DNA of 64,000 nt from an uncultured Collinsella sp. Its GTDB lineage: Bacteria > Actinomycetota > Coriobacteriia > Coriobacteriales > Coriobacteriaceae. How positions within the stretch are numbered: the stretch's first letter is position 1; each line of letters starts with the position of its first letter. Both the position numbers and the translations under genes were made by a program. A model generated the notes under the pieces. It saw only the letters and a program-made list of their open reading frames with translations. It was not told where the DNA came from and ran no database searches. Below, piece by piece: positions 1 to 64,000 of the stretch. The DNA is taken from the NCBI GenBank assembly GCA_947507155.1, contig CANNOC010000002.1, positions 62,001 through 126,000 of the forward strand. Direction: 5' to 3'.

Positions 1-1131
1 CACGAACTCCGCGCGACCCGTGGTGCGCGTCATGCCAAAGACGCAGCCCTCGGCGTCACTCGCCCAGTGCGGCGCGCCCAAACCGGTAAACGCCGGCACA
101 AAGTAGACGCGGCTCGCCGGATTGGCGGCGTAGCACAGGTCGGTAACCTCCTCGGGGTTATTGATGAGTTCCAGATCGTCGCGCAGCCACGTCTTGACGG
201 CGCCGGCGTAGCTCACGTTGCCCTCGAGCACGTACTCGGTCACACCGTCCATGCGCCATGCGAGCGAGCTCGAAAGCCCGTGCGAGCTGGCAACGAACTC
301 GTCGCCGACGTTCATCATGACCGAGCTGCCTGTGCCATAGGTCGCCTTGGCCATGCCGCGGCTGTGGCAGCCCTGCGCGAACAAGGCCGCATGGCTGTCG
401 CCCAGCACGCCGTGAATGGGCACGGGCGCCGGCAAAAAGCCGCCCAGGTCCGTCATGCCGAACAGGCCATCGGAATCGGTCACCTGCGGCAGGCAGGCCA
501 CATCGACGCCAAAGACCTCGCACACCGGCTCGCTCCAGCAGCCACGGCGCAGGTCAAAGAGCTGCGTGCGGCTGGCGTTGGACCAGTCGCAGCGGAACTC
601 CGCGCCGCCCGTGAGCGTCCAGACCACCCAGGCATCAATGGTGCCCAGACACAGCTCGCCTGCCGCGGCAGCCTCGGCAGCAGCGGGAACGTTCGCGAGG
701 ATCCAGGCCATCTTGCCCGCCGGATAGTAGGGCGAGAGCACCAGGCCCGTCGTGTCGCGCACCAGCTCGGCCACACCCTCGCGCGCGGCCAGCTTGTCGC
801 ACAGCCCGCGGGCGCGGGCGCACTGCCACACCACGGCGTCGCACAGCGGCTCGCCCGTCATGCGGTTCCAGGCAACGGTGGTCTCGCGCTGGTTGGAGAT
901 GCCGATGCCGGCGATGTCGGCCGGGTCGACCCCGGTCTCCTCCACCACGGCACGCGCCACGGCCAGCACATTGGCGGCAATCTCGACCGGATCATGGCTC
1001 ACCCAGCCGGCCTCGTTGACAATCTGGCGATGCGAGCGATCGGCACGATGAATCAGATGGCCGCCCTCGTCTACCAGCAGCGCCTTGGTGCCCTGCGTGG
1101 ATTGATCAATTCCGATGATGTATTTGCTCAT
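1..1131 (-). CDS. FGGY-family carbohydrate kinase, 3' end outside the window
   Basis: This gene reads leftward from ATG at 1131, preceded by GGGAGAG, and stays open for 377 codons to the window edge, so its C-terminus is missing. The N-terminus MSKYIIGIDQSTQGTKALL is the phosphate-1 loop of FGGY sugar kinases (glycerol, xylulose and L-fuculose kinases). Further in, GISNQRETT and a GDSHAALF segment fit the same fold. FGGY kinases phosphorylate a ketose or polyol with ATP in the cytosol. It is the last visible gene of an operon with a sugar isomerase and a split transketolase, so the substrate is probably the ketose made by that isomerase. That is inference; glycerol kinase is the main alternative. 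Confidence 0.88.
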   Translation of the reverse strand, partial: MSKYIIGIDQSTQGTKALLVDEGGHLIHRADRSHRQIVNEAGWVSHDPVEIAANVLAVARAVVEETGVDPADIAGIGISNQRETTVAWNRMTGEPLCDAVVWQCARARGLCDKLAAREGVAELVRDTTGLVLSPYYPAGKMAWILANVPAAAEAAAAGELCLGTIDAWVVWTLTGGAEFRCDWSNASRTQLFDLRRGCWSEPVCEVFGVDVACLPQVTDSDGLFGMTDLGGFLPAPVPIHGVLGDSHAALFAQGCHSRGMAKATYGTGSSVMMNVGDEFVASSHGLSSSLAWRMDGVTEYVLEGNVSYAGAVKTWLRDDLELINNPEEVTDLCYAANPASRVYFVPAFTGLGAPHWASDAEGCVFGMTRTTGRAEFV

Positions 1132-1302
1132 GTACTCTCCCATTCCTTCCGTCAAATCGAAGACGACCTGACGGACAAGGAGCGAGCGGCCGTCAAGTGC
1201 CGCAGATTGCCGTGAAAGAGGAGCGCCGTGTACTCTGTGTACGCAAGCGACGGTTTGAACGGCAAGGTGCGGTGCTTGGCGGCCGCGCAGCGTCTGTTTC
1301 TA

Positions 1303-2241
1303 CTAGTTGCCGAGGAATTCGGCAACGGTCTTGGCGATTCCGACACCCGTCAGGCCGTAGTGTGCAAAGACCTCGGGGCTCGTGCCGGTGATGACCGGCG
1401 CGTCGGGCAGGGAGAGGCACTTGACCGGGCGCGGGCAATGCTCACCCACCACCTGCGCGACCATAGAGCCCAGACCGCCGAAGGGGCTGTGCTCCTCGAC
1501 GGTCACGACGGCGCGCGTGGCACCGGCGGCCTCAATCACGGCCTCGGCGTCGAGCGGCTTGACGCAGTACATGTCGAGTACCGTTGCCGAGATGCCCTGC
1601 TCGGCCAGCAGGTCGGCAGCGTCCACGGCATGGCGGACCATCTCGCCGGTAGCGACGAGCGCTACATCGGTGCCGCGGCGTACCCAGGTGGCGCGATCCA
1701 TCTGGAACGGGCACTCGTCCTCGGTGTACACGTCCTCGACCGGGTTGCGGCCCACGCGGATGTAGGCCGGTTTGTTATCGGCGACCAGGGCCCGCACGAG
1801 CTCGGCGGTCTGGAAGCGGTCGCTCGGCAGATACACGCGCATGTTGGGAATCGCGCTCATGGCGGCGATATCCTGCGCGGAGTGATGGCTCATGCCCAAG
1901 GCGCCGTAGGACACGCCGCCCGAAATGCCGATGAGCTTGACGTTGGTGTTGGAGTACGAGACGTCGACCTTGCACTGCTCATACGAGCGCGTGGTCACAA
2001 AGGACGCCGGCGAGGCGGCCCAGGCCTTCTTGCCGCACGAAGCCATGCCGGCGGCGATGCTCACCAGGTCCTGCTCGGCAATGCCGACCTCGACGGACTG
2101 CTGGGGATACTGATCAAAGAACGGCGTGAGCGATGCGGAGCCGCGGGAGTCGGAGCACAGGACGACGATATCCTTATCGGTCTTCGCGGCCTCGAGCAGC
2201 GTGTCGCAGATAACCTTGCGATTGGCGATCTTGTTAGCCAT
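1303..2241 (-). CDS. Transketolase, C-terminal subunit (split transketolase)
   Basis: A 312-residue protein starting MANKIANRK at 2241 with GGAGG just upstream. An in-frame extension to 2349 exists but runs deep into the preceding gene and has no ribosome site. It holds the pyrimidine-binding domain (VEVGIAEQD, with the glutamate that activates thiamine diphosphate) and the C-terminal transketolase domain (HSPFGGLGSMVAQ). It pairs with the N-terminal subunit encoded immediately upstream, and the two reading frames overlap by 8 bp, which suggests translational coupling. Two-chain transketolases are common in Firmicutes and Actinobacteria. In this operon the pair probably acts on the sugar phosphate made by the neighbouring isomerase and kinase. 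Confidence 0.93.
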   Translation of the reverse strand: MANKIANRKVICDTLLEAAKTDKDIVVLCSDSRGSASLTPFFDQYPQQSVEVGIAEQDLVSIAAGMASCGKKAWAASPASFVTTRSYEQCKVDVSYSNTNVKLIGISGGVSYGALGMSHHSAQDIAAMSAIPNMRVYLPSDRFQTAELVRALVADNKPAYIRVGRNPVEDVYTEDECPFQMDRATWVRRGTDVALVATGEMVRHAVDAADLLAEQGISATVLDMYCVKPLDAEAVIEAAGATRAVVTVEEHSPFGGLGSMVAQVVGEHCPRPVKCLSLPDAPVITGTSPEVFAHYGLTGVGIAKTVAEFLGN

Positions 2242-3070
2242 TGATGGCCTCCTTATGGGCAGCGAAATCGGCGATGATCTGGGCATATTCCTCATCATTG
2301 GGCAGGTGATGATGCCAGGCGGCCTTGTCCTCCATAACAGGCGAGCCATAGCCCTTCACCGTGTTGAGGATGATGACCGTGGGCTTGCCGCAGGTCTCGG
2401 CCGCAAGCGTCAGCGCGGCGTCGATGGCCCGGACGTCGTTGCCCGGAATGGACAACACGTTCCAACCGAAGGCGGCCCAGCGCTCCTCCTGCGAATCCTG
2501 CTTCATGACGTCCTCGGTGCTACCGCTGATCTGCAGGCGGTTGCGGTCCACGAGCGCGCACAGGTTATCGAGCTGGTAGTTGCCGCCGCTCATGGCGCCC
2601 TCCCAGACCGAGCCCTCGGCAAGCTCGCCGTCGCCCATGATGGTGTAGACGCGATAGTCGCGGCCGTCCATCTTGCCGGCGAGCGCCATGCCCACGGCCA
2701 CGGGCAGGCCGTGACCCAGCGAGCCCGAGTTCATCTCGATGCCCTTGAGCTTGTTGTTGGGGTGGCCGATGTAGGGGCTGCCGAACTTGGAGAAGCGGGC
2801 CTTGACGTCGTCGAGGTCAAGATAGCCCTCGTGGCAGAGTACCGCGTAGTAAGCCTCCATGGCGTGGCCCTTAGAGAGCACGAAGCGGTCGCGGTTGGGA
2901 TCGTCGACGGTCTCGGGCGAAATGTTGAGGTGGTTGGCATAGAGGGTCATGAGGGCGTCAATCACCGACATGTCGCCGCCGATGTGGCCGCCGGCGCCAG
3001 CCATGATGATATCGACGCAATCGCGGCGAAGGTCCCAACGCAGGGACTCAAGCTCTTCGATAGTTGCCAT
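2234..3070 (-). CDS. Transketolase, N-terminal subunit (split transketolase)
   Basis: A 278-residue protein holding the thiamine-diphosphate pyrophosphate-binding half of transketolase. The ThDP/Mg motif is GDGELAEGSVWEG near residue 150, followed by the conserved Asn of the NYQLDN stretch. FVLSKGHA near residue 65 and the GSLGHGLPVAVG loop near 118 are typical transketolase active-site segments. Its length is about that of the first half of a normal ~660-residue enzyme. It starts 3 bp after the isomerase stop and overlaps the C-terminal subunit, so the three are likely translated from one message. The enzyme would transfer a two-carbon ketol unit between phosphosugars. Confidence 0.93.
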   Translation of the reverse strand: MATIEELESLRWDLRRDCVDIIMAGAGGHIGGDMSVIDALMTLYANHLNISPETVDDPNRDRFVLSKGHAMEAYYAVLCHEGYLDLDDVKARFSKFGSPYIGHPNNKLKGIEMNSGSLGHGLPVAVGMALAGKMDGRDYRVYTIMGDGELAEGSVWEGAMSGGNYQLDNLCALVDRNRLQISGSTEDVMKQDSQEERWAAFGWNVLSIPGNDVRAIDAALTLAAETCGKPTVIILNTVKGYGSPVMEDKAAWHHHLPNDEEYAQIIADFAAHKEAING

Positions 3071-3072
3071 TT

Positions 3073-4473
3073 CTACTCTCCTCGCAGGTAGGCTTTGACG
3101 TCTTCTTCAATCGGGTCGTATAAGTCGGGGGCAATGCCGATGTACTTGCACGCCTCGTAGAGCACCGGCACCACGTTGGCGTGAATGGCCACGCAGTGGT
3201 GGATGTAGGGACCCTCGACGATCTTGGCCTCGAGGCGCTTGAGGTTGTCGACCTCGACCCACAGGTAGGTGCCCATGCCGGCCGGGCCGTCGATGCCGCG
3301 GGCGTTGCCCAGTAGCAGCGAGTACTCGCCGTTGTCACCGTCAAAGCGGGCAAGGGTGAGGTCGCCGTGCTTGGCCTCGGCCGTCAGCGCGCCGGGGTGA
3401 TCGAAAGCCAGCGGGTAGGTGAGCTTGGGCTTGACGGCCGCGCAGCTGCAGGGCCAGGGGCCGCAATGCTGCAGCAGCTCGCCGTTCTCGTTATCGGGAT
3501 GGCGCACGGTCCAGTCGGCGAACATGCCGCGGTGACGGCCCAGGTCGGCGGCCTCGACCATCAGCGCGGTGATGGCGCCGTGGATATCGGTCTCGCATAC
3601 GATAGGAATGCCCATCTCGTTGAGGATGGCGTTGGCGGCGCAGGGCATAATGCCCAGCTCGTCCTGCAGAGCGTTCCAGCACTGAATGGCACCGGCGTTG
3701 CAGCCATACTTCTCGACCAAGCGCTTCATGGCGATGGCAAGACCGGCGACCGCAGGGACCTTGTCCTCGGGGATGCAGATCTCAAAGCTGTCGTTGATGT
3801 GGGCAAGCATGGCGGCCATGGCCTGCTCGTCGGCCTGGGCGTCGCGCACAGCCTGGACAAGTTCGGTCATGGGGATAGGCGAAAGCTGGATGTTGAACTT
3901 CTCGAGCAGCTCGCCCTCGTTGCACATGGTCGACCAGAAGTCGAATGGACGGGTGGCCATCTGCAGGATGCGGGTGTGCTTGAAGGTCTTGACCACGTTG
4001 CAAACGGCCAAAAAGTCCCAAACGCCGCGCTCGAACTCGGGGTCGGTCAGGCGGCAGTTGGTCATGTAGGTGAAGGGAACCTGGAAGCGGCGCAGGACCT
4101 TGCCGGTGGCGAACAGACCGCACTGGCTATCGCGTAGGCGCGTGCCGTCGGGCTCGGGGCGCTCGTCGCGCGGGCCCCACAGCAGCACGGGCAGGCCGAG
4201 CTCGCGGGCAAGGCGAGCGCAAACGTACTCGGTGCCAAAGTTGGCGTGGCACAGCATAATGCCATCGACGCCCTCGGCGCGGAATTTCTTGACGATAGGC
4301 TCAATGTGGCTGTCGTCGAACAGCAGGCCCTCGTCATTGATGTCGTCGATATCCACGATGTCGACGCCGATCTCGCGCAGGCGATCAGCCGTCAGGCCGC
4401 GATACTTGATTGCGTCCGGCGCGCTAAAGATGCTGCGGCGCGTTGGCACAAAGCCGAGCTTGATCTTGTCCAT
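3073..4473 (-). CDS. L-fucose/L-arabinose isomerase-family protein
   Basis: A 466-residue protein with the two-domain architecture of the FucI/AraA isomerase superfamily, which interconverts aldoses and ketoses with a divalent metal. The N-terminal half looks like the Rossmann-like substrate domain (GVDGIMLCHANFG, VLLWGPRDERP). The C-terminal half carries a CETDIHGA segment whose acidic residues resemble the family metal ligands. The actual substrate cannot be read from sequence; fucose, arabinose, xylose-like and branched pentoses are possible. It is the first gene of the isomerase-transketolase-kinase operon, with operator-like repeats just upstream. Confidence 0.82.
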   Translation of the reverse strand: MDKIKLGFVPTRRSIFSAPDAIKYRGLTADRLREIGVDIVDIDDINDEGLLFDDSHIEPIVKKFRAEGVDGIMLCHANFGTEYVCARLARELGLPVLLWGPRDERPEPDGTRLRDSQCGLFATGKVLRRFQVPFTYMTNCRLTDPEFERGVWDFLAVCNVVKTFKHTRILQMATRPFDFWSTMCNEGELLEKFNIQLSPIPMTELVQAVRDAQADEQAMAAMLAHINDSFEICIPEDKVPAVAGLAIAMKRLVEKYGCNAGAIQCWNALQDELGIMPCAANAILNEMGIPIVCETDIHGAITALMVEAADLGRHRGMFADWTVRHPDNENGELLQHCGPWPCSCAAVKPKLTYPLAFDHPGALTAEAKHGDLTLARFDGDNGEYSLLLGNARGIDGPAGMGTYLWVEVDNLKRLEAKIVEGPYIHHCVAIHANVVPVLYEACKYIGIAPDLYDPIEEDVKAYLRGE

Positions 4474-4499
4474 GTACGTCCTCCCCTAATCACATGTTC

Positions 4500-4547
4500 A
4501 GTAAACAGACGCATGTTTCGTTTTGTTCTGTTTACTAAATGTTTTAC
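4500..4547. promoter_or_regulatory. Operator-like inverted repeats upstream of the isomerase operon
   Basis: A perfect 9-bp inverted repeat, AGTAAACAG at 4500-4508 and CTGTTTACT at 4528-4536, lies 27 bp upstream of the isomerase start. It runs into CTAAATGTTTTAC. Related TAAACA/TGTTTA half-sites occur in front of the divergently acting LacI gene (5826-5847). Shared half-sites at both promoters fit binding by the adjacent LacI-family repressor, which is inference. Confidence 0.6.
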
Positions 4548-4639
4548 TCTTTTGTTTAATAGTCTAGCGCGAAAGTCCCGTAAACGGTAGAGAAATCAGC
4601 CTAAACGGTATGTAAACAAACTGAACATACAAGGGAAAC

Positions 4640-4666
4640 AAAAAGAGGGCCCCGAAGGACCCTCTC
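4640..4666 (-). terminator. Rho-independent terminator after the LacI-family gene
   Basis: On the minus strand an 8-bp GC-rich stem, GAGGGTCC and GGGCCCTC, closes a TTCG tetraloop and is followed by TTTTTG. It lies 65 bp past the regulator stop and insulates it from the isomerase operon, which therefore needs its own promoter. Confidence 0.85.
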
Positions 4667-4731
4667 TTAGTAGCGTTAGATATGGCTGCCTTAGCGAGCT
4701 TTGCCGCCCTGCGCCCCGGCGTTTTCTTCGC

Positions 4732-5742
4732 CTAGATCTCGCACACGCTCTGGCGCTCGACAAAGTAGGTCGACACGGCCGTCTTGCAGGTATAGCTCTT
4801 GGGGTTGCGGATGTTGCCCACCAGGCGACGCACCGCGATCTCGCCCACCTCGTGCTTGGGAACATGCACCGTGGTGAGCGGCGGGTTGGAGAAGGCGCCC
4901 AAAGACAGGTCGTCAAAGCCGATGATCGAGACATCCTCGGGCACGCGAATACCGTGCTCGTTGAACGCGCGCATGGCACCCACGGCGAGCACGTCGTTCT
5001 CGGCAAAGAAAGCCGTCGGCAGATCGTCGCGAGAGACGTTGTCGAGCCACACGCCCATGTCGCGATAGGCACCCTCGAGCGTGGTGCCCAACGTGACACG
5101 CCATGCCGGATTGGCCTCGAGGCCCGCGTCCTCAAGCGCTTGGCGATAGCCGCGCTCGCGGTCCTTAAAGTTGCGGATCCGAAGGTCGCCCGCCAGATAG
5201 CCGATTTGCCTGTGGCCTTTCTCGATAAGGTAATCCACGGCACGCAGCACCGAATCGGTGTTGGCGATGACCACGGCATCGAAGTACTGGCGATCGCTCC
5301 AGCCGTCGAGCACAATCAGGTGGGCGGCAGCGTCGGCGAACAGGGCGTAGTCCTCCTCGCCCAGCTCGGTACCCATCAGCACGATGGCGGCCGACGGGTC
5401 GGCGATCAGGCCCTCGACCTGCGGGCGCACGGCGTCCAGGTCGCTAAAGTCGAGCGAGACAAAGCTCGTGCTCATGCCGTGGCGACGCGCCTGGCGCTCC
5501 ACGCCCTCGATGACCGCGGGATGGAAGGTGCTCTCGTCCAGGATGGCGCCCGTCTTGCGCGCAAGCACAAACTGGATGCTCTCGAGCTGCGTCGACTGCT
5601 GATAGCCAAGCGACTGCGCGCACTCCAGGATGACCTTGGCGGTCTCCTCGCTCACGCTGCGCTTGCGGTTGAGCGCGTTGGACACGGTTGCGGGCGAAAA
5701 GCCGGTAATGCGGCTGATCTCGCGGACGTTTGCTTTAGCCAT
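4732..5742 (-). CDS. LacI-family transcriptional regulator
   Basis: A 336-residue protein starting MAKANVREI at 5742 after GGGGGAAC. An upstream in-frame ATG at 5823 would add a non-homologous leader and is rejected. Residues 3-50 form the LacI helix-turn-helix (VREISRITGFSPATVSNALN). The remainder is a periplasmic-binding-protein-like effector domain (IVLMGTELGEED, GYLAGDLRIRNF, SIIGFDDLSLGAF). Such proteins repress sugar genes until a sugar or sugar phosphate binds. Its place directly upstream of the isomerase/kinase/transketolase operon, with matching half-sites at both promoters, makes it the probable local repressor and autoregulator. Confidence 0.93.
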   Translation of the reverse strand: MAKANVREISRITGFSPATVSNALNRKRSVSEETAKVILECAQSLGYQQSTQLESIQFVLARKTGAILDESTFHPAVIEGVERQARRHGMSTSFVSLDFSDLDAVRPQVEGLIADPSAAIVLMGTELGEEDYALFADAAAHLIVLDGWSDRQYFDAVVIANTDSVLRAVDYLIEKGHRQIGYLAGDLRIRNFKDRERGYRQALEDAGLEANPAWRVTLGTTLEGAYRDMGVWLDNVSRDDLPTAFFAENDVLAVGAMRAFNEHGIRVPEDVSIIGFDDLSLGAFSNPPLTTVHVPKHEVGEIAVRRLVGNIRNPKSYTCKTAVSTYFVERQSVCEI

Positions 5743-5825
5743 CGTTCCCCCTAGCATCGGTCGCGGCCGAGCATCGTGGCTTGACCGCCCCGTGGCTCGG
5801 CAACTAAACGACCGCAAATTCAATC

Positions 5826-5847
5826 TAAACAGAATAGTAAATGTTTA
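5826..5847. promoter_or_regulatory. Operator-like inverted repeat upstream of the LacI gene
   Basis: TAAACA at 5826-5831 and TGTTTA at 5842-5847 form an inverted repeat 84 bp upstream of the regulator start. The same half-site appears upstream of the isomerase gene, consistent with autoregulation (inferred). Confidence 0.5.
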
Positions 5848-5924
5848 ATAGCTAGTTTAGCCTGTTGTCAAGCGAAGTGGCACGACTATTCCCCCAACGG
5901 GCGCATTTGTCCATCTTAACGTTA

Positions 5925-8938
<3,014 letters not shown>

Positions 8939-8984
8939 CATTGGCTCCTTTGCACAATCTTGGCTTACTGTTCGAATCGGCAAA

Positions 8985-9017
8985 GGTCATGCCCCGAATG
9001 GCTACGGGTTACAATCC
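8985..9017 (-). promoter_or_regulatory. Third RAT-like antiterminator site, between licT and the PTS gene
   Basis: On the minus strand a GGATTGTAACC...GGGGCATGACC sequence of 33 nt resembles the two leader RAT sites. Its arms CCCG and CGGG enclose an 8-nt loop. It overlaps the licT stop codon. Its last two bases overlap one arm (8980-8986) of a 7-bp inverted repeat whose other arm (8947-8953) covers part of the PTS Shine-Dalgarno. No terminator is visible, so control of translation or RNA processing is possible. Confidence 0.5.
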
Positions 9018-9848
9018 TTTTTTGGAGATGATCCGGTTGAGATGGATCATCAGATAGAGTTCCTCCTCCTCGGAGAGCGTGGCGTCCCACGTTTCACGAC
9101 AATAGGAACCGATATGCTTCACGCACTCTGCCAACTGCGGAAACTCCTCACGAAAGTTCTTGTACATCTGCATGTTGGCGCTGTTCAGCGACTCGCCGGC
9201 TTGAATGCGCTTGAACAGGTACCGCAGATGCGTGGCGAAGCGGGTGAAATCAAAGGAATCGCGGTCGACAATAATGCGGAAATCGCTTTCGAGAATCTCG
9301 ATAACGTCCTCGAGCATATCGTCGAACTGCTTTGCGGGCTCGGCCGTGGCTTTGACGGCTTCAACAACCCGTGCGTTCACGAGATTCATCGCAATACTGG
9401 CAATCTCATCCTTGGGAAGCCGCTCTCCGAGCTCCTTCTCGAGTCGCATGACGATAAACTGGGCAGCCTTGTATTCCTTCGGATACGTCTCCCGCACTTC
9501 ATAGGCAAGAGGCATCGCGATGCGGACCCCCTTTTGGGCTCGCGCAACGGCAAACGACAGGTGATCAGCCATGAACAGCGTCGCATTGGTCGAGAGGTCG
9601 TAGGGCAGTTCGTTGGCAACGATGTCCATAACTTTCGCCGCAAACATCACGATATCCGAGGGAAGATCCCTCATGACATCTTGTCCTTTAGGATCAATGT
9701 CGTAAAACGTATGCTCGATTTTAGAAAGAGGGAGCTCTCGAGGAAAATCTCCGCCGAAACCGACGCCCCTGCCCATGGCGATGACATCTCGCCCCTGTCC
9801 GTCACGGCAAAGAACCGCGTTGTTGTTAAGCTTTTTAATTGCAAGCAT
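9009..9848 (-). CDS. licT: BglG/LicT-family transcriptional antiterminator
   Basis: A 279-residue protein starting MLAIKKLNNNAV at 9848, directly after AAAGGAGGTTCACC; the 23-residue upstream extension lies inside the leader hairpin and is rejected. Residues 1-55 are the RNA-binding CAT domain, followed by PRD1 (about 65-165) and PRD2 (about 175-275). These proteins bind a RAT hairpin and block a leader terminator when the cognate PTS substrate is present. Regulatory histidines H96, H207 and H269 are present, but the second PRD1 histidine is replaced by Asn155 (IAMNLVNA instead of IALHxVNA). The RAT sites and terminator upstream imply autogenous control of the operon. Confidence 0.93.
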   Translation of the reverse strand: MLAIKKLNNNAVLCRDGQGRDVIAMGRGVGFGGDFPRELPLSKIEHTFYDIDPKGQDVMRDLPSDIVMFAAKVMDIVANELPYDLSTNATLFMADHLSFAVARAQKGVRIAMPLAYEVRETYPKEYKAAQFIVMRLEKELGERLPKDEIASIAMNLVNARVVEAVKATAEPAKQFDDMLEDVIEILESDFRIIVDRDSFDFTRFATHLRYLFKRIQAGESLNSANMQMYKNFREEFPQLAECVKHIGSYCRETWDATLSEEEELYLMIHLNRIISKKGL

Positions 9849-9877
9849 GGTGAACCTCCTTTCAAGAACACTCACAG

Positions 9878-9920
9878 AAAAAGGCATGATAGCCAATAGC
9901 AGTGCTATTGCGGTCATGCC
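9878..9920 (-). terminator. Leader terminator of the licT operon
   Basis: On the minus strand, arms GGCATGA and TCATGCC enclose a second pairing (CAATAGC with GCTATTG) and are followed by TTTTT. It lies 30 bp before the licT start. Its 5' arm overlaps the proximal RAT site, the classic arrangement for a LicT-controlled attenuator. Confidence 0.87.
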
Positions 9921-9980
9921 TTACGTAACAATCCGTGTTGTATTGCTCTTGGGCATGCCTCCACACAGGAGTAACAATCC
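9912..9980 (-). promoter_or_regulatory. Two RAT (ribonucleic antiterminator) sites in the licT leader
   Basis: Both sites begin GGATTGTTAC on the minus strand. The distal one (9952-9980, 29 nt) matches the length and stem layout of bgl/lic RATs, with CTCC and GGAG pairing around a short loop. The proximal one (9912-9933) is shorter and shares its 3' half with the terminator's 5' arm, so folding as RAT excludes termination. The tandem arrangement is noteworthy. Confidence 0.8.
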
Positions 9981-10097
9981 AAGATGCAGAATGCATTATA
10001 GCGCTCTCCCCGCCCCGGGGACCATCGGGCTGGCGAACGGTAGATGTCGGCCCGCCAGCGGCCACATCGAGCAGATGGGCGTGCTTCGATCCCGAGC

Positions 10098-11072
10098 CTA
10101 GCCTAGGATGCGGGCCATGCGCGCCTTGAACTCGGACAGAAAGCGCGGGGCGTCCACGGTGAGTGCCACAAGCGCGCTCTTGTCGGGGTCGGACAGGCGA
10201 TGCTCGTCGCAGATAGTGCGGCCGCGATACTCGCCGAGCAGGTCGACGCGCAAGTTGCAACCAAGTGCGCCCACGAGCGTGGGATCAATCGCCACGGCAA
10301 CGGCAAGCGGATCGTGCAGCGCGCAGCCGCCCAGGTAAGGGGCGTTCATCTCGTACGAGCCAATGTAGTGCTCGACCATACTCGCAAATGCGCAGCCCGC
10401 CATGGTGCCCGAGCCCGTCCAACCGGCAATGTCGCGGCGCGTCAGCACCACGCGATGCGTCACGTCAAGACCAACCATGGTGAGTTTGCGGCCCGAGCGC
10501 AGCACGGCGTCAGCGGCCTCGGGGTCGCTCGCCATGTTGGCCTCGGCACCCGCACTCACGTTACCGGGCACGGTCAGGGCACCGCCCATCACCACCACGC
10601 GACCGATAGACATCATCGCCGCCGCATCGCGCTCCAGGGCAAGCGCCAAGTTGGAAAGCGGACCGGTTGCCACGTAGACCAGGTCGGGGCCATAGGTGCG
10701 CGCGACATCGATCAGGTAATCGACCGCCGCGTTGCCTTCGGCCGTCGTCGCGCCCACCGGCTCGTACGGCGAGGCGGGCACGCTTGCGCCACCAATGCCA
10801 TTCTTGCCGTGGATGAGCGTGGTGGACGCCGGCGGCGTATAGGGCTCGGTCGCCTTTATGGGACGATCGGCGCCCAGGTACACCGGCACCTCGGGGCGAC
10901 CCAACAGGTCGAGCACCGCCAAGCAGTTATGCGCCGACTGGTCGACGCGCACGTTGCCAAAACACGTGGTGATGCCCACGAGCTCAACCTCGGGGCTCGC
11001 GATGGCATAGGCAAGCGCCATCGCATCGTCCACACCCATATCCAGATCAAGGATCAGCTTCTTGATTGCCAT
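10098..11072 (-). CDS. Inosine-uridine-type nucleoside hydrolase
   Basis: A 324-residue member of the nucleoside N-ribohydrolase family, which cleaves ribonucleosides to ribose and base using Ca2+. The N-terminal metal site reads DLDMGVDDAMAL; the family norm is DTDPGxDDA, so the Asp cluster is kept while Thr-Asp-Pro is altered. ATGPLSNLALAL, VVMGGA and GGCALHDPLAVA (with the late metal/sugar Asp and His) are also present. It follows the ribokinase stop by 4 bp with CGGAG in front of the ATG, so ribose released here would pass straight to ribokinase. Base specificity (pyrimidine, purine or both) cannot be assigned. Confidence 0.92.
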   Translation of the reverse strand: MAIKKLILDLDMGVDDAMALAYAIASPEVELVGITTCFGNVRVDQSAHNCLAVLDLLGRPEVPVYLGADRPIKATEPYTPPASTTLIHGKNGIGGASVPASPYEPVGATTAEGNAAVDYLIDVARTYGPDLVYVATGPLSNLALALERDAAAMMSIGRVVVMGGALTVPGNVSAGAEANMASDPEAADAVLRSGRKLTMVGLDVTHRVVLTRRDIAGWTGSGTMAGCAFASMVEHYIGSYEMNAPYLGGCALHDPLAVAVAIDPTLVGALGCNLRVDLLGEYRGRTICDEHRLSDPDKSALVALTVDAPRFLSEFKARMARILG

Positions 11073-11076
11073 TGTT

Positions 11077-12072
11077 CTACTCCGCTTCTCCGTTTTGTAC
11101 TAAATCGTCTAAATCAAACACACGATCAACTTCGGCACGCGTGGGAATCGACTGCTGTGCGCCCAAGCGCGACACCGTCACCGCCGAGGCGCGTGCACCC
11201 GCCGCCATGCACTCAAAGAGCGGCAGGCCCTCCAGACGAGCCGCAGCAAGCGCACCGATAAACGTATCGCCCGCGGCCGTCGTATCGACCACCGCGCTCG
11301 AAAGCGCCGGCATGCGCAGCGGCTCGCCGTCGTCGCCGAGCGTAACCGACCCGGCGCCGCCCAACGTGATGACCGCAGCTCCGGCACCTTTGGCGAGCAG
11401 GGCGTTGAGTGCCGCGACGCAGCTCGCATCATCCGCGGGCAAGATGCCCGTCAGCATCTGGCACTCAGTCTCGTTGGGGCAGACCAGGTCGACCGCAGGC
11501 CAGGCCTCCGCAGGCAACTCGCAGGCAGGCGCTGGATTAAAGAATGTATAGAACCCGAGCTCGTGAGCGCAAACAAGCGCCTCGGCCGTCGCTGCAAGGT
11601 CACATTCACCCTGGGCGATAAAGACGCTTCCGGCAGCCGGGGCAATCTTGCTGGCGTCACCATCGAGTTCATCGGCCACCAGACGTCTCAGCGCGCAGGC
11701 AACGTCCTCGCCCGCAAGCGCATGGTTGGCGCCCGGTGACAGCACGATGCGGTTGTCGCCCTCGCAGCGAATGATGGTCGCCGTTCCCGTCTCCACATCA
11801 TCGCGACGCGCTATAAGGCCACAGTCCACGCCGGCGTCTTGGAGCCCCGCCACGAGCGACGTGCCAAATGCGTCGCAGCCGACCGCGCCGATCATGTGCG
11901 TGCACGCGCCCATGCGCACGGCAGCTACGGCCTGGTTGGCGCCTTTGCCGCCGGCATTAGTGATAAACCCGCTGCCGCTGACGGTCTCGCCCGCACGCGG
12001 CATGCGCTCGCACGCCACCGAAAGGTCCATGTTCATGCTGCCGAACACCGCAACGATGCCGCAATCTGCCAT
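11077..12072 (-). CDS. rbsK: Ribokinase
   Basis: A 331-residue PfkB-family kinase that converts D-ribose to ribose 5-phosphate. Signature 1 is NAGGKGANQAVAA near residue 40. Signature 2 is DTTAAGDTFIGAL near residue 260, with the catalytic Asp and anion hole. NPAP and CPNETE motifs sit in the middle, as in RbsK. It starts at 12072 after GAGGAGG and is coupled to the nucleoside hydrolase downstream. No ribose transporter or RbsD is nearby, so the likely ribose source is nucleosides. Confidence 0.93.
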   Translation of the reverse strand: MADCGIVAVFGSMNMDLSVACERMPRAGETVSGSGFITNAGGKGANQAVAAVRMGACTHMIGAVGCDAFGTSLVAGLQDAGVDCGLIARRDDVETGTATIIRCEGDNRIVLSPGANHALAGEDVACALRRLVADELDGDASKIAPAAGSVFIAQGECDLAATAEALVCAHELGFYTFFNPAPACELPAEAWPAVDLVCPNETECQMLTGILPADDASCVAALNALLAKGAGAAVITLGGAGSVTLGDDGEPLRMPALSSAVVDTTAAGDTFIGALAAARLEGLPLFECMAAGARASAVTVSRLGAQQSIPTRAEVDRVFDLDDLVQNGEAE

Positions 12073-12258
12073 GGAAACCTCCTCGTCCGCGAGCTCTGCA
12101 CCCGCTGTTGGCCGTCAATCGTGCGCTCTCGCGCCTCTATAACTTTAGTTCACTTTGATGTGAACGCGCGCTTGAGCTTGCACCGGCAGCAAGCATTCAC
12201 AGGAGCAGGCGGCTACAATGAAGGCGTGCTGATTATTCTCGTCATTGGATGAAGTTTT

Positions 12259-14475
12259 ATGGAACAATTCCCGCGATCGAGCTCGCGCAGCTCACGCCAC
12301 GCGAGCGATCAACGAGCGCCGCACGAACGTTCGCGCGCTAACCGACAAGCCACCGAGCCGCGCCGCGCCGCAGACTCTCATCGCGTGGCCGCCAACAAGG
12401 GTGACCGCACCAACAGCGCCGCAAAAGAACAGGCGCCCACGCGCCCCAAATCTCGCTATATCCCCGCCCTCGACGGCCTGCGCACGCTTGCCGTCGTCGC
12501 AGTGGTGCTCTATCACCTCAACCTCACGTGGGCTCAGGGCGGCCTGCTCGGCGTCACGATCTTCTTTGTGCTTTCGGGCTATCTGATCACGCGCTTGCTG
12601 CTCAACGAAGTCGCTAAGACCGGCCGCATCGACCTCAAGAGCTTCTGGATTCGCCGCATCCGTCGCCTGGTCCCCGCCGTGGTAACGGTAGTGTTCGTGA
12701 CCTGCGCGCTGTGCACCATCTTTAACCACGTGATGCTCACCAAGATGCGCCCCGACATCCTGCCGTCGCTGTTGTTCTTCAACAACTGGTGGCAGATTGC
12801 CCAAAACGTCTCGTACTTCAATGCTCTGGGCGACCCCTCGCCGCTCACGCACTTTTGGTCGCTTGCCATCGAGGAACAGTTCTACCTGATTTGGCCGCCA
12901 CTGCTGTTTGCCATGGTATCCATGCATGTGAGCAAGCCCAACACGCGCCGCGTGGTTCTGGGCCTTGCCGCGGCATCCGCCCTCGCCATGATGGTGCTTT
13001 ACAACCCTGCCGCCGACCCCAGCCGCGTGTACTACGGCACCGACACCCGCGTGTTCTCGCTGCTGCTGGGTGCCTGGATGGCCTTTATCCCCGATCGCGA
13101 CCTGGCGCCGGTGCGTCTCGCTCATCGTTTGGGACTCAATCGCCTGGCTGGCGCCGCCAAGCATGGCAAGAACGCCGAGGACAAGCCTGGCAAGAAGGTC
13201 GACGAATCAGCCGATACCACCCCGGCACAGCCGAGCGCCCTCGTGCGCTTTTGGTCCTCGCCCGCATCCATCGATGTGTTGGGCGTCGTGGGTCTAGTTG
13301 GCCTTGCCGCCATGGTCGCGCTCACCAACGGCTACACCGCGTTTCAGTATCGCGGCGGCACGCTGTTATGCTCCATCCTCACGCTCATGGTCATCGCGGC
13401 CTGCGTGCAGCCCCAGGGAATGGTTGCCCGCGCGCTGTCCGCCGAGCCGCTCGTGTGGGTTGGCAAGCGCTCGTACAGTATCTATCTGTGGCACTATCCA
13501 CTGCTGCTGCTTATGAACCCGGTCGCCAACATCAGCGATACGCCCTGGTGGCAGTACATCTTGCAGGTACTTGTGGTGGTCGCCGTAGCCGAGTGCTCCT
13601 ATCGCTTTATCGAAACACCGTTTAGGAAGGGCGCCTTCGGCCGCACTGTCGCCGAATTCCGCGATGGCACCACCACGCCCGCCAACTGGGCACGCGCGCA
13701 CGTCCCTGTCTGCGCAGCCTGCACTGTCGTGTTGGTCGTTGCACTGGGCGGCCTGATCTTTGTGCCCGACACATCCGCGCTGAGCGGCGAGGGCGCCGAA
13801 ATCCTAAACAAGGAAGCCAAAAACACCGCGCCCACCGACCAGCAGGCGGCCGACGACACCGACAAGGACAACGACGGCTTCCCCGATGGCTCCTACGACC
13901 TGTTGATGATCGGTGACTCCGTGTCGCTGCGCGCCGTTGATTCCTTTGACGGCGTGTTCCCGCACAGCCATATCGATGCCGAAAAGGGCCGCCAGTTTGA
14001 TGCGGGCCGCGCGACATTTGAGGGCTATATCCAGCAGAACCTTGCCGGCAAGATCGTGGTCTTTGCCCTGGGCACCAACGGTTTGGTAACGGACGCCCAG
14101 GTCGATGCGATCATGGCCGACGCCGGCGAGCAGCGTATTGTCGTATTTGTAAACACGCGTAGCCCGCAGCCGTGGGTCGGGTCCACGAACCAGGCTATCG
14201 CCAACGCCGCCACGCGCTACAAAAATGTACGCGTTATCGACTGGTACGGATATAGTGCCAACCGCAATGATCTGTTCGATGGCGATGGCACGCACCTATC
14301 GACCACTGGCGTGACTGAGTACCTCAATTTGATCCACGATGCCGTCAAGAAGGACCTGCCCGTGCATCCCGAGGATCACGTCAACGATCCGCAGCCGGCA
14401 GCTGTCAAATCCGCTGCCGATGCACTCGTCAGCGCCCTCGCCTACAAACCGCACAAGCTAGGCACCGACAAGTAA
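12259..14475 (+). CDS. oatA: OatA-type acyltransferase: membrane AT3 domain plus SGNH domain
   Basis: A 738-residue two-domain O-acyltransferase. After a basic, Ser/Arg-rich cytosolic leader of about 65 residues comes the acyltransferase-3 membrane domain (YIPALDGLRTLAVVAVVLYH, ending near residue 480) with FFVLSGYLI and the conserved RxxR-type segment IRRIRRLVP. The extracellular C-terminal part (about 540-715) is an SGNH esterase-like domain with Ser554 in IGDSVS, ALGTNG, and Asp676/His679 in DGTHLS. OatA moves acetyl groups across the membrane onto peptidoglycan MurNAc, giving lysozyme resistance; teichoic acid or other glycans are alternative acceptors. An acidic Thr/Asp linker separates the domains. 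It stands alone and is followed by a large hairpin. Confidence 0.9.
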   Translation: MEQFPRSSSRSSRHASDQRAPHERSRANRQATEPRRAADSHRVAANKGDRTNSAAKEQAPTRPKSRYIPALDGLRTLAVVAVVLYHLNLTWAQGGLLGVTIFFVLSGYLITRLLLNEVAKTGRIDLKSFWIRRIRRLVPAVVTVVFVTCALCTIFNHVMLTKMRPDILPSLLFFNNWWQIAQNVSYFNALGDPSPLTHFWSLAIEEQFYLIWPPLLFAMVSMHVSKPNTRRVVLGLAAASALAMMVLYNPAADPSRVYYGTDTRVFSLLLGAWMAFIPDRDLAPVRLAHRLGLNRLAGAAKHGKNAEDKPGKKVDESADTTPAQPSALVRFWSSPASIDVLGVVGLVGLAAMVALTNGYTAFQYRGGTLLCSILTLMVIAACVQPQGMVARALSAEPLVWVGKRSYSIYLWHYPLLLLMNPVANISDTPWWQYILQVLVVVAVAECSYRFIETPFRKGAFGRTVAEFRDGTTTPANWARAHVPVCAACTVVLVVALGGLIFVPDTSALSGEGAEILNKEAKNTAPTDQQAADDTDKDNDGFPDGSYDLLMIGDSVSLRAVDSFDGVFPHSHIDAEKGRQFDAGRATFEGYIQQNLAGKIVVFALGTNGLVTDAQVDAIMADAGEQRIVVFVNTRSPQPWVGSTNQAIANAATRYKNVRVIDWYGYSANRNDLFDGDGTHLSTTGVTEYLNLIHDAVKKDLPVHPEDHVNDPQPAAVKSAADALVSALAYKPHKLGTDK

Positions 14476-14498
14476 CGCGCAGTCAAATCTGCTTACAC

Positions 14499-14536
14499 CC
14501 GCAGGGGGCGTCGGCCACGGCCGACGCCCCCTGCGG
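14499..14536 (+). terminator. Perfect 16-bp hairpin after the acyltransferase gene
   Basis: Arms 14501-14516 (GCAGGGGGCGTCGGCC) and 14519-14534 are perfectly complementary, 24 bp past the stop. Only a weak GCAGTTAAGG tract follows, so termination is probable but not canonical. Confidence 0.65.
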
Positions 14537-14707
14537 CAGTTAAGGACACTCCTTTTGTACCGGCACCTGGAGGCACTCCTGGCGCAGCCAATGAAGACCT
14601 CTACGGATGAATTCCAAACTGCTCCGCCGCTCCAGACATCGTTTCCGCGCCTCGCGCCTGCCCCAAACAATCAAAACAAGCCCTTTTCGCTGCAACCTCA
14701 AAGGTCT

Positions 14708-14936
14708 GTGGGCAAAAAGGGCAAATATGAGTACTGTTACCATTTTAATAGCAGGCAAAACCACCCAAAATGACGTCCGAGCGTCCCCTACAGCCCCCTA
14801 AAGCAGCCAACCTGACTGGTTTAGGGCGTATTGGAGCCAATTTTAATGAACATACTATTGGTTATGTTCATTATCTTCTTGGATATAAATGCTATTCACT
14901 TAGCAACAGTACTCATATTTGGCATTTTTTGCCCAC
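14708..14936. repeat. Palindromic intergenic element with about 28-bp imperfect terminal inverted repeats
   Basis: CAAATATGAGTACTGTT at 14722-14738 is exactly complementary to 14905-14921. The match extends outward through GTGGGCAAAAA with few mismatches, giving an element of about 229 bp. Inside is a second perfect 11-bp palindrome (TAATGAACATA 14844-14854 with 14863-14873, 8-nt loop). There is no coding capacity. It fills most of the 543-bp convergent gap between the acyltransferase and the NRAMP-like gene; 14537-14707 shows nothing else recognisable. A MITE-like or structured-RNA nature is possible. Confidence 0.7.
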
Positions 14937-14963
14937 TGCCATATAACTAACGCCCTATAGCAG

Positions 14964-15000
14964 ACAAAATACAGGCCGCAGCCCATCGCTGCGGCCTGTT
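14964..15000 (-). terminator. Terminator after the Mg transport pair
   Basis: On the minus strand ACAGGCCGCAGC-type arms (14971-14982 with 14988-14999) form a 12-bp stem around a 5-nt loop, followed by ATTTTG. It lies 19 bp past the NRAMP-like stop. Confidence 0.8.
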
Positions 15001-15018
15001 CGGAAGCAAAAGTGGGCG

Positions 15019-16281
15019 TTAAGCGCTGTAGCCCATCGCCTGCAGAACAAACATGACAACCGTCAGCACCGTAATCACGCCAATGGTCGCCCACGTGAGC
15101 ACATTCCACACGCGGCCGTTGCGATTAGCGCCCATAATGTGACGATCGGCGGCAATAAGCACCTGGAACACCAAAACCACGGGCAACAGCACGCCGTTGA
15201 TGACCTGCGAGGTCATCATAATCTGGAACAGGTCGACGCCGGGCATGAGCACCAGCACGGCAGAGATGCCAATGATGGCCGTAATGATGCCGCGGTAGAC
15301 CGGGGCCTCGTCCCAGCTGCGATCGGCACCGCGCTCCCAGCCAAATGCCTCGCAGATAGCACTGGACGTAACGCCCGGCAGCACACAGGCGGCCAAGAAG
15401 CTCGCCGCGACCAGGCCCGAGGCAAACAGCACCGTAGACCACTGGCCCGCGATGGGCTCCAACGCGCGGGCGGCGTCGGCAGCATCGCTAATCTGAATGC
15501 CCGCGGGGAACAGCACCGTACCGGTCGTGATGATAATAAAACCGGCGATGACATCGGCGGCGATCGAGCCGCTCACGGTGTCGATACGCTGCAGCACGAT
15601 ATCGTCCTCGCCCGCATTCTTATCGACCACGTTGTTCTGCGCCAAGAAGATCATCCACGGCGCAATGGTGGTACCAATCGTTGCGACTACAAGCGACACG
15701 TAGCTGGGGTCATTTTGGATGTTGGGCACAACCAGGTCGACCGCCACCTCGCCCCAGCTGGGACCAGCCATAAATGCAGCGACGATGTAGGTCACAAACA
15801 CGCAGCTCACCAGCAGCAGAATCTTCTCGATGCGCTGGAAGCTGCCCGACATGGTAAGCATCCAAACCAGCAGCGCCACGAGCGGCACCGAGATGCTCGC
15901 CGGCACGCCAAAGAGGGCAAGGCCGCTCGCGATACCCGCAAACTCCGAGATGGTCACGGCCGTGTTGGCGATCAGCAGCGCCGCCATGGCCAGCACGCTC
16001 CTGCGCACGCCAAAGCGCTCGCGAATGAGCGACGCCAGGCCCTTGCCTGTGACGCAGCCACAACGCGCCGCAGTCTCCTGCGTCACGATAAGCAGCACGG
16101 TCATGACGGGAAGCATCCACAGCATCTTGTAGCCATAGCTGGCACCGGCGCTGGAATACGTGGCGATGCCGCCGGCGTCATTGCCCGAAAGCGCCGCCAG
16201 AAGGCCAGGGCCCATGGCGCCAAAGACGGCCGCGATGGTCAGCTTTTGCTTGGTGCTCGCCTTTTGCTTCGTGTTTTGCAC
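15019..16281 (-). CDS. NRAMP-related (SLC11) metal transporter, probable Mg2+ carrier
   Basis: A 420-residue, about 11-helix membrane protein. The likely start is GTG at 16281, after GTAGGTGG and 8 bp past the upstream stop; the ATG-like extension overlaps that gene. TM1 aligns with the NRAMP DPGN motif but reads D35-A36-G37-G38 (SGNDAGGIATYS). TM6 carries Ala207-Pro-Trp where transition-metal NRAMPs have Met-Pro-His. Loss of the soft Met ligand and the Asn is the hallmark described for NRAMP-related Mg transporters (NRMTs), including one from Eggerthella lenta. Pairing with an MgtE-like gene supports Mg2+. Mn2+ or Fe2+ transport is the less likely alternative. Confidence 0.85.
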   Translation of the reverse strand: MQNTKQKASTKQKLTIAAVFGAMGPGLLAALSGNDAGGIATYSSAGASYGYKMLWMLPVMTVLLIVTQETAARCGCVTGKGLASLIRERFGVRRSVLAMAALLIANTAVTISEFAGIASGLALFGVPASISVPLVALLVWMLTMSGSFQRIEKILLLVSCVFVTYIVAAFMAGPSWGEVAVDLVVPNIQNDPSYVSLVVATIGTTIAPWMIFLAQNNVVDKNAGEDDIVLQRIDTVSGSIAADVIAGFIIITTGTVLFPAGIQISDAADAARALEPIAGQWSTVLFASGLVAASFLAACVLPGVTSSAICEAFGWERGADRSWDEAPVYRGIITAIIGISAVLVLMPGVDLFQIMMTSQVINGVLLPVVLVFQVLIAADRHIMGANRNGRVWNVLTWATIGVITVLTVVMFVLQAMGYSA

Positions 16282-16289
16282 GCGACCAC

Positions 16290-18134
16290 CTACCCCATGA
16301 CCGACATGGTGAGCAGCACTGCGGCGATGCAGTACGCCACGCATGAAATCATGACGGCAATGACGTTCATGGCGGTACCCGACGTATTGAGGTCGTGCTC
16401 GTCACGCCAGAACAGCACCATCAGGTAAATCACGGCGCTCATGTTGCCAATCAGGCAAACGATGGCCGCAATGTTAAAGCAGCCGGTAAAGAGCTGCTCT
16501 TCAAACATGGACGCGTCGGGGAATGCGGCGGTGCGCACCAGCTGGGCGCACAGGTAGGTCACGAGCGACAGAATCAGGCCCATGCCCGTGCTCTGGAAGA
16601 AGAACCCCAGATACGGCTTGGGCTCATCGTCATGGCCGTCGTACTCCAGGAAGTAGTTCTTGACGAACGACACCATACGCGAGGCAGCCAGCAGCACGAG
16701 CGGCATGGCGCACATGGGGAACACCACCAGATGCGCAGAGCCCAGCGCCGTCCCCAGCACTGTTGCCATGATGCACGAGGCAATACCCCACACGACAACC
16801 CAGTACTGGCGATGCACAAACCAGCTGAGCACATTCGTCGAGTCGTCGGACGCGCTATCGCCCGAACCGACGCCTGCGATCTGCAGGTCCTCCTGGTGCT
16901 CCTCGGCGATAACGTCCATGGCGTCGTCAAAGGTCACGATACCCAAGATGTGACGGTTCTCGTCGCAAACGGGGATGGCGACCAGGTCGTACTTGGTCAT
17001 CTCGTCCGTTACGTCTTCCTGGTCATCGTCGGGCGACACATACACCAGGTCGCGATAGGCCAGCTGGCCCAGCGTGGCGTCGCGGTCGGCCACGATAAGC
17101 GTGCGTAGCGAAAGCACGCCGGTGAGCATGCCGCTCGGGTCCTCGGTATAGACGTAGTAGACGCTCTCGAAGTCCTCGTCGAGCTTGCGGATCGCCTCGA
17201 TGGCGTCAGCGACCGTCGCCGTGGCAGGCAGGGAGACAAACTCCGAGGTCATGATACGGCCGGCAGTGTTGTCCTCATAGCCCAGCAGGTTACGAATCGC
17301 CTTCTCCTCCTGAACGCCCATCAGGCGCAAAAGCTTCTCGGCCTTCTCGTAATCGAGCTCGTCGATCAGGTCGGCGGCGTCGTCCGGGTCCATCATGGCC
17401 AGCATCGACGATGCGTCCGTATCGGACAGGCCCTCGAGCATCTCGGTCATAAGCTCGTCGTCGTCGAACTCCGAGATGGCCTCGGCGGCCTGGGCGGTGT
17501 CGAGCTGCGCGAACACCTGCGCACGCAGGCGCGGGTCGAGCTGCTCGATAATGTCGGCAATGTCGGCAGGGTGCAGCTCGCCGAGCGTCTTATGCGACAC
17601 CGACAGCTGAATATTTTTAGTCGAACGGTCGAGCAGGTCCATGTAGGACCAGGCGATGATGTCCTCGCCGAGCGGTTTGCCCAGGTGCTTCATAAAGCTC
17701 TCGACGACATGCTCGAGGGCGGGGCTGATCGCGCGCAGCAGACCACGGGCGCCAACTTCGGCACCCAGCAGACGCAGCTGATTTTCGCCCGACATGGAAA
17801 ACTTGATGTCGTTGACGCGCACGACCTTCATGCCCTGCGTGTCGACAATCTGCTTGTTGAGCACGTCGCGCGCGAGCAAAAGTTCGGTCGGCTGCAGGTA
17901 CGAAAAACGGATTTCGGTGGCCGGCGACTTAAGGTGTACGCCCGTCTCGTCGATACGGTCGACCCATTTGCGCCAGCTGATCATAAACGGCGTCTTGCCG
18001 GGTCCGCGGAACGCGAGCGACGTTACGTGCGGAAAAACTTCGCCGGTAGCAATGCCAAAATCGTTCACAACGCCGAGCTTTTCGCCATCGACGTCCAAGA
18101 CCGGCAATTTGAGCATCTCACTCAGATAATTCAC
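16290..18134 (-). CDS. MgtE-like protein: PRC barrels, MgtE N domain, CBS pair, five membrane helices
   Basis: A 614-residue protein. Residues 1-150 are PRC-barrel-like (VLDVDGEKLGVVNDFGI, IVDTQGMKVVRVNDI). About 185-290 is an MgtE N-terminal superhelix (LHPADIADIIEQLDP, MDPDDAADLIDELD). About 295-420 is a CBS pair (AGRIMTSEFVSLPATATVADAI). From about 445 come five hydrophobic helices. In MgtE the N and CBS domains sense cytosolic Mg2+ and gate the channel. The membrane part here lacks obvious MgtE signature motifs, so it may be a regulator or partner of the coupled NRAMP-like carrier rather than a channel. It starts at 18134 and the two genes are probably cotranscribed. Confidence 0.82.
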   Translation of the reverse strand: MNYLSEMLKLPVLDVDGEKLGVVNDFGIATGEVFPHVTSLAFRGPGKTPFMISWRKWVDRIDETGVHLKSPATEIRFSYLQPTELLLARDVLNKQIVDTQGMKVVRVNDIKFSMSGENQLRLLGAEVGARGLLRAISPALEHVVESFMKHLGKPLGEDIIAWSYMDLLDRSTKNIQLSVSHKTLGELHPADIADIIEQLDPRLRAQVFAQLDTAQAAEAISEFDDDELMTEMLEGLSDTDASSMLAMMDPDDAADLIDELDYEKAEKLLRLMGVQEEKAIRNLLGYEDNTAGRIMTSEFVSLPATATVADAIEAIRKLDEDFESVYYVYTEDPSGMLTGVLSLRTLIVADRDATLGQLAYRDLVYVSPDDDQEDVTDEMTKYDLVAIPVCDENRHILGIVTFDDAMDVIAEEHQEDLQIAGVGSGDSASDDSTNVLSWFVHRQYWVVVWGIASCIMATVLGTALGSAHLVVFPMCAMPLVLLAASRMVSFVKNYFLEYDGHDDEPKPYLGFFFQSTGMGLILSLVTYLCAQLVRTAAFPDASMFEEQLFTGCFNIAAIVCLIGNMSAVIYLMVLFWRDEHDLNTSGTAMNVIAVMISCVAYCIAAVLLTMSVMG

Positions 18135-18428
18135 TGGTGCTCCCCATCATTATCCCTTCGGACTGCGGCCATGCCGGCACGCCGTCCGTGGACTTTTAGA
18201 TATGTATACGCATGCGCGGGCGGCACACCGCTCGGCGCTCACACCCCGTGCATGCGCAAGAAGCACCTGCATGGGGTCATCGACTGTATGGTCGAGGTTT
18301 GGATTTCACCTGCAACCTTTCTCTTGACCCTTGTTATCCGCAGTAACTATAGCATCAGCATCGCGCCGTGGCGCCAAATATATGCTCCAAACATCGCAGG
18401 CATACCAAACGCTGACGCATCCGTGACA
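18135..18428. other. Untranslated region upstream of the MgtE-like gene, function unknown
   Basis: About 290 bp without a gene. It contains a hairpin-forming stretch (18243-18277, ACCCC/GGGGT with TGCA/TGCA arms) and GC-rich inverted patches. Its place before a Mg2+ locus invites a riboswitch hypothesis, but I could not match M-box or mgtA-type conserved segments. Confidence 0.4.
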
Positions 18429-18457
18429 TAGTCATTGGGAACGTTCTTACATGACTA
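18429..18457. repeat. Copy 1 of a ~29-bp palindromic repeat placed at a gene 3' end
   Basis: TAGTCAT and ATGACTA arms (18429-18435, 18451-18457) flank a TGGGAACGTTCTTAC centre. The first three bases on the minus strand are the TAG stop codon of the deacetylase-like gene. Related copies lie at 26942-26971 and 30451-30480. Confidence 0.8.
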
Positions 18458-19861
18458 CTCTGTGGTGTCATCGTTCTCGGGGAGTTGGGGGAACACGGCG
18501 TTTTTGGGCATGGTGACCTTCGTCAGCGAGGTGAGCTTTTTGCTCAGCGATGTATCCGTCTTGACCAGATCGCTCAATGTCACGATTTTGTAGCCGTCGG
18601 CAATAAGCCCGTCGATAATCTGCGGCAGCGCCTCGAGCGTCTGCTCGGCACATTCATCGTTATCGGTCAGCAGCACAATGTTGCCCGGCGTCACCGAATC
18701 GAGCACCGTCGAGACTTGCTCGTCGGCACCGTTGAGCAGCCAGTCGCCCGAATCGATATTCCACGAGACCACGGCAGACACCAGGTCCATCGCATCAATC
18801 CAGTTTTGCTCGTCAAAGGCTGCGTAGGGAGCGCGCAAAAGCATCGTCGACGTTCCGGTCGCGGACTTGATCGCCTCGGTGCCCTTCGAAACCTGCTCGC
18901 GCACCGCATCGCGGTCCTGACCCTTGAGCGATTCGTCACGGTAACTGTTGGAGCCGACCTCGCAGCCGGCATCGACAATCGCCTTGGCCGTGGCGGGCGA
19001 GGCCTCGGCCGCATCGCCCGACAGGAAGAACGTCGCGGTGACGCCCTTTTCCTTGAGCACCTGCATGATCTGCTTGGTCGCTCCGCTCGGGCCCTCATCA
19101 AACGTCAGCGCCACGTACTTTTCGTTGCCCTTGGGCGCCACGCTCGCGCACTCGACCACGCAATCGGTGGCGGGCACGACCTCGCCGCGGTCCTGCGTCT
19201 TGCCCGACTGCTCGCCGACCCACACCTCGGAGCGACCCTGGATACCCCACGTCTTAACGTACTCGATGGCACCCGTGCCCTCGACCTTGAGCTTGGGCTC
19301 GATAACCGTCGCCTGGACCTCATGCTTCTCATACGTGTCGCGGCCGTCTTTGACCGTCACCTTCTCGCCGCCCGTAAGCTCGCGGCTTTTCCACTTGCCC
19401 TGTTTTATGCGCTTGCCGTCCACTTTTACCGACAGCTTTTCGCCGCCATGGCGAGTAAGCACGCTGTCGTCAACGGCCAGCAAGTCCCCGGCGTCGTAGG
19501 TATCGGTCAGCTCCTGGTCGTCGATGAGATTTTGCAGCGTAGAGCCGACGCGCACCGCAGTCTCCTGGCCGTTGAGGACGACATCCACGCTGCGGTTGAC
19601 GTAGCCCACGACAGCAGCGATGAACAGCACGAGCGCGCAACCCACGGCGATGAGCGCATAGGGCAGGCGAGACGGACGGCGGGGCGTGCGGCCGTTGCCG
19701 ATGCGAGCGCTGCGGTCGCTAAAGCCGCGGCTATGGTTGAGATACATCGCGCCGGGCTTACGGTGACGCTTGCGCTGACCGCTGGGCAGCTGCCCCAGAT
19801 CGCGGCGCGCCGTCGGACGCGAGCCCGAGCGTCCGTGTGAATATGATCCGTTTTGGCGCAT
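18455..19861 (-). CDS. Membrane-anchored polysaccharide deacetylase-like protein lacking metal-site histidines
   Basis: A 468-residue protein. A basic cytosolic leader (1-65) precedes one membrane helix (about 68-90). Then come a YabE/DUF348-like segment (about 92-175) and a NodB-homology domain (about 245-440). NodB motif 1 reads TFDEGPS instead of TFDDGPS. Motif 2 (HSxxH) is replaced by SNSYRDE, and the late LxH motif by LLTDND. RAPY and DSGDW are retained. All three histidines normally used for metal and catalysis are therefore missing, so the protein is probably a non-catalytic glycan-binding relative or uses another mechanism. GGGGGAGG precedes the ATG. Confidence 0.83.
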   Translation of the reverse strand: MRQNGSYSHGRSGSRPTARRDLGQLPSGQRKRHRKPGAMYLNHSRGFSDRSARIGNGRTPRRPSRLPYALIAVGCALVLFIAAVVGYVNRSVDVVLNGQETAVRVGSTLQNLIDDQELTDTYDAGDLLAVDDSVLTRHGGEKLSVKVDGKRIKQGKWKSRELTGGEKVTVKDGRDTYEKHEVQATVIEPKLKVEGTGAIEYVKTWGIQGRSEVWVGEQSGKTQDRGEVVPATDCVVECASVAPKGNEKYVALTFDEGPSGATKQIMQVLKEKGVTATFFLSGDAAEASPATAKAIVDAGCEVGSNSYRDESLKGQDRDAVREQVSKGTEAIKSATGTSTMLLRAPYAAFDEQNWIDAMDLVSAVVSWNIDSGDWLLNGADEQVSTVLDSVTPGNIVLLTDNDECAEQTLEALPQIIDGLIADGYKIVTLSDLVKTDTSLSKKLTSLTKVTMPKNAVFPQLPENDDTTE

Positions 19862-19882
19862 GTGCCCTCCCCCATAAACGCA

Positions 19883-19912
19883 GCAAGCCGGAGCAACAGG
19901 TCTCCGGCTTGC
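19883..19912 (-). other. Hairpin downstream of the PRC-barrel gene
   Basis: GCAAGCCGGAG at 19883-19893 pairs with CTCCGGCTTGC at 19902-19912 (11-bp perfect stem, 8-nt loop). There is no T-tract on the minus strand, so it may be a weak terminator. It lies between the PRC-barrel stop and the deacetylase start. Confidence 0.55.
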
Positions 19913-19933
19913 CTCCCATCATTTGGTACGTCG

Positions 19934-20689
19934 CTATTTGCTAGCTTTCGACGAGCCACCGCTCGCCTTTTGATATTCGTCCTTAAAGGCCTTGAACATA
20001 CCGCGCGTCTTGCCGAGCTGCTTGCCCAGCGCGCGACTGCCCTTGTCCACGGCGACCGAACCCTTGTCATCGAGCACCTTGGCGCCCTTCTTGACCTTAT
20101 CGCCCACCACGACGCTTGCCTCGGCAGCCTTTGCGGCGGCGCCGCCCGAATACCCGAGCGACTTGACCTCGTCCGAAACGATCATCGCGCCGTCCGCATA
20201 GCCGCGCAGCATCGTCGGCGGCATCTGCGTGTCGCCCACCAGCACACTCGAGGCAGTGCCGGCGGTCACGTAGAACGTCTGCACGATGCCCGAACGCGGC
20301 TTGAACTCCACATCCGAGCAATAGCCCACGACATCGCCCGACTCCGTGCGCACGTCCATGCCAACCCAGATAATGCAATCGTCCAGGTTGATGTCGAGGC
20401 GCTTGGCCGCAGCGGCATCGTAGGTGCCCTTGACGTCATCAACCGCGATGGCGCCCTCGTAGACACCAATGGCATCGAGCGCCACAAACCGGTCGGGGCG
20501 CTCGATCATGCCCGCGATATCGGACTGGCGAACCATAAAGCCCACCACACGCGTACCGCCCGGGGTAAAGACCGGAAAGTGAATCTTGCCGAGCTTTTTA
20601 GGGCTGCGCGGCGTGCCGTCTTTTTTGGTGCGCTTATCCTCGGTAGGCTTGCGATAGATCTTAGCGCCGACAAAATCCCCGGCGCGCAT
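19934..20689 (-). CDS. PRC-barrel domain protein of unknown function
   Basis: A 251-residue soluble protein with two PRC-barrel-like segments. The first (residues 1-90) includes RAGDFVGAKIYRK and RFVALDAIGVYEGAIAV; the second (about 105-170) includes IIWVGMDVRTESGDVVGYCSDVEF. A basic, Lys/Gly-rich tail (about 190-251) follows. PRC barrels occur in ribosome maturation and photosynthetic proteins and as stand-alone adaptors; no catalytic residues are evident. It overlaps the YtxH-like gene by one base (TAATG), so the two are translationally coupled and probably work together. The role is not known to me. Confidence 0.8.
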   Translation of the reverse strand: MRAGDFVGAKIYRKPTEDKRTKKDGTPRSPKKLGKIHFPVFTPGGTRVVGFMVRQSDIAGMIERPDRFVALDAIGVYEGAIAVDDVKGTYDAAAAKRLDINLDDCIIWVGMDVRTESGDVVGYCSDVEFKPRSGIVQTFYVTAGTASSVLVGDTQMPPTMLRGYADGAMIVSDEVKSLGYSGGAAAKAAEASVVVGDKVKKGAKVLDDKGSVAVDKGSRALGKQLGKTRGMFKAFKDEYQKASGGSSKASK

Positions 20690-21084
20690 TATGCCTCGGT
20701 CGAAGGCTCCGCGGCCTCGGCGTCGGCCTCGACGGCGTTCTCGACCACGACATCGGCGGCGGGCGTCACGTTACCGCCCGAGATGGCGTCGTTGAGCTGC
20801 TCGCGCAGCTGGTCCATGCGCTCGCGGGCAAGGTCGACCTTGGCGCGCAGGTCATCGGTCTTGGCGTCGACCATCGGGCCAAAATCGTTGACCGCGGCGC
20901 GGGCCTCCTCGGCACCATGCTCGTAGGTGTCGCGCATGTTATCCCAGGCGTCGTTGGCGATATCGGCAGCCATGGCGCGGGTCTCGGCGCCCGAGCGCGG
21001 AGCCAGGGCGACGCCGATGATGGCGCCGGCGGCAGCACCGAAGAGCGCACCCGAGATAAAGTTGAAAGTCTTACCCATGTTCAT
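20689..21084 (-). CDS. YtxH-like membrane-associated protein
   Basis: A 131-residue protein. An N-terminal hydrophobic Gly/Ala-rich helix (FISGALFGAAAGAIIGVALAP, residues about 8-28) and the APRSGAETR turn are typical of the YtxH family. An Ala/Glu-rich amphipathic coiled-coil region and an acidic tail follow. YtxH proteins are small general-stress or envelope-associated proteins without known enzymatic activity. Either ATG 21084 or ATG 21078 could serve with the AGGAGAGGA site; the longer is listed. It is coupled to the PRC-barrel gene. Confidence 0.85.
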   Translation of the reverse strand: MNMGKTFNFISGALFGAAAGAIIGVALAPRSGAETRAMAADIANDAWDNMRDTYEHGAEEARAAVNDFGPMVDAKTDDLRAKVDLARERMDQLREQLNDAISGGNVTPAADVVVENAVEADAEAAEPSTEA

Positions 21085-21214
21085 TCCTCTCCTGCGGGCA
21101 CCTCGGCGCCCACCGTTTGAATGCTGTCCATTATACCCGCAGCACAGCGCTTGCCGTCTTGCTCATCTGCGTACGGTAAAGGCGCAGGTACATGATGGTG
21201 ATAAGCGGGTGAGC

Positions 21215-22060
21215 CTACTCCTGCGGCATGGCAGGCATGGCCACCGTGGCGGCCGGGTCCTCGCCGGCGCCGTCAACGAGCGGTAGGTTGCCCTCGTGCG
21301 CGGGAGCAACCGGAGCCGTCGCCGCGCCACCGTAGACGGCAGCGGGGGCCTCGTGGCTTTCGGCGGTCGCGCCCTCGGTATCGATTACCTCCTGCGGCTC
21401 GTCGTCAAAGCTCGGGACGCCCTGAGGCTCCGCGGGCTCGGGCTCGACGGCCTCCTCGGCAGGGGCCTCGCCGACAGGCTCGACGGCAGCCTCGGCAGGT
21501 GCCTCGCTCTCGGTCACGTCCCCGGCCTCGCCCTCGGCGTTCGCGGCGGCAACGGCCTCGTGCGGGTCCTTGCCCTCGGTCTCGGCACGCATGCCCAGTA
21601 CCAGGTTGCGCAAACCCGCGACCGTACCGTCCACATCGGGAGCGGGCTGGTCGGCATGCAGGTAGGCCCAATCCATCATAAAGGTCGCCGAAGACAGCGC
21701 GCCGATGGCCAGCGCGTCGTCGGGACACGAAAGCTCGACCTCAAAGACACGCTCATCGTGCTCACTCACGCGCGTGCGGCCGCACGAAATGCTGCCAGCG
21801 AGACCGGTCTCGTTCATGAGCTCGACTGTCACGTGCTCCAGCAGATGGCAAAGCTCGGTCTGGCCCATGCAGTCCTGGAATTCGCGACCGGAATCGCCCA
21901 GGCACAGATGCTTGGCAATCGCGGGCACCAGGTAATACACGCGCGCCGTGGCCTCGATATCCTCCGAGGTCATAAGCGGCATGCCGGGGTTCACCAGCAC
22001 ATGCGCGCAGATCTTGTCCTCGCTGACGGTGACCTTAAGGATGTTGAACAGGCCTGCCAT
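21215..22060 (-). CDS. Hypothetical protein with cyanophycin-synthetase-N-like segment and acidic tail
   Basis: A 281-residue protein. Residues 1-160 look globular and include FQDCMGQTELCHLLEHVTVE, reminiscent of the HLxEHVxLEL helix in the N-terminal domain of cyanophycin synthetase. The ATP-grasp and Mur-ligase parts of that enzyme are absent. From about 165 the protein becomes a long Ala/Glu/Pro-rich, low-complexity acidic tail, probably disordered. No signal peptide or membrane segment is visible. It starts 25 bp after the CNNM/CorC gene and may be cotranscribed. Function unknown; the resemblance is only by eye. Confidence 0.72.
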   Translation of the reverse strand: MAGLFNILKVTVSEDKICAHVLVNPGMPLMTSEDIEATARVYYLVPAIAKHLCLGDSGREFQDCMGQTELCHLLEHVTVELMNETGLAGSISCGRTRVSEHDERVFEVELSCPDDALAIGALSSATFMMDWAYLHADQPAPDVDGTVAGLRNLVLGMRAETEGKDPHEAVAAANAEGEAGDVTESEAPAEAAVEPVGEAPAEEAVEPEPAEPQGVPSFDDEPQEVIDTEGATAESHEAPAAVYGGAATAPVAPAHEGNLPLVDGAGEDPAATVAMPAMPQE

Positions 22061-22084
22061 AACTCTCCCCTACTCTTCCTTGCC

Positions 22085-23458
22085 CTACTCGTCGCCGTCG
22101 TGCGGGTCCGCAGAACCCGCGTCCGACGCCGCCGGCTTATCTGCCGAGGACTCGGAATCCTTCTTATCGGTTTCGGCCGGAGCGATCACGCGAATGAGCG
22201 AGATGCGCTGGCCACGCATCGACTGCACCTTAAACTTGTACCCCGCAACCTCAAACACCTCTCCGATGTCGGGTACCGAGTCGCAAAGCTCCAAAATCCA
22301 GCCGGCGATGGTCTCATAATCATCGCTTTCCTCGAGCGGCCAACCAAGCTCAATCGCGTCATCGCACGAAAAACGCCCATCGACAAGCCACTCGCGGCGC
22401 GAAAGGCGCGTGAGGTACTTGTTGTCGGGATCGAACTCGTCCTCGATCTCGCCCACGATCTCCTCGACGATGTCCTCGATGGTGATGATGCCGGCCGTGC
22501 CGCCGTACTCGTCCACGACCACCACGATCTGGTCGTGCGAGGTCTGCATCTCGGACAGCAGCGGCAGGATGTCCTTGGTGTCGGGCACAAAGGTGGCGTC
22601 GCGCAAAAAGTCGGCGATGGGCTGGTCGCCCTTGCCGTCGAGCGAAGGCTGGATCAGGTCCTTGATGTGCGCGATGCCGGCGACGTTGTCGGGATCCTCG
22701 TGATAGACGGGGATGCGGCTAAAGCCGGTCTGGCGCATGGCGGACAGCACGTCGGCGACCGTTTCGTCGTCCTCGCACATGGTGGTGTCCACGCGCGGCA
22801 CCATGACCTCGCGGGCAACGGTGTCTCCCAGGTCGAAGATCTCGTGGATCATGCGCTTTTCCTCGTCGAGCAGATCGTCCTGCTCCGAGACCATGTATTT
22901 GATCTCTTCCTCCGAGACGTTTTGGCGGTCGTCGGCGCTCTTGATGCGCAGGATGCGGGCCAGGCCGTCGGAGCAGGCACCGGTCAGCCACACGAGCGGG
23001 CGGGCGATCTTTTGGAACACGGAGAGCGGTCCCACGACCTGCTTGGATACGCCTTCGGCATTAGCCAGGCCGATGCGCTTGGGCACAAGCTCGCCAACCA
23101 CGATGGACACGAAGGCGACGGCGACGGTGATGATGACCGGCGCCAGGCCGCGCGCGATGGCGGAAAGCGGCGCGATGCCAAAGCTCATGAGCCACGTGGC
23201 AAGCGGGTCGGACAGGCTCGTCGAGGCGACGGCGGACGAGGCGAAGCCCACGAGCGTGATGGCGACCTGGATGGTGGCGAGCAGCTGGTCGGAATCGGCG
23301 GCCAGCTTAATGGCGCGCTCGGCGCGCTTGTCGCCTTCCTCGGCATCGTGCTCCAACACGGCGCGCTTAGCCGTGGTGAGCGCCATCTCGGACATGGAAA
23401 AGTAGCCGTTGATGAGGGTCAAAACGAGGGTGGTGATAAGGGAGATGGTTATGTCCAT
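22085..23458 (-). CDS. CNNM/CorC (hemolysin C) family membrane protein
   Basis: A 457-residue protein with the standard order of domains. A CNNM transmembrane domain (residues 1-190; NGYFSMSEMALTTAKR at the start, VVGELVPKRIGL later) is followed by a CBS pair (about 205-330; REVMVPRVDTTMCEDD, VVVVDEYGGTAGIITIED). A C-terminal CorC_HlyC domain (about 345-430) and a polar tail complete it. Such proteins are linked to Mg2+/Co2+ export or Na+/Mg2+ exchange. Hemolysis is a historical name. EYGGTAGIITIEDIVEEIVG is the usual CorC nucleotide-site signature. Confidence 0.92.
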   Translation of the reverse strand: MDITISLITTLVLTLINGYFSMSEMALTTAKRAVLEHDAEEGDKRAERAIKLAADSDQLLATIQVAITLVGFASSAVASTSLSDPLATWLMSFGIAPLSAIARGLAPVIITVAVAFVSIVVGELVPKRIGLANAEGVSKQVVGPLSVFQKIARPLVWLTGACSDGLARILRIKSADDRQNVSEEEIKYMVSEQDDLLDEEKRMIHEIFDLGDTVAREVMVPRVDTTMCEDDETVADVLSAMRQTGFSRIPVYHEDPDNVAGIAHIKDLIQPSLDGKGDQPIADFLRDATFVPDTKDILPLLSEMQTSHDQIVVVVDEYGGTAGIITIEDIVEEIVGEIEDEFDPDNKYLTRLSRREWLVDGRFSCDDAIELGWPLEESDDYETIAGWILELCDSVPDIGEVFEVAGYKFKVQSMRGQRISLIRVIAPAETDKKDSESSADKPAASDAGSADPHDGDE

Positions 23459-23566
23459 CGGGAGTTTCTCGAACCTCCAAGATTCGGGACGTTAGGGTAA
23501 AACGTTGATGGCGGATAGGGCAATTGCGCTGGCGACCGAGCGGGGGCACGGGCGCTGGCGTGGTCG

Positions 23567-24250
23567 CTAGATTACGAAGAGGATCACCGCCATGAACTGG
23601 AAGATGCTGCCGGCGAGCACCCACAGGTGAAACACGCTGTGCAGATAGCGCACGTTTTTGGCGATATAGAACGGCACGCCCGCGGTGTAGCACACGCCGC
23701 CGACGGCGAGCAGGGCAAGCGCCACAGGGTTGAGCAGTGCCACAAGTTCGGGCAGCTTAAAGACAACGAGCCAGCCCATCAGCAGGTAGACCAGGCCGCT
23801 TACCCAGTGCGGTTGACGCTCACGCATAAAGCACTCGAGGGCGATGCCGATAATGGCGATGGCCCATACGGCAAAGAACAGCGCAGGGCCGCCGTCGTTT
23901 GCGAGCGTGATGAGGCAAAACGGCGTATAGCTGCCGGCTATGAGCAGGTAGATGCAGCTGTGGTCGATAATGCGGAACACGCGCTTGGCGCCCGCGGGCT
24001 GAATCGCATGGTAGAGCGTGGAGGCAAGGTATTCGAGGATAATGCTGACACCGTAGACAATCGCCGCGGCCATGTGGGCCGGGCCTCCGCCGCGCAGGGC
24101 AGCGAATACGATCAGGAGCACCAGGCCCGCGATACCCAGCAGGCAGCCGACACCATGGGTGACGGAGTTCATGATCTCCTCGCCCACCGTGTAGTGTGGA
24201 ACGGCCGCGGTCTTGGGTCGCGGCTTAGAACTGTCGCTCGAATCGGACAT
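23567..24250 (-). CDS. Hemolysin III / PAQR-family membrane protein
   Basis: A 227-residue, seven-helix membrane protein starting MSDSSDSS at 24250, after GGAGG; a TTG 18 bp upstream lacks a site. The family signatures are present: EEIMNSVTHGVGCLLG in the first helix, STLYHAI, and DHSCIYLLIAGSYTPF with the metal-binding Asp/His set. PAQR hydrolases such as adiponectin receptors coordinate zinc. Bacterial members are called hemolysin III or TrhA and have been linked to membrane-lipid homeostasis. It stands between the CNNM gene and the divergent alpha/beta hydrolase. Confidence 0.92.
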   Translation of the reverse strand: MSDSSDSSKPRPKTAAVPHYTVGEEIMNSVTHGVGCLLGIAGLVLLIVFAALRGGGPAHMAAAIVYGVSIILEYLASTLYHAIQPAGAKRVFRIIDHSCIYLLIAGSYTPFCLITLANDGGPALFFAVWAIAIIGIALECFMRERQPHWVSGLVYLLMGWLVVFKLPELVALLNPVALALLAVGGVCYTAGVPFYIAKNVRYLHSVFHLWVLAGSIFQFMAVILFVI

Positions 24251-24357
24251 GCCGGTTACATCCTCCAACGTAAAGAGTTCTCAACACTATATCAAAGCGT
24301 CTGGGTACGTGCGAAATTTGCACCATATGTGACCCTTTGTTTACCCATTCTTTGCTT

Positions 24358-24418
24358 GTTGACGCATCAACGGCGAACATCCATAATGCGCTTGCATTAA
24401 ATGTTGATGCATTAACAT
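24358..24418 (+). promoter_or_regulatory. Two operator-like palindromes upstream of the alpha/beta hydrolase
   Basis: GTTGACGCATCAAC (24358-24371) is a perfect 5-4-5 palindrome. ATGTTGATGCATTAACAT (24401-24418) is an 18-bp palindrome with one mismatch. The two share GTTGAxGCAT cores and the second ends 18 bp before the start codon, a position suited to repression. The cognate regulator is not in this window. Confidence 0.55.
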
Positions 24419-24436
24419 CTTATAGGAGAATTCCGC

Positions 24437-25402
24437 ATGACTCAAAACGCACGTTCCCATCGAAAGCTCAAGATAGCCGGCATCGTTGCACTGGTGGTTG
24501 TCGTTGCGCTGCTCGGATTTGCCGGCAACTTCCTGTTTGACTTCGCGCTGAATCCCCGCGCGCCGTACACCATGAAGATGATGCAGGATAGCAAGAACGA
24601 CAAAGACGGTGAGCAGCCGGATGCCGAGGACACCGAGGCGCGGGCATGGTTTAAAGAAAACCGCAAGAGCAGCAGCCTCACCGCAGATGACGGAACCGAG
24701 CTTGCCGCTTGGTATTTTGCCGCCTCGGAGAACACCCACGATTACGCCGTCTGCCTGCATGGATATACCAACGAGCCCATCGGCATGGCCCGATACGCCA
24801 AGCGCTTCCACGACCGCGGCATGAACGTGCTCGCGCCTGCCGCCCGCGCCCACGAGCGCTCCGGCGGCGACTATATCGGCATGGGCTGGCCCGAGCGGCT
24901 CGATGTCGTTGCATGGATTGGGCGGATCGTTGCGGCTGACCCCGAGGCGCGCATCCTGGTCTTTGGCGAGTCGATGGGTGCGGCAACCGCCATGAACGTC
25001 GCGGGGGAATCTCTGCCCGCAAACGTGAAATGCATTATCGAGGACTGCGGTTATACGAGTGTTTGGGACGAGTTTTCTCTGCAGCTCAAAGACGTGTTCG
25101 GCCTGCCCAGCTTTCCCTTGCTCGATGTGGCAAACTTGGTGTGCAACGTGCGCGCGGGCTACGACTTTCATAAGGCGAGCAGCGTGGGGCAACTCAAACA
25201 CGCGACGGTTCCCATGCTGTTTATCCACGGCGACCAGGACACCTTTGTGCCGTACGACATGCTCGACCAAAACTACGACGCGTGCGCCAGCAAGGTCAAG
25301 CAAAAGCTCACCATCCATGGCGCCACCCACGCCAAGAGTGCGCAAGTTGACCCCGAGCTCTACTGGAACACGGTCAACAACTTCCTCGACGAGTATTTTT
25401 AG
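24437..25402 (+). CDS. Membrane-anchored alpha/beta hydrolase
   Basis: A 321-residue protein with one N-terminal membrane helix (about 12-33) and an extracytoplasmic serine-hydrolase domain. The nucleophile elbow is GESMG (Ser near residue 181), with acid Asp in FIHGDQDTFVP and His in GATHAKS near residue 300. The oxyanion-side HGY follows AVCLHGYTNEP. It resembles the YqkD/BAAT-type cell-surface hydrolases; substrate unknown. AGGAG lies 9 bp upstream of the ATG. It is transcribed away from hemolysin III and ends in a convergent region holding a large palindrome. Confidence 0.9.
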   Translation: MTQNARSHRKLKIAGIVALVVVVALLGFAGNFLFDFALNPRAPYTMKMMQDSKNDKDGEQPDAEDTEARAWFKENRKSSSLTADDGTELAAWYFAASENTHDYAVCLHGYTNEPIGMARYAKRFHDRGMNVLAPAARAHERSGGDYIGMGWPERLDVVAWIGRIVAADPEARILVFGESMGAATAMNVAGESLPANVKCIIEDCGYTSVWDEFSLQLKDVFGLPSFPLLDVANLVCNVRAGYDFHKASSVGQLKHATVPMLFIHGDQDTFVPYDMLDQNYDACASKVKQKLTIHGATHAKSAQVDPELYWNTVNNFLDEYF

Positions 25403-25439
25403 GCGAATAGTAACGTCTGAGGCTTTATCTGACCCCCTA

Positions 25440-25572
25440 TTTTCGGAAGTATGCGGCAAAATCTGGAACTGCCGACCAGACCGTAGTTTTACCAACAATT
25501 TATCAGGGGTTTTGTTGCCAAAAAACGTCGTGTGCTCGGCGGTCTCGAAATTTGCCGCATACTTCCGGAAAA
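25440..25572. repeat. Long-armed palindrome in a convergent intergenic region
   Basis: Arms 25440-25475 and 25536-25572 are complementary over about 36 bp with scattered mismatches, including an uninterrupted GGAAGTATGCGGCAAA block. The 60-bp centre (25476-25535) contains weaker pairing. It is of similar scale to the elements at 14.7 and 35.8-36.5 kb and has no coding potential. Confidence 0.75.
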
Positions 25573-25606
25573 CCGCCCGAGAGCGTTGCGCTCGCGGGCG
25601 GCTTTT
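25573..25606 (+). terminator. Terminator for the alpha/beta hydrolase transcript, probably bidirectional
   Basis: CCGCCCGAGAGCG pairs with CGCTCGCGGGCGG (one mismatch) and is followed by CTTTTG. An AAAA tract on the other side would serve the opposite strand. It directly abuts the 25440-25572 palindrome. Confidence 0.75.
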
Positions 25607-25653
25607 GCTCAACTAACGCTACAAAAGCGCTTATTTTGTCCAATAGCTAGGCG

Positions 25654-26859
25654 CTATTTGACCTCGATGAGCTCGTACTTTCTCGTGCCCAGGCCGATCT
25701 TCTCGGCGTGTGCGATACAGGTGCGCCAGTCGGTGTCGGGATGCGTGATGCAGAAGGGGTCCTTGGCCTGCTCGCCCTCCAGATGCTCGTGGTTGTGCTC
25801 CATCTTGGCCGCGCTATCGGTGAGCTCGGTGTTGGGCAGCGGTTCGGATGCCATGACGGCATCGGCGCAGGCCTGGTCGATGGCGACCGGGTCGAAGCTC
25901 GCGAACATGCCGATGTCGTTGACGATAGGCGTATCGTTTTCGGGATGGCAATCGCAGTTGGGGCTGATGTCCATGGCAAGCGAGATGTGGAAGCTCGGAC
26001 GGCCGTCGACAACGGCCTTCGTATACTCGGCGATCTTGCAGTTGAGCACGTCGGCCGCAGCGTCATGGCCGGGCTTGATGGCGTCCTGGTTGCACACGCC
26101 GATGCAGCGGCCGCAGCCCACGCAGCGATCATGGTCGATAGCGGCAACGTGAACCGTACGGGTGTTGCCGTTGGCGAGCTCGCGCTCACGGGTGTCGTCA
26201 AACGAGATAGCGCTGTGCGCACAGACCTTTTCGCAGGCACGGCAGTCAATACAGTGCTCGGTCGCGACGTTCGGCTTGCCGGCGGCATGCTGCTCCATCT
26301 TGCCGGCGCGGCTGCCGCCGCCCATACCCAGGTTCTTCATGGCGCCGCCAAAGCCGGCCTGCTCATGGCCTTTAAAGTGCGTGAGGCTGATCACAATATC
26401 GGCATCCATGAGTGCCCGACCGATCTTGGCCTCGTGCACGTACTCGCCGCCCTCGACCGGGACGAGTGCCTCGTCGGTACCCTTGAGGCCGTCGGCGATG
26501 ATGATCTGGCAACCCGTGGCATACGGGGTAAAGCCGTTCTGATAGGCGGTATCGATGTGCTCGAGCGCGTTTTTACGGCTACCGACGTAGAGCGTGTTAC
26601 AGTCGGTGAGGAAGGGCTTGCCACCCAGCTCCTTCACGACATCCGCGACGGCGCGGGCGTAGTTGGGGCGCAAAAAGCTCAGATTGCCCAGCTCGCCAAA
26701 GTGAATCTTGATAGCGACGAACTTGTTCTCGAAGTCGATCTGCTCGATACCGGCGTGACGTATGAGGCGCTTGAGCTTGTCGAGCTGGCTCTCGCGAGCA
26801 TGCGTGCGCAAGTTGGTGAAGTATACCTTAGCGGGTGCTGCGGGTGCAGTTGCGGTCAT
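25654..26859 (-). CDS. DUF362 protein with two [4Fe-4S] clusters
   Basis: A 401-residue protein. The DUF362 region spans most of the chain, with FGELGN, HFKGHEQAGFGGAMKNLGMG and NDIGMFASFDPVAIDQ. It is interrupted near residues 205-260 by a bacterial ferredoxin insert: CIDCRACEKVC and CVGCGRCIGVC, each with four cysteines for a 4Fe-4S cluster. Proteins of this family are presumed cytosolic redox enzymes, but the reaction is not established. The start at 26859 encodes an Ala/Pro-rich MTATAPAAPAKV leader. It stands alone. Confidence 0.9.
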   Translation of the reverse strand: MTATAPAAPAKVYFTNLRTHARESQLDKLKRLIRHAGIEQIDFENKFVAIKIHFGELGNLSFLRPNYARAVADVVKELGGKPFLTDCNTLYVGSRKNALEHIDTAYQNGFTPYATGCQIIIADGLKGTDEALVPVEGGEYVHEAKIGRALMDADIVISLTHFKGHEQAGFGGAMKNLGMGGGSRAGKMEQHAAGKPNVATEHCIDCRACEKVCAHSAISFDDTRERELANGNTRTVHVAAIDHDRCVGCGRCIGVCNQDAIKPGHDAAADVLNCKIAEYTKAVVDGRPSFHISLAMDISPNCDCHPENDTPIVNDIGMFASFDPVAIDQACADAVMASEPLPNTELTDSAAKMEHNHEHLEGEQAKDPFCITHPDTDWRTCIAHAEKIGLGTRKYELIEVK

Positions 26860-26941
26860 AGATCTATCCCCTCGGTCTATATGGCGTTACAGACATAGAG
26901 GATGGTACCCGTTAAAGTAGGGTCAAAGTCAAGCGCGAAAC

Positions 26942-26971
26942 CTAGTCGTTGGGGAGGTTCTTAAACGACTA
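26942..26971. repeat. Copy 2 of the ~29-bp 3'-end palindrome
   Basis: CTAGTCGTT and AACGACTA arms surround a GGGGAGGTTCTTA centre. The TAG at 26969-26971 on the minus strand is the stop codon of the FtsX-like permease gene. Confidence 0.8.
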
Positions 26972-29635
26972 CTCTTGGACTTTGAGGGCCTCGGCCAGGC
27001 TGACTCGCTTGATAGAGCGCGTGTGCAGCAACGCCACGACCAGGTAGGTCGCAAAGCCAATGCCGGCGCATGCAACCATGGACCAAGCGGGCACGTATAT
27101 CTCGATATTGCCGTTGTAGGCGAGCAGCATCGAACGGAAGATGGCCGTGAGCGAGCCAATGATGACCGGCAGGCTCAGCACGAGCGACGCCACCACGCAC
27201 AGCGTGATCGAGCGGATGTACAGATGCGAGATCTCGCTATCGCGATAGCCAAAGACTTTCATGTAGCTGATCGAACGAGCGCTGTGGTCGATCACCGCCT
27301 TGGTCAGCAGGTACATAAACAGCAGGAAGATAAACACCGCGAGCCCAACCATCATGCCGATCATTTTGCTCATCATGCCGATGAACTGGTCGCCCACGGC
27401 GCGCATGTCGTCGGGCGTGGTGTCGCCGGCAAAGTAACGAGCATCGAGATCGAGCTTCTCGTCGCTCACATAGCCGTTAAAGTAGGCGGCGTCGTTGTCG
27501 AACAGCTCGTTAAAGTCGTCGATACTCATATAGATATTCATGTCCGACTTGGAGCCCCAGGCACAGTCCTTGCCCGCGTACTCAAGGGAATAATGCTCGC
27601 CCTCGTACTTGTCGCCGAGCGTGACCTTCTGGCCCTTGCTCCAGCCAAACTTATCGAGCAGACCGCCGCCAAAGACGACGCGTCCATCGCCGACGTTGAG
27701 GTCTTTCCAATAGCGCGAATCGGATGAAATGCCGTAGACGGAAATCGTCTCCTCGCCATTACCATCGCCGCGGTCGTATTGCAGCTGGTAAACGGCGTAT
27801 TTCTCGGCCTGCGCGATTGCGCCCGCGCCGTTGTCGGTCGTATTGACCGGGTGGATATCGTCGTTGTCAGTGTCGATCTTAGAGGCCTTGTCGATCAGGC
27901 CGATAGCCTCGCCACGGTCGCAGCCGAGGACATCGGCAAGATCGTCAAGGCGCGCGTAGAGCGCATCTTTCTTGTCCTGGACCTTGGCAAGCGCGTCCTG
28001 CGCTGCGGTCAGGCTCTCGGCAGACGGAGATGCGGTCGCGGCATCGGCTGCCGCCCGCGCCGCATCGGCCGCGTCGTCAAGCTCGTCATCGGCATCCTGG
28101 GCGGCGGAAAGCAGCGCGCCGTCAACCGACTGCAAGCGCTCGAGTGCCGACCACTGCTCGCGCTCCTCGGCAGTGCCCTCGAGCTCCAGCGGCGCCTTGA
28201 GCGTGTACTGGTGCTCGGCGACCAGGCTCGTCTCGAGGTTGTCCGCATAGTGCGTCATCGTGGGCAGAATCGCCAGGCCAAAAAGCATCAGCAGCGACGC
28301 AAATGCAATGCCCACGAAGAGCGTGGCGAAGTTGCCCAGGTTGCGCAGGAAGATACGCAGGCGGAAGCGGGAAACAAAGCCCATGCGCTCCGACAGCTGC
28401 AGGCCGCGCTTGGTGCCAGACTTGCCGCTCGCCTCGTGGCGAAGAAACTGCAGCGGCGTCTTACCCATTTTGCGAAGCAGACCCACCAGCGTGATGAGGA
28501 TGAGCGCGGCGGCGGGAACCACGGCGCACTTCACAAAGATCTCCCAGCTCCAGTACACCTGGAAGGGCGGCAGGCTGTACGAACCGTAATAGAGGCTGCG
28601 CATGGGCTCGGTAAAGAACACAACGCCGAGCGCAGTGCCCAAAAGCGCCGCGACCACGCCCACGATGGCGGGAAGCGCAAGGTAGTGCAGCACGATCTCG
28701 CGACGGCGATAACCGCTGGCGAGCAGCGTGCCGATGATGGCGCTCTCCTCCTCGATGGTCGCGTCGGTAAGGACCACAAAGACGAACGCCATGATCACGA
28801 TAATAATGTCGAGCAGCGTCATCCACATCATGGAGTCGCCGTCTACGTCGTCGCGCGCGTAGCCAATACCCTGGTTGGAATCGGCGTCGATCAGATCGTC
28901 CACGCGCGCATCGGCATCGGTCAGCGCCTCGACCATATCCTGCTCCGCATCGATGCGGTCCGCAGTGGAGAGGTCGCGATCGGTAAAGGTAAAGGAGTAG
29001 GTGTAGGCGGGCGCGCCGCCGACGTCCTCGAGCGCGGCAAAGCCGGCGTCGGTGACCTCGGCCACGCCATAGGTGATGGTGTTCACCGTAAAGTCGGAGT
29101 TGTTGAGGAACAGCGCCTGGCTATCGGGCTGAGTCATGATGCCGCAGATGGTGTAGGTGCGGCCCTCAAGCTCGACCTTATCGCCCACGGCGAGGTCGTT
29201 GTTGGTGGCGAAAACACGGTCGATCGCCACCTCGTCATCCGCCTTGGGTTCCTTGCCCTCACAGTAGGACGCGATATCGACCTTGGTGCGGTGCGCATAG
29301 GTGCGCAGCGTGCGCTTGGTGCCGTCGTCGCCGGCGGTCTTTTTGATGATGGCGTCGATGGAGAAATTCTTGTAGAGCGTGACGCCGCCGGCATCGTCAG
29401 CTGCGCCCTCGGCTGCTTTGAGTTGATTGTCGGTAGCCTCGAAGGAGGTGGTCACGCGGCCGTCTTCGATGATGTACTCGTCGCGCATGCCGTCGATGAG
29501 GCAGCCGATGGAGTGGGCCGCGAGCAAAAAGCCCGAGGTAAGGGCGATGCTTCCGCACATAAGCAAAAAGATGCCCAGGTACTTGCCGATATTGCGGCGC
29601 AGCTCGCGCGGGAGACGTTTTGCGAGAGGTGTCAT
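26969..29635 (-). CDS. FtsX/MacB-like ABC transporter permease
   Basis: An 888-residue permease starting MTPLAKRLPREL at 29635; the in-frame TTG at 29650 overlaps the ATPase end and is unlikely. It has a first membrane helix (about 20-40), a large extracytoplasmic region, three helices around residues 265-400, a second extracytoplasmic region with an Ala/Asp-rich coiled coil (about 500-570), and three final helices (about 760-885). Two FtsX-type domains fused in one chain are typical of Gram-positive lipoprotein/peptide exporters of the YknZ/MacB and BceB class. It is coupled to the ATPase immediately upstream. Substrate unknown. Confidence 0.9.
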   Translation of the reverse strand: MTPLAKRLPRELRRNIGKYLGIFLLMCGSIALTSGFLLAAHSIGCLIDGMRDEYIIEDGRVTTSFEATDNQLKAAEGAADDAGGVTLYKNFSIDAIIKKTAGDDGTKRTLRTYAHRTKVDIASYCEGKEPKADDEVAIDRVFATNNDLAVGDKVELEGRTYTICGIMTQPDSQALFLNNSDFTVNTITYGVAEVTDAGFAALEDVGGAPAYTYSFTFTDRDLSTADRIDAEQDMVEALTDADARVDDLIDADSNQGIGYARDDVDGDSMMWMTLLDIIIVIMAFVFVVLTDATIEEESAIIGTLLASGYRRREIVLHYLALPAIVGVVAALLGTALGVVFFTEPMRSLYYGSYSLPPFQVYWSWEIFVKCAVVPAAALILITLVGLLRKMGKTPLQFLRHEASGKSGTKRGLQLSERMGFVSRFRLRIFLRNLGNFATLFVGIAFASLLMLFGLAILPTMTHYADNLETSLVAEHQYTLKAPLELEGTAEEREQWSALERLQSVDGALLSAAQDADDELDDAADAARAAADAATASPSAESLTAAQDALAKVQDKKDALYARLDDLADVLGCDRGEAIGLIDKASKIDTDNDDIHPVNTTDNGAGAIAQAEKYAVYQLQYDRGDGNGEETISVYGISSDSRYWKDLNVGDGRVVFGGGLLDKFGWSKGQKVTLGDKYEGEHYSLEYAGKDCAWGSKSDMNIYMSIDDFNELFDNDAAYFNGYVSDEKLDLDARYFAGDTTPDDMRAVGDQFIGMMSKMIGMMVGLAVFIFLLFMYLLTKAVIDHSARSISYMKVFGYRDSEISHLYIRSITLCVVASLVLSLPVIIGSLTAIFRSMLLAYNGNIEIYVPAWSMVACAGIGFATYLVVALLHTRSIKRVSLAEALKVQE

Positions 29636-29643
29636 GGTGCCGC

Positions 29644-30357
<714 letters not shown>

Positions 30358-30450
30358 GGTATCCCCTATTGTTAGCCCCGTACTACTTTATGAGCGTAAT
30401 AGTAAACCTTGGCAAACTATTTTGGGGCGAGGCTTGGGATTTATTTCAGA

Positions 30451-30480
30451 CTAGTCATTGGGGACGCTCTTAAACGACTA
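30451..30480. repeat. Copy 3 of the ~29-bp 3'-end palindrome
   Basis: CTAGTCATT and AACGACTA arms surround GGGGACGCTCTTA. Here the repeat starts 5 bp beyond the TAG stop of the ABC-2 permease gene (30486-30488), so it is adjacent to the stop rather than part of it. Confidence 0.8.
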
Positions 30481-30485
30481 GGCGG

Positions 30486-31691
30486 CTAGGCGCGGGATTT
30501 GGCGCGTGCGAGGGCCAGGCCTACGGCGGCGATGGCCGCGGCAAAGAGCACCGTGACACCCAGATCGCAGGCGATATCGCCCAGCACGGTGGGCGTCAGG
30601 TCCGCGGCGAGCGCCTTGCCGATCGCGTCGTTCACCCAAAACGTCGGCACAAAATGCGCCACGGTCTGCACGGCCGAGCCCATGAGCGACAGCGGCATCC
30701 AGGCGCCGCCCAAAAACGTCATGAGCATGCCGAGCAGGTTGCCCACGCCGTTGAGCAGCTCCTCGCGCGCACCCAGGCTCGAAAGGGCAAAGCCAACGGC
30801 CAGAGGCGTGCACGCAAGGGCAAACGTCGCCGCCAGCGCCAGGCACACACGGCCCACGCCGACCTCGGCGACCGCGCCGGCAAAGCCCACGACGCCCATC
30901 ATGCTCGACACAAACCAGATGCAGACGGTGAGTACGGCGGCGGCCGCAAACACGGCAAGCGAACGCTGGCGCTCGGAGATTGGGCCGGCATCCATACGAC
31001 GCACGCGCTCGGGCTCGTTCATGCCCGAGAACACCAGCCCCACCGACACGATGACCGACGAGATAATCGCGTACGCACCAAAGTTGAAGTACGACTCAAG
31101 CGTGGCGGCGGCCGACGAGTCAACCTTGACCTGCTCGATCTCGACATTGGCACGCTTCGCGGCGGCATGCTCGGCGGCCTTGGCAACGTCGCCGTTGGAG
31201 GCAGTGGGCTCAAGTGCGGCCGCAGCGCCCGCGAGCGAGATCCAGCGCGAGGCCTCGGCAGACGAAAGCGCCGCCGCCATGGTGCCGGCACCGTAGGTCA
31301 CATCGAGCTTGGGCAGAGACTCCCCCGCGCGGGCGGCTGCAACGAGGTCGCCCTCAAACCCCTCCGGGATAAAGAACACGCAGTCGGCGCTGCCCTTGGC
31401 GCTGTTGCTCTTGGAGAGCGCGTCCGCAAGATCGTACGCATCGTCGCCGACGCCCGTGACCAGCTCAAAGCGCGAACCCAGATGCTTGGTAAGCGCACGC
31501 GAAAGGTCGCTGTCGTCGCGGTCGACCACGATCGCGTTGGCGTCGTAGGGCTTGTACTCGGTGAGCTGCGACGAGTTCCAGCTCACCGAGGCCGCGATGA
31601 ATACGCCCATGAGCGAGATGAACACCGTATAGATGAGCAGATAGAGCGGATGCGCGAGCGCCATGCGAAGCGCAGTCTTAAAGGTGCTCAT
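30486..31691 (-). CDS. ABC-2 type transporter permease, second subunit
   Basis: A 401-residue permease starting MSTFKTALRMAL at 31691, after AAGGAG. One membrane helix near residue 20-42 precedes a large external domain (about 45-220), followed by five helices to the C-terminus. This is the DrrB/YhaP/NatB-like layout. It overlaps its sister permease gene by 14 bp, so the two are translationally coupled and likely form a heterodimer with the ATPase two genes upstream. Substrate unknown; drug, peptide or lipid export fits the family. Confidence 0.87.
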   Translation of the reverse strand: MSTFKTALRMALAHPLYLLIYTVFISLMGVFIAASVSWNSSQLTEYKPYDANAIVVDRDDSDLSRALTKHLGSRFELVTGVGDDAYDLADALSKSNSAKGSADCVFFIPEGFEGDLVAAARAGESLPKLDVTYGAGTMAAALSSAEASRWISLAGAAAALEPTASNGDVAKAAEHAAAKRANVEIEQVKVDSSAAATLESYFNFGAYAIISSVIVSVGLVFSGMNEPERVRRMDAGPISERQRSLAVFAAAAVLTVCIWFVSSMMGVVGFAGAVAEVGVGRVCLALAATFALACTPLAVGFALSSLGAREELLNGVGNLLGMLMTFLGGAWMPLSLMGSAVQTVAHFVPTFWVNDAIGKALAADLTPTVLGDIACDLGVTVLFAAAIAAVGLALARAKSRA

Positions 31692-32865
31692 AGCGACTCC
31701 TTCCAAAGATCAGCGTAGCGGCGGCGACAAACACCAGGGCCATCAGGACGAGCGCGCCGGCGCGGACGGCGAAGGGCCCCAGGTCCTCAAAGAAATACAG
31801 GCGATTGAACATGTCGCAGATGAGCTTGACGGGGTTGAGCCAGCACTCGGCCGGGCAGGCGCGGGCGACGTCGTCGGCGAGCGCCATCGCCGGCTCGCCG
31901 TAGAGTCCGGCGAACAGAGCGCACGTGGTGGCAAAGCCCGTGAGGATGCCCGACTTGGACGCCTTGCCGCCCTTAACGGGAAGTGTGCCCACAAAGAGCC
32001 CCAAGCCCGTGGCGGCAAGCGCGGAAGCGGCGCCGCCCACCAGGCACAGCCCCTCGCGCCCGCCAAAGTCGACGCCCACGACCAGGCGCACGTAGCCAAT
32101 CGCAATCGTCATCGAGGCGAAGGAGACCAGCCACGAGCCCACAAAAATACCGGCCAGCGACGCCGTCTTGGAAAGGCCGCCCACGCAGCGACGTGCGCCA
32201 AGGCCCGACAGATTGGGCTGCAGGTCGACGACGCTCAAGGCGGCAAACTCGGCAGACATCATCGCGACCAGGCCAAAGAGCGCGTAGTAGTAGATGACCG
32301 TACCATCGGGCGTGGTGCGTGTCAGACTTACGCGGCGGGTGCCACCCTCGAGCGACAGGGCGCGCGCAACCGCCTCCGGGTCGGCGAGCGCCGCCGGGTT
32401 GTCTTGGGCAATCTGGGACATGAGCTCGGCATTTTGTGTATACGAGCTTGCCACCGTCTCAAGGATGCTGCGGTCAGTGAGCACCGACGACGCACGCGAG
32501 TTGTCATAGCTCGAAAGCAACGTGAGTTTGGGCGTGCCCGCGGCATCGACCGTGTAGATGCCCGCGACCTCGCCGGCCTTAAGCGCACGGTTCGCATCGG
32601 CTGCATCCTCGCACTCGTGAATCTCGAGCAGCTGATCGTCGCCCTCCTTGGCAAGCGAGGTCGCCACGTCCTTAAAGGACGAAGCGCCCCATGTTTCGTC
32701 AGCGACAACGGCTACCGGCACCGGGTCGACCTTGCCGTCAGAGCTCAGGTTCGCAAACATAAACATGAACATCGTGGAAAGCGCGACGGGAAAGACCGCG
32801 CCCCAAACCCACGTGCTCGGCCGGCGCAGCAGCGTCTTGACCGTAATGATAATGGTGTTGAACAT
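31678..32865 (-). CDS. ABC-2 type transporter permease, first subunit
   Basis: A 395-residue permease. The first helix (about 18-38) follows a basic TVKTLLRRPSTWVWG segment. An extracytoplasmic domain (about 45-190) is next, then helices from about 195 on, including YYYALFGLVAMMSAEFAAL and GILTGFATTCALFAGLYG. The C-terminus overlaps the start of the second permease by 14 bp. It follows the ATPase by 9 bp. Together the three genes encode a complete ABC-2 exporter placed divergently from a two-component system. Confidence 0.87.
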   Translation of the reverse strand: MFNTIIITVKTLLRRPSTWVWGAVFPVALSTMFMFMFANLSSDGKVDPVPVAVVADETWGASSFKDVATSLAKEGDDQLLEIHECEDAADANRALKAGEVAGIYTVDAAGTPKLTLLSSYDNSRASSVLTDRSILETVASSYTQNAELMSQIAQDNPAALADPEAVARALSLEGGTRRVSLTRTTPDGTVIYYYALFGLVAMMSAEFAALSVVDLQPNLSGLGARRCVGGLSKTASLAGIFVGSWLVSFASMTIAIGYVRLVVGVDFGGREGLCLVGGAASALAATGLGLFVGTLPVKGGKASKSGILTGFATTCALFAGLYGEPAMALADDVARACPAECWLNPVKLICDMFNRLYFFEDLGPFAVRAGALVLMALVFVAAATLIFGRSRYEHL

Positions 32866-32874
32866 GGCCGCCCC

Positions 32875-33813
32875 CTAGTCGCGCAGCTCGCGGCCGGTGA
32901 TCTCGAGGAACACGTCGTTGAGGGTCGGCGGCTCGCTCCACACGCGGCCGAGCGCAACGTCGGCGGCGCGCAATGTGTCGAGGATGTCGACCAGGTTGTG
33001 CGGACTCGTCTCGCAGGTGCAGACGAGTTCGCCGCCGGACAGATCGACGCCGAGCACGTGCTCGAGGGCGCGCAACCGCTCGACCGTGGCGGGCTCGACG
33101 GCGCCTACCTCGACGGTCACGCGCTCGCCCATCTGAATCATGCGCTTGAGCTCGTCGTTGGTGCCCTGAGCCAGCACGCGCCCGCCGTCCATGATCATGA
33201 TGCGGCTGCAGATTTGCTCGACTTCCTCCATGTAATGGCTGGTATACACCACCGTGGCGCCCTCGTCGCGCAGGCGGCAGATGCCCTCCAGGATGGCGTT
33301 GCGGCTCTGCGGGTCGACCGCCACCGTGGGCTCGTCAAAGAAGATGAGCTCGGGCTTGTGCGCGATGCCGCAGGCGATGTTGAGGCGACGCGCCAGGCCG
33401 CCCGAGAGCTTGCCGGGGCGAAACTTGGTGAAGTCGCCCAGACCGACAAAGTCAATCGCCTCGTCCACCAGCGCGCGGCGGCGCTTGCGGTCGTTAACGT
33501 AGAGACTGCAGAAATAGTCGATGTTCTCGCGCACCGTGAGCTCGTCAAACACCGCCACCTGCTGCGGCACCACGCCGATGCGGCGCTTGAGGTCATAGCG
33601 GGCGGGCGTCATGGGTTCGCCGAACAGCTCGATGGTGCCTTTGTCGTAGGCAAGCAGCTGCAAAATGCAGTTGATGGACGTGGTCTTGCCCGAGCCGTTG
33701 GGGCCCAGCAGGCCAAAGATCTCGCCGGGGGCGATGCTCAGGCTAAAGTGGTCGAGCGCGATAAGGTCGTCGTAGCGCTTGACGAGGTTTTCGACGTGGA
33801 CGATGTCTGTCAT
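32875..33813 (-). CDS. ABC-2 exporter ATPase (DrrA/NatA type)
   Basis: A 312-residue ATP-binding subunit. Walker A is GPNGSGKTT near residue 38, the Q-loop includes IGVVPQQVAVFDELTVREN, the signature is KLSGGLARRLNIA near 140, Walker B is LIFFDEPTVAVDP near 158 and the switch His follows VVYTSHYMEEVEQ. A C-terminal domain of about 85 residues after the ATPase core is usual in DrrA/CcmA-like subunits. It is the first gene of the exporter operon. The 196 bp upstream are shared with the divergent histidine kinase. Confidence 0.94.
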   Translation of the reverse strand: MTDIVHVENLVKRYDDLIALDHFSLSIAPGEIFGLLGPNGSGKTTSINCILQLLAYDKGTIELFGEPMTPARYDLKRRIGVVPQQVAVFDELTVRENIDYFCSLYVNDRKRRRALVDEAIDFVGLGDFTKFRPGKLSGGLARRLNIACGIAHKPELIFFDEPTVAVDPQSRNAILEGICRLRDEGATVVYTSHYMEEVEQICSRIMIMDGGRVLAQGTNDELKRMIQMGERVTVEVGAVEPATVERLRALEHVLGVDLSGGELVCTCETSPHNLVDILDTLRAADVALGRVWSEPPTLNDVFLEITGRELRD

Positions 33814-34009
33814 GAGGCGGCCCTCCTGTTGATTGCGGCCCGGTACGATTGCATCATCGCAGGAGCCGCCGGCGCGCGCCAGTGAGCTTTGTCACGAGTG
33901 CGGGGCTTGGCCGTGTGGCCGCCGACGCCCCCGATTTGTCGCGCGGGAGGAATGTCACGGTTGCGCAGGCGACCCCTCCACTACGCGCGGCTTCGCGTAC
34001 AATACCCGT
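33814..34009. other. Divergent promoter region between ABC exporter and two-component genes
   Basis: This 196-bp region must hold both promoters. I see no clear palindromic operator. Sharing it suggests the response regulator may control the exporter, as in many NarL-type systems beside ABC-2 genes (inference). Confidence 0.4.
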
Positions 34010-35152
34010 ATGAACAGGCTTTTCGACAAATCGATCGTGCTGGCGTGCTGCATCGCAGCCGCCACGGGCCTTGCTGTGGACGCTCGCCTGGTCGCGGCGT
34101 TTTGCCTTGGCGTTATTGCCACCTCGCTGGCCGAGGTCGCACAGGAAGAACGCGCCCGGCGCACAAGCGAGGCCGCGAGCTACGCTTACATCATCGCGGC
34201 TGTCTTCGTGCCGCCGTTTGTGCCGTTTGCGCCTCTCGCCCTCTATGACATCGCGCGGCGCGTGCGCCGTGAACACGTTTGGGTCGCGTTGGGCATTGGC
34301 GTCGCCTTTGTCTTCGCACTCGTCGCGGACCTACGCGCCGACGCGCTCACCGCCCGAACGCTTCTACTGACCGCCATCCTTTCAGTTGCCGCCACCTTGT
34401 TATCGCTACGTACCGCCCAGTTGGAGCGCGAGCAGCAGCGCATGCGCCGCATCCGCGACGAGCTGCAGGAACGAGCTCTCGCGCTCGAAGCGCGCAACCG
34501 CGACCTTGCCGATCGTCAGGACTACGAAGTCGAGCTCGCGACACTCGCCGAACGCGCCCGTATCGCGCGCGAGATCCACGATAACGTCGGCCACCAGCTC
34601 ACGCGCGCCTCGCTGCAGACCGAGGCCCTGCGCGTCGTGCACGCCGACGAGCCCAGGGTTGCCGCCGATTTCGCCGACGTCAAACGCACGGTTGACGAGG
34701 CGCTCCAGCTTGTGCGCACCAGCGTCCACGCGCTCAACGACAACGCCGTCGACCTTTCCGTGCAGCTCGAATGCATTGTCGAAGGCGCGCACTCGGACGG
34801 CGGCCCGCAGATTGAGCTTGAAGTTATGGCCGAACATGCGCCCGCAAACGTCGCCAACTGCTTTGCGGCGGTCCTGCGCGAGGCGCTCTCCAACACCATG
34901 CGCCACGCTTGCGCCCGTACTGTCACCGTACGGTGCATGGAGCATCCGTCGTTTTACCAGCTCATCGTTACCGACGATGGCACGGGCGGGGTCCAAGCAA
35001 GCAGCCGCGGCGCCGCGGAGGGCATGGGGCTTGCCTCCATGCGCGAGCGCATCGAGGCGCTTGGCGGCACCTTCACCGCCGGTCCGCGTGCCGGCGCCGG
35101 CGGCTGGCGCGTGTTTGCCACCGTTCCCAAACAGCAAGGAGATGAGGACTGA
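34010..35152 (+). CDS. Sensor histidine kinase, HisKA_3 (NarX/DesK class)
   Basis: A 380-residue kinase. The start at 34010 (MNRLFDKSIVL) is chosen because a helical membrane region begins at once; the frame extends upstream as Cys/Arg-rich sequence in the promoter region. About five or six hydrophobic helices (residues 8-135) are followed by a coiled coil (about 140-180). The dimerisation/phosphoacceptor helix is ARIAREIHDNVGHQL (His near residue 192), and the HATPase domain carries LREALSNTMRHA and GTGG. The stop overlaps the response regulator start by one base (TGATG). The stimulus is unknown; a membrane or lipid signal is plausible given the lack of a large sensor domain. Confidence 0.92.
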   Translation: MNRLFDKSIVLACCIAAATGLAVDARLVAAFCLGVIATSLAEVAQEERARRTSEAASYAYIIAAVFVPPFVPFAPLALYDIARRVRREHVWVALGIGVAFVFALVADLRADALTARTLLLTAILSVAATLLSLRTAQLEREQQRMRRIRDELQERALALEARNRDLADRQDYEVELATLAERARIAREIHDNVGHQLTRASLQTEALRVVHADEPRVAADFADVKRTVDEALQLVRTSVHALNDNAVDLSVQLECIVEGAHSDGGPQIELEVMAEHAPANVANCFAAVLREALSNTMRHACARTVTVRCMEHPSFYQLIVTDDGTGGVQASSRGAAEGMGLASMRERIEALGGTFTAGPRAGAGGWRVFATVPKQQGDED

Positions 35153-35781
35153 TGAGGCTCATCGTTGTCGACGACGACCGCTTGGTGGTCGATTCGCTCA
35201 AGATTATCCTGGGCGCCCAGCCGCAGATCGAAGTGGTGGGCACCGGTGCCAACGGCAACGATGCGGTTTCGCTCTATGCCGAACACGCGCCCGATATCGC
35301 ACTGCTCGACATTCAGATGCCGGGGCGTGACGGACTTTCGGCGGCACGCGAGATCCTTGAGCACGACCCCGCGGCACGCGTCGTGTTTTTGACGACATTC
35401 TCGGATGACGAGTACATTGTGTCGGCGCTCAAGCTGGGCGCCCGCGGCTACCTGATCAAAACCGATGTCGCCGCCATTCCACCGGCGTTGGAGCAGGTCA
35501 TGGACGGTAGGCGCGTGCTCGAGGGCAAGGCGATCGAGGACATCGATTTTGACGGAACGGGCGTTGAGGCGGGCACACTCCGCCGGCCCGCGGCCTTTGT
35601 CAGCCTGACCGACCGCGAGTTCGAAGTCGCCGAGCTCATCGCCCGTGGCCTCGACAACAAGGAGATTGCCGCCACGGCATACATGGGCGAAGGCACCGTG
35701 CGCAACCACATCAGCTCAATCCTTGCCAAAATGGGCCTGCGCAACCGCACGCAGATTGCCATCGCCTACCTGCGAGGGTAA
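35152..35781 (+). CDS. NarL/LuxR-type response regulator
   Basis: A 209-residue regulator. The receiver domain (1-120) has the acidic pocket D7-D9, phosphoacceptor D53 in IALLDIQMP, Thr in FLTTFSDDEY and Lys in YLIKTD. A linker leads to a LuxR-type helix-turn-helix (about 148-205; LTDREFEVAELIARGLDNKE, then GEGTVRNHISSILAKMGLRN). It is the cognate partner of the kinase encoded just upstream, with one base of overlap. The probable target is the divergent ABC-2 exporter operon or itself (inferred from position). Confidence 0.94.
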   Translation: MRLIVVDDDRLVVDSLKIILGAQPQIEVVGTGANGNDAVSLYAEHAPDIALLDIQMPGRDGLSAAREILEHDPAARVVFLTTFSDDEYIVSALKLGARGYLIKTDVAAIPPALEQVMDGRRVLEGKAIEDIDFDGTGVEAGTLRRPAAFVSLTDREFEVAELIARGLDNKEIAATAYMGEGTVRNHISSILAKMGLRNRTQIAIAYLRG

Positions 35782-35841
35782 TTACCCAACGGCCGACCAC
35801 CCCGGCATAGCAAAATGGCTGCTACCGTTTTAATGCCATTT

Positions 35842-35995
35842 CAAAACTATGCCGGTTTACTACGATGAATCGCCCACCTTCGACCACGGTAAATTGCGCG
35901 CTTGCAAAACCGCAGGTAGAACGCTTGCAATATTTAGAAAAATGCAGTCATGGTCGGGAATGTCGAATTCATCGTAGTAAACCGACATAGTTTTG
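35842..35995 (-). repeat. Palindromic intergenic element A (154 bp)
   Basis: Arms 35842-35870 and 35966-35995 are complementary over about 29 bp (CAAAACTATGCCGGTTTAC outermost on the left). The core contains GACCACGG and CATGGTCG partners and CGCAGGTAGAACG, the reverse complement of the motif shared with elements B and C. It lies in the convergent gap between the response regulator and echF. Confidence 0.8.
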
Positions 35996-36087
35996 TTCGG
36001 GCGGCCCTGCACGGGTGCCTCCGCAAGCCTCGCGGGACCAAAATGATCCGTTTTCTTCCGCCCGCGGAGATCGGCTGACGGCGCCCG

Positions 36088-36245
36088 CCACGAAATCAGC
36101 CCATCCACTACGTTTGACTCAATATTCCCGACCATGCCCGCTTTTCATGAAAAATCGCAGGCGTTCTACCTGCGATTTTGTTTTCGCGTTTTTTGGCATG
36201 GTTGAGGGTAGCGGCTTAAACGTAGTAGATGGGCCCATTTCGTGG
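36088..36245 (+). repeat. Palindromic intergenic element B (158 bp)
   Basis: Arms 36088-36117 and 36216-36245 (CCACGAAAT outermost, ACTACGTTT innermost) pair with a few mismatches. The core holds CGACCATGCC and GGCATGGTTG partners and CGTTCTACCTGCGATTTTG. Both flanks, before and after the element, carry a CCAAAATGATCCGTTTTC direct repeat (about 36041 and 36280). Confidence 0.8.
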
Positions 36246-36339
36246 CAGACGGGTCACGTGGCAGCCCTCGCAAGGCCAAAATGATCCGTTTTCCTCCGTC
36301 CCCGAGGGATCAGGGGCTGGTACTGATATGGTGTCATTT

Positions 36340-36493
36340 CAAAACTATGCCGGATTACGGGGCTAAAGTCGGGGCCCTCATCCATACCCGCGTTTTCTGC
36401 AAAATGACGGTTCGTCTACCTGCGGTTTTAATTTCGTGGTTTTCGATATGGTCGGAGGTTCGCAATCCAGCCCCGTAATCCGGCATAGTTTTG
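36340..36493 (+). repeat. Palindromic intergenic element C (154 bp)
   Basis: Arms 36340-36364 and 36469-36493 are perfectly complementary over 25 bp. The outer 14 bp (CAAAACTATGCCGG) match element A but the inner part differs on both arms in a compensating way. The core has GTCTACCTGCGGTTTT in the same orientation as element B and an ATATGGTCGG partner segment. Confidence 0.82.
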
Positions 36494-36524
36494 TTCGCGG
36501 CGGTCCAACCGCGCGTTTAAGCGC

Positions 36525-36558
36525 GGGGCCGGTGGGGCATTTTTGCCCCACCGGCCCC
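36525..36558 (-). terminator. 14-bp GC hairpin after the hydrogenase operon
   Basis: GGGGCCGGTGGGGC (36525-36538) pairs perfectly with 36545-36558 around a 6-nt loop, 21 bp past the echF stop. There is no T-tract downstream on the minus strand, so it acts as a terminator only by its strength, or as a transcript 3'-end protector. Confidence 0.65.
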
Positions 36559-36579
36559 TATTCCAGCTCTATTCCAGCG

Positions 36580-36921
36580 CTACTCCGGCTTAGTTTCTAC
36601 CGTGGGAGTCTTGTTCGCCGCGACTGGAGTGCGGGCGGTGTCCATAGTCAGGCAGTGCTTGGGACAGCTTTCGATACACTCGCCGCATACCACGCAGGCA
36701 TACGGATCGATCGACCAGGTACCGCCCTTGCGATCGACCGCAAGCGCGCCCGCCGGACAGCGACGCGCGCACATGCCGCAGCAAATGCACACGTCCATGT
36801 CGTTAACGATGTGCCCGCGCAGGCGCTCGGGCGCCACGAGATTCTCCTGCGGATAGCAAACCGTGACCGGCCGCTTGACCATAGAACCCAAGGCCGTCTT
36901 GGCAAATGTCAGTAAACTCAT
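36580..36921 (-). CDS. echF: Ech hydrogenase ferredoxin-like subunit (EchF/NuoI type)
   Basis: A 113-residue iron-sulfur protein. Two 4Fe-4S motifs, CICCGMCARRCP and CVVCGECIESCP, each donate three cysteines plus the distal one to the other cluster, as in NuoI/HycF/EchF. A short basic N-terminus docks on the membrane arm and a Thr/Pro-rich tail ends the protein. It would pass electrons between soluble ferredoxin and the small subunit. It is the last gene of the hydrogenase operon, 7 bp after echE. Confidence 0.92.
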   Translation of the reverse strand: MSLLTFAKTALGSMVKRPVTVCYPQENLVAPERLRGHIVNDMDVCICCGMCARRCPAGALAVDRKGGTWSIDPYACVVCGECIESCPKHCLTMDTARTPVAANKTPTVETKPE

Positions 36922-36928
36922 GCCGCGC

Positions 36929-38017
36929 CTACCTTTCCGTGCAGCTAATGCAGGGGTCGATGGTCAGGATAATCATAGGAACGTTGGCAAGGAGCACGCC
37001 CTGCAGCGCATGTGTCAGACCCGCCAGGTTTTGCGACGTCGGCGTTCGCACGCGAAAACGGTCCAGATTCTTGGTGCCGTTACCGCGCACATAGTAGTAC
37101 GCCTCGCCGCGCGGCTGCTCAATCACAACCTCGCCGCGCGCGCCGTCGGCCGGCGTGAGCTTGGTGCGCCCGCCGATACCGTCGTGCGGGATCTTGCCCA
37201 CAAGCTCCTTGATGATGTCCATGGCCTGCGTGACCTCGGCACAACGCACCTGGCAGCGGGCATAGCAGTCGCCGTCGGTAGCAACGATGGGCTCAAATGC
37301 TGCCAGGCCCGCATAGGCACCGTCGCCAAACATGCGCACGTCGTAATCCACGCCCGAGGCGCGACCGAACGGGCCGACCATCGACAGATTCAGCGCGTCC
37401 TTCTTGCTGATCACGCCCACGCCATGCAGGCGCTCGCCGCAGCTATTGTCGTCCAAAAACGTATGCACCAGGGCCTCGTAGTCGGGACGCATGGCATCGA
37501 GCGTCTGGACAATACCCGCCAGCTCGGAGTCCTCAATGTCGTGCTTAAGGCCGCCGATTTCGTTGATCGACAAAATCACGCGACCACCGCACGTGCTCTC
37601 GAAGATCTTGAGAATCTGCTCGCGCAGGGTCCACGACCGATAGAACAGCGCCTCGAAGCCAAAGGCATCGGCGAGCAGGCCCAGCCACAGCAGATGCGAG
37701 TGGATGCGCGAAAGCTCGTGCAAAATGGTGCGGATATACTGCACGCGACCGGGCACCTCGATGTCGAGCATACGCTCGCAGGCGCTGGCATAGCCGCAGC
37801 TGTGGCCCACGGCGCAGATGCCGCAGATGCGCTCGGCGATGTAGCCAAACTGATGCATATCGCGCTTTTCGGTGAGCTTCTCGAGTCCGCGGTGCACAAA
37901 GCCGATCTGCGGAATTGCCTCAAGAACGCGGTCGTCCTCGATCACCAGGTCCAGATGAAGCGGCTCGGGCAGCACCGGGTGCTGCGGGCCAAACGGAATA
38001 ACGGAGCGATGTGCCAT
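36929..38017 (-). CDS. echE: Ech-type [NiFe]-hydrogenase large subunit
   Basis: A 362-residue catalytic subunit. The nickel-iron ligands are complete: C65 and C68 in ERICGICAVGHSC, and C356 and C359 in DPCISCTER. This separates it from the NuoD-type complex I subunit, which has lost them. GLEKLTEKRD and SRIHSHLLWLGLLADA are further group 4 signatures. The chain ends only three residues after C359, so there is no C-terminal peptide to be removed by a maturation protease, as in other Ech large subunits. It evolves or oxidises H2, coupled to ion translocation by the membrane subunits. Confidence 0.94.
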   Translation of the reverse strand: MAHRSVIPFGPQHPVLPEPLHLDLVIEDDRVLEAIPQIGFVHRGLEKLTEKRDMHQFGYIAERICGICAVGHSCGYASACERMLDIEVPGRVQYIRTILHELSRIHSHLLWLGLLADAFGFEALFYRSWTLREQILKIFESTCGGRVILSINEIGGLKHDIEDSELAGIVQTLDAMRPDYEALVHTFLDDNSCGERLHGVGVISKKDALNLSMVGPFGRASGVDYDVRMFGDGAYAGLAAFEPIVATDGDCYARCQVRCAEVTQAMDIIKELVGKIPHDGIGGRTKLTPADGARGEVVIEQPRGEAYYYVRGNGTKNLDRFRVRTPTSQNLAGLTHALQGVLLANVPMIILTIDPCISCTER

Positions 38018-38022
38018 GGACC

Positions 38023-38721
38023 TTACGCCTCCTTGTTCTGCTTGTCGCGGGCGGCCTTGGTGGCAAGCGCCGCGCGGACCTTGGCCGCTTTCTCGGGATC
38101 CATGGCGGTGAGCTTTGCTTCCAGCTCGGCGGCTTTGAGCGCCGCCTTCGCAGCAGCATCGTCATGCTGAGCATCGGAGCCGGCAGCCGCAGCGGGCTGA
38201 GCGACGGCAGCGTCTGCGGCGCCCTCCCCCGCAGCAGCAGCGGCAGCGGCCTTCTCGGCTGCGGCCTTGCGCGCCTTGGCCTCGGCGGCGGCACGCACCT
38301 TCATGGCTTTCTCGCGCGCGGCCTTCACCTCGGGCGTGATAACGCTCATGGGTTCGGCAGTCGAAACCTGGTAGAAAAAGCCCTTGAAGTCGATCTGCAT
38401 ATCGGTGATGGCGAGACCAAACAGGTCATGTGCCTCGTTCTCAAACGGGAACACCGCTGGATAATACGAGCTGATGGACGGAATCTCCTGGTACTGGTCG
38501 ATGCCCTCAACCACCAGGTTCTCGATCGCATAGCTGCCGTCCTGCGCAATTTGCTCCTGAGCAGCACGAACGTTGATAAACGTATAGACCAGGCGATACG
38601 ATCCGTCGTCCACACAGCGCTCGGCATGCATTTGCACAAAGCGCGCGCCGACGCCCTTGAGCGCCTGCACATGCGGCAACAGCTCATCGATCCCAACGGT
38701 GGTATAGATAGCCTTTTGCAT
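38023..38721 (-). CDS. echD: Ech hydrogenase NuoC-like subunit with Ala/Lys-rich tail
   Basis: A 232-residue protein. Residues 1-120 are the NuoC/HycE-N (30-kDa) fold, with YRLVYTFINV, IPSISSYYPAVFPFENEAHDLFG as the diagnostic stretch. From about 125 on it is an unusual Ala/Lys/Glu-rich helical extension of about 105 residues, longer than normal EchD, probably a flexible coiled tail. It ends with stop/start overlap with echC on one side and is 5 bp before echE. It couples the catalytic module to the membrane arm. Confidence 0.88.
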   Translation of the reverse strand: MQKAIYTTVGIDELLPHVQALKGVGARFVQMHAERCVDDGSYRLVYTFINVRAAQEQIAQDGSYAIENLVVEGIDQYQEIPSISSYYPAVFPFENEAHDLFGLAITDMQIDFKGFFYQVSTAEPMSVITPEVKAAREKAMKVRAAAEAKARKAAAEKAAAAAAAGEGAADAAVAQPAAAAGSDAQHDDAAAKAALKAAELEAKLTAMDPEKAAKVRAALATKAARDKQNKEA

Positions 38722-39323
38722 TACTCGGCCTCCTTTGCAGCGGCGGGCGCGGCAGGCTTCCCGGCGGGCGCGCCGTCAGCCGTGCCTGCGTCGACACCGG
38801 CCCCGGCCCCCGCAGCAGCCACAAACCCGTCCTCGCCCAGCTCAACGCCACCGTCCCAGGTGGCGGCACCGCCCACGGTGAGCGGATCGCCACCGGCGCG
38901 CATCACGGTCTCCTTCTGGTCCAGGATGCCGCACGCCTCTACAATGGCATCGATCACGGTCTCGGGGCGAATGGCGCACCCGGGCGCGTACACGTCCACG
39001 GGAATCGCGCGGTCCACGCCGCCGATCACGTTGTAGGCATCGCGGAACACGCCACCCGAACACGCGCAGATACCGCAGGCCACCACACACTTGGGCTCGA
39101 GCATCTGGTTGTAGATCTGGCGCACGACGGGCAGGTTCTGGGCATTGACCGACCCCGTCACCAAAAAGATATCCGCATGCTTGGGGTTGCCGGTGTTGAC
39201 CACGCCAAAGCGCTCCGCATCGAACAGCGGCGTGAGCGAGGCCAGCACCTCGATATCGCATCCGTTGCAGCTCGAGCCGTCGTAATGAATAACCCACGGC
39301 GAGCGCGACATTTTATGATCCAT
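38721..39323 (-). CDS. echC: Ech hydrogenase small subunit (NuoB-like)
   Basis: A 200-residue subunit carrying the proximal 4Fe-4S cluster. Ligands are C19 and C22 in GSSCNGCDIE, the Cys of ACGICACSGG, and the Cys of APGCAIRPE, as in NuoB and EchC. The start at 39323 follows GGAGG by 8 nt. A low-complexity Ala/Gly/Pro tail of about 45 residues is added at the C-terminus. It relays electrons between the ferredoxin subunit and the NiFe site. It overlaps echD by one base. Confidence 0.92.
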   Translation of the reverse strand: MDHKMSRSPWVIHYDGSSCNGCDIEVLASLTPLFDAERFGVVNTGNPKHADIFLVTGSVNAQNLPVVRQIYNQMLEPKCVVACGICACSGGVFRDAYNVIGGVDRAIPVDVYAPGCAIRPETVIDAIVEACGILDQKETVMRAGGDPLTVGGAATWDGGVELGEDGFVAAAGAGAGVDAGTADGAPAGKPAAPAAAKEAE

Positions 39324-39335
39324 GGATGCCGCCTC

Positions 39336-42218
39336 CTAAATAAACACGTCGACGAGGATGGGCATAAGGTTGAGCAGGCCAAACACCAGCGCCACGCCCC
39401 ATCCGAGCCTAAAGCAGCTGCGCCAGGTGCTGCGTGCGAAGGTGTTGTCGATCAGCACCTCGACAAAGTACGTCGCGGCCATCACGACCAGGGCTACGAC
39501 CCAGCTCACCGGGTTGTCCCAAACAAAGAACATGCCCACCCACATCAAAAACAGCACGGTCTCGCACCAGTGCATAAGGGTCATCTTGGCCAGCGTGCCG
39601 CCGCTCATCTCGGTGGCGACGCCCTGGACGATCTCCTGATGCGCGTGATGCGAGTACGAAAGATCGAACGGCGACTTGCGCAGCTTGATGGTAAGTACCG
39701 CGAGCAGCGCGAGGAAAATGGGCGCGCTGTACACGATGATAGGGGCCGACTGCCCCGTCACGGCGATGGAATCGAAGCTGTCGGTGGCAAGGTACAGGCC
39801 CACGCTCATCAGCAGAACGGCGGGCTCGTAACTCATGACCTGCAGCAACTCACGATCGGCGCCGACCTGGGCAAACGGGCTTTGCGTCGAGGCGGACGCC
39901 AGCACCACAAAGATCGCGGCGAGCGTCACCATAAAGGCGCACAGCAGCGTGTTGGAGCCCGACACAAAGATGCCGCCGCCCACCACGGTAAAGATGAGCG
40001 CGCATGCCATATAGGTATCGTCCATGGTATTTACGCTGGCAGGGGCCTTGCGCAGCAGCTTGGCAACATCGTAGAAGGGCTGCAGCAGGCGCGGGCCCAC
40101 GCGGCCCTGCATGCGAGCCGAAAGCTTACAGTCAAGACCGTCGATCAGGCCGCCCACAAGCGGCGCCAGCAAGGCAAACGCCACGGTGCCAATAAAGATG
40201 CCCACGACGCCCGAACCTTCAAAATACTTGCCGCGCAGCACCGAGGGCGCACTCATGGCAAGCCGCTCGGGCCCAATCCACGCGCAACACAGCAGCGCAA
40301 ACAAGATAATGCTGCAGCACACGACGCTACCCACGGGGCCAATACGCTTCTCGCCAAGGGCGTCCTCCGAGTACCAATTGCGCTTTTCGGCCTTCACCTC
40401 ATGTCCCATCGAGCCGCGGAAATGGCGATATTTGTCGGTTCCCACACCCGAAAGATATACGTTGACGTGCGGTTTGTTGCTCACGCGGAACGACGTCAGC
40501 AGCACCACGGCGATAAACGCCACGATAACGACCATCAGATACATGGCGTCCTTGCCGATAACGTACGGCACGCGGCCAAACACCATGGCCAAGTAAGGCG
40601 ACACCAGACCGCTCGAGATAACCGGGAACGCCACGCAGCACAGAATCAGCAGCGCGGCGATGGTGTTGAGCGCCATCCATTCGGTCTTATGGACATTGAC
40701 CTCAACGTTTTGAGCCGTGGGATCGACGCCCGAAAGCTTGGCAAGCCACTTGCCCCAGAAGTAAAACGTCGCGGCCGAGCCAAAGGCAAGCACCATGATC
40801 ATGAGCACGTTGCCGGTCTGCGCAAACGCCACCAGGGCGCCCCACTTGGACACGAGCATGCCAAACGGCGCCACAAACATGCCCATGATGCCCAGCATCA
40901 TCAGACGCGTCAGGTGCGGCATGCGGCTGAACATACCGTCCATGTCCTCGATATTGCGGCTGCCGATATGATGCTCGGCCGTGCCCACGCACAGGAACAG
41001 CAGCGACTTGGCCACCGTGTGGAACAGGATCAGGAAGATGGCCGCCCACACGGCCTCGGGCGCGCCGACACCCAAGCAGGCACTGATGAGGCCCAAGTTG
41101 GAAATGGTGGAGTACGCGAGCACGCGCTTGGCGTTGCTCTGCGAGATGGCCATGAGGGCGGCGAGCAAAAACGTGATGGCACCCACGCTCGTGACCATAA
41201 AGCCGGTCACGGGATAGATGGCATAGAGCGGGCTCAGCTTGACCATCAGGAACACGCCGGCTTTGACCATGGTGGACGAGTGCAGCAGGGCGCTCGTGGG
41301 CGTGGGGGCAACCATGGCGCCAAGCAGCCAAGTGTGGAACGGCATCTGTGCGGCCTTGGTGAGTGCGGCGAGCGACAGCAGAATGACCGGCATCACCAGC
41401 AGCGCGGATTGCGCGGTTCCGGCGCCGGAAAGCTCGATCATACCCGAGATGGTCAGCGGCATACCGTTAACGTGCAGGTACATGAGGCCGGCCAAAAACG
41501 CGATGCCGCCCAGCATGTTGAGGATGATCTGGGTGAAGGCGTTCTTGATGGCCTCGGGCGTGCGCGTATAGCCAATCATAAGGAACGAGCACACGGTGGT
41601 GATTTCCCAGCCGCAGAACAGCCACTCAAGGTTGTCGCTCGTCACGATGACGAACATAGCCGAGAGGAACAGGAACATAAGCGCCAGGAACTGAGGGCGT
41701 CGGTCGGGCGCGGTCTGCCCGCGCAGCGCGGCCTCGTGCTCGTCGTGGGCCTGGAAGTCCTTCATGTAGCCCAGGGCATACACGCAGATTAGGCTGCCGA
41801 CAATGCCGACGGCGAGGACCATGATCACGCTCATATAGTCCAGGTAGAGCGGCGTTGCGGTGACGGCTTCGGCCGCGGGCAGCGTCATGGCTGCAAAGGC
41901 GAGCGAGCCCACCAGCTGGACTATGCCGAGCACCGTGGTGAGCGCGTTCCTATATTTGAACGCGTTGTACAGGATGACGACGCACAGGATGACATCGATG
42001 GCGGAGCTGACGATCGAGAGCACATGCGAGGTGCCGGGGGCAACCTCAAAGCTCTGCGGGCCCGCGCCAAAAAACATGACGGCGACTACAGCTGTCACCG
42101 CCATAATGATGCCGGAACCTATGAGCCCCACCGCATCGCGGGCGCGGTCACCGTGCGCGAGCAGCATGCCCAGCGCCGGTACCAGCGGAAACAGGGTAAG
42201 GAAATACAGTAGCGTCAT
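39336..42218 (-). CDS. Fused Ech membrane subunit: EchA (NuoL/MrpD-like) joined to EchB (NuoH-like)
   Basis: A 960-residue membrane protein starting at 42218 after GGGGGAG. Residues 1 to about 620 are an antiporter-like ion-translocating subunit (EWLFCGWEITTVCSFLMIGY, the Lys-bearing AALTKAAQMPFHTWLLGAM, and LLHSSTMVKAGVFLM). Residues about 660-960 are a NuoH/EchB-like anchor (LSARMQGRVGPRLLQPFYDV, the RELLQVMSYEPAVLL loop, SPFDLSYSHHAHQEIV). These are separate proteins in characterised Ech complexes. The linker (about 590-660) is one helix plus a soluble YLSGVGTDKYRHF stretch. As first gene of the operon it sets the stoichiometry at one to one. Confidence 0.92.
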   Translation of the reverse strand: MTLLYFLTLFPLVPALGMLLAHGDRARDAVGLIGSGIIMAVTAVVAVMFFGAGPQSFEVAPGTSHVLSIVSSAIDVILCVVILYNAFKYRNALTTVLGIVQLVGSLAFAAMTLPAAEAVTATPLYLDYMSVIMVLAVGIVGSLICVYALGYMKDFQAHDEHEAALRGQTAPDRRPQFLALMFLFLSAMFVIVTSDNLEWLFCGWEITTVCSFLMIGYTRTPEAIKNAFTQIILNMLGGIAFLAGLMYLHVNGMPLTISGMIELSGAGTAQSALLVMPVILLSLAALTKAAQMPFHTWLLGAMVAPTPTSALLHSSTMVKAGVFLMVKLSPLYAIYPVTGFMVTSVGAITFLLAALMAISQSNAKRVLAYSTISNLGLISACLGVGAPEAVWAAIFLILFHTVAKSLLFLCVGTAEHHIGSRNIEDMDGMFSRMPHLTRLMMLGIMGMFVAPFGMLVSKWGALVAFAQTGNVLMIMVLAFGSAATFYFWGKWLAKLSGVDPTAQNVEVNVHKTEWMALNTIAALLILCCVAFPVISSGLVSPYLAMVFGRVPYVIGKDAMYLMVVIVAFIAVVLLTSFRVSNKPHVNVYLSGVGTDKYRHFRGSMGHEVKAEKRNWYSEDALGEKRIGPVGSVVCCSIILFALLCCAWIGPERLAMSAPSVLRGKYFEGSGVVGIFIGTVAFALLAPLVGGLIDGLDCKLSARMQGRVGPRLLQPFYDVAKLLRKAPASVNTMDDTYMACALIFTVVGGGIFVSGSNTLLCAFMVTLAAIFVVLASASTQSPFAQVGADRELLQVMSYEPAVLLMSVGLYLATDSFDSIAVTGQSAPIIVYSAPIFLALLAVLTIKLRKSPFDLSYSHHAHQEIVQGVATEMSGGTLAKMTLMHWCETVLFLMWVGMFFVWDNPVSWVVALVVMAATYFVEVLIDNTFARSTWRSCFRLGWGVALVFGLLNLMPILVDVFI

Positions 42219-42399
42219 ACCATCACTCCCCCATGCAAAAACGCTGCAATTGTTTAACGTTATAGCTCAATTGAGGAGTAGCGGCGGCGGGTTTTCGGTC
42301 AACTGGGGAGTTTTGTACGTGCGGGGTAAGGAGTCTGTCCGCATTGGAGCAGAGGGGCGGCAAGAAAAATGCGCCCCTGTGGGCGCACCATCCCGTTCG

Positions 42400-42804
42400 C
42401 TATTCCGCCTTTTTAACGCGCGGCTTGCGGCCGCGCGGCTTATCGACCAGCGCGGACTCACCGCTCTCGCGATACTGGCGGCACCAAGCCTTGACTGAAG
42501 ACTCGCTGGGAATCCCGTGCTTGATCATAGCCTCGCGAACCGTCAGGCCGTTTTCCAAACGGTCCTTAACCACGGCGAGCTTTACGTCGTACGAATAGGT
42601 GTGATGACGAGCGCCCGCATTGAGCACGGCGTCGGCACCGCCCACGGCATATGCGCGGGCCCACTGACGAGCCGTGGCCTGGGGAATGCCAAGCTTTGCG
42701 GCGAGGGCGCGGTGACCGACCCCCTCTTGGAGGATCTCGACGGCGCGCTGCCTAACCTCGGGCGCATGCGTGCGAGTCCTAGTTGCTTCCGACATACCTG
42801 CCAC
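42400..42804 (-). CDS. Orphan helix-turn-helix protein resembling IS3-family OrfA (InsJ-like)
   Basis: A 134-residue protein with two HTH motifs. One is near residues 18-55 (RQRAVEILQEGVGHRALAAK, QATARQWARAY); the other is near 75-115 (LAVVKDRLENGLTVREAMIK, SVKAWCRQYRE). A basic PRGRKPRVKK tail follows. This is the DNA-binding half of IS150/IS3-type transposases. There is no OrfB catalytic frame on either side and no terminal repeats are visible, so it is either a domesticated regulator or a remnant. GTG at 42804 has AAGG at the right distance; ATG at 42795 is the alternative. Confidence 0.75.
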   Translation of the reverse strand: MAGMSEATRTRTHAPEVRQRAVEILQEGVGHRALAAKLGIPQATARQWARAYAVGGADAVLNAGARHHTYSYDVKLAVVKDRLENGLTVREAMIKHGIPSESSVKAWCRQYRESGESALVDKPRGRKPRVKKAE

Positions 42805-43082
42805 TTCTTAGCCTTAACCGTTAATCTGCTTTCTTACGTGCTTGTTAGATAGTAGCATTTTGCTGTTCCCGCGTAACAGTTAATTGAAAATCGTAACGGC
42901 GGCATCTGGGTATTTGCCATTCGTTTGCAACAGTTCTTTAGGTTTTATTTACGCAGCTAGTTGGCTCGCGACTCATTGACAGTGTTTTACCAACCAAATT
43001 GGTATCTTTTTGTTTGGCTGGTATGGTTTGTGCAATTATTAACCCCTTGTCAGTCCGCAGTTAACATGTCAGATTTCCACTT
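42805..43082. other. A/T-rich non-coding stretch upstream of the orphan HTH gene
   Basis: About 280 bp of clearly lower G+C than the surroundings, with no coding signal. It probably includes the promoter of the HTH gene. The ACCAACCAAATTGGT stretch near 42988 is weakly palindromic. Nothing else is recognisable. Confidence 0.4.
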
Positions 43083-43152
43083 ACTTTCCAACTTTCCACT
43101 TAACTTTCCAGCTTTCCACCTTGGGTGGTAAGTTAAGCGGAAAGTTGGAAAG
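43083..43152. repeat. Left copy of the repeat bracketing the AlbA_2 gene
   Basis: The segment 43093-43152 matches 44701-44760 at 58 of 60 positions in the same orientation. It is itself an imperfect palindrome: CTTTCCAACTTTCC on the left against GGAAAGTTGGAAAG on the right, with CCACC/GGTGG at the centre. It lies 35 bp beyond the AlbA_2 stop codon. Confidence 0.85.
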
Positions 43153-43187
43153 AAGTTGGGAGACCGAAGCATGGGCGACGGACAGCC

Positions 43188-44657
43188 CTACTTTGCAAGT
43201 CGATACCGTTGCCGCGGGCTACGCGGAGGTTCCATCGCCTCAATCTTGCCCGCACCAATCAAGCCCTTTATATGGTTGGAAACGGCGCTCCTGCTCAAAC
43301 CCGAAGCGTCCGTGAGCTCCTTAGTCGAGGCCGAAGAATGTGTTGCCAGGTAATCCAAGATTGCCTCGTCCACATGCCCCACAGACGTCACCTGTTCCGC
43401 CCGCATTGTCTTTCGCTTATCGAACGTCAGCGAAAAAGAAACCGTCGAGTTCTTTGGTTCGGGCGGCAGCATGTTTGCCCGCTCGAGCTGCTCACCTATC
43501 TCCTGATAACCAGTGCCGCGATTTTCGACCACGTAGCCACCACCTGGGAACGGCGTGGTCTCGAGGATATTTGAAAGAAACTGGTTTCTGGATGACGAAA
43601 CTCCAGAAACTCCCAGCGAATCGATCGTTACATCGCCGTACAGCCCGCCAGGATTGAGAATCTCGACGCGGTCGATATATAGGTTGACCTGCACTTGTGA
43701 GCCGCGCGCGGCGGAAGAGTAGTCGCGGTGCATGAGCGCGTTCGCTACCGCTTCGCGCAGCGCCACGGGCGGATAATCGGGCACATCTTTCCGGAACGCA
43801 CCCTCGATAACCGCGGCGTTTCGAGTGTTTCTCGCAACGGCGGCAAGCACGTCCTCAATCATGAAAGGGATCGGACCCAAAATGGTCTGAGAATCCACAA
43901 AACGCTTGTTATCACTTACTCGCTGCGTTTTTGTGGTCCCGGGGTACGCCGTAAAGGTCACATTGAGACGTGGGAAGAACTTTTGCGGAAACCGTCCCAT
44001 CGCGATAATTGCAGCAAGCGTCGGCACGATTGCGTCGTCCACCCTTTTGGTCACATGCAGGTCAAGGAGAATCTCATCGTCGCTTCTGGTGCCCAAAAGC
44101 CTAGGGTGTAGCTCGCGCTGGCGTTTTATAAACCCTTGCAAAAGATCGGCGTCAAGGTCATCGAGCGTGGCACCTTCGACCGGCTCGTCGTCGTATGTAG
44201 GCTGAACATGCTCCTCCATAAAGCGATCGATTTCGTAGGGAGTCATGCGCCGGTCGCCGTCGCCCGTACGGATAAAGGACGAATCGTACATTCCGCGTGC
44301 CGCAATATAGCAGGGTTTATCGCGTGGATGCATTTCTTTGATGCGCGCGCAAAGCACCAGCTTACCCTCGAAGGGGAGCACTTGGATATCCGGCCTCACA
44401 ACGGGCGTCAGCTTTTCACATGCAGAAGAGAGGGCGTCTTGCATCTTGCGGGCATCAAAACCCTCGACGGGCATAAACCCGTTCTTTTCGGAAATGCCGA
44501 GGATGATAAAGCCGCCCTGCGCGTTGGAAAATGCCGAAAGCGTCTCGACGATGCTTTTGGGGGGCGCGCCCTTGGCTTCTTTTACTTCGTACTGCTGGGT
44601 GTCGTTTCCTATTGTCCGCAGATGATGGATGACCTGCGCCAACCACTCCTCATTCAT
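43188..44657 (-). CDS. AlbA_2 / HATPase_c_4 / winged-helix regulator-like protein
   Basis: A 489-residue protein starting MNEEWLAQ at 44657, 7 nt after GGGAGG; the longer frame reads into the upstream repeat. An AlbA_2 (Schlafen-like) domain spans about 15-130 (YEVKEAKGAPPKSIVETLSA, SNAQGGFIILGI). A GHKL-like ATPase segment (about 270-370) carries REAVANALMHRDYS and VEILNPGGLYGD. The C-terminus is a winged helix (about 430-485; STKELTDASGLSRSAVSNHI). Such proteins are annotated as putative transcriptional regulators or helicase-like, often near mobile or defence loci; no function is proven. Near-identical repeats lie on both sides of the gene. Confidence 0.85.
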   Translation of the reverse strand: MNEEWLAQVIHHLRTIGNDTQQYEVKEAKGAPPKSIVETLSAFSNAQGGFIILGISEKNGFMPVEGFDARKMQDALSSACEKLTPVVRPDIQVLPFEGKLVLCARIKEMHPRDKPCYIAARGMYDSSFIRTGDGDRRMTPYEIDRFMEEHVQPTYDDEPVEGATLDDLDADLLQGFIKRQRELHPRLLGTRSDDEILLDLHVTKRVDDAIVPTLAAIIAMGRFPQKFFPRLNVTFTAYPGTTKTQRVSDNKRFVDSQTILGPIPFMIEDVLAAVARNTRNAAVIEGAFRKDVPDYPPVALREAVANALMHRDYSSAARGSQVQVNLYIDRVEILNPGGLYGDVTIDSLGVSGVSSSRNQFLSNILETTPFPGGGYVVENRGTGYQEIGEQLERANMLPPEPKNSTVSFSLTFDKRKTMRAEQVTSVGHVDEAILDYLATHSSASTKELTDASGLSRSAVSNHIKGLIGAGKIEAMEPPRSPRQRYRLAK

Positions 44658-44667
44658 GCCGAACCTC

Positions 44668-44760
44668 CCAACTTTCCAACTTTCCACCTAACTTACCAGC
44701 TTTCCACTTAACTTTCCAGCTTTCCACCTTAGGTGGTAAGTTAAGTGGAAAGTTGGAAAG
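44668..44760. repeat. Right copy of the repeat bracketing the AlbA_2 gene, in its promoter region
   Basis: It contains the 60-bp unit 44701-44760 (58 of 60 identical to 43093-43152) plus a partial extra unit at 44668-44700, with repeated ACTTTCCA motifs. It ends only about 10 bp upstream of the AlbA_2 start codon, so it may include that gene's promoter or operator. Confidence 0.85.
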
Positions 44761-44798
44761 TTGGTGGAGAGCTGGGGCAGCAGTAGGCCAAGCGAACA

Positions 44799-44831
44799 AG
44801 AAAAAGGGCGGCAACCGGGTGGTTGCCGCCC
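44799..44831 (-). terminator. Terminator of the surface-protein operon
   Basis: On the minus strand an 11-bp stem (GGGCGGCAACC with GGTTGCCGCCC, 4-nt loop) is followed by TTTTTCTTG, 10 bp past the stop of the giant gene. Confidence 0.93.
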
Positions 44832-44840
44832 CTCGCGTAG

Positions 44841-47800
44841 CTAGTTGGTTTTCGTCTCGTGCCGAATGCCCTCGGTGTTGATGCGCGCTAGCGTGTACGT
44901 CACGTAGTCGGAGTGCGAATAGCCATCAAGGTTGCTAACGTTGACCGGTGTGTCGTCGACAACGTTGCCGGTCATAATATTGGCCGTAAGCACCAAGCGG
45001 TAGTTTGCGTAAGTTTGGTTCTCACCCTCAACATTCGTATTCACTTTAACGCGGAAGGCATGCTTAAAGGCAAGGCTGTTGCCGTCGCGCGTGAGGAACG
45101 CGCCGTTGGTCTTGGTGTCGGTGAACACATAGCTGTTGCCGTCGGCGGATGCCGCACCCGTGCCTAGGTAATCGCTGCCGAGCACCGTAATGTAGTTCGA
45201 GATATCGCCGACCGGAGCATAGCCGCCATCATCTTGCCGCTGCTCCAGGCTCAGCGTGTAGGTCACCGTGTTTGCGGCGTCGATCTTAGCCTCGGCGCCC
45301 GTGAGCTTGCTCAGGTCGTAGGTACCCACCAGAGCGATCTCGCCGTCAGCGGACTTGAGGTCATCGATGTTGATGCCCAACTGGGATTTCTTAGACGCCT
45401 CGAGCGCGATGGTCGATGAGCCCACATCCATACGGTAGTAGCCGGCGCCGCCATCGTTGTATGCCGAGTTGCTACTGGTGCTGAGCGTGTCGGCATGCGT
45501 GGAAAGGTACGCGCGGTAGTTGGGTTTGGTGTAGCGGTCGGTGCCGCTGTTCTGCGAGGCCACGATACCCGCCTGGCAGGCAGGCTCCGTCATGGTGAGC
45601 GCGGCCCTCATGGTAACGGTGAAGGCGTTGACATGGTTCTTGGCGATCTCGCGCAGGCCCGACATATCGATGGGATTACCCTCAGCATCGGCAAGCACCA
45701 GTGACATGTCGCCACCGTTCGCAGTCCAACTAAGGCCCGACACCACTGGGGTCTCCTTCGTGCCGGCCAGATTCCAACCCGACCCGCCCCAGGTGTAGTA
45801 GTTATCACCCACCTTAACGTAGAACTCATACGTGCCCTGCGTGCCCGTGGGGTATCCTACCGAGCCCGCGATGACGCCATCGTGATAGGTGACAAGCGAC
45901 GAATCGAGCTGATAATACAGCGCGTCAGAGCTCGTGTATTGCTGGCTCGAGTCAAACGTCACGGTGTCGCTCACGTTCATGGAAAGCGAATAGGTGGCTT
46001 CCTTGAGCTCCATCCGGTTGATGCTGTCCCTGTTGTCGACGAGGTTACGCTTGTTGTCAACGAGGCTGTGCGTGTAGTTTGATGCCACGCTGTAGGTCGA
46101 GGGCGTATTCTGGTGCCCATCCTCGGCAGCCTTGCCGTCGGCTGCTTTCTTGCCTCGCAGCAGGTAGTTGATGTGCTCGTTGAGGCTCGTGTCCACCGTG
46201 GTGGCGGTGTAGCCGTTGACGCCCGCGGACCCCGCCGGCGTGCGCACCACCAAGTAGAAGTTTTCGCTCTTGGGCTCTTCCTTATCAACGGAGAGGGTAT
46301 AGAACGTGCCCGTCGCGTCGGAAGAAGTGCGCGCGCGGTAGTACGCGCCATCGACCTTGGCGCCAGCCATCTTCGCGAGTTCGGCCTGGCTCTTGTCCTT
46401 GACCTCGTCATCGGCGAGCTTGACCCAAGCGCCGTCCTTGTCCTCCTTGGCCTCATCGGCCTTCACGCCCACGATTTCGCTCAGCCACGGTTCGGTGTAG
46501 TAAGCCTTGTTGCCAGCGTCCACAAACTCGGTGAGCTTGACTGACGTCGCGCCGCCCGTGCCCACCGTGTAGTGATATTCGCGGCTGTTGTTGGCCGTGT
46601 CCACGAGTGTGAGCTGTGTACCCTCGGGCAGCGTGGCACCGAAGGTAATGCTCTTGTTGAGCGGACCCATAGAGCCGCCGGCTTCGAGCAGCGTGTTCCA
46701 GCCGTAATCGACCGGCTTGCCCCGAGCGCTGCCATAGGTCCAGGTAAGGTAGCCGGTCATGGTGTCGCCGCTGCTCACAAGTACGTGCTTGTCGTATTTT
46801 GTCGCATAGTCGGCAGCCTTGAAGTTCGCACCTTCGGAGTAGGTGGCGGTAAAGTCGATCTCGAGCATGCGCTTGACGATGATGGGTACCTGTACACGAT
46901 AGCTCTGGCCGGCCTCGCTAAAGGTGACCGTAAGCAGCGTGAAGCGCCCCTGCTCATTGTCCCAGTCGGTGCTCGCGCGGAATGCCATAGAGCTCGTGCC
47001 ATTGTTGAGCACCTTGAGCGTGGGCGCTTGCGAGGCGGCTACGTCCTTGACGAAGGTGCCGTTATCGGCGAGCGAGAAGACCTCGGCGGTGGCGGTCACA
47101 TGCGCGGTGCTGCCGTTGAGGCGGCAGGCATCGGAGAAGCCGCCATTGGTCACGATGTTCAGGTAGCTCTCCACCGTCGTGGTATCGTTGCCCGGAATCA
47201 CGAGCACGGGGAAGTCAGTTTTGGCCTTCTTGTCCGAAGTAATGTTGTTAGCGTTATAGGTGCTACGCGAGCTGTCCGCGCTATAGGTGCTCGTGTTTTG
47301 GTATGCGCCGGCATCATTGATGCCGGCGATGTTGGTGTAGGTGTAGCGGCCGGGAACGCGGGCACCCGCTTGGCTTTGGATGGTCGTCGCGGTGTCAATG
47401 GCGGCGCCGTCGCCAAACAGGTAGCGGTCGGTGGTGTCGCCGTCGGAGGCACGCACCGCCATCGTGCTCACGGGCCTCGTGGTCACGTACGGACTCGTTG
47501 CCGTGGTAGCAGTATCGCCTGCGCCGTAAAGCGTTTTGTTCTCGTTGGGCGCGGCAGCCGTGCCGTTGTAGTCGCCGAAGGCAATATAAGTTTTCTCGTT
47601 AACAGCAGCCGTATTCGTATTGGTCGTGTAAACCATCGGCGGCAGGTCGCTCGTGGTCTTGCCACTACCGGGCTTTACTTCCACGCCCGCTGCGGAAAGG
47701 CTGTACTTACCATCCCCCGTGTCAACCTCGCCCAAGAGTACGCCCTGGGTTTTGCCCGCATTGTAGCTATTGCTGTCCATGAGCACGTTTAACAGATGGA

Positions 47801-50800
47801 ACTGGCCGCGCCCGTCGCCCATAATGCCGCCGTTGGACCTTTCGCTAAACGTGGTGTTGGATACCTTTGTGTTGGTAACGTCGATGACGACGGATCCGCT
47901 GTTACTCGCGTTATTCGCGCCCAGCAGACCGCCGCTCCAGTTACCCTTAATCGTAGCGTTCTCGATCGCGATGTTGTTGCAGGCTATATTCACATTGCTG
48001 AAGAAGTAGCCGATAAGCCCGCCCGAGCATTTGCCGGTGCCGGCGATGCTGACATTCTTGACACTGCAGTCGTCGAACCAGTACTTGTTGGGGCTACCGC
48101 TACTCGTAACCTCACCAATCAGGCCGCCCGCATTGTAGATGCTATTGTTCGTTCCGGCCTTATCGCCGATGACGGCGTTCTCGGTGCCGTTTCCGCCATC
48201 AATGCGCACGTTGCTCATAGTAATAACGCCGCCACGGGCGCGTCCGACCACGCCGCCGGCGCCCATATGGTCATCGGAGTTCGACCCGGTGGCTAGCACG
48301 TTTACCCCAGAGATGACTGCCGTGCACGACGACTGGGCCGCTGTGGTGGTGCCGATGTTGGTGTTGACCGAGATATCGCTTCTTTCGACATAGCCGAGCA
48401 CGCCGCCCACGTAGGGCACTGTCCCTGTGGCAGTTATGGTCGAGTTTTTGCCAACGGTCCTTTCGCTCACCCCTGTGCCTGCGGTTGTCCACACACCGCA
48501 CGCCGAGGCGACCGTACCCACATAGCCACCGACATTCTTCTCGCCCGTGACGTTAAGGCCAGTGTATGAGCAGTCATAGAGATACGCGGGGCCCCACCCG
48601 TCCCCGAACTCGACCATATAGGTTCTGTCTTCGCTCGTAGTTCGTCTGGCGCGGCCCGAGCTGCCAAGAAGCCCTCCTACGCTCTTTGCGCCCGACACGG
48701 TGCAGTTCTTCATCTGCACGTTGCGGTAGATGCCGCACGTGCCGTCGTCGTAGTTGGCCGTTGCACCCGCCAAAAGGCCGGCACCGGTAAGGTCGTTCGG
48801 CGCCTCTCCTGGTTTGGCTTCGCCGTTGGTGTCGATATAGGTGAGCGCTACGTTGCAGTTGCTAAAGGTGAGGTCTTTGACCTGCGCGCCGTCGTTCGCG
48901 GTGACGCTCTGCCCCACATTGGTGGAGGTGAACATCACGGTGCTGAATAGACCACCCACGCCCGAGACCTTATAGTCGTCGTCGGCGTATTCGACGACGC
49001 CGTAGGCGGTGCCTTCGGTACCCACCGTGATGGTGGCGCCGTTACCGTCGATCGTGGCTACGTGCGGCGTAATACGGTCGCGGTCGGTGCCCGGCTGGTT
49101 CGAATTGCAGGCATTGGAATAGTAGCGGCCGTTTAGGCCCACGTACCCCGTGCCGTAGTCGGTCATATCGTAGGTGTCGCCCTGCTTGAACTCCAAGCTC
49201 ATGCCGATCGATTTCGACGCGCACACATAGCCCGTTTGGTAGTCGGCAGCGTAGGACGCCACCAGGTAGGGCGAATTTACATCGTCATCATGGTCGAGCG
49301 GGCCGTGCCACCTCTGCTTGCCGGGGGCCTTCTGGTCGTCGTTTTTGGCGATTTCGAAATCGCCGGCAGCACTCTCAGGCTTGCCCACATTTGCGTAGTT
49401 AGCATTCCGTACCTTGCCATATTCCTTGTTGCCAAACAGGTAGCCGCATATCGCCGGGTCTTGCGAATCGCTGCCCCAGTAAGCCTTGGAACCGCGGAAC
49501 ACGCCATTATTGGAGTAGTTGGTATGTGCCGCGCCAGCACCCGCACCCGAGCTGATGATGGCCGAGAGCACCAAAAGGCCCTGGGCGTTTTTCACCATGG
49601 TCACAGGAGCCTCGGCGTTAGTGCCGAGGTACTTGTTGTCGGTGCCCGTGGTGGTGACACAGGGGGTTCCTTTTTTTGTGAGCTCGTTAATCTGGTAGTT
49701 AGCGTTACCGTTTTCAACCTTACAGCCCTCGCTAAAGGCATAGCCATCAATCACGCGACCGACGTAGGGATTGTTGTAGAGATCAAAGTTGCCCTTTCCC
49801 AGACCACGAGATTTGTCACCAGTTCCAGCACGCCAGGAAGATTTTCCGCTTTTGTCCATATTGCGGAAAATCACGCCGCCACCCGCAATGGCACCGACGT
49901 AGCCACCAATGGGAACAAGATGCGGCTTGTCGCCACCGCCCGTGACGGTAAATCCCGTTGTAGGGTTTTCGGCCGTCGTCCCATTAACGACCACGCCATC
50001 GATAATGTTATCGCCACCAAGGATGCAGCCGACAACGCCACCGAAAAACGCCGTCGGAACGCCGTCGGCATCCTTGGCAGAATAAGTAATAGTCGCCGAC
50101 GCGTTCACATAGCGAATATTCAGATCGCGCACCACGCTGCCGTAACTATAGGGAATAAGGCCGCGAAGCGAACCCTCGTTATTCTCTATCTTGATGGTTG
50201 CGTTTTTATTATCACTGCCAAAGTTGCCAACGATGACGCCCCTAAACGGGTTGGCCCTATTTCCAAAACCGCCAAACGATGCGCCGTCGAGAGTAATCGT
50301 ATTGCCCTCAGTAGGCTCGATGCTGTAATACGCGCTCTGCATATAGCGGTGCATGGTTTCGTCGCTCAGCGTCTGCGGGGAATTGGTCGACGCGTCTCCG
50401 GTCTTCTTCTCCCATTTATTATCGGTACCGTTCGCCTGCTTGTAGACGTACGTAACCTCATTGTCGGTCGAGTGATCGCTGCTGCGGCGAGTGCAGAGCC
50501 TACCCTGGTCGGCGACAATGGTGACCTCCCAGCCGTCAAGCGCCGTCATGTTATTAATGTAGTTGGCAATGGCATTCATCTCCGCCGCGTTTGTGACGGA
50601 ATAAGGATCGCCGTAGGTACCACATCCCATTACCAGCTTTGGAATGCGCTGGTTGACTTTAATTTCGTGATACTGGACGCCATCCTCGGCGGCTTTTCCC
50701 TTGTAAACATAAGGAAGGTAGTCACCGAACCAAGGCCTGACGTCACCGTCCTTCTTACCATCAACCGTCACATAGCCGCTCACGGCACCATACGTCGCTT

Positions 50801-53800
50801 CGTCGTAATACCAAAGCTGCTTGCCCGGGTACTCCGTACTCCCATCAATCTCGGATCCGTAGGTCACCTTGCCCGCATCGGCATCAGCCCTAGTAAAGGT
50901 GTAGTCCGCAGAGCCCGTGCCCGTGCTTCCGTAGCCAAAACTCTCCAGCAGGCTCGCATGGGTGAAGATCGTATTGTTCTCTTGGCTGGGCAAGCTGATT
51001 TGCTCAAACTTCGCCGTCACCTGATCGGCCTCACTGCCTACACCAAGCTTTCCGAACAGCGACGTAGCCGCCTTGGTGCCACTCGTGTACCCAGTAGTCT
51101 TGATATTCTTCGCGTTCAGGCTCACGTACTTCTGCATCTCGTTGATGAGCAGAGGCATATAGGCGTTAGCGTCCGTGGCGCTGTTGGCGCCGTCGACAAT
51201 CAGATTGTTGAGTGTAAGATCATCAATTGAGATCTTTCTAATCTTGGTGCCATTGCCGTCGCTGGACCCATACACGTAGCGGCACACGAGCGCGCCCGAT
51301 GAGCTTCCGCTCGCGCCAATAGCGTCAGTAGAGCTCTTTCCGTCATTGATAACGGGCCCAACGGTACCACCCAAAGTGACGTTGCTTACTGTGAGATCGC
51401 CGTCTGCCACCGTTTGAAAAAGACCGCAGTGCATGTTCTCGTGCTGGGTGGCATCGGAGTTTAGCTTGTTGCCATTCTGCTCGGCCTTGATCTTGGAGTA
51501 GTAGAAGGTGATGGCCGCATTATTAACCGTCACCTCTCCGATCGGTTGAGTGGGATAGTAGCTGTAGCCGGCCAAATCGATTGTGCCCGTTATGGTTATG
51601 GAATCATCGAGCCCTGTCGTACCATCGGGAACGATTGTCGAACGAATACCGGCGGGAGCATAGCAGAAAGCAGACCATAAGAGCAGCTTGTCCGCTGTAT
51701 CGATTTGACTGCCACTAAAGCCGCCTTCACAATTCTTAGAGGCTATGTCGAGGTTGTAGAAGTAGCGGGTATTGCCGTTCGTATTCTGGCTTCGACCGAA
51801 AGACGAGCGATTATGGTAGCTGTTGTCTTTTGTGGAATCGCCGTCCATGTCCAGCTTGTTTTTCTGTGTGTGTAGCGAAACGACCGTGTTCCAGTCGGCG
51901 TCCATGAGCTTGCTGCCGTTGTTTGGTTTTACACCGCTGCCAACCCATTCATCGAAGGACGTTACGCCCGACGCAACGATGGCCCCCTCGCCGGTGGGCA
52001 CCCTATAGGCGGTATCCCAATAAGCCCTGTCCTCCAAGTACAGGCCTAGGTAGCTCTCGACGCCATATGTCGTCTTATCATCCACCTTGCAGCCGCGGCA
52101 AACTAGAACGCCGAGCGTCTGAGCGGCGCCTGCATTAATCTTTGTGCCCGAGAGATCGATGGCGTAGTTGTTGATAATCCAGTGACCGCTGGCTGCGTAT
52201 ACAAGGCCGCCAAGCTCCTTGGAATCATCCACAGTCGCGATTATAGAAGCGTTGGTCGTTTTCAAAGCATAGGAGTTTTCACTCTTGTTAATGTTGTCAT
52301 CTCCGATAGTTACGACCGCGTTGCCCCAGCTATAACCCAAGAGACCGCCCACGCCATTGAGCTTATCGCCGTTCTTTCCGACTCCCATCTTGAACGAGTT
52401 GAACGAAAGGCCCGTAATGTTAACGTCCTTTTTGGCCGAGTTGGCTATTGCCCCATCAGCCCCATAGGTGCTCTGTGCGATGCAGCCGATAAGACCGCCG
52501 ACCTGGGCAATCTTGCCGCTGGTGCAATTGCCGGTTTCGATTGATCCGGCGACTTCGAGGCCCGCAACATTGAATGACGAGCCATAATCGCCCACATAAC
52601 CAATGGCGCCGCCAATGCGACTATTGCCGTTAAGCGTTTTAGTTGCAGCGATGGTCGCTTGAGCCCTGCTGTTATCCTTAAACGCAACCGTAGAAGCCGC
52701 CGACACGCTGCCCGCAATACCACCAATGTTCACTTCGTTGCCGAACGTATCATCACACGCGATATTCGTTTTGCACGTTACGCCAGACAATGGCAGGTTG
52801 CCGACGATGGTACCTGCAAGCGACCCGGCATCGATAGCCGAACCGTTATCGAACTTCATGGAACCAGCGATTGTGACGTTGGAGATGGTTGCGCCGTTGA
52901 CGGCCGCGAACAAGCCCAAGCGGCCGTGGCGGTAGATTTTGCCGTTGCCGTTGCTCGTGTCATTGTCGTCGAGCACAGCTTCACCACGCTTGCCGTACGG
53001 CTCGCCGACGGCAAGGTTAATTGTGCCGCCACCGTTCAACGTTCCCGAGAAAACTTGCGAGCCGTCTGCACGATCCTGCGCGAAACCCGTTAGGCCCGTG
53101 CCCTTGAGATCAATAGTGCCGTTCACCGTAATGGTCGAGGACTGCAAGCCGTTAAGGTTGTTTTCGGTAACGCCGTCAACCATCGAGTAGTAGCCGTTGG
53201 TTTGCCAGGTAATCGCCAGCTTTGCGAAATCGTCGATACTTGCCAGCGCAAATGCATCGCCAGTTTTTACGAGCTTAGAGCTAAAGTTCCACTGGTGCTC
53301 TTTGTTGATGGAGATGAGGTCCTCGCTCAACGGGTTGCCCAAGCGAATGACCTGGCCGTAGCTGTACACGTCATCGATCTTGACGGGCGTAGAGGGGCGC
53401 TTATATTGCCATTTCTTGATATCGCCTGCGGCGGCGCCACTATCGCTTCCGCTACCGGCGGCAAAAATCAGCGAGTTGAAGTTCTCATAAATCAGCTGCG
53501 CGGTGTGATCATTTTCCACGAAGGTGGCCTCCGACAGGTCGGTGATACCGCTGAACTTGACGATGCCGAGCCACGACGACCCAACGACTCCGGCAAAGCC
53601 GCCGTTTGTGCCGCCGATGGTAGCGCCGCTGGCGGTTTTGACCTTCAGGCCACGCACTTCTAGAACGTTGTTTGTGTCCACGACGCCCACGGCGCCGCCG
53701 TATTTGCCATTTGCACTGGCGTAGCCCGAGGTTGAGCATGTCACTGTTGCATCACTGATGACCACGGCGGACACGTTAGTACTCCCGCCGCCTTCGCCAA

Positions 53801-55550
53801 GGTAGCCTACTAGGCCGCCTGCGTAGGTGAGTTTGCCGTTGGAGCCCACGCCGAACGACACCGCAGTATCACCCTGCACCGTAAAGGCATGCAGCGCGTC
53901 GCCGTTCTTCCTCCCCCACAGCTTGCCCACCAAGCCGCCGTAGTTGCCGTGCTTGTTGTCATCCTTGCCGTTTTGTAGCGTGCTTGTATACGAACCGCCA
54001 TTGACGGCCACGTCGCCGTTCGATATGTCGAGTACGCCGAACAGTCCGCCGGCGGAAGGGGCAGCGCTCGTGTTGGACACACTGAGCGCCACGCCCTTGC
54101 CAAAGTCGAAGATGCCGCTGTTGATGGTGAATGCGTCGGCAAACGAGGCGTCGCCGATAAGGCCGCCTGCATACGTCCCGGCAGATGACGATCCAACCGC
54201 ATGCGCGGGCTTGATGGCGACAGCCTTGCCCGAGGCTTCTTTTCCACTGTTATCCTTGCCCACGGTGAGCGTGAGCTTAGTCGCCTTACCGATAAGACCG
54301 CCCGCCGCGTTTTCGCCTGCGACGCTCAGCGCCGAGACATCGATGCCAGTTGGCAGGGCGACGGTGGCACCCTCCCGCGCCTCGCCGATAAGACCCCCCG
54401 CGTTGGCGTCAGCGGCTAACGCGTTGATGGTGGGCGTGCCGTTGAGGTTGTCCGGCAGGGTAAGGCCCGCAAGCGTAAGCGATGCTCCTTCGGCAAGGGT
54501 GTTCGCAAGCAAGCCCATGTTGCCTGCGCTCGATTGCATATCGACTGCCAGGGGGCTGTTCGCGCTTGTCGTATAGGTGGCGTTAAGCGTGAGCGCGCCC
54601 GTGACCTCGCCCACAAGCGGCGAGGTTAGCTTGCAGATGTCCTTTTCGGCATCGCTCTTGGGCGTGCCCACGGTAACGGTGGCAGCAAGCGTCTTGTCCG
54701 CGCCCGTGACCTTTGCGGCCACGATGGGCTGGGCATCGGTACCCTTCCAGGTGAGCTTTACGGTGCTGTTGGCGTCGCTGAGCTCGATGTTGTTGAAGAG
54801 CGTCTTGTTGGCGGTAAGGGACCTGCCGCCCAGGTCGAGCGTACCTTTGAAAGGGTAGGCATCGCTGCCGAAGCCCTGGAACGTGAGGCTACCCAGGCCG
54901 TCCACGATCTCCGCGCCGCACACGTCGAAGTCGATGCCGGTCGAGCCACCTTTGGAGATGTTCGCGTTCTGGTAGATGGCGGGATCGGTGTTGGAGATGG
55001 CGATAAGGTCGGCGTTGGACTCAAAGGTAATGGCCGTGACGGCGCCCAAGTCGTCAGTGATGACATTGCCGTCACCCAACGCGTGCCTGAGAGCCTCGAC
55101 AGTAGCGATGGGGTAGTTGGCGCCTGCCTGATCAGCAGCATCCGCGTCCGCGTCATCCGCTTGTTCTTCGTCAGCAGCGCCCTCATCGGTAGCCGCATCA
55201 TCTTGGGACGCGTCGCCCTCCGTTGGGGTATCGCCGTTAGTGGTTCCATCGGTCGTGGAGTCCTGCGATTCGCCAGCGTTGGTAGAACCGTCGCCGCCCT
55301 CGGTAGCGCCAGCGTCGGCGCCCGGAGTCGTTGCGGCGTCATCAGATGCAGCCTGGTCAGCATCTTGCAGCGCGGTGGCCACGCCATCCTGTACGGAGCG
55401 CGCCGTGTTGCCCGCGGCGCGCGCGGCGGAGACGGATGCCTCCATAACGGCGTCGAGCTCTTGTGCGAACACCTCTGTGGAGGGCGCGAGCGCCTGGAAA
55501 ATCATGATCGCAGTCAGGCATGCGGTTGTTATGCGCTTTGCCGTTCTCAT
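44841..55550 (-). CDS. Giant secreted repeat protein (3569 aa), putative surface adhesin
   Basis: A Sec signal peptide (residues 1-29, ending EVFAQE) is followed by an Ala/Asp/Thr-rich acidic low-complexity stretch (about 45-145). Residues about 150-2700 form a long series of beta-strand repeats with more than 20 GGLxG-type turns (GGLIGKATK, GGLVGYLGE, GGLLGYSWG, GGLIGYFFS), resembling GLUG-motif beta-helix adhesins. The last ~800 residues look like beta-sandwich modules, ending near YANYRLVLTANIM. There is no LPxTG sorting signal and no C-terminal membrane helix, so attachment must depend on partners, perhaps the three membrane-anchored proteins encoded upstream. Part of the middle appears lower in G+C. 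The function (adhesion, fibre formation) is inferred. Confidence 0.88.
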   Translation of the reverse strand: MRTAKRITTACLTAIMIFQALAPSTEVFAQELDAVMEASVSAARAAGNTARSVQDGVATALQDADQAASDDAATTPGADAGATEGGDGSTNAGESQDSTTDGTTNGDTPTEGDASQDDAATDEGAADEEQADDADADAADQAGANYPIATVEALRHALGDGNVITDDLGAVTAITFESNADLIAISNTDPAIYQNANISKGGSTGIDFDVCGAEIVDGLGSLTFQGFGSDAYPFKGTLDLGGRSLTANKTLFNNIELSDANSTVKLTWKGTDAQPIVAAKVTGADKTLAATVTVGTPKSDAEKDICKLTSPLVGEVTGALTLNATYTTSANSPLAVDMQSSAGNMGLLANTLAEGASLTLAGLTLPDNLNGTPTINALAADANAGGLIGEAREGATVALPTGIDVSALSVAGENAAGGLIGKATKLTLTVGKDNSGKEASGKAVAIKPAHAVGSSSAGTYAGGLIGDASFADAFTINSGIFDFGKGVALSVSNTSAAPSAGGLFGVLDISNGDVAVNGGSYTSTLQNGKDDNKHGNYGGLVGKLWGRKNGDALHAFTVQGDTAVSFGVGSNGKLTYAGGLVGYLGEGGGSTNVSAVVISDATVTCSTSGYASANGKYGGAVGVVDTNNVLEVRGLKVKTASGATIGGTNGGFAGVVGSSWLGIVKFSGITDLSEATFVENDHTAQLIYENFNSLIFAAGSGSDSGAAAGDIKKWQYKRPSTPVKIDDVYSYGQVIRLGNPLSEDLISINKEHQWNFSSKLVKTGDAFALASIDDFAKLAITWQTNGYYSMVDGVTENNLNGLQSSTITVNGTIDLKGTGLTGFAQDRADGSQVFSGTLNGGGTINLAVGEPYGKRGEAVLDDNDTSNGNGKIYRHGRLGLFAAVNGATISNVTIAGSMKFDNGSAIDAGSLAGTIVGNLPLSGVTCKTNIACDDTFGNEVNIGGIAGSVSAASTVAFKDNSRAQATIAATKTLNGNSRIGGAIGYVGDYGSSFNVAGLEVAGSIETGNCTSGKIAQVGGLIGCIAQSTYGADGAIANSAKKDVNITGLSFNSFKMGVGKNGDKLNGVGGLLGYSWGNAVVTIGDDNINKSENSYALKTTNASIIATVDDSKELGGLVYAASGHWIINNYAIDLSGTKINAGAAQTLGVLVCRGCKVDDKTTYGVESYLGLYLEDRAYWDTAYRVPTGEGAIVASGVTSFDEWVGSGVKPNNGSKLMDADWNTVVSLHTQKNKLDMDGDSTKDNSYHNRSSFGRSQNTNGNTRYFYNLDIASKNCEGGFSGSQIDTADKLLLWSAFCYAPAGIRSTIVPDGTTGLDDSITITGTIDLAGYSYYPTQPIGEVTVNNAAITFYYSKIKAEQNGNKLNSDATQHENMHCGLFQTVADGDLTVSNVTLGGTVGPVINDGKSSTDAIGASGSSSGALVCRYVYGSSDGNGTKIRKISIDDLTLNNLIVDGANSATDANAYMPLLINEMQKYVSLNAKNIKTTGYTSGTKAATSLFGKLGVGSEADQVTAKFEQISLPSQENNTIFTHASLLESFGYGSTGTGSADYTFTRADADAGKVTYGSEIDGSTEYPGKQLWYYDEATYGAVSGYVTVDGKKDGDVRPWFGDYLPYVYKGKAAEDGVQYHEIKVNQRIPKLVMGCGTYGDPYSVTNAAEMNAIANYINNMTALDGWEVTIVADQGRLCTRRSSDHSTDNEVTYVYKQANGTDNKWEKKTGDASTNSPQTLSDETMHRYMQSAYYSIEPTEGNTITLDGASFGGFGNRANPFRGVIVGNFGSDNKNATIKIENNEGSLRGLIPYSYGSVVRDLNIRYVNASATITYSAKDADGVPTAFFGGVVGCILGGDNIIDGVVVNGTTAENPTTGFTVTGGGDKPHLVPIGGYVGAIAGGGVIFRNMDKSGKSSWRAGTGDKSRGLGKGNFDLYNNPYVGRVIDGYAFSEGCKVENGNANYQINELTKKGTPCVTTTGTDNKYLGTNAEAPVTMVKNAQGLLVLSAIISSGAGAGAAHTNYSNNGVFRGSKAYWGSDSQDPAICGYLFGNKEYGKVRNANYANVGKPESAAGDFEIAKNDDQKAPGKQRWHGPLDHDDDVNSPYLVASYAADYQTGYVCASKSIGMSLEFKQGDTYDMTDYGTGYVGLNGRYYSNACNSNQPGTDRDRITPHVATIDGNGATITVGTEGTAYGVVEYADDDYKVSGVGGLFSTVMFTSTNVGQSVTANDGAQVKDLTFSNCNVALTYIDTNGEAKPGEAPNDLTGAGLLAGATANYDDGTCGIYRNVQMKNCTVSGAKSVGGLLGSSGRARRTTSEDRTYMVEFGDGWGPAYLYDCSYTGLNVTGEKNVGGYVGTVASACGVWTTAGTGVSERTVGKNSTITATGTVPYVGGVLGYVERSDISVNTNIGTTTAAQSSCTAVISGVNVLATGSNSDDHMGAGGVVGRARGGVITMSNVRIDGGNGTENAVIGDKAGTNNSIYNAGGLIGEVTSSGSPNKYWFDDCSVKNVSIAGTGKCSGGLIGYFFSNVNIACNNIAIENATIKGNWSGGLLGANNASNSGSVVIDVTNTKVSNTTFSERSNGGIMGDGRGQFHLLNVLMDSNSYNAGKTQGVLLGEVDTGDGKYSLSAAGVEVKPGSGKTTSDLPPMVYTTNTNTAAVNEKTYIAFGDYNGTAAAPNENKTLYGAGDTATTATSPYVTTRPVSTMAVRASDGDTTDRYLFGDGAAIDTATTIQSQAGARVPGRYTYTNIAGINDAGAYQNTSTYSADSSRSTYNANNITSDKKAKTDFPVLVIPGNDTTTVESYLNIVTNGGFSDACRLNGSTAHVTATAEVFSLADNGTFVKDVAASQAPTLKVLNNGTSSMAFRASTDWDNEQGRFTLLTVTFSEAGQSYRVQVPIIVKRMLEIDFTATYSEGANFKAADYATKYDKHVLVSSGDTMTGYLTWTYGSARGKPVDYGWNTLLEAGGSMGPLNKSITFGATLPEGTQLTLVDTANNSREYHYTVGTGGATSVKLTEFVDAGNKAYYTEPWLSEIVGVKADEAKEDKDGAWVKLADDEVKDKSQAELAKMAGAKVDGAYYRARTSSDATGTFYTLSVDKEEPKSENFYLVVRTPAGSAGVNGYTATTVDTSLNEHINYLLRGKKAADGKAAEDGHQNTPSTYSVASNYTHSLVDNKRNLVDNRDSINRMELKEATYSLSMNVSDTVTFDSSQQYTSSDALYYQLDSSLVTYHDGVIAGSVGYPTGTQGTYEFYVKVGDNYYTWGGSGWNLAGTKETPVVSGLSWTANGGDMSLVLADAEGNPIDMSGLREIAKNHVNAFTVTMRAALTMTEPACQAGIVASQNSGTDRYTKPNYRAYLSTHADTLSTSSNSAYNDGGAGYYRMDVGSSTIALEASKKSQLGINIDDLKSADGEIALVGTYDLSKLTGAEAKIDAANTVTYTLSLEQRQDDGGYAPVGDISNYITVLGSDYLGTGAASADGNSYVFTDTKTNGAFLTRDGNSLAFKHAFRVKVNTNVEGENQTYANYRLVLTANIMTGNVVDDTPVNVSNLDGYSHSDYVTYTLARINTEGIRHETKTN

Positions 55551-55625
55551 CTGGTCCTACCTCGTTCTATCTCATGCCCCGCGCGGGGTCTCAAAATCTA
55601 TGCTTGCGGATTGCTTCGGCTAGCC

Positions 55626-56624
55626 CTACGCGGCCGAACACGAAACGCCAATGGCTTCCCAGCTGGTCGGCTTCGAATCACCCTTCCGGTAAAAGGTGAT
55701 GATTTCCGAGCCAGGAGATGCATCGTATGTGATCGAGTTGCCGCTGACGGCTGCTTGCCCATTACCGTTCTTGTGGTTCGCCTCAAAGAACGGATCGAGC
55801 TCGACCCCGCTTCCCCACGTGAGCTTTACCTTAGTCGTAGCGCCCGTAACGGTCACACGATAGTTGTAGGCGTCGAAGTCGCCGACATTCGTATCATCCT
55901 TGTTCTTGTCGACCCACTCGCCCGAAACGCCCGAAGCCGTCACCTCTGCACGTTCGGAAGGCGCAATCTTGGCGGCGAGCCATTTAAGGTTGGTGCCGGG
56001 GCTATTGGAGCCGACCTTGGCTTTAACGGTGAAGGATGCTTTGTTGAGGTCCGCCTTGGAAAACGTAACCTTATAGGTATACATAGTTGCCTTGTTGGCA
56101 GGGAAGGAAAGGTCGACCGTGCCGCCCGCCGTCAGCGTGGGCTTACCGTTAACACTCCAAGTGCCCGTCGTTCCCGTCGCCTCCACGCTCAGCGTCGCGT
56201 TAACGTCCTTGTCGTTGACCTTGTTCTTGTCGCCCAGCAGATGGTTGTAAATGCGAAAGGTAAAGAAGCAGTTTTCCCCACTCGTGTCGGCGATGACACT
56301 TCGGACGGCAATACCCTCGTCATTCAGCGTCTCATTCGTGTAACCCGTGAGCATGTCCGAAGCAAACAGCGCCTGCGACGTGCCCGAGACAGCGACCGAC
56401 TTAAGAAAGTCACCCGCCAAAAAGGCCGTGTAGGTAAGGTAGGTACCCGCCACAATCGCGACGGCGCATAGCAGCACCGCAACCGTCCATAGGCGCTTGC
56501 GCACTTTAGAAGTAGGGGTCGCCGACTCCGTGCAGCAAGGCTCTGTCTTAGAATTATCTACCTGCGCAAAGTGCTTACCAACAGGCCTCGCGATTTCATT
56601 TTGCTCGTTCTTGTCTTTTCGCAT
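55626..56624 (-). CDS. Single-pass exported protein of the surface operon (third gene)
   Basis: A 332-residue protein not recognised as a known family. A cytosolic leader with a CC pair (residues 1-45) is followed by one membrane helix (about 46-68, LWTVAVLLCAVAIVAGTYLT) and an extracellular Ser/Thr/Asn-rich beta domain (about 75-332). That domain has strands like VTGATTKVKLTWGSG and EIITFYRKGDSKP. It lacks catalytic motifs, LPxTG and a lipobox. A good Shine-Dalgarno (GGAGGGGAGGGG) precedes it. It lies 24 bp after the second gene and 75 bp before the giant gene, so all four are likely cotranscribed. Confidence 0.8.
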   Translation of the reverse strand: MRKDKNEQNEIARPVGKHFAQVDNSKTEPCCTESATPTSKVRKRLWTVAVLLCAVAIVAGTYLTYTAFLAGDFLKSVAVSGTSQALFASDMLTGYTNETLNDEGIAVRSVIADTSGENCFFTFRIYNHLLGDKNKVNDKDVNATLSVEATGTTGTWSVNGKPTLTAGGTVDLSFPANKATMYTYKVTFSKADLNKASFTVKAKVGSNSPGTNLKWLAAKIAPSERAEVTASGVSGEWVDKNKDDTNVGDFDAYNYRVTVTGATTKVKLTWGSGVELDPFFEANHKNGNGQAAVSGNSITYDASPGSEIITFYRKGDSKPTSWEAIGVSCSAA

Positions 56625-56648
56625 CTGGCGCCCCTCCCCTCCTACTTA

Positions 56649-57449
56649 TTAGTTGCCGCTCGTGACGCGAGCGATTAGATAAACCATGTCGGTCTCTTTG
56701 ACGTTGGAGACCGTCTTTCCGCTTACGGTCACAACGCCCGGATTCCACGTACATTCGATGATGAAGTTCGTGGCGGCGTTGGCTGTTTTGCCATTCCAGC
56801 CATCGAGCCCACTCCCTGCGAACTTGTGGTACCGATACAGCGGACGGGCGTTTTTCTGGACATTCACGTACGAGCCGTACGTCGGGTCGTTTGCCTCAAG
56901 CTCTTTAGCCAACGCACTTGTCCCGTCCGCGGAGTTGATAAAAGCAAGCTCAATCGGGGTGCTGCTCTTCTTGCTCCATGAGTAGGTGCGGTTGAGCCCG
57001 TCGAGGCCGACCACGGTGCCGTTTTTATCGTTCGGATTATTGACCGTCACGTGATACACGTTGATTGTCAGCCCCGTGATATTCGTGGTATTTGCCACCT
57101 GCAGCTCAAACGCTTGACCGCCGGCAGCGGGATCGCCATTGTCGCTCCGCACGCAAAACGCGCGACGAATGGTCACGGTGCCGTCTATGTTTTTAACATC
57201 GCCCCGTGACTCATCATACGAAATCTCGATGGGCTCGATGCTCGTCTGGTTGGGACCCATGATCTTAAGCTGCGCGGGCGTTTGGATCTTGCCCACCGTA
57301 GACAGACTTTTGCTGCCCACAAACCACGAGAGCGACAAGCCGATGATAAGAGCGATTGCCGCCAGCAATATCAGGACCGCAAGGGCCTGTGCGCGGCGGT
57401 TTTCTATCCAATTGCGGGCATCGCCGAGGCGCGTTTGCATGGTGCTCAT
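56649..57449 (-). CDS. Single-pass exported protein of the surface operon (second gene)
   Basis: A 266-residue protein of unknown family. A membrane helix spans about 22-43 (ALAVLILLAAIALIIGLSLS) and leads into WFVGSKSLSTVG, then an extracellular beta-rich domain. The helix-then-short-hydrophobic/aromatic start (LSWFVGSK) resembles the mature starts of TasA/CalY-type fibre proteins, but no SipW peptidase is encoded nearby. Strand-like segments such as QAFELQVANTTNITGLTINV are common in such subunits. Its ATG overlaps the TGA of the first gene by four bases. Confidence 0.78.
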   Translation of the reverse strand: MSTMQTRLGDARNWIENRRAQALAVLILLAAIALIIGLSLSWFVGSKSLSTVGKIQTPAQLKIMGPNQTSIEPIEISYDESRGDVKNIDGTVTIRRAFCVRSDNGDPAAGGQAFELQVANTTNITGLTINVYHVTVNNPNDKNGTVVGLDGLNRTYSWSKKSSTPIELAFINSADGTSALAKELEANDPTYGSYVNVQKNARPLYRYHKFAGSGLDGWNGKTANAATNFIIECTWNPGVVTVSGKTVSNVKETDMVYLIARVTSGN

Positions 57450-58483
57450 GAGCTCACGCCCTCCTGAGCGCTAATTCTAAGTTGGATGTATTTGACCTTA
57501 TTGCCGATCTGCTCGTCGGCATTGTTGTACAGCGCCGAGCAGATGGCGGTGTCGCTGAAGGACATGCTAGACGAAACCTCGGGGGCGTTGGCAGCACTCG
57601 TGCCGTTTGCCGCGCCATAGAAGTAGTTCGCTTTATGCTCGTTCATGTCCGCCTGCAAAGCGCCGTAGTCAGACTTTGCGTCGCCCGCCGCCGCAAACAG
57701 GTTCTTGTAGTAATTCGTGTTGCCCGTAAGGACGAAGTTTTGGAAGTACTCCGGCCACACCCAGTACAGGCTGATGGTGACGGGTTTGTTCGTTGGCTTG
57801 TTCACATCGCCGTTTTCGCAAAATTCGCACTTGCGAATCTCGATCTTGCTATCAACCACGCGGCCCGAGTAATACCCGTTCTGGTCGCAGCTCGTAAAGA
57901 ACAGCAAGTGGCCTTTGATCAAGCCAAGGAGCGCCTCCGCCTCGGGCGCCAGCGTTCCCCCGTCCCCAACAACGCCAACAGTGTTCGTGACCTTAAGCAA
58001 GCGCGACAGACTGATCGTGACCCCGTCCAGGTCACTCACCAGCGGCTTCACCGTAAATGTAATCTTGCCGCGAGCACCCGGGTACAGAGAGCCCGCGGTC
58101 TCGTTGTTGAGGTTGGAGCCGAGCGTTACCGTCATGGCGTCGGTCGTATCCAGGCCATCGATGGCATACTTTTCCTCGGGCGTGCGCTCGGAGCGCTCGT
58201 AATAGCCCACGTGCGCGCCGGACTCACCCTCGCCCGCGGCGGTCAGCGTGTACCGATCCGCCTTCGCCCCGATCGTGCCCCCCGTGGCGCTCACTCGGTT
58301 ATTCGCAGCAAACCAGGCCAGGCATGCAAAGATGGCAACGATGGCGGCCAGCACAAACAGACCGCTCACCAGGAAATCCTTCCAGAAATCCTTGAGGGTC
58401 CGCACGTGCTCGTCGGCAGCTTGACGGTACTCGGCCGCCGTCTTGTGCTGCTGGGGCTCGCTATGTCGGTCCATGCCACTCAT
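57446..58483 (-). CDS. Single-pass exported protein of the surface operon (first gene)
   Basis: A 345-residue protein of unknown family. After a 37-residue charged cytosolic N-terminus, a helix (about 38-60, FLVSGLFVLAAIVAIFACLA) runs into WFAANNRVSATGG, again TasA/CalY-like. The extracellular part (about 65-345) is beta-rich and includes two close cysteines (CEFC) and an aromatic WPEYFQNF segment. It heads the operon (ATGA overlap with the next gene). The ribosome site is weak; ATG 58474 is an alternative start. Probably a minor surface subunit or anchor. Confidence 0.78.
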   Translation of the reverse strand: MSGMDRHSEPQQHKTAAEYRQAADEHVRTLKDFWKDFLVSGLFVLAAIVAIFACLAWFAANNRVSATGGTIGAKADRYTLTAAGEGESGAHVGYYERSERTPEEKYAIDGLDTTDAMTVTLGSNLNNETAGSLYPGARGKITFTVKPLVSDLDGVTISLSRLLKVTNTVGVVGDGGTLAPEAEALLGLIKGHLLFFTSCDQNGYYSGRVVDSKIEIRKCEFCENGDVNKPTNKPVTISLYWVWPEYFQNFVLTGNTNYYKNLFAAAGDAKSDYGALQADMNEHKANYFYGAANGTSAANAPEVSSSMSFSDTAICSALYNNADEQIGNKVKYIQLRISAQEGVSS

Positions 58484-58760
58484 CGCTTACATTTGCCCTG
58501 CTTGCGGGCGTGCCATCCTTTTCGCTCGGTCGCGTTTATCCATTGTTCGCAGGTAGAGAATTCAGGCAGAATACAACACCGTACGATAAGGTAAAAGAAT
58601 AGCATTGACCTGCGGTTTGCTCCACAACGCAAGCCTTAATGATGTCTTAAAGATTACGAATAGCAGCTTCTTCCATATGCCAAGGACATGGTGCAAACAA
58701 ACCTGACCCCCTTTGCACCAATCCGCAGCACCGGGCAGCGGACACACGGCGTGCCGCCCC
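58484..58760. other. Region upstream of the surface operon
   Basis: A 277-bp gap without a gene between the surface operon (start 58483) and the end of the DUF4143 ATPase gene. It must hold the operon promoter. No palindromic operator or terminator is evident by eye. Confidence 0.4.
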
Positions 58761-60065
58761 TTAACACCCCAACGCGCGCACGGGTATCACGTAGATACCG
58801 TCCTCGACCTCGCGGGCGTACTCACCCACCCCCACAATCACGGCCATAAACTCCGGTTCGCGTGTGCGTGAACGAGGATTTCCACAGACCTTCTTGCGAA
58901 CGCGCTTGAGGCTCTCGACGCCGGCGCTCGTTTTATCTTCACTCACCTTAATCTCAAAGGCGGCCCACCGTCCGTCGGCTAGCTGCACGATAGCATCGCA
59001 CTCAAGGCCCGAATCGTCGCGATAATAGCGCACGGGCGTGCTATCCAGCAGGTCGAGCGAACGTGCGTAGACCGAAAGGTCGCGTATGACCAAATTCTCA
59101 AACACCAGACCAAATCTCTGCCAGTCGGCAAGCAGCGCCTGCGAGGACATACCTAGCAAGGCGCAAGCAAGGCTCGGATCTGCCAGATAGCGCTTGGGCT
59201 TGACGGTAAAGCGCCGTTTGTCGCGCGCGGCGGGAACCCAACCGGGGACCTCCTCGAGAATAAACATGCCTTTGAGGGCATCCAGGTACCTGCGCACCTT
59301 GGTCTCATCGGCAAACGCTGCGGGTTCCTCCTCGGCACCGAACATATCCATAAGAATCGTTTTATACGTGGTTGCCTGTCCCAGATTGCGCGCGATCGAT
59401 GCGGAGACTCGACGAGCAATATCGGGGTCGAGACCGACCGCCGGGAAGCTGCTCGAAAACGTGGTGTTGAGATATTCACGGGCGATGAGCTGGGCGTCAG
59501 CCGAAACCATATCGATCGCCTCGGGCCAGCCGCCGCGGCAAGCGGCTTCGACAAGCCCCGGTGTATCGCCATCGCACCGGCAGGGCTCAAAACGATGCTC
59601 AAACAAGCCCGCCAGGCTCACCTTGCCGTTGGACTCACCTGTCTCGGCAAGCGTCATAGGGTGCATGCGGACGCGGCCGATGCGGCCAGCTCCACTATGC
59701 GCGGGCGCCTCCGCCTTTGAGCCAAACGCGGGCGTGGCGGAACCCGTGAGGATATAGGCGCCGCGCGTACCCCGGGTGCGGTCAACCTCGTGTCTAACGT
59801 AGTCCCAAATCTGGGGAACGCGCTGCCACTCATCGATAATATGCGGACGGTCTCCCAGCAACATCATCGCTGGGTCGGCACGCGCGAGGTCGAGATTCTC
59901 GTCGACATACGAGGCGGACGCCCCGTGCTCGAGCGCGGCCCACGTCTTGCCGCACCACTTGGTGCCCGCAATCTCGACCGCGCCAAAGACACGAAGGTAG
60001 CGCTCGATTTGCGCATCCACGATACGTGGGATGTATCCGTCCCGATGTAGCCTCTCGCCCGCCAT
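58761..60065 (-). CDS. AAA_14/DUF4143 ATPase
   Basis: A 434-residue ATPase of the family annotated AAA_14 plus DUF4143. The Walker A variant is GTKWCGKT near residue 35, with Walker B HIIDEWQRVP near 75 and the sensor-like YILTGSA near 105. The DUF4143 region (about 225-400) ends with the RYYRDDSGLECDAIV and AFEIKVSED stretch, reminiscent of a nuclease-like fold core. These ATPases are widespread and frequently autoregulated, but their biological role is not known. The start at 60065 (MAGERLHRDG) is accepted. Four regular 12-bp repeats lie upstream. Confidence 0.9.
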   Translation of the reverse strand: MAGERLHRDGYIPRIVDAQIERYLRVFGAVEIAGTKWCGKTWAALEHGASASYVDENLDLARADPAMMLLGDRPHIIDEWQRVPQIWDYVRHEVDRTRGTRGAYILTGSATPAFGSKAEAPAHSGAGRIGRVRMHPMTLAETGESNGKVSLAGLFEHRFEPCRCDGDTPGLVEAACRGGWPEAIDMVSADAQLIAREYLNTTFSSSFPAVGLDPDIARRVSASIARNLGQATTYKTILMDMFGAEEEPAAFADETKVRRYLDALKGMFILEEVPGWVPAARDKRRFTVKPKRYLADPSLACALLGMSSQALLADWQRFGLVFENLVIRDLSVYARSLDLLDSTPVRYYRDDSGLECDAIVQLADGRWAAFEIKVSEDKTSAGVESLKRVRKKVCGNPRSRTREPEFMAVIVGVGEYAREVEDGIYVIPVRALGC

Positions 60066-60124
60066 GAGCCACCCCCGCAGATTTCCAGTTCCTGCTTTCT
60101 GATTCTTCTATTCCACTGTAGCAA

Positions 60125-60205
60125 ATTCGGATTTTCGGGTGGTTGCGATTCGGATTTTCGTGTTCATATAATTCGGATTTTCTTGTGTATGAGATTCGGA
60201 TTTTC
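60125..60205. repeat. Four 12-bp direct repeats at an exact 23-bp period
   Basis: ATTCGGATTTTC occurs at 60125-60136, 60148-60159, 60171-60182 and 60194-60205, separated by unrelated 11-bp spacers. A 23-bp period is about two helical turns, so bound proteins would sit on one face of the DNA. The block lies 60-140 bp upstream of the DUF4143 ATPase start, consistent with an operator array. Confidence 0.9.
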
Positions 60206-60236
60206 TGAACCCGCTGGTCAGGGGCACCTCTTATCG

Positions 60237-60274
60237 ACAAAAAGGCAGGGAGCACCGATACGGCACTCCCCGCC
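60237..60274 (-). terminator. Terminator of the flavin oxidoreductase gene
   Basis: On the minus strand a 13-bp imperfect stem (GGCGGGGAGTGCC with GGTGCTCCCTGCC) is followed by TTTTTG, 27 bp past the stop. Confidence 0.85.
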
Positions 60275-60300
60275 CACTCAATACGCGATAGCTTTCTCGA

Positions 60301-62331
60301 CTACAGCTCGTTGGCCGCGTGATATGCCGTGCGGATGGCGCTGGCAATGTCGGCGGTTCGCTCGCCCGAGCAGTCGCCCACGCAGGTCACGGGCACCGTC
60401 ACGCCGTCCAGGTCAAACGCGTTGGCCTTGGAACCCACGGCCATCACCACGTAATCGCAGGCGATCTTCACCGGCTCCTCGGCGCCGTCCTCGGCAGTGC
60501 GCACGGCCTCCACGCCCTCGTCGGTAATGGCGGTCAGGCGGGTCTTCACGTGCTGCTCCACGTTATGCTCGGCAAAGTCGCTCATAATCAGCGGCAGAAT
60601 GGTCTCGGACTCGCCCGCGGCAATCTTATCGAGCATCTCCACGATCGCTACCTCGCAGCCATGCTGCAGCAGGTACTCGGCAGTCTCGGTGCCCACCAGG
60701 CCACCGCCAATAACGGCGACGCGGCCCGTAAGCTCCACCTTGCCGGCCAGCACGTCCCAGCTCGAGACGACCTTGTCCGAATCGGCACCCGGAACGGGAA
60801 TGACCACGTCGTGCGCGCCCACGGCCACAATCGCGGCGTCGGCGGCGTTGAGGTCCTCGGCGGTAGCGGCATGGTTGAGCTCGACCTTCACGCCCAGGCC
60901 AGGCAGAATCTTCTCGTAGTACTCGACCGAGCGCATGATCTCGTCCTTGCGCGGAGGCGCGGCCGCCAGCACAATCTGGCCGCCCAGATGATCGCTCGCC
61001 TCGTAGACGGTCACGTCGTAGCCGCGCTTGGCCGCCACGCGCGCGGCCTCCAGGCCGGCAATACCGCCGCCCACCACGGCGATCTTCTTGTCGCCCTCGC
61101 CCGGCTTGATGGCGATGGTCGCCTCGTCGCCGTTCTCGGCATTGAGCACGCACGAGATGTACTTGCGGTTTTGAATCGCGTCGACACAGCCCTTATTGCA
61201 GTTGAGGCACTCGCGAATGGGCTCGCCCGTGGCGGCCTTCAGCGCAATGTCGGGGTCGCACATGAGCGAGCGGCCATAGGCGACGATGTCGGCAGAGCCA
61301 TCCTCCAGGATCTTCTCGCCGGCCTCGACCGAGACCACGCGGCCGACGGTTGCCACCGGCACGGAGACCAGGGCCTTGACGCGCTCGGCCACGGGCAGCG
61401 TCCAGTTGTAGGGCATGGCGCCCATGGGCGGAATGGTGTCGCCCATGTTGCCGGTGTGATTTGCCTGTGCAACCTGGATCATGTCGATGCCCGCGCTCTC
61501 GAGCAGCTTGGCAAACTCGCAGGCCTCGTCGGGCTGCAGGCCGCCCTTACCGCGCGGCGTGCCGTCGGGGTTCTCCATGATCACGGGGAGCTTGTACTCC
61601 ACCATCAGCTGCGGCGCGGCTTCCTTAATGGCAGCGACGACCTCGAGCGCATAGCGAACGCGGTTCTCGAACGAGCCACCGTACTCGTCGGTGCGCTTGT
61701 TGAGGATGGCCGAGCACAGCGAACCCACCAGGCGGTCGCCGTGGACCTCGATGGCGTCGATTCCGGCCTGCTGCGCGCGAGCGGCCGAGGCAGCGATAGC
61801 CTCCTTGATCTGGGTGAGCTGCTCTACGCTCGCCTCGTTCACGAAGTGCTGCATATCGTGGTGCAGCTTGGCATAGGCCTGTTTGCGGATCTCGTTGGAC
61901 TCGGCCATCTTGGCGGCAAAGGTCTCCTCGTCACCGGCGGCCTTGGCTTCCTGCGCGGCCTTGGCGGCGGCCATGGATCCCATGACCATGCGGCCGACGC
62001 CGGGCACGTCGTACTCGGGGTGGAACAGCTGCAGCGCGACCTTGGCACCGTGCTTGTGGACGGCGTCGGCCAGCGCCTTAAACGTGGGGATCTGGGCGTC
62101 GGTCGCCAGCTTGGGCGTGGGGCTTGCGGTCATAACGGGAGCGACGTCGCCGATGACGATGTAGCTCACGCCGCCACGGGCCAGGCGCTCGTAAAAAGCC
62201 AGGCTACGCTCGCCAATGGAACCGTCGCGCTCCTCGTAGCCGGTGGTAAGCGGCGGGAACATAATGCGGTTCTTGAGCTCAAGGGGGCCAACCGTAATGG
62301 GCTGGAGCAGCTTGGATGCAGGTGCGGTCAT
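60301..62331 (-). CDS. NADH:flavin oxidoreductase / 2,4-dienoyl-CoA reductase-type enzyme
   Basis: A 676-residue flavo-iron-sulfur enzyme starting MTAPASKLLQPI at 62331; the ATG at 62337 is too close to GAGAGGA. The N-terminal FMN barrel (about 1-365) has LKNRIMFPPL and the active-site segment GIDAIEVHGD. The cluster motif CLNCNKGC with a later ISC provides four cysteines near 335-360. The C-terminal part (about 385-676) has FAD/NAD motifs (VVGGGIAGLEAARVAA, AVIGGGLVGTETAEYL). This is the FadH/BaiCD/BaiH layout. Substrates include enoates, dienoyl-CoAs and bile-acid intermediates; specificity cannot be called. Confidence 0.9.
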   Translation of the reverse strand: MTAPASKLLQPITVGPLELKNRIMFPPLTTGYEERDGSIGERSLAFYERLARGGVSYIVIGDVAPVMTASPTPKLATDAQIPTFKALADAVHKHGAKVALQLFHPEYDVPGVGRMVMGSMAAAKAAQEAKAAGDEETFAAKMAESNEIRKQAYAKLHHDMQHFVNEASVEQLTQIKEAIAASAARAQQAGIDAIEVHGDRLVGSLCSAILNKRTDEYGGSFENRVRYALEVVAAIKEAAPQLMVEYKLPVIMENPDGTPRGKGGLQPDEACEFAKLLESAGIDMIQVAQANHTGNMGDTIPPMGAMPYNWTLPVAERVKALVSVPVATVGRVVSVEAGEKILEDGSADIVAYGRSLMCDPDIALKAATGEPIRECLNCNKGCVDAIQNRKYISCVLNAENGDEATIAIKPGEGDKKIAVVGGGIAGLEAARVAAKRGYDVTVYEASDHLGGQIVLAAAPPRKDEIMRSVEYYEKILPGLGVKVELNHAATAEDLNAADAAIVAVGAHDVVIPVPGADSDKVVSSWDVLAGKVELTGRVAVIGGGLVGTETAEYLLQHGCEVAIVEMLDKIAAGESETILPLIMSDFAEHNVEQHVKTRLTAITDEGVEAVRTAEDGAEEPVKIACDYVVMAVGSKANAFDLDGVTVPVTCVGDCSGERTADIASAIRTAYHAANEL

Positions 62332-62472
62332 GGACATTCCTCTCTTGTAGGCGCGGCGGCGATGATGCCACGTAGTTGTCTAGAGGATATGACATGAGAG
62401 CACGGCGGCACAACGAAAATCGGCGAATATCAGGTGACGGCAGGTGGATGGGGCGGGACGGCCCGTCGGTTC
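62332..62472. other. Upstream region of the flavin oxidoreductase gene
   Basis: A 141-bp segment separates the start codon from the palindrome array. It presumably carries the promoter. No palindrome other than the array, and no riboswitch, is visible. Confidence 0.35.
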
Positions 62473-62930
62473 GTCTCAATCTGTAACAGTTACTCGGCAA
62501 AAACCGGGTCTTACTGTTACAGATCAAGACAAACGGGAGCGGTCCGTCGGAAAATCTCGATCTGTAACACTTACAGACCAAAAACGACCCTAGATGTTAC
62601 AAATCGAGACGAACAAATTCGGTCCGACCAAACATCTCAATCTGTAACATCTAGGCCCACTTTTGGCCCCTACCTGTTACAGATCGGGACAACGGGAACC
62701 GTCCCAACAAAATGTCTCGATCTGTAACATCCATCGGCCAAAAACGACCCCAGGTGTTACAGATCAAGACAAACCAAACCCGCCTGCTAGAAAATCTCAA
62801 TCTGTAACAACAACTCGGCAAAATCCGTCCCTCGTGTTACAGATTTAGACAAACAAAGATCGTCCTGCCGAAACATCTCGATCTGTAACACCTAGCCGCC
62901 CAAATCGGGTCCAGATGTTACAGATCGAGA
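62473..62930. repeat. Array of six palindromes at an 80-bp period
   Basis: Six units begin near 62474, 62555, 62635, 62714, 62795 and 62876, so the spacing is 79-82 bp. Each has a left arm like CTCAATCTGTAACA and a right arm like TGTTACAGATCAAGAC, with a 20-25-nt centre that is often GGCCAAAAACGACCC-like. The linkers between units are partly conserved around GGTCCG. Centre sequences differ while the arms stay matched. It is not coding. It lies between the flavoenzyme and tRNA-fMet. Confidence 0.9.
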
Positions 62931-62979
62931 TTTTGTTTGGGAAGTTGAGAACTGGGTCGAAAACATTGATCCGCAATAA

Positions 62980-63010
62980 CAAAAAAGCTCGCCGGCTAGG
63001 CCGACGAGCT
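62980..63010 (-). terminator. Terminator of the tRNA-fMet transcript
   Basis: On the minus strand AGCTCGTCGGC and GCCGGCGAGCT form an 11-bp stem with a short loop and are followed by TTTTTTG, 10 bp past the tRNA 3' end. Confidence 0.92.
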
Positions 63011-63019
63011 GCAAGTTCT

Positions 63020-63096
63020 TGGTCGCGGGGGCAGGATTTGAACCTACGACCTCCGGGTTATGAGCCCGGCGAGCTACCAGACTGCTCCACCCCGCA
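63020..63096 (-). tRNA. Initiator tRNA-Met (CAT anticodon), CCA encoded
   Basis: A 77-nt cloverleaf with anticodon CAT inside CTCATAA. The anticodon stem has three consecutive G:C pairs next to the loop (GGG/CCC), the initiator hallmark, and the sequence is close to Escherichia coli tRNA-fMet. The acceptor reads T1...G72 instead of the usual C1 x A72, so the end pair is a U:G wobble. The 3' ACCA is encoded. Confidence 0.95.
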
Positions 63097-63293
63097 ATGT
63101 CTGGGCGCCTCATGTGCGCAAGAAAGAATATTACGCGGGAGTTCGGTAAACGGCAAGGAAAATCTCGTAGAGCATAATTCCTTCATATTTAAACCCCTCA
63201 GCCCATATCACTGTAACCGAATCGCAGCCGAGCGCCGTCGACGGCGCGTATACAATGGTGCGCGTCCTTTTATGCCAACACTGGGAGTAGACA
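63097..63293. other. Divergent region between tRNA-fMet and coaX
   Basis: A 197-bp gap holding the tRNA promoter on the minus strand and the coaX promoter on the plus strand. CGACGGCGCGTATACAATGG (ending near 63260) contains a -10-like TATACAAT for coaX; this is the only assignable signal. Confidence 0.45.
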
Positions 63294-64000
63294 TGCTGCT
63301 CGCTATCGATATGGGAAACACGCAGACGGCCATGGGTCTGTTTGACGGAGACGAGCTGGTGCAGTCGTGGCGTATGCCCACCGACCGCTCCTATACCGCG
63401 GACGAGATCCACGTGCGCCTGATGGGTTTCTTTAAGATGTACGGCCTTTCGCTCGATGCGGTCGACGCGATCGCCTTTGCCGGCGTGGTGCCGCAGCTCT
63501 CGCGCGAGTGGCACGCCGTGGCCGACCGCATTGCCGCGGATGCCATCGTCATCGGGCCGCAGACGGCCGCGGTGACCAAGCTGCGCGCGGCGCGCCCCCA
63601 GGCCGTGGGTGCCGACCGCGTCGCCAACGCCGTTGCGGCCGAAACTTTCTACGGCGCGCCGGCGATCGTGGTGGACTTTGGCACCGCGACCAATATCGAC
63701 GTCATCGATGAGGACGGTTATTACATTGGCGGAGCGATCGCGCCGGGCATCCGCATCTCCATGGACGCGCTTGCCGCCCGTGCCGCCAAGCTCGCCAGCG
63801 TTCCGCTCGAGGCGCCGGAGCACGCCATCGGCCGCGATACCGAGGAGTGCATCAAGGTCGGCGCCGTGATGGGCGCCGCCGCCATGGCCGAGGGCCTGGT
63901 CGCGCGCATGAAGCGCGAGCTGGGCCGCGAGGATGCCACCGTTATCGCCACGGGCGGTCTCGCCGGCATCGTCGCCGATTCGACCGATGCCTTCGACGTG
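63294..64000 (+). CDS. coaX: Type III pantothenate kinase, 3' end outside the window
   Basis: The visible part is 235 codons from ATG 63294 (GGGAG upstream). The N-terminus MLLAIDMGNTQTAMGLFDGD is the phosphate-binding DxGNT motif of CoaX. GADRVANAVAAETFYG, the IVVDFGTATNIDVI active-site stretch and the GGAIAPGIRISMDAL loop follow. CoaX phosphorylates pantothenate to 4'-phosphopantothenate, the first step of coenzyme A synthesis. It belongs to the ASKHA fold and is insensitive to CoA feedback. Only the last part of the protein is missing. Confidence 0.96.

Follow-up and report, generated by a model that had tools for sequence, protein, structure and literature searches.

Gene organization of the locus

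Four neighboring genes in the genome of an uncultured Collinsella sp. encode three small proteins with a single N-terminal helix and one giant secreted protein. This raises the question of whether they build a common surface structure and, if so, how the giant is held outside the cell. Little is known about the surface structures of Collinsella and its relatives among the gut Actinomycetota, and a search of the open literature returned no paper containing both 'Collinsella' and 'SipW'. The locus provides a defined, testable gene set. It was analyzed within a window of 64,000 nucleotides (contig CANNOC010000002.1, positions 62,001 to 126,000), and coordinates below refer to this window.

The four packed genes described in the initial annotation were recovered as open reading frames on the minus strand, with tight gaps and a terminator-like stem at the end. 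The first gene, g1 (57446..58483), encodes a 345-aa single-pass protein with a cytosolic tail and helix, an 'AWFAANN' junction and a beta-rich outer domain. It overlaps by 4 bp with g2 (56649..57449), which encodes a 266-aa single-pass protein with an 'SWFVGSK' junction and a beta-rich outer domain. After 24 bp follows g3 (55626..56624; 332 aa, single-pass, 'TYTAF' junction), located directly 5' of the giant gene and separated from it by 75 bp. The giant gene (44841..55550) encodes a protein of 3569 aa comprising a signal peptide, an A/D-rich linker, GG-x-x-G (GLUG-like) repeat regions and a C-terminal region. GGAGG-type ribosome sites precede g2 and g3. The operon is closed by a strong terminator-like hairpin on the same strand (44803..44834), whose 14-pair stem starts 6 bases past the giant stop codon.

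The annotated single N-terminal helix was found in each small protein as one strongly hydrophobic segment (residues 37-55 in g1, 22-40 in g2 and 45-63 in g3) with a long polar domain after it. The proposed junction type holds for g1 and g2, but the 'TYTAF' junction of g3 falls outside the AWF/SWF type. The operon can be regarded as real because all four genes, with their order kept, recur in three further genomes.

Distribution and co-occurrence

Separate queries with g1, g3 and the giant C-terminus were run against 398 Coriobacteriia genomes, and separate queries with g1, g2 and g3 against 67 genomes of the family. For g1, g3 and the giant, all strong matches came from an identical set of four of the 398 genomes, and for g1, g2 and g3 from an identical set of 3/67. 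The carriers are three Collinsella genomes (that of the window, G037 and G038) and G313, which belongs to another family of the same order and contains the four genes in the same order at about 39-50% identity. Marginal matches were left out of the carrier set, namely g1 in G227 and g3 in G289, G293 and G310; the latter three had E-values of 4e-4 to 1e-3 and covered the helix region.

Wherever one of g1, g3 and giant C-terminus matched strongly among the 398 genomes, the other two did as well. The claim that the parts belong together is thus borne out by their co-occurrence, although four carriers are few. The pattern named in advance as contradicting it, many genomes with the small genes but no giant, was not seen in the 398 class or 67 family genomes. 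A pattern scan of genome contigs for relatives returned none beyond the two Collinsella metagenome assemblies that the searches had found. Phage origin was considered and rejected: megablast of the giant C-terminal half against phage records gave nothing, and g1 had no relative in viral contigs. The four-gene unit is rare and horizontally moving.

Genomic island

According to blastn comparison of the window with six close Collinsella relatives, the operon lies in an island of ~17.3 kb (43012..60296) that is missing in all six. At the empty site of these relatives, an oxidoreductase gene (window 60301-62337) borders immediately on sequence corresponding to window 43011 onward, at 88-96% identity. 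The island contains the operon, an ATPase gene and an AlbA-type gene. The AAA_14/DUF4143 ATPase gene (58761..60065, minus strand) lies at the island head, and DUF4143-like ATPase genes likewise adjoin the operon in G313. The AlbA_2 (Schlafen-type)/ATPase-like/winged-helix gene (43188..44687, minus strand) lies inside the island here, and the G038 island is without it. Just upstream of the DUF4143 gene, four copies of GAAAATCCGAA are arranged on the minus strand at exact 23-bp spacing (60126..60205); five copies each are present in the G037 and G038 islands. This looks like a regulatory or iteron array.

No direct repeat of at least 10 bp, as expected of a target-site duplication, was found at the island ends, and no integrase was seen among the genes between them. 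Island transfer is therefore likely to have proceeded by homologous recombination through the shared flanks.

Several further features of this region were recorded. A palindromic repeated sequence of the type GTGGAAAGCTGGAAAGTTAAGTGGAAAG occurs after the giant gene (44670-44750) and after the AlbA gene (43040-43150), and similar palindromic repeats thus flank the AlbA_2 and winged-helix gene on both sides. In G038, a stretch similar to this type follows the giant gene. Separately, a large secreted protein starting with MSKYTRGLLAVILAVVLVLP is encoded near the empty site, downstream of it, in island-free relatives (L069-L072); in G008 it comprises 2081 aa and ends in a C-terminal helix and basic tail.

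Allelic mosaicism

The strongest new result concerns sequence variation within the operon. Flanking genes differ between carriers by 4-11% at fourfold sites. Within the operon, divergence for the same genome pair switches between ~2-6% and ~60%, even inside single genes. Between the window genome and G037, g1 differs by 5.9% of fourfold sites over codons 1-74 and by 54% over codons 75-345, g2 by 63% and g3 by 57%; in the giant gene, the values are 46-64% for codons 1-800, 4.6% for codons 801-1000 and 61-64% for codons 3001-3400. The pairing with G038 is near-identical from g1 through giant codon 400, then diverges by 39-72% over codons 401-800 and by 1.7% over codons 801-1000. G037 and G038 in turn agree over giant codons 601-800 (12.9%).

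All three genome pairings are therefore found within one gene, which argues for recombination between old alleles; purifying selection alone would be insufficient. By sequence comparison, the operon is clearly a mosaic of alleles. Such a patchwork fits what is typical of exposed surface molecules under pressure to vary, and its strength suggests that the molecule encounters immunity, phages or competing ligands.

The giant protein

The giant was annotated as having more than 20 glycine-rich turns, and the count confirmed this: 23 GG-x-x-G turns were found, compared to a mean of 1.7 and a maximum of 7 in shuffled sequences. Its three orthologues have 22 turns each. The N-terminus reads as a signal peptide, and no hydrophobic segment of the protein exceeded the threshold. 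Residues 30-145, of which 30 are Ala and 21 Asp, form an A/D-rich stretch, after which the repeat regions begin. The final residues are conserved among orthologues.

Domain-model searches found no recognised binding domain in the giant. The GLUG Pfam model PF07581 scored 12.4 bits on a single stretch, under its cut-off of 20.5, a literature search for GLUG adhesins gave nothing relevant, and PDB sequence profiles gave no convincing match to the C-terminus or to one repeat region. The C-termini of the giant and its orthologues lack an LPXTG-type signal and a helix with basic tail, in agreement with the annotated absence of a wall-sorting signal. Sortases are encoded elsewhere in the genome.

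Small proteins and their relation to TasA

For the proposed likeness of the small proteins to TasA, the evidence points both ways. In its favor, the signal-to-mature junction of g1 matched that of a 'TYAWYVANN' paralogue on contig C8 (E 2e-6, profile probability 93). Against it, the TasA/camelysin model PF12389 matched nothing in the genome, g1-g3 included, with a positive Bacillus subtilis control, and structure matches were weak. None of the three proteins matched TIGR04088, the SipW-dependent signal-peptide model, at E<=1. This model appears weak for the class, since it scored just 15.0 against a cut-off of 19 on a protein adjacent to a SipW-type gene on contig C8 of the same genome. PDB sequence profiles and NCBIfam models yielded no relative of g1, g2 or g3, and a g2 profile had no significant match to g1 or to the C8 proteins, reaching the helix region at best.

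The structure prediction that had been suggested as a check produced only weak matches of TasA or pilin type. Models of g1 and g2 were built from three sequences and reached mean pLDDT values of 58.6 and 59.8, respectively. The low-confidence g1 model aligned with the TasA fibre at Z 4.9 (rmsd 4.0, 140 residues). Donor-strand pilins, together with the TasA fibre, made up most of its best rows (Z 4.5-5.0), and values near 5 are common by chance. A Foldseek search with this model returned nothing at E<=0.001. The g2 model aligned with TasA at Z 5.4-5.5 (rmsd 5.0-5.3, 143-146 residues), with many unrelated beta-sandwich chains ranking higher. The predicted folds are compatible with a TasA-like jelly roll, while TasA membership is not established.

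At locus L020, a gene pair (L020:12193-14351) includes the gene for a 315-aa 'TYAWYVANN' protein, with a DUF4143-type ATPase gene close by (L020:16007-17596). A homologue of the 315-aa protein is encoded about 4 kb from the G313 operon (L023:3708-6092).

SipW-type peptidases

According to the initial annotation, no SipW-like peptidase was encoded at the locus, which left the assembly without a known route. The first statement is true within the window and false for the genome, where contig C8 encodes two SipW-type peptidases (TIGR02228 scores of 112.4 and 81.9 bits, cut-off 51.85). That a route is missing is not supported, given these peptidases and those in the same cluster in remote relatives (see below). 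Both C8 enzymes score under the cut-off of 190 for the Bacillus SipW equivalog NF046067 (93.8 and 88.6 bits). They adjoin four proteins with 'TYAWF/TYAWY/FAWF' junctions, and the C8 cluster is possibly a second, multi-subunit fibre system.

Within the family, TIGR02228 matches above the cut-off were found in 11/67 genomes, including all three carriers (hypergeometric 0.003, relatedness ignored). G313 has two SipW-like genes. In G037, the sole SipW-type gene lies at a contig end, with its partners beyond view. This distribution would link the four-gene locus to SipW-type processing outside Firmicutes.

Some additional observations concern these loci. In the C8 cluster (L021:342-9499), two large genes (565 and 748 aa) are situated between the two peptidase genes, and a cluster in G313 (L061:6523-17797) resembles it. 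In G038, another match to SipW-type genes carries an in-frame TAG (G038:C15:944-1408) and is possibly a decaying copy.

Distant relatives of the arrangement

Among the 398 class genomes, the giant C-terminus also matched weakly in two, G225 and G309 (E 1e-4 and 7e-4), which encode secreted proteins of 4758 and 4858 aa. Directly before each of these lies a gene for a small single-pass protein resembling g3 (hhalign probability 86, E 5e-6), the likeness spanning the helix and early outer domain. Upstream of the g3-like gene, both genomes encode SipW-type peptidases (two were checked) and more small proteins. The two large proteins were considered as orthologues of the giant and rejected, as they share only a short weak stretch with it and have no GG-x-x-G turns.

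G227 was reached via its marginal g1 match, and G112 and G130 via a search with the g3-like family. All three encode SipW and small proteins, and the g3-like gene is once more followed by that of a large secreted protein. A g3-like gene thus stands immediately 5' of the gene for such a protein in five genomes (G225, G309, G227, G112 and G130), whose clusters also contain SipW. This recurring arrangement shows that the two kinds of gene go together, while the large proteins are not orthologues of the giant. It suggests a wider rule in the class: a gene for a small single-pass protein directly before one for a very large secreted protein, with SipW attending.

Proposed assembly and alternative explanations

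We interpret the locus as a horizontally acquired surface-appendage operon, SipW-processed and TasA-like, that displays a giant variable outer protein, and give this interpretation an even chance of being correct. Under it, the giant would leave the cell via Sec by its own predicted signal peptide, and the N-terminal helix would insert g1, g2 and g3 into the membrane. SipW-type peptidases acting in trans would most likely cut the small proteins, or at least g2 and g3, just after the helix. The freed N-terminal segments may then pair subunits by strand donation, as in TasA/CalY fibres, and the resulting short fibre or base could keep the giant on the outer side of the wall with no need for a sortase. 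The best candidate for a direct linker is g3, whose gene adjoins that of the giant. Exposure and variability would reside in the repeat rod of the giant, which probably binds a ligand of host or microbial origin.

Conservation between families bears on the proposed cleavage and strand donation. In g1, the cytosolic tail and helix (21/36 and 15/20 identical residues) are better conserved than the outer domain (107/250), so that g1 may be a membrane base or may never be cut. Its unusually conserved tail and helix make it the candidate base in the proposed appendage. In g2 and g3, the cytosolic tails show no conservation, and the segment following the helix, the would-be donor strand, is better conserved than the rest of the outer domain, at 11/18 identical residues in g2 (85/182 in the rest) and 18/29 in g3 (91/233 in the rest).

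The same conservation of g1 fits the chief competing explanation, in which g1-g3 stay uncut as single-pass membrane receptors and bind the giant non-covalently at the surface, with neither a fibre nor a SipW step. The single helix of each small protein and the lack of a SipW-substrate profile match also agree with it. The unconserved tails of g2 and g3, the junction likeness to 'TYAWF' proteins, the presence of SipW-type genes in all carriers and their absence from most relatives, and SipW in the same cluster in remote versions all speak for processing instead, and we consider uncleaved receptors unlikely, although a serious competitor.

It is less probable still that g1-g3 make up or control a fibre by themselves, the giant being an unattached, co-expressed secreted matrix protein or enzyme. 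The giant does have its own Sec signal, no sorting signal and no recognised binding domain. Nevertheless, the four genes co-occur without exception and in constant order in four genomes from two families, and in five distant genomes a g3-like gene is again paired with that of a large secreted protein; both findings speak against this explanation. A secreted polymorphic toxin or contact-inhibition system, with the giant delivering a variable C-terminal effector, would suit the great size of this secreted protein and the divergence of its C-terminal part, but was rejected as highly improbable, since variation extends across the entire operon, including the giant N-terminus and the small proteins, instead of being confined to a C-terminal module, the last residues of the giant are conserved, and the terminator directly after it is followed by no small immunity-like gene, the gene beyond being of AlbA type and absent in G038.

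In a more far-reaching reading, the locus might define an undescribed class of sortase-independent appendage in Coriobacteriia, in which a SipW-processed trio displays a giant repeat adhesin and antigenic variety arises as ancient alleles recombine at a single mobile locus. This broader proposal is tentative, and we regard it as doubtful.

Comparison with known systems

The giant resembles GLUG-motif repeat proteins (PF07581) in its recurrent GG-x-x-G turns within a long secreted protein, but differs from them in its sub-threshold score, confined to one stretch. The SipW clusters of the five distant genomes share with the four-gene unit a remote g3-like gene before a secreted protein of ~1800-4900 aa. 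In contrast to the unit, they have SipW within the cluster, and relatives of g1 or g2 type were not recognised in them; the 4758- and 4858-aa proteins of these other Coriobacteriales further differ from the giant in having no GG-x-x-G turns.

Among the closest described parallels is the SipW-processed TasA-TapA system of Bacillus subtilis (PMC9674648, PMC10151520). As far as the available portions of these sources describe it, that system likewise combines small proteins bearing an N-terminal helix or signal with a SipW-type peptidase in the genome and no sortase signal, and a beta-sandwich outer domain is a probable further likeness. Unlike its components, g1-g3 lack a TasA/camelysin profile match, and SipW is encoded in trans here. 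The TasA-TapA-SipW operon, as covered by the same portions, has no counterpart of the 3569-aa giant, and for the Collinsella unit a fibre and strand exchange are proposals. No giant partner is described in these portions, or in the corresponding part of PMC13082335, for TasA-TapA or for TasA-CalY-CapP of Bacillus cereus. The latter, by that account, combines two filament subunits with a different secreted partner and is sortase-independent. CapP is a repeat-tailed chaperone and g3 a single-pass protein, and the likeness is one of description; g1, g2 and g3 may nonetheless share out their roles in a comparable way.

Follow-up and report, generated by a model that had tools for sequence, protein, structure and literature searches.

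The closest described counterparts of the repeats reported here are the REP sequences and the BIMEs. BIMEs have been described as dispersed extragenic palindromes that occur in clusters, alternate in orientation, and are regularly spaced (PMC2817692). According to the same account, REPs have GT(A/G)G heads, RAYT genes are always flanked by two REPs, and the REP copy number is usually greater than 100 per genome (PMC2817692); families of 20–100 copies or fewer are also noted (PMC3733652). The stems given in Table 1 of PMC3733652 are 5–13 bp in length for the GTAG type, with loops of 2–20 bp, and 8–9 bp for the CGTC type, with loops of 4–5 bp, and the same paper mentions Bradyrhizobium REPs whose loops contain up to 27 bp of complementary bases. 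Another precedent is provided by the AimR dimer of SPbeta, which is described as binding two inverted 6-bp boxes across a 25-bp spacer, with similar affinity for spacers of 23–28 bp (PMC6458997).

In this report, we describe a family of palindromic dyads from Collinsella, one array of which is found in the window (the whole stretch of 64,000 nucleotides that was analyzed). As in the REP/BIME systems, the palindromes are dispersed and extragenic, with 20 of the 20 arrays examined in the source genome (that of the window) lying between genes. Their half-sites are regularly spaced (40–41 bp) and alternate in 211 of 241 clusters, and the number of units varies among strains. As in the AimR operator, at least as it is described in PMC6458997, the dyad is composed of inverted boxes that are 25 bp apart, and the sequence of the spacer carries little weight. 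Unlike that operator, the half-sites are approximately 20 bp in length, the spacing is almost invariant, and the sites are chained and dispersed.

The tRNA-Met array and the anatomy of its unit

The 15-bp half-site TGTTACAGATYGAGA was found 12 times at positions 62474–62930 of the window, with its orientation flipping every 40–41 bp, and these copies form six dyads. Most copies carry 0–1 changes, and one copy carries 2. The array and its neighborhood are composed of the following features, with the array and dyads listed without a strand.

62474–62930: whole array, 12 half-sites alternating every 40–41 bp
62474–62529: dyad unit 1, 15-bp arms and a 26-bp interior, 56 bp in total
62555–62609: dyad unit 2, 15-bp arms and a 25-bp interior, one change in the right arm
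62635–62689: dyad unit 3
62715–62769: dyad unit 4
62795–62849: dyad unit 5
62876–62930: dyad unit 6, interior found again in the 15 other orthologous loci where this array end is preserved
60301–62337, minus strand: NADH:flavin oxidoreductase-type flavoenzyme (Oxidored_FMN and Pyr_redox_2), context
62986–63010, minus strand: hairpin resembling an intrinsic terminator, located between the array and the tRNA, from a consensus scan, context
63020–63096, minus strand: tRNA-Met (CAT), context
63293–64000, plus strand: coaX, type III pantothenate kinase, extending beyond the end of the window, context

The first-pass annotation described six palindromes, about 80 bp apart, that were distinct from a simple repeat and adjacent to an initiator tRNA-Met. 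Six dyads are indeed present with a period of 80–81 bp (the left arms start 81, 80, 80, 80, and 81 bp apart), and the distinction from a simple repeat is borne out, but the palindromes are not confined to one locus. The entire 80-bp unit was also held to be palindromic; it is instead a 55-bp dyad (15-bp arms and a 25-bp interior) followed by a linker of 25–26 bp. The tRNA-Met (CAT) was confirmed on the minus strand, and its anticodon stem has GGG:CCC pairs, consistent with an initiator tRNA. With one mismatch allowed, TGTTACAGAT has 13 matches in the window, 12 of which are located inside the array. The mean in dinucleotide shuffles of the window was 1.42, and 0 of 100 shuffles reached 13. Elsewhere in the window, short tandem repeats were noted at 60125–60205 (period of 23 bp), 43074–43119 (20 bp), and 44670–44729 (20 bp), and the 3569-aa open reading frame at 44841–55550 has the look of a secreted surface protein.

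The consensus for the unit is roughly WWYR-TCTCRATCTGTAACA-NNTAG-N6-AAA-N6-CTANN-TGTTACAGATYGAGA-YRWW. By information content, the arms are fixed, a TAG half-motif is positioned two bases inward, an AAA tract occupies the center, and G/C-rich positions are found between them. The YRWW motif flanks the arms on the outside, the ends of the arrays included. The loci of the source genome were collected using an arm-only pattern with no spacing imposed, and the interiors were found to be 25 bp in 52 of the 53 units, the exception being unit 1 of the window array (26 bp). The linkers in this genome are 25 bp (18 cases), 26 bp (15 cases), or 23 bp (1 case). Across all loci, the interior measures 25 bp in 603 of 612 cases and the linker 25 or 26 bp in 379 of 389, in a count that includes redundant loci, accepts gaps of 5–80 bp, excludes half-site matches that are 8 bp out of register, and draws most of its entries from a spaced pattern that constrains the interiors and leaves the linkers free. 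Counted per distinct sequence, the corresponding values are 464 of 471 and 294 of 301.

The 211 alternating clusters are strictly so and contain whole dyads only; the others of the 241 (redundant loci included) comprise 10 odd-numbered clusters and 20 single arms that could have matched by chance. The polarity of the A-tract between neighboring units is not fixed (117 same, 98 opposite). Half-interiors common to non-orthologous units number 10 in the source genome (column-shuffle mean of 1.6, maximum of 6), 8 in G001 (mean of 1.2, maximum of 6), and 4 in G002 (mean of 1.0, maximum of 4). One recurring half-interior, GTWACTCGGCAAAA, is joined to differing other halves in non-orthologous units of the source genome. 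These counts are a lead toward possible swapping at the middle of the interior.

Distribution, variation, and genomic position of the family

The checks proposed by the first-pass annotation included a genome-wide count of copies and a comparison of unit number between strains. The count demonstrates a dispersed family. When ATCTGTAACA-N20-40-TGTTACAGAT was searched for without mismatches, 39 strict dyads were returned at 20 loci of the source genome, and one further degenerate locus on contig C12 brings the family to at least 21 loci. When up to 3 mismatches per arm were allowed, 53 units were counted at 20 loci. Of the 21 loci, 20 were examined, and the contig C1 locus was left out.

Within the genus, the strict dyad was found in 23 of 43 genomes, namely, the source genome and 21 others with 17–44 copies, and G036 with a single copy. 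All 22 of the genomes searched from the C. aerofaciens complex bear the family, with 17–44 strict copies each, and five other genera of the same taxonomic family, represented by 22 genomes, lack the strict dyad. The window is assigned to the C. aerofaciens complex on the basis of the named records that bear the repeat and of the near confinement of the palindromes to genomes whose coaX shares 97% or more identity with that of the window. A looser core pattern, applied to 15 chosen genomes (12 from the genus and 3 from sister genera), gave one match each in G036 and G037. The unit in G036 is the tRNA-Met-proximal unit and adjoins the same tRNA, and the unit in G037 is located upstream of a Clp ATPase gene, as it is at locus L023 of the source genome. 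These single units may be either transfers or relics.

In a scan of a contig collection for the repeat, the matches listed (at least 80) include 79 from Collinsella and 1 from a Bacteroidetes MAG contig. No phage record matches the whole array. The sole match in the plasmid collection is to an 899,693-bp C. aerofaciens record, which looks chromosomal because ribosomal-protein genes are found near the match, and one IMG/VR contig carries units beside the host flank of locus L032 of the source genome. No published account of the palindromes was found among the matches listed from the CC-licensed PMC literature. Within those searches, the family is a real and undescribed lineage-specific variant of the interspersed palindromic repeats.

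The arms evolve slowly. The numbers of substitutions per bp in the last unit, relative to the source genome, were determined to be 0.036 for the arms, 0.072 for the interior, and 0.140 for the tRNA-side flank at 15 coaX-fetched loci, which are those of the 21 other such loci that keep the last-unit interior word and were not chosen by their arms; the required 9-base word lowers the interior rate, and changes private to the source genome are counted repeatedly. For 39 orthologous pairs, selected from 103 orthologous rows for equal arm number, the values were 0.049 for the arm, 0.133 for the interior, 0.116 for the linker, and 0.112 for the flank, which is partly coding. The arm rate of these pairs is biased low, because an arm was no longer recognized once it had more than 3 mismatches (a bias that the coaX-fetched set avoids) and because the two members of some pairs may be the same genome, taken from two collections. 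The half-sites therefore change 2–4 times more slowly than the flanks, and the interior drifts more freely. The length of the interior is likewise slow to change and differs in 1 of 105 comparisons from the same 39 pairs. Linkers differ in 9 of 66 comparisons (by 2 bp at most). Of the 217 measurable 26-bp windows of the flank, 40 differ, the largest difference being 10 bp; a further 17 windows could not be measured. Because the length of the linker in orthologues varies about as often as that of the flank, the claim for a conserved linker length rests on its narrow range across the family.

The number of units differs between close relatives, mostly by whole units. At the coaX site, 16 of the 22 orthologous loci (the source genome included) carry 1–12 detectable arms, 3 hold other DNA in place of the array, and 3 are on contigs whose ends are no more than 122 bp upstream of the tRNA. 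The number of arms also varies at other orthologous sites, mostly by whole dyads, and the odd counts in this comparison include out-of-register matches. In several relatives (loci L091, L104, L108, and L261) other DNA is found directly beside tRNA-Met at the expected place of the array, and in G001 units with nearly identical interiors are found approximately 13 kb from tRNA-Met. The arrangement in G001 suggests insertions at the tRNA. At the site of locus L027, 9 of the 22 genomes are empty and 11 are filled, and two contigs (L282 and L286) end early. Since the site is empty in 9 genomes, at least this array is dispensable. On L026, similar arrays with like interiors (1672–1807 and 8629–8764) flank a 2214-aa open reading frame, which suggests that a gene was duplicated together with its array.

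The intergenic location of the 20 arrays was determined by heuristic ORF calling; as exceptions, three called frames overlap arrays by 6–16 bp, and there are three short overlapping frames (88–98 aa). By their flanking genes, 11 of these arrays are tandem, 4 are convergent, 3 are divergent, and 2 are at contig ends. The window locus was scored as divergent because the ORF calling skips the tRNA, and it is tandem if the tRNA is counted. In the redundant set of 190 arrays from all loci, 72 lie between convergent genes, 65 between tandem genes, and 53 between divergent genes. On L029, a 364-aa protein without a Pfam match (5292–6386) is located between two arrays that are 4 and 9 bp away.

The first-pass annotation had also considered a replication-linked site. 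With dnaA as the origin, the Rayleigh test for strict-pattern loci gave p values of approximately 0.04 for G002 (17 loci) and 0.05 for G001 (15 loci), two nearly closed genomes that are not independent observations because many of their loci are orthologous. An origin-side bias is thus visible but is too weak to carry a claim.

Two other dispersed repeats were observed. The terminator-like hairpin CCACAAAGGTGCCTGTCCCCTTTGTGG (for example, L027:1440–1482) occurs in near-identical copies, with 15 pattern matches in the source genome, 18 in G002, and none in the four genomes that were searched from outside the complex but within the genus. In G002, 4 of the 18 hairpins are found within 150 bp of a palindrome array, compared with a mean of 0.06 under random placement (0 of 20,000 placements reach 4); the binomial p value is 0.0014, assuming an intergenic share of 12%. 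The other repeat, at L027:1614–1691, is a hairpin around AAAGGTAGATTTTT...AAAAATCTACCTTT with approximately 81–86% identity to several other loci.

Alternative explanations for the arrays

It is possible, although we consider it doubtful, that the dyads are non-autonomous mobile palindromes of the REP/BIME kind that owe their spread in trans to a RAYT or some other transposase and are now mostly inherited vertically. The period would then be a relic of tandem amplification, and any binding of a protein would be secondary. The dispersed, extragenic, and alternating clusters do resemble BIMEs as described (PMC2817692), the number of units varies, and the L027 site has empty and filled alleles. 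These alleles define no clean mobile unit, however, because they differ by a larger segment of approximately 180 bp that includes another, terminator-like hairpin. All 22 family-bearing genomes have Y1_Tnp genes, as do 15 of the 21 other genomes of the genus (Fisher p = 0.009, uncorrected for kinship). This distribution keeps a mobile origin alive and favors a link to RAYTs, but it is confounded by kinship, and the 15 other genomes have Y1_Tnp genes with either no copy of the family or a single copy. The source genome contains two such genes.

C36:7886–8209 and C26:12683–12883 (L038 and L039): Y1_Tnp genes of the source genome, resembling REP-associated tyrosine transposases below the cut-off

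The two proteins score 69.7 and 30.5 bits against the model for the REP-associated transposase, for which the cut-off is 80. Unlike the REPs, no half-site (with up to 3 mismatches) was found in the 10–11 kb around these two genes or in 32 fetched Y1_Tnp loci from the source genome and its relatives (approximately 1.7–3.3 kb each), which are part of the Y1_Tnp matches across the 43 genus genomes. The ranges and lengths of the matches suggest that no single type of Y1_Tnp is present in every family-bearing genome.

The dyad itself also differs from a REP. There is no GTAG or CGTC tag; the outer ends read GAGA-YRWW, and the inner motif, mostly CTAG or TTAG, is located inward of the arms on both sides. 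The 15-bp arms enclose a nearly fixed, non-complementary interior of 25 bp, which is beyond the loops tabulated in PMC3733652, the complementary Bradyrhizobium loops of up to 27 bp aside. By the soft criterion of copy number, the 17–44 strict copies per genome (53 looser units in the source genome) are also unlike the usual REP families in the two accounts cited above, and the palindromes are found almost only in one species complex. The layout is BIME-like, yet the family is not filed as REP because the tag, the flanking of RAYT genes (as examined), and the tabulated length of the loop all fail.

An explanation in which the arrays are transcribed as RNA hairpins, to function as an RNA stabilizer, a terminator relay, or a small-RNA sponge, is improbable. 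Stem-loops in RNA and an sRNA sponge were among the suggestions of the first-pass annotation, and the stability of the fold is as anticipated, with z = −13.97 relative to shuffles for the window array. This value says little, because any palindrome must fold in this way. Among the 52 units of the source genome that were compared, compensatory pairing is absent at the mirrored positions of the interior, and complementarity at positions 16, 25, and 27 is below the level expected from permutation. In 31 of these units, a match is found between the two arms at position 5 (24.5 expected, p = 0.046). The same pattern was found for 450 distinct, partly related units, where most interior positions avoid complementarity, position 22 is neutral, arm position 5 matches in 246 cases (187 expected), and position 6 is slightly above expectation. 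In the L110 lineage, a paired change is found in both arms. Covariation of the arms at positions 5 and 6 and in L110 would be predicted by a hairpin, either as RNA or as a single strand of DNA, or by conversion of one arm by the other.

The sense strand of the source genome has 20 G-U and 6 A-C mismatches, which would favor an RNA, but this excess did not hold in the larger set of 165 tandem units from all loci (50 and 37, p = 0.20), and strand-biased deamination gives the same sign. The counts for all loci are 47 and 61 for convergent units and 41 and 46 for divergent units. The arrays are found between tandem, convergent, and divergent genes alike. By a loose consensus scan, a terminator-like hairpin is found within 150 bp of 6 of the 20 arrays of the source genome, and 5 of these 6 are oriented to end a transcript before it enters the array, one of them without a called gene on that side. 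In Rfam, the tRNA alone reaches the gathering score, and five microRNA matches are below the threshold. On balance, a double-stranded site fits best.

A guide array of the CRISPR or TIGR type, with variable spacers between regular repeats, is very improbable. The regular repeats and the variable inserts are shared with CRISPR, but CRISPR repeats are direct and of one orientation, whereas the half-sites of Collinsella alternate. CRISPR spacers are unrelated and strain-specific; the interiors of the dyads carry their own motif (TAG...AAA...CTA), are shared by different species at orthologous sites, and drift in much the same way as the flanks. The family is furthermore spread over approximately 20 short arrays. 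TIGR-Tas arrays have an adjacent tas gene with a Nop-type domain. The separation from CRISPR that was made in the first-pass annotation therefore holds.

It is similarly hard to credit that the array is an operator for the adjoining flavoenzyme, the tRNA, or the pantothenate kinase. The array does begin 136 bp upstream of the start codon of the flavoenzyme, and an operator for this gene had been suggested at the outset. This suggestion is unsupported because the 19 other arrays that were examined neighbor unrelated genes, and the array itself is inconstant at the orthologous loci, as given above. A scan of 30 flanking proteins returned a Clp ATPase, three GH1 glycosidases, a PTS component, a glutamate synthase, an Nramp protein, a P-type ATPase, a phosphomethylpyrimidine kinase, an elongation-factor-type GTPase, a HicA toxin, an amidohydrolase, and regulators of the DeoR (two), GntR, and LacI types, with no single functional theme and no consistently linked gene among the 30. 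The flanking genes may lean toward carbohydrate functions.

A one-off local tandem duplication without function, the outcome that the first-pass annotation had named as contrary to its own proposals, can be dismissed, given 17–44 strict copies in each of the 22 genomes of the complex and the slow evolution of the arms.

A putative symmetric protein on phased dyads

The explanation that we favor, with a probability of about one half, is that the arrays make up a family of BIME-like sites, specific to this lineage, that are bound as double-stranded DNA by a putative symmetric protein on phased dyads. DNA-binding proteins arrayed along the repeat had been one of the original suggestions, and this is the idea that fits best. 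A protein-bound dyad is favored because the interior is almost always 25 bp and shows no compensatory pairing, the arms evolve slowly, most arrays are composed of whole dyads, and the motif of the half-site extends both inward (TAG) and outward (YRWW). The 25-bp dyad operator of AimR is a precedent for the geometry, but a dimer alone does not explain the near-invariant 25 bp, because AimR is reported to tolerate 23–28 bp (PMC6458997). No binding protein for the dyad was identified in this sequence analysis.

The symmetric protein, probably a dimer, would read two half-sites of approximately 20 bp that are approximately 40 bp, or four helical turns, apart, and the length of the interior between them would count for more than its sequence. 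Copies of the protein may bind cooperatively along 1–8 units, in about twenty intergenic regions of each chromosome, which would be possible because chained units keep the half-sites alternating every 40–41 bp. The role of the protein would most likely be architectural or genome-wide, rather than that of an operator for one gene, and the number of units probably changes through recombination between arms.

Dispersed architectural sites such as parS, matS, and the SlmA and Noc sites each consist of one short palindrome and have known protein partners. Like these, the Collinsella dyads occur at some twenty or more sites per chromosome, with a positional bias that is possible. Unlike them, the dyads are extended and are found in phased arrays, and the origin bias is weak. 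A more specific version of the favored explanation, which we regard as rather unlikely, is that the arrays dock a lineage-specific chromosome-organizing protein that would polymerize on half-sites every four helical turns and wrap or bridge the DNA at approximately twenty intergenic stations per chromosome. Such a system would have originated within Collinsella and would be a bacterial counterpart of phased chromatin islands.

Collinsella aerofaciens is a common bacterium of the human gut. A single 63-bp dyad is a ready bait for finding the putative DNA-binding protein. Because the number of units differs between close relatives, the arrays are usable as typing markers, and the same variation constitutes a natural experiment for asking if the length of an array influences the genes beside it or the behavior of the chromosome.
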